Shown here in pieces: positions 1 to 29,730 of a stretch of 29,730 bases of DNA. The translations under genes and the position numbers were made by a program. Below the pieces are notes generated by a model, which saw only the letters and a list, made by a program, of their open reading frames with translations, was not told the DNA's origin and did no database searches. Within the stretch, counting starts at the first letter, position 1. Every line of letters starts with the position of its first letter. The DNA comes from a virus, in IMG/VR virus record IMGVR_UViG_3300029448_000269, positions 1 to 29,730 of that record. One strand, given 5' to 3'.

Positions 1-7
1 TTGCCAT
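1..7 (-). CDS. possible start of the next gene, cut by window edge
   Basis: An ATG at 7-5 follows an AT-rich leader downstream of the connector gene stop (56-58). Only the start codon and one further codon (Ala) are visible, so neither product nor reality can be judged. Confidence 0.2.
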
Positions 8-55
8 TTAAATACTGTTTTAATTTAATTATATTTTTTTCTTTTGGTTTGTATA

Positions 56-556
56 TCACAATACCCATCCGTTAAATAATCCATCACTATCAGGATAAAC
101 ATCTCCACCCTGATTGTCGTTATACTCAGGAAATAAATTACTATTATTATTAATGTAATCTAAAAATCTCTGCGTGTAATACTCTGCTGTGTTTCTTGCT
201 TTGTTTACTAAATAATCAACTTCACTTTTTGAAACGGATTCTGCATTTTCTGATGTTGGTTTAAACACCCCGCCTGCTTTAATTCTATATGCAGCATATG
301 GAATATATTCAGCCTGTGCATACCAGATTAACATAGGTTGTACATATTTGTTTAGCAAGGTTTGATAGTTGCCTGTAACACCTGAGCCTGCTATGTCAGC
401 TTGTAGCTTTTCATATAGTTTAGTTCCTAAGTAGTTTCTTATCTCTATCTCTTGCGCGACCTTGATAAATTGTATAAATAAATCTGTGTCGGTGTTACCG
501 TCAATAATACTGTTCTTAACTAAATCTGTTCTCGATATGAATAATACTGTTGCCAT
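56..556 (-). CDS. putative head-tail connector protein
   Basis: A 166-aa soluble, mostly helical protein with no membrane segment or signal peptide. It is the last complete gene of the virion block and starts 2 bp after the portal stop, with AATT directly before the ATG. Small proteins of this size immediately downstream of a portal are usually head-tail adaptors (gp6-like) that form a ring under the portal, and the helical N-terminal half (residues 20-90) fits that. No diagnostic motif is visible, so the function is inferred from position and size. It is probably co-transcribed with the portal from the promoter-like element at 2711-2735. Confidence 0.5.
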   Translation of the reverse strand: MATVLFISRTDLVKNSIIDGNTDTDLFIQFIKVAQEIEIRNYLGTKLYEKLQADIAGSGVTGNYQTLLNKYVQPMLIWYAQAEYIPYAAYRIKAGGVFKPTSENAESVSKSEVDYLVNKARNTAEYYTQRFLDYINNNSNLFPEYNDNQGGDVYPDSDGLFNGWVL

Positions 557-558
557 AA

Positions 559-2361
559 TTATCTACTTATTCCTATTCTTTTTGCGTATTCTGCTGTATA
601 TCCTTTGTAAGGCATATCTTTTGGTTTTATAGATACCTCTTTTGGATTATCTGGTGCTTCAAAACCTTTAGCCTTAGCTTGTGAGTCATATAACTTTTTG
701 CCTAGACTTTTAGCCCCATCTTTTCTTAGATACGTTCTTCTGCTCCAATAATGATGACATCTAGCACCACCTTTATATAACCAAATAGAATATGTGCCAG
801 AATCATCTCCACTTTTTGCAAAGTTTGGATTAACTGCTATATCATCCATTGCTATAATATCTTCTTTACGATATACCTTTCTTGCTTTTACCATTTTTCT
901 ACAAAACTCTCTTGATGTTTTTGAAACCTTTGCAGGACTATAAAAGTATCTCACTAAGAACGTATTGCCTTTTTGTGATTCTTTTCTACTTTCTCCATCT
1001 TGTTCGCTTTCTCTATATGGGGTTGCTTTGCCTACTTCTGCTAACTTGACTTCGTTGTTTATGTTTTCTACAAGTTCATCCATATCATTTTCTTGCTCGT
1101 AGTTTACTTCTACTTCATCAACTAAATCAAAATCTTTTAAAACTTCTTCTTCATCTTGACCTAAATCTATTAGCTTGTCTGCTACTGCATCATCAAGCAT
1201 ATCATCCTTAGAAAGTTTAACTCCTGTTTCTTCTTCTTTAGTTTCTTCATCCTCTACATTGTCTAAGTCTGTAAATTCAAGTGGCTGAAGCGTTTTAAAG
1301 TACAAATTAAGCGATATATCATTGTAAGCTAGTATTTGGTCAAAGTGGTCTATTAAAAGCCCTTGAAAGCCCTTAATTACTAAGTTATCAAATAGAATAG
1401 ATGCTGTTTTTAATTCATCTGCGTTGTTTCCTAATCCTGTGCTATCCTTAATACCAAATAACATAGGACTAACAACCCTATGCGATACCATAATCTTTTT
1501 GGAACTTTCATCACTGAGGAACTGATATTGATTATGAGCATCGCTTAATTGGATAGGGTCAATACTAGCTGCTGTTTCTGCGTTGTCGTTAAAAGCAAGT
1601 ATGAACTTGCCCGCATTACTGCTGCCTGAGAATTTTTGATATATTCTTTTTTCTATCATTTCCCTTTGCTCAGGGTCAGGTGTTCCATTGTTAAAGTTAA
1701 TTAACATACTGGGAGCAAGTCCATTAAGTATGTTGTTTAAATGATAATTAGATATTTCTTCTTCTAGTTCTGCGTATTGTGTTCCTCCTTGATAATCTAC
1801 AGGACTGTAATATTTAAACCCTGCTCTATAAGGCTTTATGTACATTATTTCTAATCCCTCTTTAGAAGTTCCAAATGCAGGTATTCTTTTTAGTTCGTTT
1901 CCTCGTTTGTACTTAGACCAATCACTAAAATAATAATAACCTTCTATCTCTCCTTTTTCATTACACTTTTCTGCTCTTAACGTTTCAATAGGCATATGTT
2001 CTAACTGGACTATCTTTGTTCTGTTTTTAGAGTAAATAACTTGTACTGCACATTGTCCCATTAGTTTTAAATCATAACATAGCTTTCTGGTACAGTCTTT
2101 GTTAAATAAAGACATCATTTGAGCATACTCATTAGGCTTTTTATTTGAATTAGTAGCATCTAAGCCTTTTCCAAATATCATCTCGCTTACGCCATTTATA
2201 ATAGCATTATTAGTAGGGCTTCCGTTGTATCTGTCTATTAGATACTGAAAGTAGTTATTATCTTCTCCGTATTCTATAAAGTCTTTTCCTCTTACTTCTT
2301 TTACTTGTGGTGAAGTATAAGTGCTTAAACTTACAATACTTAAATCTGATTTATTTTTCAT
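559..2361 (-). CDS. phage portal protein with C-terminal Cys/His module
   Basis: 600 aa. The first 370 residues look like a portal protein: a stretch around residues 275-330 containing QYQFLSDESSKKIMVSHRVV and then SPMLFGI resembles the portal clip/stem region, and the size and position near capsid and connector genes agree. Residues 370-460 are an acidic linker. From about residue 470 there is a separate domain with SREFCRKM (483-490) and GGARCHHYW (531-539), conserved-looking Cys/His positions that recall the C-terminal region of Mu F-like minor head proteins. Portal-MuF fusions are known, but calling this one is inference. The start overlaps the stop of the 115-aa gene by 4 bp, so translation is probably coupled. 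Confidence 0.75.
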   Translation of the reverse strand: MKNKSDLSIVSLSTYTSPQVKEVRGKDFIEYGEDNNYFQYLIDRYNGSPTNNAIINGVSEMIFGKGLDATNSNKKPNEYAQMMSLFNKDCTRKLCYDLKLMGQCAVQVIYSKNRTKIVQLEHMPIETLRAEKCNEKGEIEGYYYFSDWSKYKRGNELKRIPAFGTSKEGLEIMYIKPYRAGFKYYSPVDYQGGTQYAELEEEISNYHLNNILNGLAPSMLINFNNGTPDPEQREMIEKRIYQKFSGSSNAGKFILAFNDNAETAASIDPIQLSDAHNQYQFLSDESSKKIMVSHRVVSPMLFGIKDSTGLGNNADELKTASILFDNLVIKGFQGLLIDHFDQILAYNDISLNLYFKTLQPLEFTDLDNVEDEETKEEETGVKLSKDDMLDDAVADKLIDLGQDEEEVLKDFDLVDEVEVNYEQENDMDELVENINNEVKLAEVGKATPYRESEQDGESRKESQKGNTFLVRYFYSPAKVSKTSREFCRKMVKARKVYRKEDIIAMDDIAVNPNFAKSGDDSGTYSIWLYKGGARCHHYWSRRTYLRKDGAKSLGKKLYDSQAKAKGFEAPDNPKEVSIKPKDMPYKGYTAEYAKRIGISR

Positions 2362-2705
2362 ATTACAATATAATCATTATCAAAGACATCATTGCCTGTT
2401 GGAACAGAATATTCTCCACTATTAACAGAATAGCTTGATATAGTTTGGTCTGTACAAAAAACCTTATCTTTATATATTACATTACTTCCTTCTTTTAATG
2501 TTAGGTCATAAAACCTTCCTTCTACTAATACAGGACTTAATGCTTTAGATACTACTAAGTAATTCTTGTCTGTCGTTGTGCTTACTGTGTATGTCGTTGA
2601 GGTGTTAGTTGAATCATCTCTTAAAATCATACTCACACTTGAAGCATAACTTCTAGGAATTATTTTGAAAGTTTGTGCTGATGCAGATGTTGTTAAGTGT
2701 ATCAT
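2358..2705 (-). CDS. small virion-associated protein of unknown function
   Basis: 115 aa, rich in Ser/Thr, with alternating hydrophobic residues suggesting a beta-sandwich or immunoglobulin-like fold, and no signal peptide or membrane segment. It lies between the tail tube and portal genes and overlaps the portal start by 4 bp. It is the first gene of a transcription unit: a strong terminator (2741-2770) ends transcription from the tail tube side, and an ACGTTATA element sits exactly 5 nt before the ATG. A head decoration or neck protein would fit. I do not recognise the family. Confidence 0.55.
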   Translation of the reverse strand: MIHLTTSASAQTFKIIPRSYASSVSMILRDDSTNTSTTYTVSTTTDKNYLVVSKALSPVLVEGRFYDLTLKEGSNVIYKDKVFCTDQTISSYSVNSGEYSVPTGNDVFDNDYIVI

Positions 2706-2710
2706 ACTTA

Positions 2711-2735
2711 TATAACGTATATAGTTTAAATTTTG
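2711..2735 (-). promoter_or_regulatory. late-promoter-like element, copy 5 (115-aa gene and portal)
   Basis: On the minus strand CAAAA (2735-2731), 12 nt, ACGTTATA (2718-2711), 5 nt, then the ATG at 2705. The same layout precedes four other genes. It lies just downstream of a terminator, which favours a promoter over a ribosome-binding signal. Confidence 0.6.
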
Positions 2736-2740
2736 TGTAT

Positions 2741-2770
2741 AAAAAAAGAGGAGTTAGAAACTCCCCTTTT
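2741..2770 (-). terminator. Rho-independent terminator after the tail tube gene
   Basis: Minus-strand GGGGAGTT-TCT-AACTCCTC forms an 8-bp stem (one G-U pair that would be an A-C mismatch on the plus strand) followed by seven T. The strand-specific wobble and T tract orient it with the minus-strand genes. Confidence 0.8.
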
Positions 2771-2825
2771 AAATCAAAATAAACTAAAAATTAATGAAAA
2801 CTTTAATAAATATACAAAAATTATT

Positions 2826-3350
2826 TTAGTTTGGTGTTATTTGAGTTGCACTTGCATCTCCTGTTACTACAGTGCCTGTAATAAAGTAAGGCGGTGCAGT
2901 TTCTTGTGCTACAAGTGTTAAAGTAAAACCACTAAGGTCTCCCATAGCTGCTCCACTTACAATCGTACCACCTGTTACCTCTGCTCCATGCTCTAATCCC
3001 ATTACAAAGTAATTACCATTATAATCTTCTACAAAAACGTGTGGTCTTGCGTGTGCGATTAATTTTAGTTCTTCCTGTGTAGCTTTTTCAAGAAACGTAA
3101 GTGTTAAATTTAATGTTGATTCGTAGAATGTAGTTCCATTTTCTCTTGAGCTGTTTACTGCTGTTTCTAAAGAAGAATTGCCTTTTATATCAAACTGAAA
3201 TAAAGCAGGACTTCCTGCTAAAGCAGTAACTTCTCCTCCTGAAATCGTAGCAGCACCAAGAGTACCGAAATCTGCAAAGTAAACAGTTTTTAAACCACCT
3301 ACTGCCGATTTGCAAGGAACTTTTCTACCTGTTGTTAGTGTACAAGCCAT
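2826..3350 (-). CDS. putative major tail tube protein
   Basis: 174 aa, beginning MACTLTTGRK and rich in Gly, Thr, Ala and alternating hydrophobic residues, the profile of a beta-barrel tube or decoration protein. It follows the major capsid gene and is closed by a strong terminator, as expected for an abundantly made structural protein. Size fits a siphovirus tail tube subunit. The ATG is preceded by AAATT and there is no late-promoter element, so it is probably transcribed by read-through of the weaker hairpin at 3365-3390. A secondary capsid or neck protein is the alternative. Confidence 0.55.
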   Translation of the reverse strand: MACTLTTGRKVPCKSAVGGLKTVYFADFGTLGAATISGGEVTALAGSPALFQFDIKGNSSLETAVNSSRENGTTFYESTLNLTLTFLEKATQEELKLIAHARPHVFVEDYNGNYFVMGLEHGAEVTGGTIVSGAAMGDLSGFTLTLVAQETAPPYFITGTVVTGDASATQITPN

Positions 3351-3364
3351 AATTTTAAGTTGTT

Positions 3365-3390
3365 AAAAAAGGGTAGGGTTAACTACCCCT
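3365..3390 (-). terminator. terminator or attenuator between capsid and tail tube genes
   Basis: Minus-strand GGGTAG-TTAACC-CTACCC (3388-3371) followed by six T (3370-3365). No promoter-like element lies between it and the tail tube start at 3350, so it probably works as a leaky terminator that lowers tail tube expression relative to capsid. Confidence 0.65.
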
Positions 3391-3405
3391 TTATATGTTA
3401 GTTAA

Positions 3406-4329
3406 TTAAGAGTAAAGAACTACGTCAGCACCTACACCGATTTGGCATCCTGCTGTATATCTCATAACTACTCTCACATTTTGTGAACCGTCAATATCTG
3501 ACATATCAATTACCTTCACTTCATTTCTATCGTTTAGTAATCCCGTGCCGAAGAAAAGATTGCTTGACCTTGCAGCGATTGCTCTGTTATCAGCAAAACC
3601 TGATGATTGATAGATTCTAACACCATCAAAAAACAAACCATCTAAAGATTGGTTGTTTCCTTTGTTATCGTAACCTGCAGCTCCTAATCCAGATGCTCCA
3701 AACCCTCCTAAAGCTCTAATGTAAGCTCTATAAATGTTTGATGATACATAAATAATAAGGTCATCTGCTCCGTAAACTGCTGATGGAATAGCATCAACGA
3801 TAGCTCCTAATTGAGCAATTACGTTTGCAGAAGTTACAGTTGCAGCAGATACATCCACTACTGTTGAATCTGCTCCTGCTAATGTAACAAAACCGTCGAA
3901 GTTTCCTTCTCCTGCTGACCCTGACCAAATAGATGATTCAGTAGCACTCGCTACCTCTGCAGCTACTCTTGCAATAACAAAGTCAGAAAATAATTTTGGT
4001 AGGTTGTCGAACGCTGAAAAGCCCATCTGAGCCGCTTCCCAATCCGAATGAAGCTCTTTTTTACAAATTTGTAAATTTACTTGCAGTTCAGCAGGTGTTA
4101 ATACTTTTTCAGTAAGTGTAAGACCTGAAGTTGATGAATCAAAGTCACAGTCAGCACTTCTTACTAAGTTTGAGAAAGCCCCTACTTTCATAGCAGCTTT
4201 GTACTTAATGTTTGGTAGTATGCTAATAGCAGCATCATCTAAGGTTTTTGCTGTCAATAAAGATGCAGCAATATATTTACCTGCGAATTCACCTGCGTAG
4301 CTACTACTTGTAATAGTTGGATTTGGCAT
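3406..4329 (-). CDS. major capsid protein (HK97-like)
   Basis: 307 aa. It lies directly after the acidic coiled-coil scaffold candidate and two genes after the XkdF-type protease, the usual assembly cassette. The sequence is Ala/Ser/Gly-rich with an early helical segment and a mid-region (NFDGFVTLAG near residue 143) resembling the P-domain region of HK97-fold capsids, then a stretch near residues 190-215 with alternating hydrophobics (DDLIIYVSSNIYRAYIRAL). The length is typical of a small HK97-fold capsid without an internal scaffold. A terminator-like hairpin follows immediately. The call combines position, composition and remembered family likeness. Confidence 0.8.
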   Translation of the reverse strand: MPNPTITSSSYAGEFAGKYIAASLLTAKTLDDAAISILPNIKYKAAMKVGAFSNLVRSADCDFDSSTSGLTLTEKVLTPAELQVNLQICKKELHSDWEAAQMGFSAFDNLPKLFSDFVIARVAAEVASATESSIWSGSAGEGNFDGFVTLAGADSTVVDVSAATVTSANVIAQLGAIVDAIPSAVYGADDLIIYVSSNIYRAYIRALGGFGASGLGAAGYDNKGNNQSLDGLFFDGVRIYQSSGFADNRAIAARSSNLFFGTGLLNDRNEVKVIDMSDIDGSQNVRVVMRYTAGCQIGVGADVVLYS

Positions 4330-4340
4330 TTTATTTAATT

Positions 4341-4898
4341 TTAATTATTGGTTAATTTTTTCATTACTCTATCTAAAGTTGTTTCTTTTCGGTTATTACC
4401 GAACCTTACTTTAAATTTCTCTTGAACTTCAGGATTATGAGCAATAGGCTCAACAGCAGGAGTTTCACTTAGTTCTTCCTTAACTTGTTTTGCCATTTCC
4501 TCTTTTTCTTCTTTAACTTCCTTTAGTTCATTAATCATACCTTTGATTTCTTCAACGGCAGAGTTAAATTCTTCTTTCGAAACGTACTTCATTTCTTCTT
4601 TATCTTCTTCCTCTACTTCTTCTTCTTTTTCTTCCTCAGCTTTAATTTCAGCAATAATTCCTTCTTCTTGTATAGAAAGCATTTTTCCATCTTCCATAAG
4701 GTATTCCCCTTTAGGTAAAGCTACTTTTTCATCCTCTGTAAGAATAAATATTTCGTTTCCTGCTTCAAAAGCCTCAGCTTCTAATACAGTTCCATTTTCT
4801 AGCTTAAGTTGTGCTAATTCTAATGCTTGCTTTGGAGATTCTGGTACTTCTTCCCCTAAGTAAGTCTTGATTTTGTTTAAGATTTCTGTTGATTTCAT
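4341..4898 (-). CDS. putative capsid scaffolding protein
   Basis: 185 aa, highly acidic and Glu/Lys-rich. Residues 80-145 are an uninterrupted charged helix suited to a coiled coil, and the C-terminus is basic (RFGNNRKETTLDRVMKKL), as in scaffolding proteins that bind capsid through a basic tail. The N-terminal 80 residues look like a small beta-rich domain containing KLENGTVLEAEAFEAGNE. It sits 11 bp before the capsid gene and heads its own unit, with ACGTTATA exactly 5 nt before the ATG. Function is inferred from composition and position. Confidence 0.65.
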   Translation of the reverse strand: MKSTEILNKIKTYLGEEVPESPKQALELAQLKLENGTVLEAEAFEAGNEIFILTEDEKVALPKGEYLMEDGKMLSIQEEGIIAEIKAEEEKEEEVEEEDKEEMKYVSKEEFNSAVEEIKGMINELKEVKEEKEEMAKQVKEELSETPAVEPIAHNPEVQEKFKVRFGNNRKETTLDRVMKKLTNN

Positions 4899-4903
4899 AT
4901 TAT

Positions 4904-4928
4904 TATAACGTGTTAAAATTTATATTTG
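4904..4928 (-). promoter_or_regulatory. late-promoter-like element, copy 4 (scaffold, capsid, tail tube)
   Basis: Minus-strand CAAAT (4928-4924), 12 nt, ACGTTATA (4911-4904), 5 nt, ATG at 4898. It occupies the 35-bp gap after the 43-aa ORF. Confidence 0.6.
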
Positions 4929-4933
4929 CATTT

Positions 4934-5065
4934 TCAAATTTTACCAATGCCTTGGTTTATCATATTTCCTTTACAGCACTTTACTGAATAGGTTTCATTT
5001 TTACATAAACATCCTCTACGCCCACCTCTTGGGCTTGTTTTGCTTGGTGTTTCAAATTTTTTCAT
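4934..5065 (-). CDS. 43-aa Cys-rich small protein
   Basis: The minus strand reads 43 codons: a Lys/Arg/Gly-rich N-terminus (SPRGGRRG), then CLC (Cys19, Cys21) and KCCKG (Cys30, Cys31), ending QGIGKI. Four closely placed cysteines could bind a metal. Its ATG overlaps the TGA of the preceding 39-aa ORF (ATGA), so the pair is translationally coupled. I remember similar short ORFs with a CLC...CC...QGIG pattern in flavobacterial phages, which supports its being real. Function unknown; it lies between protease and scaffold genes. Confidence 0.7.
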   Translation of the reverse strand: MKKFETPSKTSPRGGRRGCLCKNETYSVKCCKGNMINQGIGKI

Positions 5066-5181
5066 CTTCCTTGACCTCTATATTGTTTTTTATATTTGTT
5101 TTGTCCTACACTCGCATTTTTGCTGTGTGGATGTGATTTTCTTTTAGGTTTTATATAAACACTAACTATCTTTCTCGCCAT
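5062..5181 (-). CDS. 39-aa strongly basic small protein
   Basis: Starts at ATG 5181-5179 inside the end of the protease gene, about 20 bp before that stop, in another frame. The product is very basic (MARKIVSVYIKPKRK at the start, KYKKQYRGQGR at the end) with His-Pro-His in the middle. Its stop overlaps the ATG of the next small ORF. The double overlap, basic composition and remembered recurrence of this pattern beside prohead protease genes argue for a real gene. It may bind nucleic acid or act in capsid assembly; I cannot say which. Confidence 0.65.
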   Translation of the reverse strand: MARKIVSVYIKPKRKSHPHSKNASVGQNKYKKQYRGQGR

Positions 5182-5767
5182 CTTTAATAATTGCTCTAAT
5201 GCCAGATAATTTTTCCTCTGCTTCTTCCTCAAAGTCGTTTACAGGCTCTTTAGGTCTTTCCATCTTGTCTGCAAAGTAACCCTCTATTGAGAATCCTTTT
5301 ACTTTACCTGTTTTAACAAAGTTGTTCCATATTTCATCATTGTTTACTTTTACAGAGCCCATCCAAGTACCTACAGGAACATTCAATCCATACTTACGAG
5401 ATTTGTCGTGTACTTTATCTTCTACTAACCAAGATTCTACTAATGTTAGTCCGTTTATTGTATGTTGGTGTTCTAATGTAGCTTTAGATTGATTTCCGTT
5501 CATTAAGTAAAGCTGTGATGCTTTCTCTACAGTTTGTTTAGAAAAGTATATGTAATATTCTTCATCTCCTTTTTTACGATAGATTGGTTTGTTAGGAATT
5601 AGTAAAGCACCCATTAAAATACGTTTTTCTTTATCTACTTCAGCAAGTTTTATTTCTTCGCTTTTAAGTGCTATAAAATCTTCTTCTATCGCAGGATTCT
5701 CTACAACCGAAATAGCTTCTATTCCTGTTAATTCATCATCTCCTAATATTAATTCAACTATTCTCAT
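5162..5767 (-). CDS. prohead protease, XkdF-type putative serine protease
   Basis: 201 aa. It matches the XkdF family pattern: an N-terminal segment with VVENPAIEEDFIAL, a core with GALLIPNKPIYR, then TLEHQHTINGLTLVESWLVE (around residues 98-117), GTWMGSVKV and KGFSIEG. The conserved His in LEHQH and Ser in GFSIEG are plausible catalytic residues for cleavage of scaffold and capsid during head maturation. It stands between the tape measure gene and the scaffold and capsid genes. Its own late-promoter-like element lies 5 nt before the ATG. The acidic C-terminus (160-201) carries the overlapping start of the 39-aa gene. Confidence 0.85.
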   Translation of the reverse strand: MRIVELILGDDELTGIEAISVVENPAIEEDFIALKSEEIKLAEVDKEKRILMGALLIPNKPIYRKKGDEEYYIYFSKQTVEKASQLYLMNGNQSKATLEHQHTINGLTLVESWLVEDKVHDKSRKYGLNVPVGTWMGSVKVNNDEIWNNFVKTGKVKGFSIEGYFADKMERPKEPVNDFEEEAEEKLSGIRAIIKDGEKDS

Positions 5768-5772
5768 ATATG

Positions 5773-5797
5773 TATAACGTATTAATTTATTTTTTTG
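5773..5797 (-). promoter_or_regulatory. late-promoter-like element, copy 3 (protease unit)
   Basis: Minus-strand CAAAA (5797-5793), 12 nt, ACGTTATA (5780-5773), 5 nt, ATG at 5767. It fills the gap right after the tape measure stop codon (5799). Confidence 0.6.
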
Positions 5798-5798
5798 T

Positions 5799-7529
5799 TT
5801 ATCCTATACTTGCTCCCTCAATAATATTTCTGTCTAATTCTTGTGCTGTGCTTACATCATTAGAAACTACATAAGCCCTAGTTGGTTGTGCAGACTGCCC
5901 TGCAATAACATCTGCTAATTGATTAGTAACTCCTGCACCAACTACATTAAAAGATGGTGCTAGTGAACCAGCTCCTGCTGATGCAATGTTAGATGTTGTT
6001 GCGCCTGCACCATTAGGTTTAACTGACTTTATAGCCTTGACTGCTTGAAAACCTGTTGCTAAAACACCTGCAATACTTGTTACTCTTTGAATTGTAGCAA
6101 AAGGCTCAAGTAAAGTTGTTTCATTATCTAACACTTCTGTAACACCTAAATAAGTATTTGTTAACGCTTGAGCTATTGCAAATGCTTTACCTGCCTTAGA
6201 GTTCTTTCCGAGTATATTAGCAAGTGTTCCAAATGTTTGACTTATTATTGCAATCTTTTGTTGTTGTAGTATTTCTTCTCTTTTTATTTCTTCATCATCT
6301 TCTTTCTGCTGAGCATTTGAAATTAGCTTTTGATAATATAATATTACCTCAGCTTTCTGTGATTCAGTCGCATCTAATTCCTCTAACTCTGCTAATTTCT
6401 TTTCTTGTTCTAATAAAAGTTTTTCTGATTCTTTTTCTGATTTTTGTTCCTTTATTTTTTGTTCAAAATCGTCTCTTATTTTTTGTATATCATTTAGACG
6501 TTTTTCTTCTGTAGCCTTTTCATCATCTATCTCTTTTTGTTTATCTTCTGCTTCTTTTTCTTTTTGGGCTTTTTCTTGATTTACTGCAGTAGTTATTTGT
6601 GTTTGTAGTAATCTTTGACTTCTTAACCTTTTAGTGTCTAAGTTAATTAGTTTAGCTTGTAACTCTGCAAGCTTGTCTTTGTCTTGAATAGTATTTTTAC
6701 CCAGAGCCATTTCTTCCTCTTGAGCTTTAATAAGCAATTTCTGAGCTGCTATCTCTTTTTGTGTAATGTTTTCTTCTATTGCTTGTGCTTTCCTAAGAAG
6801 TTCTATTCTTTCAGATGCGGAAAACCTTTCTCTATCTTCTGCCTTTAATCTTAAATCATTTATATCCCTGTTTGCTTTTGCTCTTTCTACTTGTAAGTCT
6901 CTTTGAATATGATGTGCTTTTTGTCTTGCTCTAGTTACTTTATCTATAGCACTTACTTCACTTACAGTTTCTTTTACAAAATTAGATACTGATTCCGCTG
7001 CACCCTCAAAACCATCTACAATAGTTCCTACTGGGTTTATTATAAATTTCAGCAATCCTTTACCTAAGCTTTTCAAAGAATCCATTGGGTTTGTAAATGC
7101 TTCTATTATTGCTTCCCCAAAATCTGCAAAAGCATCCATTACTTGTTTTGTTACAGCCCCTAAAGCTGCTAAGCCTCTTTGTAGTTTTTCTTGTCCCTCT
7201 TCCGATTGTGTAAATGCTGCTGCTAATGCAGTAACAGTAGCTACAAAAGCACCAATGACACTTGCCATAAGGATTGCATTAAGACCTTTAAAACCAAGTC
7301 CAGCACTTTTTATACCTTTTGTAAGTTCATTAAATTTAGTAATTGCACCGCCTGTAAATTTATCAAGTGTTTTACCAAAGTCACCTTGTTTCTTTGCAGC
7401 CTTTTCTACTTTCTTTTCGTAACCCTCGACTTTTTTTTCTAACTTGGTGTATTCTTTTTGCATTTCATCCAAGTTCTTGACAGCTTCTTTGTATTTTAAT
7501 TCAAAATTTATATATACTACCTTACTCAT
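5799..7529 (-). CDS. tail tape measure protein
   Basis: 576 aa. A long helical N-terminal segment (1-60, Lys/Glu heptads) is followed by a hydrophobic stretch at about 83-108 (ILMASVIGAFVATVTALAAA), a second weaker one near 160-175, then a long charged coiled coil (about 195-400, with repeated EKEAEDKQKE-like runs) and an Ala/Gly-rich hydrophobic region near 430-510. This is the usual architecture of a tape measure that sets tail length and helps DNA passage through the membrane. At 576 aa it predicts a short tail. It follows the baseplate-type gene and a 49-aa ORF. Confidence 0.8.
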   Translation of the reverse strand: MSKVVYINFELKYKEAVKNLDEMQKEYTKLEKKVEGYEKKVEKAAKKQGDFGKTLDKFTGGAITKFNELTKGIKSAGLGFKGLNAILMASVIGAFVATVTALAAAFTQSEEGQEKLQRGLAALGAVTKQVMDAFADFGEAIIEAFTNPMDSLKSLGKGLLKFIINPVGTIVDGFEGAAESVSNFVKETVSEVSAIDKVTRARQKAHHIQRDLQVERAKANRDINDLRLKAEDRERFSASERIELLRKAQAIEENITQKEIAAQKLLIKAQEEEMALGKNTIQDKDKLAELQAKLINLDTKRLRSQRLLQTQITTAVNQEKAQKEKEAEDKQKEIDDEKATEEKRLNDIQKIRDDFEQKIKEQKSEKESEKLLLEQEKKLAELEELDATESQKAEVILYYQKLISNAQQKEDDEEIKREEILQQQKIAIISQTFGTLANILGKNSKAGKAFAIAQALTNTYLGVTEVLDNETTLLEPFATIQRVTSIAGVLATGFQAVKAIKSVKPNGAGATTSNIASAGAGSLAPSFNVVGAGVTNQLADVIAGQSAQPTRAYVVSNDVSTAQELDRNIIEGASIG

Positions 7530-7530
7530 T

Positions 7531-7680
7531 TTATTTGTTTTTAATCTGTTTTAATTCTTTTTTAAGTTGCTGAAACCCTTCTTTGAATGTTTCTGGCATT
7601 TTATATTTGCCCTTTGCTATTTTTATGTTTTCACTACCATCATCAACAAATGCTAGTAAATCTAATATATTCTTTATCAT
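7531..7680 (-). CDS. 49-aa protein before the tape measure gene
   Basis: Starts ATG 7680-7678, overlapping the TGA of the 715-aa gene (ATGA), and ends 1 bp before the tape measure ATG. The product begins MIKNILDLLAFVDDGSENIK and ends in a Lys-rich helix. It fills the gap exactly, and both boundaries suggest coupled translation. The position next to the tape measure suggests a tail-assembly role, but there is no motif. Function unknown. Confidence 0.6.
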   Translation of the reverse strand: MIKNILDLLAFVDDGSENIKIAKGKYKMPETFKEGFQQLKKELKQIKNK

Positions 7681-9824
7681 AGGTTTAATAATTCTATATC
7701 TGCTTCCCCTGTTGTTAAGTCAGTTGTTATACTGTTAATTCTATAATCTGTTCCATTTATTACAAATTTATCTGCTAATGAATAATTAAGTAATATTTTT
7801 AGTGGTAGTCTTGCTTTTATTTTGCTTAGTCGATTCTTACTATCAAATACTTGTGAAATATAAGTAGAGTAATATTCAAGAAATAAACTCTTAGTAAATT
7901 CAGTAGTCTGTGTCCATTCACTAAACTCTTGGTTAAAATTTAATTGATGTAAACTTACAGCAGGGTTTTCATCAACACTATTAAATGGTAAATTTACGTT
8001 ATTCAATTGTTTATGACTTGAAGCCACTCCATTTACGTCTAAAGCATCTACAAAAGCTATACCTCCTGTATTGATGTTTATAGGATAAAATAACATCGGA
8101 CTCCCAATGTAAGGCTCTTGGTTACTATCTACATAATATCCCCATTGTATATTTTTTTGTGTTCCTCCGTTTACATCATTAAGTCTTTCGAATTGCATAT
8201 GACCAAATGGTGCTTCTACTTTATAGATTTCTCCTGCAAGTTGTGTTTCTCCTGCTTTGTATTTTATTTCAGACCAATCTTGACCATTAATCTTACCATA
8301 CTTGTCTGCTATAAATGTTTTTGTGTCTTTAAACTTAAAAACTATTTCTCTAAAAGGTAACGCTACATTAACTTGAGAGGTGTTTATATCAAGATACTCC
8401 GTTATATCGTAAGAAGTACCACCTGCATAAAAATCATTTAAAGGTTGCACTTTAATTACGTTGTTATCTAAAAAAGCTGTTAAATTAAACATCTGAAATA
8501 AACCTGCAAGAAAATCTATAATCTTTATATCAGGCATTTGTCTATCTACATAAAAAGTAAATGTTTCTCCTATTGCTATTGCAGGTGTTCTAAAAAACAA
8601 ATTACTATCTGTACCTCTGTTTGTGTTTATTTTCCAAACTAATTTGTCTAAAGAAATTACTGTTCCTGCATTATCAGGTGTTATTAAGACTTCATATGTT
8701 CCTGCTTCATAAATCCAATCATCATCTTCGTTACCTGAAGATTCATCTAAATTGTCATCACCTACAATATAACTTCCTGTTATGTTATTTTTTTGATAAA
8801 ATAAACTTCCATCTTTTGTTACTCTTAGTGAATAAGGGTCTGTCTCGCCTGTTGCTACATCTATCTCTAATTCAAATCTATCCATATTATCTCTCAAAGG
8901 CTCTCTTACTGTAATAAAGTCTGTTCCTGCAGTAACTAAGAAATCATTAATACTACTTCTAAAGTTATAATCCCCTGTTGAACTTGCTCCACCTGTTGTA
9001 TCTCCGAAACCTGTTATTTTAGTTTCAGGTGTATCTGTTAATTGTTCTACTGCTCCTTTCTTTCTATGAAGCCATAAAAACAAATGGTCAAACTCAGGCT
9101 TAAATGCGTTTTTGAAAAAGTCTGTACTAAAAGTAAAATCAAATTCTGTTAAGGCTTCTATTGCTTCTATTATCTTGTTTACTCGTATAGCATATTTTAA
9201 TTGATTCCATTTTACTCCGTGATTGTGTGAACCACCACCTGTAAAATATGCAAGATTTCCATCATCTGCAGTTTCTGCTGAATTTAAACTATTATAGAAT
9301 AATCTTTGTGTGTGTGTTATAAGTGGTGCTATAATATGATTTGTAGAACTTTGAATGTTTGTTAGTTTTGTTTCTACTGTTGAGGCATCATAGGTTAAAT
9401 CATATGTAGAAAAATCTAAGTCAGCAAGTTTTTTATCTCCTAAAGCATCTTTTATTTCTACTATGTCTCCAAAGAATGTTATTCTATAAGCATAGGGTTT
9501 ATTGTTTTTTAAGTTAACTCCCTCTAATTTTATTTTACCTGATTTGTAAGGTGAGTGGTTTATCTGGATTCTTGCTGTTACTTTTTTACGTGCATCAAAT
9601 CCACTTTGACTAATTGATTCATTACTAACAATATCAAAATTGTAATAGTGCTGAAATAACTTATTATTTGTGGAAGAAGCAGGTAAAGTAAAAGTCTTTG
9701 TAAAACTTGTAAATATTTTTGATATATCCCTTACATTTTGTATAGAATCTGTAAGGCTTACTGTTTCGTCTTTAAATAAGTCTACTCTTGTATCTTGTAT
9801 GTATAATTGTAACTCACGCTTCAT
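7677..9824 (-). CDS. putative tail tip or baseplate protein
   Basis: 715 aa. The N-terminus (ELQLYIQDTRVDLFKDETVS, then SFTKTFTLPAS) is followed by a beta-rich body with segments like GKIKLEGVNLKNNKPYAYRI and a long Gly/Asp/Thr-rich central region; no coiled coil, signal or membrane segment. The gene sits between the 315-aa structural gene and the tape measure. In siphoviruses distal-tail and hub proteins cluster around the tape measure, though usually downstream of it. I recall this N-terminal pattern from flavobacterial phages as an unnamed conserved tail protein. A Dit/Tal-like role is inferred. Confidence 0.55.
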   Translation of the reverse strand: MKRELQLYIQDTRVDLFKDETVSLTDSIQNVRDISKIFTSFTKTFTLPASSTNNKLFQHYYNFDIVSNESISQSGFDARKKVTARIQINHSPYKSGKIKLEGVNLKNNKPYAYRITFFGDIVEIKDALGDKKLADLDFSTYDLTYDASTVETKLTNIQSSTNHIIAPLITHTQRLFYNSLNSAETADDGNLAYFTGGGSHNHGVKWNQLKYAIRVNKIIEAIEALTEFDFTFSTDFFKNAFKPEFDHLFLWLHRKKGAVEQLTDTPETKITGFGDTTGGASSTGDYNFRSSINDFLVTAGTDFITVREPLRDNMDRFELEIDVATGETDPYSLRVTKDGSLFYQKNNITGSYIVGDDNLDESSGNEDDDWIYEAGTYEVLITPDNAGTVISLDKLVWKINTNRGTDSNLFFRTPAIAIGETFTFYVDRQMPDIKIIDFLAGLFQMFNLTAFLDNNVIKVQPLNDFYAGGTSYDITEYLDINTSQVNVALPFREIVFKFKDTKTFIADKYGKINGQDWSEIKYKAGETQLAGEIYKVEAPFGHMQFERLNDVNGGTQKNIQWGYYVDSNQEPYIGSPMLFYPININTGGIAFVDALDVNGVASSHKQLNNVNLPFNSVDENPAVSLHQLNFNQEFSEWTQTTEFTKSLFLEYYSTYISQVFDSKNRLSKIKARLPLKILLNYSLADKFVINGTDYRINSITTDLTTGEADIELLNL

Positions 9825-10771
9825 TATACTATGTTATTAATAATATCGTTAGCAAACTCTAGGTCTAACGTGTATTGAATTAGTTTGTCGTTTACGGATG
9901 TTTTAAATGTTAAAGAGTTTGTAGATATTGTAGATGGTCTCCAGACTGAATTAAAATAAATCCAAACATACTCACTTAACATAATATCTTGTATAACCTC
10001 ATTGTAACATTCGTCTATGTAGTCTGTGTTAAGTGTAACTCTTGTTCTTCCATTTTTGTCAAAGGTTTTGTTTTGATGACTATATCTGCTATAAGATGAA
10101 GATGATTCTACAAATATGTTTCTTTTAAATGTTTCTGATTTTGTGTTAAATGATTCTACGTTTTTTAAAAAGAAATAAAACTCTTGGAACATACCATAAC
10201 GATTTAAATAAACCATTTTTACATTTGTGTATTTAGGATTGCATACTCTTTTTATATCATATGTTCTGTAAGGTGTTGTTATTGTAGTGGTGTTGTTTGC
10301 TGCTATTGTAAACACGTCTAACACTCCTGAAGAATTAACTCCTATAAATTTACCTATTGTGTTGTCAGGCAGATATATAATTCCGTTTCCTAAACAATCT
10401 CCCACATATGTTGGGTCTATTTCATCTCTTAAAATCGGATTGTTACCAAATGTGAAAGTACCATATCCATCTAATCCTGTATGTGTTACTGCACTTTGAG
10501 CTGAGGGTGTACCTCCTCCATCTACCGCTGTAAACGTAGTTATAACGTAAGATATTGCTATTGTATCTGCAACAACTGTACTACTTGTAAAAACTATATT
10601 AACATAGTCTCTTGCTAAACTTGCTATTTCAAATACTGTTCTATTGCTTGTTGCGTTTTTTAGTATGGTATAACGTAACGTTCCATCTATTGTTAAAGCT
10701 AATTGTGCAGATAAATGGTTTGCTGTTGTAACTGTTACATAATAAGGGCTTCTAAGTAGTATCTGTGCCAT
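9824..10771 (-). CDS. conserved structural (tail) protein, function unknown
   Basis: 315 aa, beta-rich, with MAQILLRSPYYVTVTTANHL at the start and a motif VKMVYLNRYGMFQEFYFFLK near residues 190-210. No signal peptide or membrane segment. It overlaps the start of the 715-aa gene by one base, and its ATG is preceded by AATT. The neighbours (tail completion candidates upstream, baseplate candidate downstream) put it in the tail module; a distal tail or baseplate wedge component would fit. Two ACGTTATA octamers inside the gene, near 10540 and 10673, lack the upstream box and the ATG spacing and are probably chance. Confidence 0.5.
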   Translation of the reverse strand: MAQILLRSPYYVTVTTANHLSAQLALTIDGTLRYTILKNATSNRTVFEIASLARDYVNIVFTSSTVVADTIAISYVITTFTAVDGGGTPSAQSAVTHTGLDGYGTFTFGNNPILRDEIDPTYVGDCLGNGIIYLPDNTIGKFIGVNSSGVLDVFTIAANNTTTITTPYRTYDIKRVCNPKYTNVKMVYLNRYGMFQEFYFFLKNVESFNTKSETFKRNIFVESSSSYSRYSHQNKTFDKNGRTRVTLNTDYIDECYNEVIQDIMLSEYVWIYFNSVWRPSTISTNSLTFKTSVNDKLIQYTLDLEFANDIINNIV

Positions 10772-10773
10772 AA

Positions 10774-11292
10774 TTAATTCTTATTCATATTTTCTGGAAA
10801 AAACTTTTCATCTTGTTCTATATCAAAAACAAAAGCATCTCTTAACTCTTGTGGTAAAAACTTAAATGCAGCTTGAAAAGGTTTTGTAAAAAAATAACTT
10901 GGTTTTATTCCATTATTAAAAACACTTCTTGCAACTAAATATCTTAAACTTTTTCTAGGTATAAATTTACCTTGCTTATCCCTTACACCTTTTAACCCTT
11001 TTCTTATTACCCATTGGTCAAATGCTTTAGATGGTGGCATTTTAGAACCATAACTATATGGGGTGTTGTATTTTACCTTTTTACCACTTACTCCTAAGTC
11101 TTGAAAGAAGCCGTATTTCTCCATACTAAACAAAACATCAATACTATCTTTATATCTGTTTACTTTGTATTCCAGACTATCAGAAAGTTTGTTAGTTGTA
11201 TTCTTTTTTTTCTTAACAAGCTCCTGTCTTGCTTCTTTTACTACATATTTAGCAAAAGCATTCATTATCTTTTCTACTTCTTTTAACTGCAT
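10774..11292 (-). CDS. putative tail completion (HK97 gp10-like) protein
   Basis: 172 aa, basic. A helical start (KIMNAFAKYVVKEARQELVK) with a Lys-rich loop and a NKLSDSLEYKVN segment is followed by YGFFQDLGVSGKKVKY and a C-terminal PSYFFTKPFQAAFKFLPQEL. HK97 gp10-type neck proteins share this plan: a helix, a 'tG.L..s' segment, a central 'Y..f.e.Gt' and a terminal 'pf..pa' helix. It overlaps the 156-aa gene by 10 bp and ends 2 bp before the next gene. The resemblance is by pattern only. Confidence 0.5.
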   Translation of the reverse strand: MQLKEVEKIMNAFAKYVVKEARQELVKKKKNTTNKLSDSLEYKVNRYKDSIDVLFSMEKYGFFQDLGVSGKKVKYNTPYSYGSKMPPSKAFDQWVIRKGLKGVRDKQGKFIPRKSLRYLVARSVFNNGIKPSYFFTKPFQAAFKFLPQELRDAFVFDIEQDEKFFPENMNKN

Positions 11293-11753
11293 ACGTTTAT
11301 ATCATTACTTATTAATACATTAAACGTACAAGCTACCCCTGCTAATTGGTTTTCAAACCTTTCGTAAAAGAACTCACAAGATGCTTCACCATCTAACTGG
11401 TATTTATCTGAATATAGATTTCCTTTACTTAACAATCCTACTAACTTATTTACTACCGCTAATTGTGTGTTTAGGATGTCTTGTTCATTGTTGTTACCTA
11501 CAAATACATCTGTTGTTTCATCTTTAGATTGGTCAACTATGTCCATTGCCATTACCGTTATGTTAAAGTTGAGGACTTGTTCTTGTATGTTTACAGAGTT
11601 TACTATTATATGACTTAATGGGAATATAGTTTGTTTAGATAAGTCTATATCAAAGATGTCTCCAGTTGTTACTGTGTTGACATTTTCGTCTGCTAAAAGA
11701 TTTGTCTTTAGTGTTTGTGTTATTTGATAATATCCTCTTACCCCTTGATTCAT
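11283..11753 (-). CDS. putative tail terminator or neck protein
   Basis: 156 aa. Contains VNTVTTGDIFDIDLSKQTIF, LSHIIVNSVNIQEQVLNFNI, MDIVDQSKDE and a C-terminal FENQLAGVACTFNVLI. The pattern of strands around a helix with a C-terminal strand resembles tail terminator proteins. It starts with an ATGA overlap on the stop of the frameshifted tail chaperone product (11750-11752), which supports both the frameshift and tight coupling. I remember the family as strongly conserved in Bacteroidota phages without a firm name. Confidence 0.5.
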   Translation of the reverse strand: MNQGVRGYYQITQTLKTNLLADENVNTVTTGDIFDIDLSKQTIFPLSHIIVNSVNIQEQVLNFNITVMAMDIVDQSKDETTDVFVGNNNEQDILNTQLAVVNKLVGLLSKGNLYSDKYQLDGEASCEFFYERFENQLAGVACTFNVLISNDINVCS

Positions 11754-12011
11754 TTTTTAAATTTGTTTTTTATTTGGTTTGCCTCAATTTCTGCTTTCTC
11801 TTTCATAAATGTTAAAGCATAAAGGCAAGTATGTACTCCTAGTTTAGTGATATCTTCAAATCTTCTAATATCGCCTTGAGCGAGCCCGAAAAGCGATTGA
11901 TACCATCCATATCGTTTACCGAAAGATGCTGTTGCGCTAAGGCTATCTCCTCCTGTCCTAAATAATTCATCATAGCTTTCGATAAGTCCATCCCTAAATG
12001 ATAAAAAAAAA
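11750..12011 (-). CDS. -1 frame extension of the tail assembly chaperone (GT-like fusion)
   Basis: After slippage on the T run at 12011-12003, the -1 frame reads 84 codons without a stop, beginning LSFRDGLIESYDELFRTGGD, with YGWYQSLFGLAQGDIRRFED in the middle and a charged helical end (MKEKAEIEANQIKNKFKK). It ends at TGA 11752-11750, overlapping the next ATG. The predicted fusion is 243 aa: 159 residues from the 0 frame plus 84. The extension has no suitable ATG start at its head and would otherwise be an unexplained open frame running through a gene. This is the G/GT arrangement of long-tailed phages, where the fusion chaperones tube and tape measure. Confidence 0.75.
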
Positions 12012-12480
12012 GTATGGAACTTAACACCGCATCCATTGGCATCTCTTTCATTATATCTGTATCCTCAGCCTTGTAATCTTCTATTAGATATTTGTCTTTA
12101 TATTTTTGTTTTATCGGTCTATAAAGAACCGCCATAGCCCTGTGCATATTTTCATAGTCTCCTATATAAGTATCTAAGTCTATGTATTCCCCAAAAGACA
12201 TATCTTCTAACTTAGGAATAAACCCATAAGACGTTTCATTTATTTTAAACTCTTTAACTAGGTTTGGCTTTTCATTAAACATTGTAGATAATATTTCTGT
12301 AACATCTTTAATGCTCGACGCTTTCATTCCTAATATAACATCACCTCTTAGCCCACAAAATATCTCAATCATTTTTATTGCTAAGAAATTTTCATCTTTA
12401 TTATCTTCCTGTATCTTTAAATACTTTTGATATTGTCCTAATGTTATTTCACTTAATGTATCTGGTACTTCTAGTTTCAT
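11839..12480 (-). CDS. tail assembly chaperone, 0-frame product
   Basis: 213 aa. It begins MKLEVPDTLSEITLGQYQKY and has FGEYIDLDTYI and MHRAMAVLYRPI in the middle, a pattern I associate with flavobacterial phage proteins near the tail genes. Beyond the T run the 0 frame adds a short helical tail ending LKAILEDLKISLN. It carries no enzymatic motif. The evidence for the chaperone role is the programmed -1 frameshift signal near codon 157-159 and the position before the tail genes. The ATG is preceded by ACGTTATA at 5 nt, so this gene heads the tail transcription unit that runs to the tape measure. Confidence 0.65.
   Translation of the reverse strand: MKLEVPDTLSEITLGQYQKYLKIQEDNKDENFLAIKMIEIFCGLRGDVILGMKASSIKDVTEILSTMFNEKPNLVKEFKINETSYGFIPKLEDMSFGEYIDLDTYIGDYENMHRAMAVLYRPIKQKYKDKYLIEDYKAEDTDIMKEMPMDAVLSSILFFYHLGMDLSKAMMNYLGQEEIALAQQHLSVNDMDGINRFSGSLKAILEDLKISLN
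12003..12011 (-). promoter_or_regulatory. slippery site for -1 ribosomal frameshifting
   Basis: Nine consecutive T on the minus strand, read CTT TTT TTT TAT in the 0 frame. T TTT TTT (12010-12004) is a perfect slippery heptamer. Both frames stay open and protein-like downstream. Confidence 0.75.
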
Positions 12481-12485
12481 ATATA

Positions 12486-12510
12486 TATAACGTATAAATA
12501 ATTATTTTTC
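12486..12510 (-). promoter_or_regulatory. late-promoter-like element, copy 2 (tail unit)
   Basis: Minus-strand GAAAA (12510-12506), 12 nt, ACGTTATA (12493-12486), 5 nt, ATG at 12480. It sits in the 35-bp gap after terL. Confidence 0.6.
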
Positions 12511-12515
12511 GTTTG

Positions 12516-13679
12516 CTACTGTATTGCATATCTTCCAAAGTTTGGTCTACTTAAAATGCTGTATGTTGCATATCTAACTGCATCTATAATATGGTTGTTT
12601 TTATCTTCAGGTGTGTTTGTTAGTTTGCCAGACTTATCTTCTTTCCATTTGTAGTTTCTGAACTCCTGTATCGCGTTATTGCTTTTTGTTGTTATGTTTA
12701 TTTTATATCTTTTTAATAAATCAATCCCTGCGTTTATTGAATCCCTACCTTTTAAACTTGGTCTAATATTCCAACCCATACGCCTTAACTCCTCAATTAG
12801 TCTAGGTTCGCTACTATCCATATATAATTGGTTTCTATTTATCCCTACTTCTTTAAATGTGTTGTGTAGGTCTTTAGTTGTCATTTGTGTTCTGTAAAGA
12901 TGTTCTTTTATGTAAAGGTTATAATCTTTTGTGTAAACACTTACTAAAGTTGAGGGGTCATTAGAATATCCTGCATCTGCCCCATATGCTATAAACTCTG
13001 CATCCTCTGGTATTTTACTACATTCATTGTAATTAAATATAGTTGCCTTACTTATTCCTTTTAAACCTAATCCATATATCTGCCAATACTGCTCGTCTGT
13101 ATCTTTAAGGCGTTCTATTTCTGTTTTAATGCTTTGTTCTAAAAAAGGATTATCTAAATAAGTAGTCCTATAAAAGTCGCAATCATCTCTTGTAATTACT
13201 TTGTCATATATCCAGTGGTACTCGTCACTTGGGTTGTAGTCTATTATTATTTTTTCATCTGTTCTAAATATAAGCTGTTGCCAATCCTCCCAATTTAACT
13301 CATTAGCTTCATTGATAAACAAAAGATTCCTTTTACGCCCTCTTACTTTTTGTGGCATATCTAAACTAATAAACTCTATTAAGTTTCCAAATAGTTTGTA
13401 TTCGCTATTTGACTTGTTGTGGTTTAACTCTTGATAGATGTTTAGTTTTCTGAGAATATCTAAGAAGTCTCTCATTACAGAAGCCCTTAAACTAGGGAAT
13501 GCTTTACGACATATAGTAATTGTTTTGTTTTTATTTCGAGGTGTATATTCTAATATTATCCATAACAATATATTATAAGTCTTGCCAGAACGTGTTCCCC
13601 CTTGCTCGACGATTATTTTCTTGTCACTGTTTGTTAAGTGTTTATATACCTTGTTAGTCTGTATCTTCTGTTTTATCAA
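12516..13679 (-). CDS. terL: terminase large subunit
   Basis: 387 aa, the length of Terminase_3 (PBSX-type) large subunits. The N-terminal ATPase shows Walker A GGTRSGKT (27-34) and Walker B LLFINEAN (119-126). The C-terminal RNase H-like nuclease shows Asp235 in GADAGYS, Asp288 in YMDSSEP and Asp366 in HIIDAVRY, the three expected metal-binding acids. It cuts and pumps DNA into the prohead through the portal. It overlaps terS by 26 bp. The gene is complete and all key residues are present. Confidence 0.95.
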   Translation of the reverse strand: MIKQKIQTNKVYKHLTNSDKKIIVEQGGTRSGKTYNILLWIILEYTPRNKNKTITICRKAFPSLRASVMRDFLDILRKLNIYQELNHNKSNSEYKLFGNLIEFISLDMPQKVRGRKRNLLFINEANELNWEDWQQLIFRTDEKIIIDYNPSDEYHWIYDKVITRDDCDFYRTTYLDNPFLEQSIKTEIERLKDTDEQYWQIYGLGLKGISKATIFNYNECSKIPEDAEFIAYGADAGYSNDPSTLVSVYTKDYNLYIKEHLYRTQMTTKDLHNTFKEVGINRNQLYMDSSEPRLIEELRRMGWNIRPSLKGRDSINAGIDLLKRYKINITTKSNNAIQEFRNYKWKEDKSGKLTNTPEDKNNHIIDAVRYATYSILSRPNFGRYAIQ

Positions 13680-14013
13680 TTATCTCGACTTGAAAGTTAG
13701 TTGGCATTCCATCTGCTCCTGTTATCTCTTGCCTTTCTACATATCCTCTTTTCTTTCCTTTTGTTTTTAAATAAAAGATTGTAGCTGATGTTGAGTCCTC
13801 TCTTATCTGTTTATGTAAATGACTTTCTGCAAAATCTAAAGCAATGTTTTCTATATCCTTTACTTGTTTATTAAATTCTACATCTTCATTCATCCATTTA
13901 TAAAATGTACTTCTAGGTATCTCTGCTTTCTTGCAAGCTACTGTAACTACTCCTAAACTTTGTTCTAAAGCTTTTAGTATTGATTCTTTTTTTATATGTC
14001 TACTTTTGTTCAT
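13654..14013 (-). CDS. terS: putative terminase small subunit
   Basis: 119 aa. Residues 20-45 form a helix-turn-helix (VTVACKKAEIPRSTFYKWMN) followed by a helical dimerisation region and YLKTKGKKRGYVERQEITG, typical of small terminases that recognise the packaging site. Overlap with terL by 26 bp and adjacency support the call. It starts directly at the stop of the glycosyltransferase-like gene. A general HTH regulator is a much less likely alternative. Confidence 0.85.
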   Translation of the reverse strand: MNKSRHIKKESILKALEQSLGVVTVACKKAEIPRSTFYKWMNEDVEFNKQVKDIENIALDFAESHLHKQIREDSTSATIFYLKTKGKKRGYVERQEITGADGMPTNFQVEIIDKTEDTD

Positions 14014-14730
14014 TTAAAGATTTAATTTAATTGTAAACTCATTAGCTTTTCTTGTTACTTTTGAAATCATTGATGGATATAATTTTATTAAGTCTTTGAT
14101 TGCCTTTTTTTCCATATTAATAGTTCTATAATCTTTACACCCTCCATCTTTACCCCAGTGGTCATTTTCCCAATGTAAATATCTTATAGCTAAAATACCG
14201 CCTTTATCTTTTATATGTCTTAAGCAGATTTCATAATCTTCTTTAACAGGAAAGTTCTCGTCAAAGTAATACTCTCCATCATTTATCAAACCCATTAAAG
14301 ATGCAGTAACATAACTTCTTGTTAAAATAGGCTTATAAGGATAAGTTCCTCTAGGCGAACTCTCTGTCCTTGTACCCCAAATTTTATACCCCATTTGTTC
14401 ACTTAAATCAAAAAACTTAAGGAATTCTTCCATCCAGAAACCCTCATCTCTTACTTCTATTTTTTTTGTTTTTCTTTTATCTAAAAAATTATATCCTACA
14501 TTCTTCGCATCATCATCTAACATTACCACCCATTTTTCCTCTGTGTTTTTCAATATCCAATTTCTAGTTCTTGTAATACCCTTGACCTCTTTTGGCACAC
14601 AAACAATGTTTTTTATTAAACCTTTATATTGATGGTATTCGCTTTCAGGAATAAAAAAAGTGCAATTAGGCAATATCTTATTCGTTGTTGTAAGTCCTGC
14701 CCTTCCTTTACTCGGTACTGCTATTAACAT
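14014..14730 (-). CDS. TAGT-like glycosyltransferase (GT-A fold)
   Basis: 238 aa. MLIAVPSKGRAGLTT at the start, FFIPESEYHQY (25-35), KGITRTRNWIL (50-60) and the DxD-type motif VVMLDDDAKN (68-77) match the layout of TET-associated glycosyltransferases (TAGT), GT-A enzymes proposed to glycosylate modified bases in phage DNA. FPVKEDYEICLRH and HWENDHWGKDGGC further on suggest an intact catalytic domain. It overlaps the ParB-like gene by 23 bp and abuts terS, so it is made with packaging proteins, when progeny DNA would be modified. No TET/JBP hydroxylase or hydroxymethyltransferase is visible here, so the acceptor base is unknown. Glycosylation of a protein or another sugar acceptor cannot be excluded. 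Confidence 0.65.
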   Translation of the reverse strand: MLIAVPSKGRAGLTTTNKILPNCTFFIPESEYHQYKGLIKNIVCVPKEVKGITRTRNWILKNTEEKWVVMLDDDAKNVGYNFLDKRKTKKIEVRDEGFWMEEFLKFFDLSEQMGYKIWGTRTESSPRGTYPYKPILTRSYVTASLMGLINDGEYYFDENFPVKEDYEICLRHIKDKGGILAIRYLHWENDHWGKDGGCKDYRTINMEKKAIKDLIKLYPSMISKVTRKANEFTIKLNL

Positions 14731-15334
14731 TTAATCTTTTTTTAAATTCATCCCAATATAAAACTCTCTCTAAACTAACTGCATCAAAACCACTCCCCTT
14801 TTTGTAACCCCCTCTACGCACCATTCTAAGTTTTAATGTTTCTTTCAATTCCTCCCAATCAACCGAATTAGGTTCTGCCATAATAAGTATGTATTCTTTA
14901 GGTGGTTCTAATTGTACTGATTGTGGCAATTCAATATCATCATCTTCTTCTAATTCATTAATCGCATTATCAATATTTAAATCCAAACCCCAATCTTCAA
15001 GAGAATCTGTGTCCCAGTTATTCGCTAACATATCCCAATCCCACTCTCCAAACCCTACGTTATCTTTTATGATAAACTCTCTCTTTTGTTTTTCGCTTAA
15101 ATTATCAGCTTGTATAGCATATACTTCTTTTAACCCCGCTTCTACAGATGCTTTATATCTCATATTACCTCCAAGTATAATATTGTTTTCATCTACTACG
15201 ATAGGTCTCAGCTTTAACATCTCAGGAAAATCTTGTATGCTTTGGACAAGTTTCTCAAACTTATATCCTTTTATTATTCTTGGGTTGTCTGGATTTAATT
15301 TTAACTTACTGACTTTTACTTTGTTAGGTTTCAT
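14708..15334 (-). CDS. ParB N-terminal-domain protein
   Basis: 208 aa. The N-terminus is a ParB/Srx-type domain: VSKLKLNPDNPRI (8-20), a helix, LRPIVVDENNIILGGNMRYK (42-61) with the GGNMRY box, and EAGLKEVYAIQADNLSEKQK. It continues with FIIKDNVGFGEWDW, a segment commonly found in phage ParB proteins joined to DNA methylases. No methylase follows; instead residues 145-200 form an extra domain with VDWEELKETL and RRGGYKKGSGFDAVSLERVL. The overlap with the TAGT-like gene suggests joint action, perhaps guiding DNA modification. It is the first gene of its unit, with ACGTTATA 5 nt before the ATG. Confidence 0.75.
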   Translation of the reverse strand: MKPNKVKVSKLKLNPDNPRIIKGYKFEKLVQSIQDFPEMLKLRPIVVDENNIILGGNMRYKASVEAGLKEVYAIQADNLSEKQKREFIIKDNVGFGEWDWDMLANNWDTDSLEDWGLDLNIDNAINELEEDDDIELPQSVQLEPPKEYILIMAEPNSVDWEELKETLKLRMVRRGGYKKGSGFDAVSLERVLYWDEFKKRLNVNSSTE

Positions 15335-15339
15335 ATTTA

Positions 15340-15364
15340 TATAACGTTAATCTTTTTTATTTTC
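15340..15364 (-). promoter_or_regulatory. late-promoter-like element, copy 1 (ParB, TAGT, terS, terL)
   Basis: Minus-strand GAAAA (15364-15360), 12 nt, ACGTTATA (15347-15340), 5 nt, ATG at 15334. It overlaps the end of the 39-aa coiled-coil gene. It marks the boundary between DNA-metabolism and virion genes. Confidence 0.6.
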
Positions 15365-15466
15365 ATCAAGTTGTTTCTTAATTACTTCTACACTCATATA
15401 GATTTGGCTTACTATATTCTCTAATCTTTTTATTCTTTGTATTTGTGTAAACTTTTTATCTTTCAT
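15347..15466 (-). CDS. 39-aa helical protein, function unknown
   Basis: The product starts MKDKKFTQIQRIKRLENIVS and ends in a Lys/Glu-rich helix, a short coiled coil. A longer reading from 15589 is possible, but its first 41 residues lie wholly within the DUF5664-like gene in another frame; the ATG at 15466-15464 overlaps that gene's TGA as ATGA and is the better start. Function unknown. Confidence 0.6.
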   Translation of the reverse strand: MKDKKFTQIQRIKRLENIVSQIYMSVEVIKKQLDENKKD

Positions 15467-15831
15467 TCTGTACCTGATATTATTTGGTCGTGTGGTAGTC
15501 TGTTGCGATTGTATTGGTCTATGTGCCATTGCTTGTCTCTTACATTGTCCTCCTCTATTTCTTTTTGTAAGTGTGCTAATGCTCTCCAAGCTATTTTTGC
15601 AGAGTGTCTTACTCCATCTACATCGTGCATACCATTTTCCATTAAGTGTCGCATAAGTGCATCTAAGTCATCTTTACTTTTTTCCCTATCCCAATGTATA
15701 TCCTCGTCTGGATGATGTTGTTTGCTTCCTATGTAACTTACTCTTGCTACTTCGCATAATGCATCTGGGAAGTATTTTATTAATCCTTTATATAAGGGTA
15801 TCTGCTTTCTCTTTTGTTTGTTCTTTTCCAT
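15463..15831 (-). CDS. DUF5664-like nucleotide pyrophosphohydrolase
   Basis: 122 aa, all-helical. KQIPLYKGLIKYFPDALCEV, VARVSYIGSKQHHPDEDIHW, KSKDDLDALMRHLMENG and HSAKIAWRALAHLQKEIEED follow the order of the DUF5664 family (dATP/dGTP diphosphohydrolase N-terminal domain; includes MazZ of the 2-aminoadenine pathway), with acidic residues positioned for Mg2+ binding. Such enzymes trim specific dNTPs from the pool. No purZ-like gene is in the window, so there is no sign of Z-genome synthesis here. It overlaps the upstream DnaA-like gene by 44 bp and couples to the 39-aa gene by ATGA. Confidence 0.65.
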   Translation of the reverse strand: MEKNKQKRKQIPLYKGLIKYFPDALCEVARVSYIGSKQHHPDEDIHWDREKSKDDLDALMRHLMENGMHDVDGVRHSAKIAWRALAHLQKEIEEDNVRDKQWHIDQYNRNRLPHDQIISGTE

Positions 15832-16219
15832 CTTGTAAAATTTTAGCTGTTTTATATAATTTTGATATTTGTTTATGATTTAATTCTTTTATTGTATTTA
15901 ATAATAAACCTCTTTTAATATTAGTTTTATCTTTCATTAAAAGCTGTATTTCTTCTAACCAATTATTAAGGAACTTAGAGTATTTTCTATGTACTTCAAA
16001 TGTTTTCAAACTATGTATTGCTGTTGCATGGTTATAACTTTTACCATTAGCTTGATAAAATTCTTTTATTTGATGGAATGTCATATCAAAATGGTTTCTT
16101 AATATAAATGTTAATAAACATCTTGCTTCTATATTATATCTTCTTCTTTTATTTTCAAATACATCTATCCCTGAAATTTCAGATAAGTAATCTGCTATTT
16201 TCTTTGCTTCTTTATTCAT
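15788..16219 (-). CDS. DnaA domain IV-like DNA-binding protein
   Basis: 143 aa. Residues 25-80 resemble the C-terminal DNA-binding domain of DnaA: RRRYNIEARCLLTFILR (helices before the HTH) and the signature-like NHATAIHS (63-70; DnaA has D-H-S/T-T-hydrophobic). There is no AAA+ ATPase domain, so this is a DnaA-box-binding module alone, possibly a replication initiator, an origin marker, or a competitor of host DnaA. It lies 1 bp after the 5'-3' exonuclease gene and overlaps the DUF5664-like gene by 44 bp. The C-terminal 60 residues are a basic helical extension of unknown role. Confidence 0.7.
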   Translation of the reverse strand: MNKEAKKIADYLSEISGIDVFENKRRRYNIEARCLLTFILRNHFDMTFHQIKEFYQANGKSYNHATAIHSLKTFEVHRKYSKFLNNWLEEIQLLMKDKTNIKRGLLLNTIKELNHKQISKLYKTAKILQDGKEQTKEKADTLI

Positions 16220-16220
16220 T

Positions 16221-16934
16221 TTATGTAGTTCTTAATTTTAATAAATTATAACATTCTATATATTTTTCTCTTGCTTTGCTTTTATATTGTTCTTTAAATA
16301 ACTTATAAAGTTTCTTTGTGTATTGATATTTTGTTTTGCATCCTTCATAATATTTCTCTGCAAACTTTTTCCCTTTGCCTTTAAAATAATTAACATTATC
16401 TGCACTATCTCCTGCTATCATTTGCTCATAAAAATTATATAACGCTTCTTGTTCTGATATATCTAAAACTGTTTTTTTATGATAATTCCATATTAAACAA
16501 TTAAACTGCTTATAGTCTTTATCTATAGAGCAAATCAATACATATTCTTTTCCTATTTCTTTTTGTATTTCATACCAATGTTTCGCTACCAAGTCATCTG
16601 TTTCTACTCCACACCCATAAATGCTGTTGTATGTTTCTTTTACGTATTTATGTAGTTCGTGTAACAAAGGAGGTAGTTCTTGTTTCTTTCTATTAGCTTT
16701 ATAAACAGGTGTAATCTTTTTTCTAAAATTACCCTTACTCCCATTAAAAGTTATTACACTATTTACATCATATACTTCATTAATATCATTTATAATCTTC
16801 ATAAACTGTTCATCATATTTATTAGATGCGTCTTTTATGTTTGTATAATATTTTCCTTTATACCTGTCAGTATCATTTTTGCTTCTATGACAACTAGCAA
16901 ATATCAAACTATCTGCATCAAATAATACTATCAT
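16221..16934 (-). CDS. 5'-3' exonuclease / flap endonuclease family protein
   Basis: 237 aa. Acidic metal-binding motifs appear in order: LFDADSL (Asp6, Asp8), a basic helical-arch segment GNFRKKITPVYKANRKK (68-84), GVETDDLVAKH (Glu111, Asp113, Asp114), CSIDKDYKQ (Asp138, Asp140) and MIAGDSADN (Asp176, Asp179). These are hallmarks of the T5/T7 exonuclease and Pol I 5'-nuclease family, which removes RNA primers and flaps during replication and recombination. The C-terminal part holds the helix-hairpin region. All expected acids are present, so it should be active. Confidence 0.88.
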   Translation of the reverse strand: MIVLFDADSLIFASCHRSKNDTDRYKGKYYTNIKDASNKYDEQFMKIINDINEVYDVNSVITFNGSKGNFRKKITPVYKANRKKQELPPLLHELHKYVKETYNSIYGCGVETDDLVAKHWYEIQKEIGKEYVLICSIDKDYKQFNCLIWNYHKKTVLDISEQEALYNFYEQMIAGDSADNVNYFKGKGKKFAEKYYEGCKTKYQYTKKLYKLFKEQYKSKAREKYIECYNLLKLRTT

Positions 16935-16939
16935 AAACT

Positions 16940-17029
16940 TTAAGAGTTAAATATAATATACATTAACACTAGCACCAGACCAAAGTAACTAAATGCTAAG
17001 GCTTTCATTTTGTTTTCGTATTTTTTCAT
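16940..17029 (-). CDS. 29-aa single-span membrane peptide
   Basis: The ATG at 17029-17027 overlaps the TGA of the 115-aa gene (ATGA). The product has a basic start (MKKYENKMKA) and one hydrophobic helix (FSYFGLVLVLMYIIF), ending 5 bp before the exonuclease start. The clean membrane topology and the stop/start overlap favour a real gene, but it is short. Function unknown. Confidence 0.45.
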   Translation of the reverse strand: MKKYENKMKALAFSYFGLVLVLMYIIFNS

Positions 17030-17373
17030 TTAAATTTTTCAATTTGTTTAGATGTCATATTAAAACACTTATCATCTATTTTTTTTGCATACCTTAAAAA
17101 TTTTAGTAAGAACAATATGTGGTTTTCATCTAAATCAATATGTTCACAATTATCGATGTTTATTCTAATACCACCCTCTACATAATCTATATCAATAGGA
17201 TGACAAGAATCATCTACAAATACGCTTGAAATATTTTCAAATATTCCATATTCACCATCAAAGGATTTATAATATTCCGTCTTTATAAGCATACACTCTT
17301 TTTCTATGAATTTATCTAAATCCGTGCATAGGTTGATTTGGTTGTATGTTGTTTTAAGTAATTCGTCTTCCAT
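17026..17373 (-). CDS. hypothetical protein, 115 aa
   Basis: Not recognised. Acidic, with helices at the N-terminus (1-35) and C-terminus (85-115) around a beta-rich centre (FDGEYGIFENISSVFVDD, GGIRININCEH-like strands). Soluble, no signal. It overlaps the preceding gene by 20 bp and the following 29-aa ORF by 4 bp, so it belongs to a chain of coupled small genes upstream of the exonuclease. Confidence 0.6.
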   Translation of the reverse strand: MEDELLKTTYNQINLCTDLDKFIEKECMLIKTEYYKSFDGEYGIFENISSVFVDDSCHPIDIDYVEGGIRINIDNCEHIDLDENHILFLLKFLRYAKKIDDKCFNMTSKQIEKFK

Positions 17374-17647
17374 AATGTTTTATTAGTTTCTCGTTTTCTT
17401 TTTCTGATTTCCTAGCTCTCTCTATAGCTCTGTTTTTTTGCAGTCTATAATCTGAGATTGCTTCTTTATATAATCTTTGGTTGTTAATTGTTTCTTGAAA
17501 ATAAAATGTTAATCTAATTAAAGATTCAGACATCTTTTCTAAGTTATTTGTTTTCTTTTTATCTAATTGCCTTTTTACAATAGATAACAAAAAAGTTAAG
17601 TCTGTCCATATTTCTAAGTCTTTAAGGTTATCTATTTTTTTATTCAC
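17354..17647 (-). CDS. hypothetical helical protein, 97 aa
   Basis: Not recognised. Almost entirely helical and basic, with many Lys, Arg and Gln and a C-terminal RARKSEKENEKLIKHYGRRI. Its ATG shares one base with the stop of the 77-aa gene and its end overlaps the 115-aa gene by 20 bp. A DNA-associated or coiled-coil role is possible but not shown. Confidence 0.6.
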   Translation of the reverse strand: MNKKIDNLKDLEIWTDLTFLLSIVKRQLDKKKTNNLEKMSESLIRLTFYFQETINNQRLYKEAISDYRLQKNRAIERARKSEKENEKLIKHYGRRIT

Positions 17648-17880
17648 TACAATTTCTTTTTAAACTCTTTATATCTTTTGTTTCTGTTTTTTAATTCCTC
17701 TTGTTCAGCATTAAATGCCATTTCATATAAGTTAGGAATATCATTTAATAATTCTTTTGCATCCCATTCTAAATAAATAGTATTGCTTCCGTCTTCCCAA
17801 TTACATACTTCAGCTTCAATATGAACTATGCCGCTTGATTTAGATAAGCTAATTGTTCTATGCACCCAATATTCTTTCAT
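17647..17880 (-). CDS. hypothetical protein, 77 aa
   Basis: Not recognised. An N-terminal beta-rich half (HRTISLSKSSGIVHIEAEVC) with Asp/Glu/Trp residues is followed by a charged C-terminal helix (FNAEQEELKNRNKRYKEFKK). Start overlaps the 94-aa gene stop by 4 bp. Part of the small-gene operon between 18161 and 16221. Confidence 0.55.
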   Translation of the reverse strand: MKEYWVHRTISLSKSSGIVHIEAEVCNWEDGSNTIYLEWDAKELLNDIPNLYEMAFNAEQEELKNRNKRYKEFKKKL

Positions 17881-18161
17881 AATGTTTCTAGTTTGCTTAC
17901 AGCTTCTTCCATTGATTCAAGAAAAAATTCTTTTCCAGTTTCAAAGTCTGTAATTATATATTCTACATCTTGACCAAAAGCACTTGATATACAACACCCA
18001 TTTTCTAAAGCAATATATACATATCCGCTCATAGTATTAAATCCTACTTCCATAATATCTTCCCTTGGGCATTCTTCCGAGTATGCTTTCCATACTTTGC
18101 TTAAACCTTTTGCTTCTAAATAAGCTGGGTTTTGTAAGTTATACATTTTTAAATTTTCCAT
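17877..18161 (-). CDS. hypothetical protein, 94 aa
   Basis: Not recognised. A mixed alpha/beta acidic protein with adjacent cysteines (NGCCISSAFG) and a C-terminal helix. The ATG is preceded by CAATT, like several neighbours. It is the first gene after the non-coding stretch 18162-18262, so elements there may control it. Confidence 0.55.
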   Translation of the reverse strand: MENLKMYNLQNPAYLEAKGLSKVWKAYSEECPREDIMEVGFNTMSGYVYIALENGCCISSAFGQDVEYIITDFETGKEFFLESMEEAVSKLETL

Positions 18162-18262
18162 AATTGTTTTTATTATTAAGGCTTTAAGAGTTGTTTAGTT
18201 AACTAACCTCGCGTCTTTCTATTTAACAGTGCCCGCATCAACGTTAATCACTGACCTCATTT
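18162..18262 (-). other. short gap with 12-bp palindrome and 13-codon ORF
   Basis: This gap is less AT-rich than its surroundings. It holds the perfect palindrome TTAGTTAACTAA (18195-18206) and a 13-codon ATG ORF (18260-18219, peptide MRSVINVDAGTVK) starting just after the 70-aa gene's stop. It could be an operator, a leader-peptide region or a small RNA. No tRNA fold or terminator is evident. Confidence 0.35.
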
Positions 18263-18475
18263 TTATATATTATATCCTTTGTTTTTTTTGTAATATTTGT
18301 TTACTAATGTTTCTTTATCATTTAAAAGAATGCCAGTATAATCTTTAGTCCAACATTGAAACGTTTCATTCCATACTCGTGGAGTCCATTCTGGGTCTAT
18401 ATCTGACCTCCAAGCAAATGAACCTGTTACTGCATAATCTTCTAATATTACTAATTCGTCTATAAGTGTTTTCAT
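18263..18475 (-). CDS. hypothetical protein, 70 aa
   Basis: Not recognised. Trp-rich (FAWRSDIDPEWTPRVWNETF, CWTKDYTG) with a helical basic C-terminus. It is preceded by a good Bacteroidota-type promoter (18493-18522), giving a leader of roughly 10 nt, and its ATG has CAATT before it. The dedicated host promoter suggests early expression. Confidence 0.6.
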   Translation of the reverse strand: MKTLIDELVILEDYAVTGSFAWRSDIDPEWTPRVWNETFQCWTKDYTGILLNDKETLVNKYYKKNKGYNI

Positions 18476-18492
18476 AATTGTTTTATTTATTA

Positions 18493-18522
18493 CAAATATA
18501 CAAATAATATCTTATTAACAAA
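18493..18522 (-). promoter_or_regulatory. Bacteroidota-type host sigma promoter
   Basis: Minus-strand TTTG (18522-18519), 18 nt, TATATTTG (18500-18493), matching the Bacteroidota primary-sigma consensus TTTG-N17-19-TAnnTTTG. It lies in a non-coding gap and points at the 70-aa gene. Confidence 0.65.
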
Positions 18523-18539
18523 AGTTAATTTAAATTATT

Positions 18540-18932
18540 TTAAAATTTACACTTTTTAATGTTCCACTTCTTGCCTAACTTGTTAAGGTAATCTATCACA
18601 TTAGTTCTTTCTATAACAGTCCATTTCTTATTGTAATAGATTTGTGTTACTTCACATTTATCTAAAGGTATGTTTAGTTTATCATTCTTAAAGTCGTGTT
18701 CTATTTTTAAAACTATAGCCTTATCTCCCCACCTATCTGCTATTCTTTGTAATAAAAGTTTCTGCCCTATTGGGATTCTGTTAAACTTATATTTAACTTC
18801 CATCAATATTAAAGCTTCATCATTAAACTCTAATACTGCATCTATATCAGATGGGTGCATCTTTTTATTCTGGACTCCTGTAAAGTCTAGAACCTGTTTA
18901 ACTCTATCTCTGTTTTTTATTAAAGACTTCAT
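18540..18932 (-). CDS. PD-(D/E)XK-type nuclease, putative
   Basis: 130 aa. The motif KKMHPSDIDAVLEFNDEALI then LMEVKYKF (Asp29 or Asp31, Glu45-Val-Lys47) is a PD-(D/E)XK catalytic core, followed by PIGQKLLLQRIADRWGDKAI, a helix often seen in VRR-NUC or recombination nucleases. It probably nicks or resolves DNA during replication or recombination. It overlaps the 68-aa gene by 4 bp. The host promoter at 18493 lies downstream of its stop, so it belongs to the upstream transcript. Confidence 0.65.
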   Translation of the reverse strand: MKSLIKNRDRVKQVLDFTGVQNKKMHPSDIDAVLEFNDEALILMEVKYKFNRIPIGQKLLLQRIADRWGDKAIVLKIEHDFKNDKLNIPLDKCEVTQIYYNKKWTVIERTNVIDYLNKLGKKWNIKKCKF

Positions 18933-19135
18933 ACTAACTTATCTAAGTCAGCAATCCATATTTTATATATACTTCCATTGCAGGTGCAGGGTTCTTTATA
19001 TGGATGTTTATAATAAACTGAATGTAATTCGCATATTAATTTAGTGTATGTTATTTCTTGTTGTTTAGTTAAATTTTCAAAAGGATATGCGTTTGCCTTA
19101 AAATCTAACCATCTCTCTAAATCTTTTTCTACCAT
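18929..19135 (-). CDS. hypothetical protein with CTCN motif, 68 aa
   Basis: A helical N-terminus (KDLERWLDFKANAYPF) leads to LICELHSVYYKHPYKEPCTC and NGSIYKIWIADLDKLV. The paired cysteines (C-T-C) next to a His could bind metal. I recall similar small proteins in flavobacterial phages. It overlaps both neighbours (7 bp and 4 bp). Function unknown. Confidence 0.6.
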   Translation of the reverse strand: MVEKDLERWLDFKANAYPFENLTKQQEITYTKLICELHSVYYKHPYKEPCTCNGSIYKIWIADLDKLV

Positions 19136-19260
19136 AATTGTACTTTATTTGCTTTGTCTTTACGTTCTTTGCATCCACAATCATCTCCCCATATTTTTTT
19201 TACTAGCCATTTTATGCCTGTGTAAGTTGTTATTTTTTCTATTAAATCTCCTAATCTCAT
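19129..19260 (-). CDS. 43-aa conserved small protein
   Basis: The minus strand encodes a product starting MRLGDLIEKITTYTGIKWLV and containing GDDCGCKERKDK. The ATG overlaps the TGA of the nuclease-like gene (ATGA) and the stop overlaps the next gene. The Cys-Gly-Cys motif and the amphipathic N-terminal helix look selected, and I recall a similar family in Bacteroidota phages. Function unknown. Confidence 0.65.
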   Translation of the reverse strand: MRLGDLIEKITTYTGIKWLVKKIWGDDCGCKERKDKANKVQLW

Positions 19261-19682
19261 AATTCTTTATATTTATATAATAATGTTTTTTTTATTAAAT
19301 ATGCTTTTTTACTTTTAGTATCTCCTTTGCCTATAAACTCAACATATTTTAAATTGTTTTCTGATATACATTTTTTTATATTATCGGTCATAAACCAACT
19401 ATATTTATAACCATCATATATTACCCAATACTTAGCTTTTGATGTTTGTAATGCAGATGGCTTGTTATTAAATTCTATCTCAATAACTATATTACCTGTG
19501 TGTTTGCTTTTTTCATCTGATTTAACTTCAACTCCAAATTTTAATTCAGGAATATAAATATCATAATCTTTAAAATAACCATCTATAATATGCGCTTGTT
19601 TATATTTTTTTTGTATTTCATTAAGAATATATATCTCGTGAAACTTACCTCTTTCTAAATCTCTTTTAAAAGTTTCTACCAA
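19257..19682 (-). CDS. putative restriction-endonuclease-fold nuclease, 141 aa
   Basis: The N-terminus FHEIYILNEIQKKYKQ is followed by GYFKDYDIYIPELKFGVEVK (36-55) and a Ser/Lys/Thr stretch. The D-Y-D-I-Y-I ... G-V-E-V-K pattern with GNIVIEIEF afterwards matches PD-(D/E)XK nucleases: Asp, then Glu-x-Lys on the next strand. A phage resolvase or recombination nuclease is likely; a crippled restriction-like enzyme is the alternative. It overlaps the sigma-like gene by 7 bp and couples to the 43-aa ORF. Confidence 0.6.
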   Translation of the reverse strand: MVETFKRDLERGKFHEIYILNEIQKKYKQAHIIDGYFKDYDIYIPELKFGVEVKSDEKSKHTGNIVIEIEFNNKPSALQTSKAKYWVIYDGYKYSWFMTDNIKKCISENNLKYVEFIGKGDTKSKKAYLIKKTLLYKYKEL

Positions 19683-20167
19683 TCTATATTTTCTTTAATT
19701 AATGTCTTTACGTTCTTGTATGTATTATATAACGAGTAATAACTTATGTTTGTTTTCTTAGATAATTCAGCTATACTCATTCCATTAGAGATTAGGTCAA
19801 ACACTTTTTTGTCATACCAATACACACTATCAAGAACTGTATCTAACTCTTTCATCTTACCTTCTATGTCTTTGTACTCTTTTATTTCTTCTTCCTGTAC
19901 AAACTTTTCCAAGTACTCTACGTTTACTTTTATAATCTTAGATTCTTTACGACACAAGTCCATAAATAAACTTTTTAAGGTACGATACATATAAAAATAA
20001 TTTATATCGTCATCATAAGATATATCTAAACCTTTATTTAATAAAGTGTGTATTTTTAAATAAGCTTCCTGTACCACGTCTTCGCATACATCTCCCTTGC
20101 ATCCAAAAGAACGAACCACCCTTAACCAGTCTTTATGCTTGCTTGCTATTTTTTCTAGTGTTGTCAA
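19676..20167 (-). CDS. ECF-like sigma-70 family factor
   Basis: 163 aa, the size of ECF sigmas. An N-terminal region 2-like segment contains HKDWLRVVRSFGC and CEDVVQEAYLKIHTLL (28-43; compare the conserved D-x-x-Q-E-x-F/Y of sigma region 2). The C-terminal part (115-160) is a region 4-like HTH, with YDKKVFDLISNGMSIAELSK and NISYYSLYNTYKNVKTLIKE. The middle is an acidic linker. It should redirect host RNA polymerase. It overlaps the ATPase gene by 35 bp. It is the best candidate reader of the five ACGTTATA elements upstream of virion genes, but that link is inference. Confidence 0.7.
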   Translation of the reverse strand: MTTLEKIASKHKDWLRVVRSFGCKGDVCEDVVQEAYLKIHTLLNKGLDISYDDDINYFYMYRTLKSLFMDLCRKESKIIKVNVEYLEKFVQEEEIKEYKDIEGKMKELDTVLDSVYWYDKKVFDLISNGMSIAELSKKTNISYYSLYNTYKNVKTLIKENIDW

Positions 20168-21062
20168 TGGTTAGTTGTTTCTTAGTTCTGTACTTAATTA
20201 AATTTTTCCCTCCTATTTCAAATCCTACATTGTTTAGTATTGACTTAAATAATATAGGGCTTTCATGACTTGTGGGTTTATACCCCAGACTCATTTCTTT
20301 TACCTTAGCTACGTAAAGCCTTGTATACATCCAAGCATCAGGGCTTGCTATATACCTATGGCATATCAAGAAATCATCACATCTATTGCCGTTTACAGCA
20401 CCACCTTCACTATCGCCAATACTAGGCGGAGGTGTCATCCCACCAAACTCGTGTGTCGGATTGTGCTTTCTTCTTAAACTCTCAGTCACAGCATGCGCAC
20501 ATATCCAAGTTGATATGTTATGGGTTTTGCAAAAAATACGTATGTCTGTTAATTGAGTGTAACTGTATTCGTACCCGTTTGTGTTTCTTAAATCTTTCCT
20601 TAATGAATTAATTGGGTCTATTAAAAAACCGTGATAATCCCAAGCATCCTTAACTTTTTCTGCTAGTATTAAAAGTTGTTTGTAAGTGTATTGTCTATTA
20701 ATATCTATAAACTTAAAATGATTATAAACGAATTCTCTAGACTGTTCATAATCACTTTCCTCTATTTTGTTTATTGGTTTGCCTTCTAAGAATTCAATTA
20801 ATTTTTTTATGAGTTGAATGGGGTCATTTTCTGAACTAAAAACTAACCATCTAATATTATGTTTTATAGAATAAAGCAACATTAAATAAAATGTAAAATG
20901 TGTTTTACCTACATTGTTATGCCCTAATATAAAATTCATATTCCCAGCAACAAAACGAAAATTAGAATCTAATTGTTTATTGCCAAGTTTTAATGCTTCA
21001 GGAATTTTACCTTTTCTAAAGTCATTTAATTTATCTATATGTTCTGAATAATTTATTAGCAT
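20133..21062 (-). CDS. DnaB/RecA-type ATPase (replicative helicase-like)
   Basis: 309 aa. Walker A GHNNVGKT (47-54), a strand with LVFSSEND (73-80), Walker B FLIDP (146-150), ICAHAVTESLRR (187-198) with a sensor His, and DSEGGAVNGNRCDDFLICHR (217-236), which matches the DnaB/Sak4 'D.r.sg.iea.aD.v' region. There is no primase or DnaB N-terminal domain, so it is a compact hexameric helicase core or a RecA-like recombinase. The ATG follows directly on a terminator T tract (21063-21069), an unusual position for a start codon. No DNA polymerase or primase is in the window. Confidence 0.78.
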   Translation of the reverse strand: MLINYSEHIDKLNDFRKGKIPEALKLGNKQLDSNFRFVAGNMNFILGHNNVGKTHFTFYLMLLYSIKHNIRWLVFSSENDPIQLIKKLIEFLEGKPINKIEESDYEQSREFVYNHFKFIDINRQYTYKQLLILAEKVKDAWDYHGFLIDPINSLRKDLRNTNGYEYSYTQLTDIRIFCKTHNISTWICAHAVTESLRRKHNPTHEFGGMTPPPSIGDSEGGAVNGNRCDDFLICHRYIASPDAWMYTRLYVAKVKEMSLGYKPTSHESPILFKSILNNVGFEIGGKNLIKYRTKKQLTIDNTRKNSKQA

Positions 21063-21083
21063 AAAAAAAGGGGGTAGTTAACC
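21063..21083 (-). terminator. strong terminator touching the ATPase start codon
   Basis: Minus-strand AGGGGGT-TAACT-ACCCCCT, a 7-bp GC-rich stem, followed by seven T that end at the base before the ATG at 21062. There is no room for a separate promoter, so the hairpin probably attenuates expression or blocks initiation. Confidence 0.8.
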
Positions 21084-21092
21084 CCCTATTAA

Positions 21093-21431
21093 TTAAAATG
21101 GTAAATCTTCCTCTCTATCTGGAGACTGAGCCTCCACCGCAACTTCCTCTCGATACTCTCTTACTCTCCATCCTTGTAAGGAAGTGAAGTATAATACTTT
21201 GCCTTCCTTTTCCCATTCTCTACCTCTTACATTATAAAACACTTCTACATTATTTCCGACCTTGCAAACAGGGTCATCTAATAATCCTACATTGTTTTGC
21301 GTAAAGTCTAAAGCTACTACCTGTGGGTATTTATCTGTTGTTTTTAATATTAACTTTCTTACTCTAAAGTTTCCTTTTTCTTCTATTTCTGTAATTGTTT
21401 TTATTTTTCCTTTTATTGACATTTTATTCAT
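21093..21431 (-). CDS. DUF3127-type OB-fold ssDNA-binding protein
   Basis: 112 aa. IKGKIKTITEIEEKGNFRVR, LILKTTDKYPQVVALDFTQN, GNNVEVFYNVRGREWE and LYFTSLQGWRVREY follow the DUF3127 pattern, an OB-fold family typical of Bacteroidota. The C-terminus is acidic and ends DLPF, as in SSB proteins that recruit partners through the tip. It probably coats ssDNA for the adjacent helicase-like ATPase. The strong terminator after it suggests the SSB is expressed above the downstream gene. Confidence 0.8.
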   Translation of the reverse strand: MNKMSIKGKIKTITEIEEKGNFRVRKLILKTTDKYPQVVALDFTQNNVGLLDDPVCKVGNNVEVFYNVRGREWEKEGKVLYFTSLQGWRVREYREEVAVEAQSPDREEDLPF

Positions 21432-21437
21432 TTTTAT

Positions 21438-21635
21438 TTATTTATTTGTATTGTATTTAATACTATTTATAGATTCAACTTTATCTAAATTATCAATGTT
21501 TGTTTTATTAATAATCCGACTTTCTAAATCTATAACTGTATAACCTTGTTTCGCTAATAGTCTAACTGCTTTCAGTTGTTCTCTAGCTCGTTCCTGTATT
21601 CTAAACGTTTCAAATATTTCATTGCTTATTGGCAT
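21438..21635 (-). CDS. hypothetical protein, 65 aa
   Basis: Not recognised. Helical N-terminus (NEIFETFRIQERAREQLKAV) and a short strand near KQGYTVIDLESRI; soluble. It is placed between two OB-fold-like proteins, and its ATG is preceded by AATT. Probably co-expressed with replication proteins. Confidence 0.55.
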   Translation of the reverse strand: MPISNEIFETFRIQERAREQLKAVRLLAKQGYTVIDLESRIINKTNIDNLDKVESINSIKYNTNK

Positions 21636-21637
21636 AA

Positions 21638-21994
21638 TTATTTATTTACAAAATCAATTAATGTTTGAGCATCTGCTAATACAGTTTGTATATCACTAAT
21701 TGCATTTCCTCTGTTAAAATCAACTGCTGCTTTTACCATACTCTGCCTAATAATGAGTTGGTCTTTACTTTGACCATTAGCTTGTGGTTGTGTGTAAATT
21801 AACTTAGCTGTGCCATATTGTTCGTTTGTCACCTCGTAATCAACCAAGTCTCCAATTTGTTTTTTAAATTGTCCTTTGGCTAAAAATTGATAAGTTTGAC
21901 CATCATCAAACTGAACTTTAAACTTATTGAATGTGCCAGAACTATTTGACCATTCTCCATTTTCTTGAATAAATTTAATTTTTCCTTTTTTCAT
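21638..21994 (-). CDS. putative OB-fold DNA-binding protein, 118 aa
   Basis: Residues 1-70 read as a five-strand barrel: KGKIKFIQENGEW, FNKFKVQFDDGQTYQFLAKG, GDLVDYEVTNEQYGTAKLIY. Then a Gln/Ser linker and DQLIIRQSMVKAAVDF, a helix I associate with phage ssDNA-binding or annealing accessory proteins. Together with the DUF3127-type gene two genes away it suggests a two-protein ssDNA handling set. It overlaps the preceding 37-aa gene by 20 bp. The fold call is by pattern. Confidence 0.5.
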   Translation of the reverse strand: MKKGKIKFIQENGEWSNSSGTFNKFKVQFDDGQTYQFLAKGQFKKQIGDLVDYEVTNEQYGTAKLIYTQPQANGQSKDQLIIRQSMVKAAVDFNRGNAISDIQTVLADAQTLIDFVNK

Positions 21995-22088
21995 AATTTA
22001 ATTGTTTTTGTAATTCATTAATTTTCTGAGTCATAGCTTGTATTCTTTGATAATACAATTCTATTAACTGTTCTTTTGGTGTTTCCAT
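21975..22088 (-). CDS. 37-aa helical protein, function unknown
   Basis: Reads METPKEQLIELYYQRIQAMT onward, one long Gln/Lys/Glu-rich helix. A longer reading from 22166 exists, but the ATG at 22088 has AATT before it, like the neighbours, and the longer form would run through the 59-aa gene in another frame. It overlaps the OB-fold-like gene by 20 bp. Confidence 0.5.
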   Translation of the reverse strand: METPKEQLIELYYQRIQAMTQKINELQKQLNYEKRKN

Positions 22089-22092
22089 AATT

Positions 22093-22272
22093 TTAGATTT
22101 GTACTCGTTGTTGAAATCTTTCTGCTTCTTGTTGTGTTTCAAAATAGTGTTCTCTATAATAGCCATCTAAATCTATTACATCTACTCTGTATTCACAATC
22201 TTTGTAAGCGTTGCCGTTAGTTATTATTGGCTCACCCAATTTAACTAATCTTGTTTTTTTTGCTATTTCCAT
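22093..22272 (-). CDS. 59-aa protein, function unknown
   Basis: Starts MEIAKKTRLVKLGEPIITNG and contains DCEYRVDVIDLDGYYREHYF, then a Gln/Glu-rich helix. A small alpha/beta fold is likely. The ATG is preceded by AATT, the stop lies 4 bp before the 37-aa gene start, and it is the first gene after the terminator at 22335-22366. An AT-rich sequence containing TATATTTA lies just upstream, but no convincing promoter. No family recognised. Confidence 0.6.
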   Translation of the reverse strand: MEIAKKTRLVKLGEPIITNGNAYKDCEYRVDVIDLDGYYREHYFETQQEAERFQQRVQI

Positions 22273-22334
22273 AATTTTAGTTTTATTAATTTTTATTAAA
22301 TATACAAAAAAAATCTATATAAACTATTGTTAAT

Positions 22335-22366
22335 AAAAAAAAAGAGGTCTACCTAAGCAAACCTCT
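22335..22366 (-). terminator. Rho-independent terminator after the NinG-like gene
   Basis: Minus-strand AGAGGTTTGC-TTAG-GTAGACCTCT pairs over 10 bp (two G-U) followed by a run of T (22343-22335). It separates the NinG-like gene from the replication genes. Confidence 0.85.
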
Positions 22367-22386
22367 CTTAAAACAAAAAAGGAAAA

Positions 22387-22758
22387 TTATTTGTAATGTT
22401 CTATTAAATCTTTTAAATCTTGGTCAGTAAACTTTTTTATTTGTCTGGACATAGCAATCAATTCATCTGCTGTTCCTTCACCATAAGTTTTGTCTATGTA
22501 TTTACCCATTATGTAATTCTGCCCTCCGTGGAATCCATTGCAACTTTTGCATTGAACGTGTACGTTTTGAGAGTTCCAACGAGTTGCGTAATGTCTGCGA
22601 GATACAAAGTGTCCTGCATCAACTTCTTTGTAATGTTTTCTTACTCCGCAAGTTACACATTGTACTTGTTCTTCCTTAGCAAGTCTTGTTCTTATAAATA
22701 TACTAAAAACCTTGTCAAGTTTTTTTACTAAACCTTTTCTTGAAATTTTTCTTGGCAT
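22387..22758 (-). CDS. ninG: NinG/Rap-like HNH-fold recombination protein
   Basis: 123 aa from the ATG at 22758; a TTG three codons upstream is less likely. VQCVTCGVRKHYKEVDAGHF, VSRRHYATRWNSQNVHVQCK and SCNGFHGGQNYIMG show the zinc-binding CxxC pairs and the His/Asn residues of the lambda NinG (Rap) family, structure-specific endonucleases that act on Holliday junctions and D-loops. An alternative is a small HNH nuclease assisting terminase, but the 'DAGHF.SR...RW' pattern favours NinG. A strong terminator follows. The 121-bp gap upstream (22759-22879) is an AT-alternating tract. Confidence 0.8.
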   Translation of the reverse strand: MPRKISRKGLVKKLDKVFSIFIRTRLAKEEQVQCVTCGVRKHYKEVDAGHFVSRRHYATRWNSQNVHVQCKSCNGFHGGQNYIMGKYIDKTYGEGTADELIAMSRQIKKFTDQDLKDLIEHYK

Positions 22759-22879
22759 TTGTTTCAAGTTACAAAAAAAATTATATAAATTAGCAAGTAT
22801 ATGTATAATATATATATATAATATAAGTATATCTTAAACAACCAACTCTGTAAATAATATATATAAATTATATGTACCC
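22759..22879. other. AT-alternating gap between lysis and recombination genes
   Basis: Almost pure A/T with long TATATATA runs (about 22800-22840) and no ORF. It probably carries a promoter for the NinG-like gene or an easily melted region; I find no convincing -33/-7 pair or iterons. Confidence 0.35.
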
Positions 22880-23323
22880 TTATTTTTTATTTACAGTTTT
22901 CATAACTTTTTCTAAACCTCGACTTCCGAAGTAAAATATTGTCATTGTAGAAAATAAAGATGTGATACTTGGAATATATTGTTCTCTTATTTGAAAGTCT
23001 CCTAAATTACCATCAAAAAAAATACAACTCATATACAAAACAAACATAGCCGCATAGCTAACAGGTCTAACTAATCTTGTTACATTGTGTTCATTGTCTG
23101 ATTCAAGTCTTTTAGTAACCTCTTGCATCTCTATTTCATCCTGTTTAAGAAGCTCTAAGGCTATATCTTTGTCTTGTTGGGGCATACTATCATCTTTGTC
23201 AAGAACATTCTTTACAAGCCCTAAAACACCATTATTAGGTAATACATCACCTACTATGCCTGCTATGTCACTACCTTTAGATAATAAAAACTTTCCTACT
23301 TTAGTGTCTTTAAACTTCTTCAT
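22880..23323 (-). CDS. putative holin (3TM-holin-like)
   Basis: 147 aa. An N-terminal amphipathic region (DIAGIVGDVLPNNGVLGLVK) and an acidic helix (50-80) lead to VTRLVRPVSYAAMFVLYMSC and a second hydrophobic segment TSLFSTMTIFYFGSRGL (121-137). The R-x-x-R-P motif before the first membrane helix is characteristic of the GTA/3TM holin family. The gene follows the amidase and a 48-aa gene, the classic lysis cassette. It would permeabilise the inner membrane to release the amidase, which has no signal peptide. The start overlaps the 48-aa gene's end in another frame. Confidence 0.7.
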   Translation of the reverse strand: MKKFKDTKVGKFLLSKGSDIAGIVGDVLPNNGVLGLVKNVLDKDDSMPQQDKDIALELLKQDEIEMQEVTKRLESDNEHNVTRLVRPVSYAAMFVLYMSCIFFDGNLGDFQIREQYIPSITSLFSTMTIFYFGSRGLEKVMKTVNKK

Positions 23324-23456
23324 AAAACCTCCATTTTAATTGTACTATTAATAAATATATATTCATTTCTTCATACTCATAAGTATCATCAGATGGGTAA
23401 TAATTAAATCCAAAGTTTAAACCATTAGGAAGTAAAAGTATTACTGAGAAATCCAT
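23310..23456 (-). CDS. 48-aa lysis-cassette protein
   Basis: Starts at ATG 23456-23454, sharing one base with the amidase stop (TAATG), and ends 14 bp inside the holin gene. The product is MDFSVILLLPNGLNFGFNYY, then PSDDTYEYEEMNIYLLIVQL and an aromatic end. The hydrophobic start plus an acidic-aromatic middle recalls small proteins I have seen beside flavophage lysis genes. It may be membrane-associated. Function unknown. Confidence 0.6.
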   Translation of the reverse strand: MDFSVILLLPNGLNFGFNYYPSDDTYEYEEMNIYLLIVQLKWRFYEEV

Positions 23457-23878
23457 TAACAGTTGCTTATGTATTCGTATTCGCTTCTCGCATCGTAACT
23501 AGGGCAAGCCTTTGGACTAAAGTCATTATGACCATATATTTTAGCTTTAGGGTATTGTTCTTTAAGTTCGTGTAGTAATTCTACTATAGCTTCTTTTTGT
23601 GCTTGTGTTCTAGTGTCTTTAGGTTCTTTCATATCTTGAGTCATACCTCCCGCATATGATAGACCGATAGAGCAGAAATTCTGACCTGCACAATGTGCTC
23701 CTGTTCTTTCAATAGGTCTTCCTTCTTGTAGTTTTCCATCTAATTTAATGTGAAAATGATAGCCTACATCTGACCATTTTCTTTCTTCAACGTGCCATTG
23801 TCTTATTTCTTTTATGTCTACATCTCTGCCTTCTGGTGTAGCTGTACAATGTACTATGATTTTTGTAATTTGTCTCAT
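23456..23878 (-). CDS. endolysin: N-acetylmuramoyl-L-alanine amidase (Amidase_2)
   Basis: 140 aa, one domain, no signal peptide. The T7-lysozyme pattern is complete: zinc ligands His10 (IIVHCTAT), His117 (GHNDFSP) and Cys125 (KACPSYDA), catalytic Tyr40 (WSDVGYHF) and Lys123, plus GAHCAGQN around His62. It cleaves the amide bond between muramic acid and the peptide stem. The ATG overlaps the outer-membrane protein gene stop (ATGA). T7 lysozyme also inhibits its phage polymerase; no such polymerase is in the window. Confidence 0.92.
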   Translation of the reverse strand: MRQITKIIVHCTATPEGRDVDIKEIRQWHVEERKWSDVGYHFHIKLDGKLQEGRPIERTGAHCAGQNFCSIGLSYAGGMTQDMKEPKDTRTQAQKEAIVELLHELKEQYPKAKIYGHNDFSPKACPSYDARSEYEYISNC

Positions 23879-25044
23879 AATCTAAAATTTAAACCCATAC
23901 TAGAATTATATATTTTGGAATCCCAGAATTTTGTATATTCTCCTTCAACAAATATTCCTATAGACTTAGATATTTTCCAACCAAAACTTAATCCTAATTG
24001 GTAATCTTCCCATTGTTCCCCTTTTGAATCCTGTCTTAATCCACCTAATCCCCAGTTGTTTCTGTTGAGGTAACTAAAGTCTATGTCTCCTTGTATGTAT
24101 TTGTGATACGGAAGTAAATAAGAACCATATGCGTGTAACCAAAAGTTCTTCTTGTAATGATAAAAGTCAAACCCTACTACTGGTGATAAAACACCAAAGT
24201 AATCTAATTCATCCCATACCTCATTATTAAAGCGATTAATCAAGGATTCAAAGACTGTATCTCTAAATTGTAAATCTGAAAGTGCTACTAAATCTCCTTG
24301 TTCGTTATACCAATACCAATCAAATGTTTCTTCTCCGTCAATATCTATTGTTACAAATTGGTCTGTATATCCATACTGATACCCTAATTGATACCATTGA
24401 TTTACAGGAAAACCATCAGCGTTTGTTTCGTTAAGCCATATCTCAATAGGCACATATCCGTAAGGGCGTTTATGAGTACGATAGATAGCACCTGCACTAA
24501 TTGAAAACTTTTTACCTATCGGTAGTTTAGCTCTTGCTTCTGCTGATTGATAGTTAAAATCTACTCTACCTTGTTTTCTACTTTCTACTTTTACCATATG
24601 ATACTTACCGCTATGCTTTACAAAATATCTGTGGTTTTTATATATTTCGTCTCTTGACCTTTCTTTTTCAAAGTGAAAGGTGTACTCTAAACCACTTACA
24701 GGAGAATTACTTGCAGATAGTCCTATGTTGTTTTCTGTTCCATCATAGTAATGTTTGCCTTTCATCTCGTAATCAAACCTTGCTATCTTACGAATACCAA
24801 ATCCATATCTATAATCAAAATCATAATAATCCGTTCCATCTACAACTACAGGAGGTGCATATAAATTACCATCAGGATTTGTTCTTACAAAATAATCTTT
24901 AGGTTGTTCTTTAGGATTGTCTACGTTTCCTGCTACATAAATAGTACTGTACTTAAATAAGTCTTTGTATATTTTCTTAAACAGGTTTTGTGATGTAGTT
25001 TGTGTAACTACAAAAAACATAATAAATGTAATAAGTGTTCTCAT
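23875..25044 (-). CDS. phage-encoded outer-membrane beta-barrel protein, putative
   Basis: 389 aa. The Sec signal peptide MRTLITFIMFFVVTQTTSQ is followed by alternating aromatic/polar strands across the whole length (for example YFVRTNPDGNLY, GRVDFNYQSAEARAKLPIGK, FWLHAYGSYLLPYHKYIQGD, DYQLGLSFGWKISKSIGIFV) and a final strand SKIYNSSMGLNFRL with an aromatic third from the end, as in outer-membrane barrels. No enzyme motif. Its gene is directly coupled to the amidase (ATGA) and preceded by the exported thioredoxin-like gene. Roles could be superinfection exclusion, receptor masking or outer-membrane disruption at lysis. I recall close relatives in uncultured marine flavophages. Confidence 0.7.
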   Translation of the reverse strand: MRTLITFIMFFVVTQTTSQNLFKKIYKDLFKYSTIYVAGNVDNPKEQPKDYFVRTNPDGNLYAPPVVVDGTDYYDFDYRYGFGIRKIARFDYEMKGKHYYDGTENNIGLSASNSPVSGLEYTFHFEKERSRDEIYKNHRYFVKHSGKYHMVKVESRKQGRVDFNYQSAEARAKLPIGKKFSISAGAIYRTHKRPYGYVPIEIWLNETNADGFPVNQWYQLGYQYGYTDQFVTIDIDGEETFDWYWYNEQGDLVALSDLQFRDTVFESLINRFNNEVWDELDYFGVLSPVVGFDFYHYKKNFWLHAYGSYLLPYHKYIQGDIDFSYLNRNNWGLGGLRQDSKGEQWEDYQLGLSFGWKISKSIGIFVEGEYTKFWDSKIYNSSMGLNFRL

Positions 25045-25046
25045 AA

Positions 25047-25373
25047 TTAAAATTTACTGTCTATTATTTCTTCTATTTCTTCTTCGATTCTTTGTATGGC
25101 ATTTTCAGGTAGTTTAAGAGATATTCCAGATTCTACTCGCATAACTTCTTCTCCGTTATTAAATAATACTAAAGTAGGAATGTACTTAATGTCTAATTTT
25201 TTAAACATAGCACTTTCCTTAGACATATATAATGTTTTAGCATCATATGCCTTAAAAGGTTTTAACGAAACCTCATTTTCTTTTAAAAACTCTGCACTAA
25301 ATTGGACTATCTCTATTTGAGCATTAATCGCAACCGTTGCAAAAAGGACAATTCCCGTTACACATAATTTCAT
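25047..25373 (-). CDS. exported thioredoxin-fold protein lacking the CxxC
   Basis: 108 aa. A signal peptide (MKLCVTGIVLFATVAINA) precedes a thioredoxin-like core: IEIVQFSAEFLKEN at the active-site strand and helix, then IKYIPTLVLFNNGEEVMRVE with cis-Pro66, the classic thioredoxin 'v.PT...F..G' motif. Where thioredoxins have WCxxC, this protein has F-L-K-E-N, so Leu30 and Asn33 replace the cysteines and redox activity is unlikely. It probably acts as a periplasmic binding or chaperone-like domain for the neighbouring barrel protein. The ATG overlaps the previous stop by 4 bp. Confidence 0.7.
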   Translation of the reverse strand: MKLCVTGIVLFATVAINAQIEIVQFSAEFLKENEVSLKPFKAYDAKTLYMSKESAMFKKLDIKYIPTLVLFNNGEEVMRVESGISLKLPENAIQRIEEEIEEIIDSKF

Positions 25374-25684
25374 TTTTGTTTACTAATTTGATATAATCTC
25401 TCGTCAATCTTGTTAAGCTGTTCTTTAACTTCTTTTACGTCCTCACCCATAATGTCTTGTTTCTCTTCAAGCCTTAATACAGATTCTCGTACTAATTTAT
25501 CTTTGTAAGAAAATTCAACAGGGTTTACACTATTTGTTTTTAGTGCGTCTATGTCTTCTGTGTTAGCCTCTACACTTGCTTGTAAAGTAAAGTATATACC
25601 AAACAAACTCGATAGTCCTATTACTGCGCCTACAATCTCTTTAAGAGATAAATTAAACTTGCTTTCTGGATTTAACTCAGCCAT
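25370..25684 (-). CDS. membrane-anchored coiled-coil protein
   Basis: 104 aa. A polar start is followed by one hydrophobic segment (LKEIVGAVIGLSSLFGIYFT, about 14-33) and then a charged helix with heptads from 40 to 100 (VEANTEDIDALK, KQDIMGEDVKEVKEQLNKID). No signal cleavage site. The topology, with a short N-terminus, one TM and a long periplasmic or cytoplasmic coiled coil, resembles inner-membrane spanins or hemolysin XhlA-like lysis accessories. It lies upstream of the envelope and lysis genes. The role is inferred from topology. Confidence 0.55.
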   Translation of the reverse strand: MAELNPESKFNLSLKEIVGAVIGLSSLFGIYFTLQASVEANTEDIDALKTNSVNPVEFSYKDKLVRESVLRLEEKQDIMGEDVKEVKEQLNKIDERLYQISKQK

Positions 25685-26046
25685 TACATTTTATTTTCTT
25701 GGTACGACACGCCCATAAAACCGTGCATACCCTCGTTATCTAAATCAATAGCGTATGACTTCCATCCGTAAGGGTGGTCTATCGTTACGTTTCCGTCTTC
25801 GTCAGTTTCTTCAATGTCTTTCCATAAAACATCAACGTGATACTTTTCGGAAAGTACAGGTGCTTTAGTTTCGTCTCCTTTGTCATCGTATTCGCCTTGC
25901 TCTAAAACTATGTTGCCTAACTTTACGATAGTGTGTTTGTGAGAGGGTACATCCTTACCATCTTCATCTTTAACACTTGGTAAAGCGTTTATTTTACTTA
26001 GTGCTTGTTCTTCTGAATCGAACTCGTATTTACTTACTTTTATCAT
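25684..26046 (-). CDS. acidic conserved protein of unknown function
   Basis: 120 aa. Reads MIKVSKYEFDSEEQALSKIN, then HKHTIVKLGNIVLEQGEYDD, a Asp/Glu-rich loop, YHVDVLWKD and DHPYGWKSYAIDLDNEGMHG. Strongly acidic and soluble. It shares one base with the next gene start. A partial paralogue lies just upstream at 26194-26030. I recall such proteins in marine flavophages between tail-fibre and lysis genes; a tail accessory or fibre-assembly role is possible, but nothing shows it. Confidence 0.6.
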   Translation of the reverse strand: MIKVSKYEFDSEEQALSKINALPSVKDEDGKDVPSHKHTIVKLGNIVLEQGEYDDKGDETKAPVLSEKYHVDVLWKDIEETDEDGNVTIDHPYGWKSYAIDLDNEGMHGFMGVSYQENKM

Positions 26047-26194
26047 TTTTATTTTTTTTATTTGTCCATAATTGTTCGCCTTTCCATTCTACCTCTACAA
26101 TATATTTATCTTCCTCTGCATAGTGTTTGATTGTATGCGAGTGAGGTGTAGGTAAGGCATCTACTTTTTGTAGAGCTTCTTTTCTGTTATTAAT
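26030..26194 (-). pseudogene. start-less paralogue fragment of the 120-aa gene
   Basis: In the -1 frame relative to the end of the 540-aa fibre gene an ORF of about 54 codons reads NNRKEALQKVDALPTPHSHT, then IVEVEWKGEQ, mirroring EEQALSKINALP, SHKHTIVKL and YHVDVLWKD of the 120-aa protein. No ATG, GTG or TTG opens it; upstream it runs into the fibre gene until an in-frame stop. It is either a gene that lost its start when the fibre end moved in, or a domain reached by frameshifting or a non-standard ATT start at 26194. It overlaps the next gene by 17 bp. Confidence 0.45.
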
Positions 26195-27783
26195 ATATCT
26201 ACTTCTGAATCTGTCATCTCTTTAGTGTTATATACTCTTATATCTATTACTTTTCCGAAGAAACTACTTGAGCCACTATCTGCAAGGCTTAATGTATTTA
26301 AAGTTCCATTAGCAGGTACGTTTCCACTATTTTGTCTATTTGCGAGAGAGCCATCTATATAAGCAGAATATCGACCTTGTTTATAAGCTAAAGCTAATTT
26401 GTGCTTTCCTAAAGGATTTATTGCTGAATGAAACAAGTATTGTATGCCTCCAACTGATGATAAAAAAGATATAGATTGACTTGCCGACCTATAATAAATT
26501 TGTATTGTTGCTCCTGTTCCAAAAATAGCAATAGGATATGAATTTGTTGTACTTATGTTTGGTATTTCTATTTCACAATATAATATTCCCTCCTCACTTG
26601 GTAGAATAGAAGATGTACCTGCACCATTACAGGTTTCTGCTGCTCTTGTTTGTGTGCTTCCGTTTGTTGGTATGTGGCTTGTTAAATAGCTTTGTTGCTC
26701 AAATTGGAATCCATATACATAAACATTTTTTCCTTTAGCAGCATTTGCTGATGACCAAAAAATTGTACTTGTTGAAGGAGGAATTCTTACAGCTAACGTT
26801 CCAACTAAATCCCCTGCATCTATCGTAACTACAGTTGAACATCTAAACCACCCATTTCCGTAACTTTCTATATTTGCTCCTGATGTTGGAGTTGTGCCAT
26901 TTTCTAAATCAAAATAAGCAAAATTATTTGTAGCACCTGTAAAGGAATCTGCACCTAAATAAATAAAATTATTAGTACCTTTTTTAGCAAACACTGATAT
27001 ACTATAAGAACCTGCACTTCCAAGTGTTATGCTTTGTGAACTTAAAAAAACTTGATTATAATCACCTTTTCCTGAAAATAAATGTGCGTTGTTAATCCCT
27101 TCAGGAGATATAGCAGCGTTAAGTGTATCTGTACTACCAAAATTACTATATGTGCTTATATCATTACTGTAAGGCAATAAATTTGTGCTTTGTGGCTCTA
27201 ATAAAAGTGATGGCTTTGTGTTTACTAAACCTCCCTCTATTTCATAATTTAATCTTGCTCTGTCGCCTGTTACTTGCTTAAGAGATACATTGTCTATTTT
27301 AAAAGTACCTGTTAATGAATTAGGTGTAAACCTTATAAAATTTGCAGTAGTTCCTACAACAAAAAGAGTATGTGTTCCGTTGCTATCAACAGAAGTATCT
27401 TGAAAAGGGTATCTAACTTTAATTGAATCACCACTTTTTAAATCTGATACTGTAAATGTTAGTTTGTAAGTTACGCCTGTAGGCGCAGTTATTCCTTGTT
27501 GAGCAAAATCAGTATTTCTATTAGCATTATCAAATACTAATTTGCCATTACTTATACTAATGTTACTTCCTTGTGTCCAATGTGCATCAACAGAAAAATC
27601 ACCATTAGTAACTAACTCACTACCATAATAACCTACTCTTTCTATTAAACCCTCACTATTCACACGAGTAGCATCCGAATCTCTATTAAAGTCAAAATCA
27701 GCATCCGTTGAGTTAGGAAATACAGAATGTACTTTGCCTGAACTAACTGCTGAGGGAATCATAAATAAACTTGGTATATCCAT
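26161..27783 (-). CDS. tail fibre/adhesin with carbohydrate-binding and LamG-like regions
   Basis: 540 aa. After a short start, residues 18-45 (FPNSTDADFDFNRDSDATRV) lead to a CBM-like unit (GYYGSELVTNGDFSVDAHW to IDNVSLKQ, about 52-170), a linker with LLEPQSTNLLPYS, a second sandwich with NFIYLGADSF and WFRCSTVVTI, a conserved HIPTNGSTQTRAAETC, and a C-terminal LamG-like domain with KLALAYKQGRYSAYIDGSLA. No collagen repeats, catalytic motif or membrane segment. It is a paralogue of the gene before it. It probably binds host surface glycans, though such proteins also occur as non-virion secreted adhesins. Ends 3 aa past the slippery-looking AAAAAG. Confidence 0.7.
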   Translation of the reverse strand: MDIPSLFMIPSAVSSGKVHSVFPNSTDADFDFNRDSDATRVNSEGLIERVGYYGSELVTNGDFSVDAHWTQGSNISISNGKLVFDNANRNTDFAQQGITAPTGVTYKLTFTVSDLKSGDSIKVRYPFQDTSVDSNGTHTLFVVGTTANFIRFTPNSLTGTFKIDNVSLKQVTGDRARLNYEIEGGLVNTKPSLLLEPQSTNLLPYSNDISTYSNFGSTDTLNAAISPEGINNAHLFSGKGDYNQVFLSSQSITLGSAGSYSISVFAKKGTNNFIYLGADSFTGATNNFAYFDLENGTTPTSGANIESYGNGWFRCSTVVTIDAGDLVGTLAVRIPPSTSTIFWSSANAAKGKNVYVYGFQFEQQSYLTSHIPTNGSTQTRAAETCNGAGTSSILPSEEGILYCEIEIPNISTTNSYPIAIFGTGATIQIYYRSASQSISFLSSVGGIQYLFHSAINPLGKHKLALAYKQGRYSAYIDGSLANRQNSGNVPANGTLNTLSLADSGSSSFFGKVIDIRVYNTKEMTDSEVDILITEKKLYKK

Positions 27784-27786
27784 ATC

Positions 27787-29730
27787 TTATAAATTATCTA
27801 TTACTTTTTTAACTTCGTTTAATGCTTCTACTGTAAAGGATGCTGTTCTTGTTACAAAATTGTTATATATTGATGATGCTGTTACGCCTGTTAGTTGCAT
27901 AAGTTGTGATTCGCTTAATGCTTCGTTATATACTGCTAAACCTTTTACTTTTCCATAGAAATCTTGTGCGCCATCTCCTCTGTCAAACTGCACTTGTGTT
28001 ATGACCCCTGAAGAAAATGTACTACCACTTGTGTCTGTTGCAACTTTAACTCCATCTATGTAAAAAGCAAAATCATTAGCCTTATACTTTAATGCTACTT
28101 TTGTATTATTTGTAATATCTGAAGAAGTATATTGTAAAATTGCTTGATTAGCACCTCCACTTGTTAGGATTCCCCATATTGCATTACTAACTGATTGTTC
28201 TAATTGTATTCTTATTGTATTAGATGTTGTTCCATCACTTAAAGTTATTTGCCTCATAGTTCCATCATCAGCAAGTGCTGCAAACTCTGCATATAAAACA
28301 CCCTCTGTACTATTTACACTTGGTTTAGAATTGTTACAAGTTTCAGCAGCTCTTGTGATAGTTGTTCCTGCTGTGGGTATGTATGATGTAGGGTAGGACT
28401 GCTCCTCTAACATTCCACCCCATAATAATATACCATTTGTGGCATCACCTGTAAATGTAACGTTTCCTGCATCATCTTCCATAGCAATTGTAACAGTTGT
28501 ACTTCCTCCTGAGTTCATTGTCATTGAACATCTATACCAATCATTTGGTAAAGATTCTATTTTAGCATTATTAAAAAATGTACCACCTGTCGCTGCTACT
28601 GTTCCATTTGCTAAATTAAAACTTGCAAAACCAAGACCACTTGAGCCTGTGTTAAACCTAAATCTTGTATATCCATTTTGTTTTGCGAAAATTGACATTG
28701 TTCTTTGGTTAGTACCTGTTCCTGCAACAGCTAATAAATGTACACCACTTGTAGCATTGGCTATTAAATTAAAAGCATTATTAGTTCCATCAGGACATAC
28801 ACCTGCATTAGCTACTTTTGTTGTTTGATTAACTGACCAAACACTCTGACTAAAGTCCTCACTAAAGGTTACAAGATTCGTAGAACTCGGCTCTAAAAGT
28901 AAATGTGGTTTATCTTCTACTACTCCATTTGTTATATCGTAACTTAATCTTGGTCTATCGCCTTGTACTTCAACAACAGATACATTGTCTACTTCAAACT
29001 CATTTCCACTTGTTCTCCCTCCAAAAGTTAAACGACCTGTAAAATTTAAACTTCCTGAATCAATTATAAAACTATATTCTGTAAAAGTTGATGTTATAAC
29101 TTCATCTATAAATAAATAGTAATCTCTTCCTGCTTGAAATGTTCCACTTCCTGATTTTTGTCTTGCTTTAAATGTTACTTTATAGGTTTTATTTTGCTCA
29201 AATACTGCTTGATATAAAGTCCAATTATTTGGAGTTGAGCCAATATCTCCAAGAGCAACGACAGTAGCAACATCTTCGCTTATTGTACTACCATTTGATT
29301 TAGTCCATCTATCATTAGGGTCAACTTGTTTTACTGATACGTTGTCTATTGAGCCTGTAAAACCTCCACTTGCTGATAGTCCTCTGAACCTTGCTGATGT
29401 GTGATTAGATGTAGCTGTTAAAAATTCTGTGTAAGTTCCATTAGCAGTTCGAGTTTGCCCGTCTACTGTAGAACCACCTCCACCTATTTGGAATCTTACA
29501 GTCCCTTTTACATAATCAGAAATAGTATAAGTTATTTTATAAGTTTTACCACTTGCATAAACTTTTGCTTGAAAAACATTTACAGCTGATACATTATCTG
29601 CTCTTAATTTACCATTATTAATTGTCCAACCTGTTGCTAAAGTCCAATTTGAATTTGTAGCAAAATCTCCGTTTACTATTATCTCGCTTCCTAATTCACT
29701 AAAGTTTCCGTTTTGTACTAACTCACTTGA
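27787..29730 (-). CDS. tail fibre/adhesin, 5' end beyond the window
   Basis: The frame is open from the right window edge to the stop at 27787, at least 647 aa. An apparent ATG at 28698 is internal, since the 344 codons before it contain no stop and read as protein. Visible units: a CBM-like repeat (GSEIIVNGDFATNSNW to SIDNVSVKQVDPND), a second (GDIGSTPNNW to EVDNVSVVEVQGDRPR), then LLLEPSSTNLVTFSEDFSQS, a sandwich with WYRCSMTMNSGGSTTVTIAM, YIPTAGTTITRAAETC and a LamG-like end (KYKANDFAFYIDGVKVATDT). C-terminal residues form a helix. Same architecture as the downstream 540-aa protein. Confidence 0.75.
   Translation of the reverse strand, partial: SSELVQNGNFSELGSEIIVNGDFATNSNWTLATGWTINNGKLRADNVSAVNVFQAKVYASGKTYKITYTISDYVKGTVRFQIGGGGSTVDGQTRTANGTYTEFLTATSNHTSARFRGLSASGGFTGSIDNVSVKQVDPNDRWTKSNGSTISEDVATVVALGDIGSTPNNWTLYQAVFEQNKTYKVTFKARQKSGSGTFQAGRDYYLFIDEVITSTFTEYSFIIDSGSLNFTGRLTFGGRTSGNEFEVDNVSVVEVQGDRPRLSYDITNGVVEDKPHLLLEPSSTNLVTFSEDFSQSVWSVNQTTKVANAGVCPDGTNNAFNLIANATSGVHLLAVAGTGTNQRTMSIFAKQNGYTRFRFNTGSSGLGFASFNLANGTVAATGGTFFNNAKIESLPNDWYRCSMTMNSGGSTTVTIAMEDDAGNVTFTGDATNGILLWGGMLEEQSYPTSYIPTAGTTITRAAETCNNSKPSVNSTEGVLYAEFAALADDGTMRQITLSDGTTSNTIRIQLEQSVSNAIWGILTSGGANQAILQYTSSDITNNTKVALKYKANDFAFYIDGVKVATDTSGSTFSSGVITQVQFDRGDGAQDFYGKVKGLAVYNEALSESQLMQLTGVTASSIYNNFVTRTASFTVEALNEVKKVIDNL

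Follow-up and report, generated by a model that had tools for sequence, protein, structure and literature searches.

The subject of this analysis is how a small phage might mark its late genes. The window, meaning the whole stretch of DNA that was analysed, comprises the 29,730 bases of a virus record, and all its main genes lie on the minus strand. An earlier note on it had described five copies of an element with fixed spacing and had proposed these as late promoters read by a sigma factor of the phage itself. An exact search for the pattern SAAAW-N12-ACGTTATA-N5-ATG gave exactly five matches in the window, on the minus strand only and before just the genes starting at 15334, 12480, 5767, 4898 and 2705 that had been named, and the pattern was found in 0 of 100 dinucleotide shuffles (Table 1). 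The only further exact octamers in the window are those at 10541 and 10669 in the 315-aa gene, which lack the other parts, as had been stated. It was likewise correct that one copy stands right behind a terminator, since a terminator-like hairpin (2750-2764) lies just upstream of the 2705 copy, and that the host-type consensus is absent, with TANNTTTG missing from the minus strand of all five sites.

Table 1. Coordinates of the elements, the terminator and the sigma gene in the window.
Feature	Position	Strand	Description
Candidate late promoter, copy 1	15332-15364	-	GAAAA-N12-ACGTTATA-N5-ATG; before the ParB-N-like gene heading the packaging unit; predicted start 15334
Candidate late promoter, copy 2	12478-12510	-	GAAAA; between the large terminase gene, which it directly follows, and the 213-aa gene; predicted start 12480
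Candidate late promoter, copy 3	5765-5797	-	CAAAA; before the S78-type prohead protease gene; predicted start 5767
Candidate late promoter, copy 4	4896-4928	-	CAAAT; precedes the scaffold-like gene and the major capsid gene; predicted start 4898
Candidate late promoter, copy 5	2703-2735	-	CAAAA; immediately follows the terminator and precedes the 115-aa and portal genes; predicted start 2705
Terminator-like hairpin with T run (intrinsic type)	2738-2766 (hairpin 2750-2764)	-	Separates promoter copy 5 from the 174-aa gene
ACGTTATA octamer, other parts absent	10541-10548	-	Within the 315-aa gene; probably chance
ACGTTATA octamer, other parts absent	10669-10676	-	Within the 315-aa gene; probably chance
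Host-type -7 element TATATTTG	18493-18500	-	Upstream of an early gene whose ATG is at 18475; normal leader, unlike the late class
ECF-like sigma factor, 163 aa	19676-20167	-	Suggested to recognise the five promoters; the CG of the octamer may be read by its helix with D70 and R73

Two parts of the original description had to be narrowed. The "G or C" given for the first base of the upstream box is a local trait: over the family the box is mostly C/T-AAA[AT], and in relatives with octamer class ACGTTATA its first base is C in 64% and T in 29% of the cases, followed by an invariant AAA. The placement of the copies in gaps between genes holds in part only: at 15334 the AAA-side element of the copy reaches into the 3'-terminal part of an ORF ending at 15347, and the 12480 and 5767 copies begin a few bases from the stop codon of the preceding gene. 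The element is present at the heads of units only, and the major capsid gene start, for example, is without it. The names scaffold, major capsid and portal were assigned from gene order, PHROG hits and the annotated portal of Nonlabens phage P12024S; the 213-aa gene belongs to a PHROG family of unknown function. Of note, the first late unit of the window is headed by ParB-N-like and glycosyltransferase-like genes (14708-15334), and in many relatives a promoter copy precedes a small GGKREGAGRKPK-type protein (terminase small subunit-like) instead. The major capsid gene and the 174-aa gene are separated by a further terminator-like hairpin (3371-3389), which is not followed by a promoter and is perhaps a partial terminator setting capsid excess.

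A search with the capsid gene yielded 80 related environmental loci. Over 81 sequences, 98 of 129 sense-strand octamers stand exactly 5 nt before an ATG, compared with 14 octamers on the antisense strand, and alignment of homologous gene starts placed the element at the same five slots over a wide range of protein identity. We then relaxed the pattern by its four variable bases (AAA[AT]-N12-NNNNTATA-N5-ATG) and scanned the window plus 21 related contigs, 19 of these over their full length. This matched 71 candidate ORF starts, 69 of them in the five named slots; the remaining two were a truncated protease-slot copy, which makes a 70th match at the same virion-gene starts, and one before a 120-aa gene. 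Antisense ORF starts, which are fewer, gave 0 matches in the same sample. When the spacing was scanned, the main peak fell on the observed spacing, with side peaks that arise from A runs and TATA repeats. A blind pattern scan of IMG/VR, from which no prevalence figure can be derived, added 80 loci with the late genes of this family among the 108 new loci in the matches listed, the rest being other or chance matches; a scan with the P12024S-like pattern gave mostly chance matches (7/80). The late-promoter reading would have been contradicted by a motif missing from the corresponding gaps of close relatives, and it is found at the same gene starts in many of them. These comparisons make a strong computational case and support the view that the five elements represent a real, widely conserved late promoter. 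At the scaffold slot of locus L184 (G006), TCGTTATA is kept with the ATG 16 nt off and no purine at the expected start, and this element is possibly a decayed or moved promoter. The idea of an RNA gene behind orphan elements was rejected, since most copies lacking an ORF either matched the loose TTATATA class by chance or were artefacts of overlapping upstream ATGs.

Copies at which the element and the ATG are further apart made it possible to place the transcription start. Such copies, 7-37 nt from the ATG, occur in dozens of relatives, especially before the small terminase gene. Among 63 of these leadered copies the fifth base after the octamer is T in 52 and the sixth is a purine in 60, and T followed by a purine is the usual context of a transcription start. 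In the leaderless copies the fifth base is also T and the sixth is the A of the ATG. Because the purine is conserved at that distance in the leadered copies, we infer that transcription starts at the sixth base, which for the five window copies is the A of the ATG. The suggestion that the mRNAs would be leaderless or nearly so is supported indirectly by this comparison between copies, and the position of the element seems to be set by the transcription start rather than by the ATG, which argues against a role in ribosome binding. At the small terminase-like gene of relatives, the element lies 26-28 nt from the ATG with a palindrome, TTGATTAATCAA, in between, and the octamer class agrees with that of the rest of the genome. 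The palindrome is conserved and overlaps the predicted transcript start at L194, L196, L180, L183 and about 20 other loci; it is possibly an operator or a leader hairpin regulating the packaging unit.

The four variable bases of the octamer are uniform across slots within each genome and fall into the classes ACGT, ACGA, [ATC]TTA and AAGT. Most genomes have ACGT; ACGA or ACTA is found in G039 and G040, [ATC]TTA in G018, G021, G022, G044, G045 and G047, and G010 with its relatives has AAGTTAT[A/T]; in this last group the spacing to the AAA box is shorter by one base at each of the three slots read. Since dispersed sites change together, a common trans-acting reader is indicated. Octamer distance correlated with the distance between the sigma genes (r = 0.63, Mantel p < 1/2000, 21 genomes), a p value that is only a guide as the genomes are related; among the genes compared, which were those present in the window, the capsid gene reached r = 0.36 and the terminase 0.19. 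Over matched genome pairs sigma exceeded every other gene tested. Given sigma, the partial r of the other genes was at most 0.22, and that of sigma given each other gene was 0.27-0.71. Gene g118 had a higher raw value than sigma (r = 0.69) and was rejected as a better tracker, because it covers 12 genomes only and sigma reached 0.78 on the same pairs. The reader could still be another gene that travels with sigma, and class TTTATATA may represent a single sigma clade.

The sigma protein itself matches the PHROG sigma family weakly. The Pfam profile Sigma70_r2 matched 22 of 39 relatives (E up to 0.01), and the window protein scored 16.6 bits, below the cut-off of 24; no match to Pfam region 4 was found for sigma, and a sequence search of the PDB with the sigma profile gave no real match. 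The AlphaFold model has a mean pLDDT of 87 and a low pTM, which is normal when two domains are only loosely connected. Its best PDB matches are ECF sigmas, matched over the full length, structures of sigmaE region 2 match as well, and helices are predicted at residues 101-160 after a linker of low confidence. The protein has the predicted architecture of an ECF sigma, namely a region 2 domain and a region-4-type HTH domain on a short linker, without regions 1.1 and 3. The gene was detected in all 12 capsid-family contigs of at least 27 kb and is missing only from shorter fragments. The phage sigma is thus the probable reader, as the earlier note had proposed: the two co-occur, the element changes in concert as sigma diverges, and the predicted fold matches ECF sigmas. 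Like the AAA box, the region-4-like helix ISYYSLYNTYKNVK hardly varies. The region-2 helix, by contrast, changes along with the octamer: D70 and R73 occur in nearly all CG genomes, N70 and K73 in all TTA genomes, and D70 with K73 in G010 (AAG). Locus L140, with octamer ACGTTATA and without D70/R73, is an exception, and the pattern is suggestive of a recognition code. Some contigs deviate in their sigma genes. Only the second half of sigma, with a stop, is recognised at G004:C1:14903-15160, on one of the 12 contigs just named; an extra partial copy adjoins the sigma gene at G013:C1:18325-19046; and the contigs G029 and G033 (L098/L104, L111; 47.7 and 53.0 kb) contain two copies about 28-29 kb apart, as if two phage genomes had been fused, either by the assembly or within a single chromosome.

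A cultured relative shows the same arrangement. The capsid and portal genes of Nonlabens phage P12024S are 29-37% identical to those of the window phage, and its late genes are preceded by the same layout, CAAA...CGTTA-N7-ATG. At seven late-gene starts CGTTA occurs in the same register or one base off it, and five of these seven also have an exact AAACAAA box at the same spacing; the counts for both patterns were reached in 0 of 100 shuffles. A direct tblastn with sigma found no isolate phage, and with the alignment profile gene 33 of P12024S, annotated as Sigma-70 region 2 and located just upstream of the terminase module, was recovered (E = 5.7e-8). This sigma relative has D and R at positions 70/73, and its promoters have CGTTA. 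Since P12024S is in culture, the model can be tested at the bench. The host of the window phage is likely a member of the Bacteroidota, judging from the early promoter type and the Nonlabens relative, and this small marine phage probably infects flavobacteria. Bacterial genome contigs contained no sigma relatives, so that sigma gave no link to a host. A scan for sigma-70 promoters stayed at or below the shuffle level and is uninformative in this AT-rich DNA. One early unit or more has the host-type element TATATTTG together with a leader. This would agree with a handover from the host sigma to the phage sigma, a timing suggested by the promoter types.

We consider it quite probable that the five elements are late promoters of a likely Bacteroidota phage, read by its own ECF-type sigma and giving leaderless mRNAs at the heads of the units. 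In such a mechanism, the small sigma would be made from the early operon under host-type promoters, join the host RNA polymerase core and direct it to [C/T/G]AAA[AT]-N12-ACGTTATA. The octamer would act as a -10-type element at -13 to -6, with the AAA box at -29 to -27, and transcription would begin 6 nt past the octamer, which in the window would render the head mRNAs of all five late units leaderless. Characterised ECF promoters have a spacer between their two elements that is longer than the 12 bases seen here. The AAA box could instead be an AT-rich feature near -28 with a reader other than sigma region 4, by analogy with F. johnsoniae (PMC6847099).

Other readings of the element are conceivable. 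Bacteroidota do without SD sequences and A-rich positions near the start codon tune initiation (PMC6847099), so that an A/T-rich element this close to the ATG might be taken for a ribosome-loading signal. Such a signal would not be expected at unit heads only, nor to keep a purine 6 nt past the octamer when the ATG is moved away, nor to contain CG in a genome of 30% GC and change in concert across genes, and we regard this explanation as very unlikely. An operator of another phage protein, acting on a distant promoter or serving as a packaging site, would agree with the several copies per genome, with the ParB-N-like and small-terminase type proteins encoded nearby, and with the palindrome beside the small-terminase copy, which could itself be an operator. 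The element is non-palindromic, though, with a constant orientation and locked to the start position, and ParB-N is present in a minority of those relatives that all have the element; the probability of this reading is therefore very small.

A sigma of the host, either the housekeeping one or one of its numerous ECF sigmas, could also read the element with no need for the phage protein. The 5-nt distance between element and start would fit the geometry of 4-5 nt in F. johnsoniae (PMC6847099). Against this stand the absence of TANNTTTG at late sites and its presence before an early gene, and the fact that the octamer class follows the phage sigma gene, which a host sigma does not predict; we hold a host reader to be improbable.

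Phage-encoded sigmas reading late promoters are already known from phiEco32 and 7-11. The late promoters of 7-11, GTAAtg-(16)-aCTA, are read by sigma gp47 with a start 6-9 bp from the element (PMC8948821), and the middle and late promoters of phiEco32, tAATGTAtA, by gp36 with a start 6-8 bp downstream (PMC8948821). Like these phages, the window phage encodes a sigma and has one shared non-host consensus before its late genes. With 7-11 it shares a region-4-like C terminus of sigma and a bipartite consensus; it differs in sequence and spacing and in that 7-11 has an enterobacterial host and biochemical proof, and the available part of that paper does not mention a leaderless arrangement (PMC8948821). 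The likeness to phiEco32 lies in an octamer-like element ending in TATA and in a start that we place at 6, but phiEco32 has a single element and a sigma without region 4, where the window phage has a second upstream element and a region-4-like helix (PMC8948821). In 7-11 an earlier in silico prediction (PMC4331800) differs from the experimentally mapped consensus (PMC8948821), which is a warning for computational promoter calls such as ours; the evidence here is comparative and comes from many genomes.

The T4 late promoter is a single TATAAATA element read by gp55 with the sliding clamp, whereas the window element is bipartite with an invariant AAA box. With known ECF sigmas (E. coli sigmaE, SigW, M. 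tuberculosis SigH) the window sigma shares the two-domain size and fold at 10-18% identity only, and it is a phage gene whose promoter spacer is shorter. The Bacteroidota housekeeping promoter, TTTG/TANNTTTG, has 4-5 nt from its -7 element to the start and an AT-rich feature near -28 (PMC6847099); the distance to the start is similar, but TTTG/TANNTTTG is lacking at the five late sites. Host transcripts are mostly leadered, 87% by more than 10 nt (PMC6847099), and leaderless genes whose -10 box lies some 12 bp ahead of the start were reported in only 1 of 37 Bacteroidetes/Chlorobi genomes (PMC3160421). In that survey the -10 box also directly precedes the ATG, but the box found here is phage-specific and not TANNNT. 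We found no description of promoters of this kind in Bacteroidota phages in the open-licence literature, and in the literature searched late-gene control in small marine Bacteroidota phages appears to be undescribed.

A joint reading of all these data, to which we give somewhat less than even chances, would be that late in infection a broad set of Bacteroidota phages changes not only the promoter but also the mode of translation, with the phage-encoded ECF sigma placing the start of most messages at the heads of late units precisely on the start codon, with D70 and R73 reading the G and C of the octamer, and with the natural sigma-promoter series CGTTATA, CGATATA, TTATATA and AAGTTAT giving a recognition code. 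Studies of how ECF sigmas recognise -10 elements, and the design of orthogonal expression tools for Flavobacteria, could draw on the co-varying sigma-promoter pairs. If true, the model would mean that the unusual promoter code of the host is bypassed by the phage's own sigma, and that leaderless late messages occur in a phylum where they are rare, which would raise the question of how Bacteroidota ribosomes initiate on them.

Follow-up and report, generated by a model that had tools for sequence, protein, structure and literature searches.

A conserved poly-T slip site in a putatively recoded, tail-chaperone-like gene of long-tailed Bacteroidota phages

On the minus strand of a viral contig (IMG/VR record IMGVR_UViG_3300029448_000269, positions 1 to 29,730, here called the window), the gene following that of the terminase large subunit contains a run of nine Ts, beyond which two reading frames stay open. 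This arrangement raises the questions of whether the frames are joined by programmed recoding, which machine would slip at the run, and what the products would do. An earlier note, made from the letters alone, had proposed a programmed -1 frameshift producing a tail chaperone fusion, and its description of the locus was reproduced in every particular (Table 1): the place of the T run on the minus strand, the end of the 213-residue 0 frame, a -1 frame open for 84 codons after the slip, the absence of a start at its head, and the ATGA overlap, in which the TGA closing the -1 frame shares bases with the ATG (at 11753) of the next gene. The -1 frame is free of stops from before the T run as far as this TGA, and its earliest ATG in the window lies 65 codons past the run. 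Slippage at T_TTT_TTT would join 159 residues of the 0 frame to 84 of the -1 frame, and the 243 residues so computed equal the length predicted earlier. The 0-frame tail that overlaps the T domain has 54 codons, and the stretch read in two frames, put at about 160 bp, measures 164 nt.

Table 1. Coordinates of the recoded gene and its neighbours in the window
Feature	Position	Strand	Remarks
0-frame product (G-like), 213 aa	11839..12480	-	ATG at 12480, stop at 11839
Slip site, nine Ts	12003..12011	-	0-frame reading CTT TTT TTT TAT; contains in-frame T_TTT_TTT
T domain, -1 frame	11750..12004	-	84 codons + TGA; no start at its head
Dual-frame coding stretch, 164 nt	11839..12002	-	Less change at all codon positions (relatives)
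ATGA overlap of -1 stop with start of next gene	11750..11753	-	Sequence
Terminase large subunit, directly before recoded gene	12516..13679	-	Same order in P12024S
Next gene, 156 aa, phrog_30964 (unknown function), perhaps tail terminator	11283..11753	-	Role inferred
172 aa, phrog_29822; sub-threshold HK97 gp10-like tail component match	10774..11292	-	
Tape measure protein, 576 aa	5799..7529	-	phrog_9483 tail length tape measure protein, E 2e-15

Relatives were collected by a scan of viral contigs, which gave 593 sequences of which 80 were kept, and by a second scan seeded with gene 38 of phage P12024S, which contributed a further 63, more distant, relatives; 126 sequences, the window included, were complete enough for analysis and reach down to about 27 % identity. 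The T run is nine long in 125 of them and ten long in the other, and in all 126 the -1 frame stays open, extending 80 to 92 codons past the run, with a strongly conserved product pattern (FFLSFR...KWGWYQSI..LAQGDI.RFE). The +1 frame meets a stop nine nucleotides after the run throughout this group, so that other slippage products would terminate immediately; in distant lineages the distance from the run to this stop varies. Elsewhere in the relatives a T9 run occurs in just one of 301 other non-redundant genes (320 were called, 19 of them being the recoded gene), T runs of at least seven are under-represented in these other genes, and in-frame T7 is found 14 times where 26.7 are expected. Set against that single T9 among 301 genes, its presence in 125 of 126 copies of the recoded gene is in excess of chance.

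Both frames bear the marks of selection. Pairwise differences per codon at positions 1/2/3, counted for close pairs, are 0.026/0.011/0.155 in the 0 frame upstream of the run, 0.041/0.007/0.037 in the overlap (in -1 positions) and 0.018/0.003/0.049 in the region read in the -1 frame only. Change in the overlap is low and about equal at sites silent in either frame, from which it follows that both frames are selected there; the normal third-position excess that the 0 frame shows upstream of the run appears in the -1 frame past the 0-frame stop, so that the -1 frame is selected there too. The alignment of both frames for purifying selection, proposed at the outset as a check, thus came out in favour of the recoding, and the 164-nt stretch is a clear-cut example of dual coding. 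Errors are common in homopolymers, and an independent assembly with a different T count that joined the frames permanently would have told against a programmed shift; the same T9 recurs, however, in many assemblies made independently and in clusters that have diverged from one another, and with both frames selected it is scarcely conceivable that the split reflects a decaying gene or a sequencing error, the latter being ruled out by conservation.

The second possibility is that the -1 frame constitutes an independent gene, expressed from its own start or by re-initiation with no fusion being made, and one annotation agrees with it, since P12024S_39 as annotated begins at an ATG inside the -1 frame. 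Among the 126 sequences, though, this frame has no conserved start codon, many of them lack any start before codon 55 after the run, and the conserved FFLSFR segment precedes any start that the frame contains. We accordingly rejected internal initiation and regard a separate gene as very improbable.

Far more distant copies were sought by HMM searches of Bacteroidia genomes in which neither run length nor the heptamer was required, and these yielded T9, T7, one T5 and continuous-ORF forms. Very distant Bacteroidia prophages retain the G part, the T run and the T domain in the -1 frame. The junction reads GTT TTT TTT TGC in L273, NNT TTT TTT TTN in L276 (= L279), L280-L284, L277 and L292, and GAC TTT TTT TTT CAG in L290; in each of these the run is exactly nine long and the T domain lies in the -1 frame, and three codon phases are represented among them. 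A clade of seven sequences (L293-L296 and L305-L307) has exactly seven Ts, as CAT TTT TTT A. A viral scan with L277 as query found no relative, and the neighbours of the distant genome copies are mostly without an informative PHROG match. We also note a contig-edge fragment (L285:1-480) in which the T domain is intact in the -1 frame and the junction has just five Ts. In L278 the T domain lies within one continuous ORF of 209 aa directly after the terminase gene; L286, L287 and L289 resemble it with weaker scores, and eight predicted viral proteins match both the G and T models, the T matches being weak (E-values 0.12 to 1.7). These suggest that some relatives carry the T domain in a single continuous ORF. 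A further T-domain match (L288), in a long unrelated ORF, is probably due to chance. Retention of the slip site across very distant relatives argues that the recoding is real, and the two frames very probably represent programmed recoding, neither chance nor error. Of the fusion proposed earlier, the programmed -1 joining on a plain poly-T run is strongly supported by conservation, by the codon-position statistics and by the apparent in-frame fusions in relatives; its identity as a tail chaperone is plausible and is taken up below.

Which machine slips is a matter of the length and phase of the run. We tabulated 179 distinct junctions, requiring seven or more consecutive Ts and an in-frame heptamer; the window and all 179 thus hold an in-frame T_TTT_TTT, for the 179 as a condition of the survey, and the table cannot reveal other slip sites. 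Clustering at 40 % identity gives nine clusters, eight of which have at least nine Ts and one seven, and those with at least nine span codon phases 0, 1 and 2. Other in-frame T_TTT_TTT sites at the same loci are T7 in 75 of 111 cases, and about 16 % have nine or more Ts, a generous background, since non-coding frames are counted in it, as is one junction or more of the recoded gene. By a binomial estimate, eight of nine clusters at nine or more Ts would be expected a few times in a million if the clusters were independent, a figure weakened by the shared descent of the deep clusters, which are not fully independent. The difference in codon phase between clusters suggests that the T run was rebuilt. 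The form T_TTT_TTC is silent in both frames and keeps the heptamer, and is seen only with a ten-T upstream run; no short T_TTT_TTC form was found in the viral collection, scanned in the sequence context of the main group. There is no Rfam match near the slip site, and nested folds beside it are no better than those of shuffled sequences (mean z -0.15 to 0.46).

These patterns bear on two mechanisms. In a purely ribosomal -1 shift, two tRNA-Phe would slip together on an in-frame U_UUU_UUU and the extra Ts would be incidental. The heptamer present in the window and, by the survey condition, at every tabulated site is consistent with this, as are the under-representation of in-frame T7 itself in other genes and the clade with exactly seven Ts, which fits the ribosome better than RNA polymerase; moreover, the lambda-type tail chaperone shift is ribosomal (PMC5009743). 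Against it are the retention of nine or more Ts in eight of nine deep clusters while the codon phase changes, the restriction of the terminal TTC codon to sites with a longer upstream run, and the failure to detect nested RNA structure at the site, and we give a purely ribosomal shift not quite an even chance. RNA polymerase is the other candidate. Insertions in transcription occur mainly at A and T runs (PMC5574713), the Escherichia coli enzyme slips on T runs from T7 upward, with a preference for poly(T) (PMC6260861), and nine is the usual length at which selection against A or T runs becomes evident in many bacteria (PMC1088944). The run length kept in most lineages is about as much a sign of RNA polymerase as of the ribosome; tandem tRNA slippage on U_UUU_UUU is the main alternative, and on these sequence patterns it is slightly favoured that polymerase slippage, in which an extra U is copied at T9, contributes in the T9 lineages. 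As a tentative proposal, held at somewhat less than even, RNA polymerase slippage at T9, in place of the ribosome, may set the ratio of the tail chaperones across a large set of Bacteroidota phages, with the related T7 clade being ribosomal. If true, one gene family would have switched between transcriptional and translational slippage. The T7, T9, T10, T12 and continuous-ORF forms make a natural series for testing how phages set a protein ratio, and the family could show whether transcription does a job so far known from translation.

The nature of the products can be approached from their predicted structures. The 0-frame product matches phrog_32199, of unknown function, over residues 1-168 with an E-value of 1.2e-23. 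An AlphaFold2 model of the 213-aa 0-frame product has a mean pLDDT of 78, dropping under 50 at residue 183 and beyond; the predicted fold spans residues 1 to about 170, mainly as helices with some strands, and the 0-frame tail after the slip site is predicted to be disordered. The T domain is predicted to be helical, with low confidence. Searches of Pfam, NCBIfam and the PDB gave no convincing match, no PDB chain standing out for the G model, and the fold search returned phage proteins of unknown function together with two annotated tail assembly chaperones, both weakly (E-values 0.056 and 0.57). Another weak fold match to the G part is a 191-aa protein of Flavobacterium phage 6H (L269:10048-10927), followed by about 300 unannotated bases with an open -1 frame and a stop just after a T6 site; since the -1 frame stops right after the T6, this protein was rejected as a relative and left uncounted.

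The recoded gene is part of a module that runs from the terminase through the recoded gene, two small genes and two larger tail-like proteins to the tape measure protein, the sequence of which contains a coiled coil and a hydrophobic segment. It lies directly after the terminase gene and some 4.2 kb upstream of the tape measure gene, and in P12024S it likewise follows the terminase. The order of the wider segment (559-13679, minus strand) is unusual in that tail genes precede head genes: the terminase, tail genes and tape measure gene are followed by those for the protease and portal. The head maturation protease (5162-5767) and an ORF at 4341-4898, also on the minus strand, match two parts of phrog_24921; a gap of about 263 nt with no single continuous frame separates them, and they are perhaps a protease/scaffold pair. 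The sole other T9 run on the minus strand (22335-22343) is intergenic and follows a hairpin (AGAGGT...ACCTCT), the whole resembling an intrinsic terminator. At 26161-29730 (minus strand) two adjacent proteins, the second of which runs off the window, both match phrog_5939, a tail PHROG, and may be paralogues.

Standard expression of the gene would yield the 213-aa G-like protein, and in a fraction of cases reading would slip back by one at the T run to give the 243-aa protein, which would keep the folded G part and exchange the disordered 0-frame tail for the conserved 84-residue T domain. If the analogy with phage lambda holds, both forms, present in a fixed ratio, would serve as tail assembly chaperones; the G part would bind the tape measure protein, and the T part would bring in the tail tube protein. 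We infer that both products are made, as well as their ratio and their chaperone role. The architecture, the tape measure gene in the module and the weak fold matches make it plausible that the pair is a G/GT-like tail assembly chaperone of long-tailed Bacteroidota phages. The fusion could be real and the protein a different assembly factor: the gene sits directly after the terminase, away from the tape measure gene, and has no clear homology to a known chaperone. The G/GT-like anatomy, the tape measure gene that the module contains and the resemblance in fold, weak as it is, to annotated tail assembly chaperones speak against this, and we think it unlikely. Programmed recoding with a tail-chaperone-like role, whichever machine slips, is the reading in which we have good confidence.

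G/GT recoding is a well-known mechanism. The pair resembles lambda gpG/gpGT and similar pairs in consisting of a short protein and a -1 fusion with overlapping frames and no second start for the -1 domain, in having a slip site within the overlap that is conserved among relatives, and in belonging to a phage with a tape measure gene, and thus a long tail, in the same module. It differs from gpG/gpGT in that the two have no detectable sequence relation, in that lambda uses a mixed slippery heptamer where a T run is found here, in the 0-frame tail that overlaps the T domain, and in position, the G/GT place being between the major tail protein and tape measure genes. The pair would work like G/GT and is a candidate member of that class, since the searches gave no homology beyond weak fold matches and the gene lies away from the customary position next to the tape measure gene.

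No tail chaperone using RNA polymerase slippage was found in the literature searched, and the open-access literature contained no description of the family or of its T-run site that the searches could find. The nearest cultured relatives, and the only cultured phages among the matches, are Nonlabens (Persicivirga) phages P12024S and P12024L, in which genes 38/39 form a homologue after the terminase gene with an identical T9 and the T domain in the -1 frame; their 0-frame tail is shorter (25 codons), an internal ATG is present, and in P12024S the pair is annotated as two hypothetical proteins. Switching between transcriptional and translational slippage is known for dnaX. RNA polymerase slippage on runs of nine As or Ts has been described for Thermus dnaX, Shigella mxiE and IS elements (PMC1088944). 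As in those systems, there are nine Ts or As, an extra nucleotide would join the frames, and in eight of nine clusters a run of nine or more is kept over codon phase; unlike them, the recoded gene includes a clade with T7 and is read here from DNA alone. With G/GT recoding already known, the novelty would lie in the protein family, in the poly-T site that it uses, in the retained length of that run and in the possible part played by polymerase slippage. The pair offers a slip-site rule and a protein family for annotating long-tailed Bacteroidota phages and prophages.
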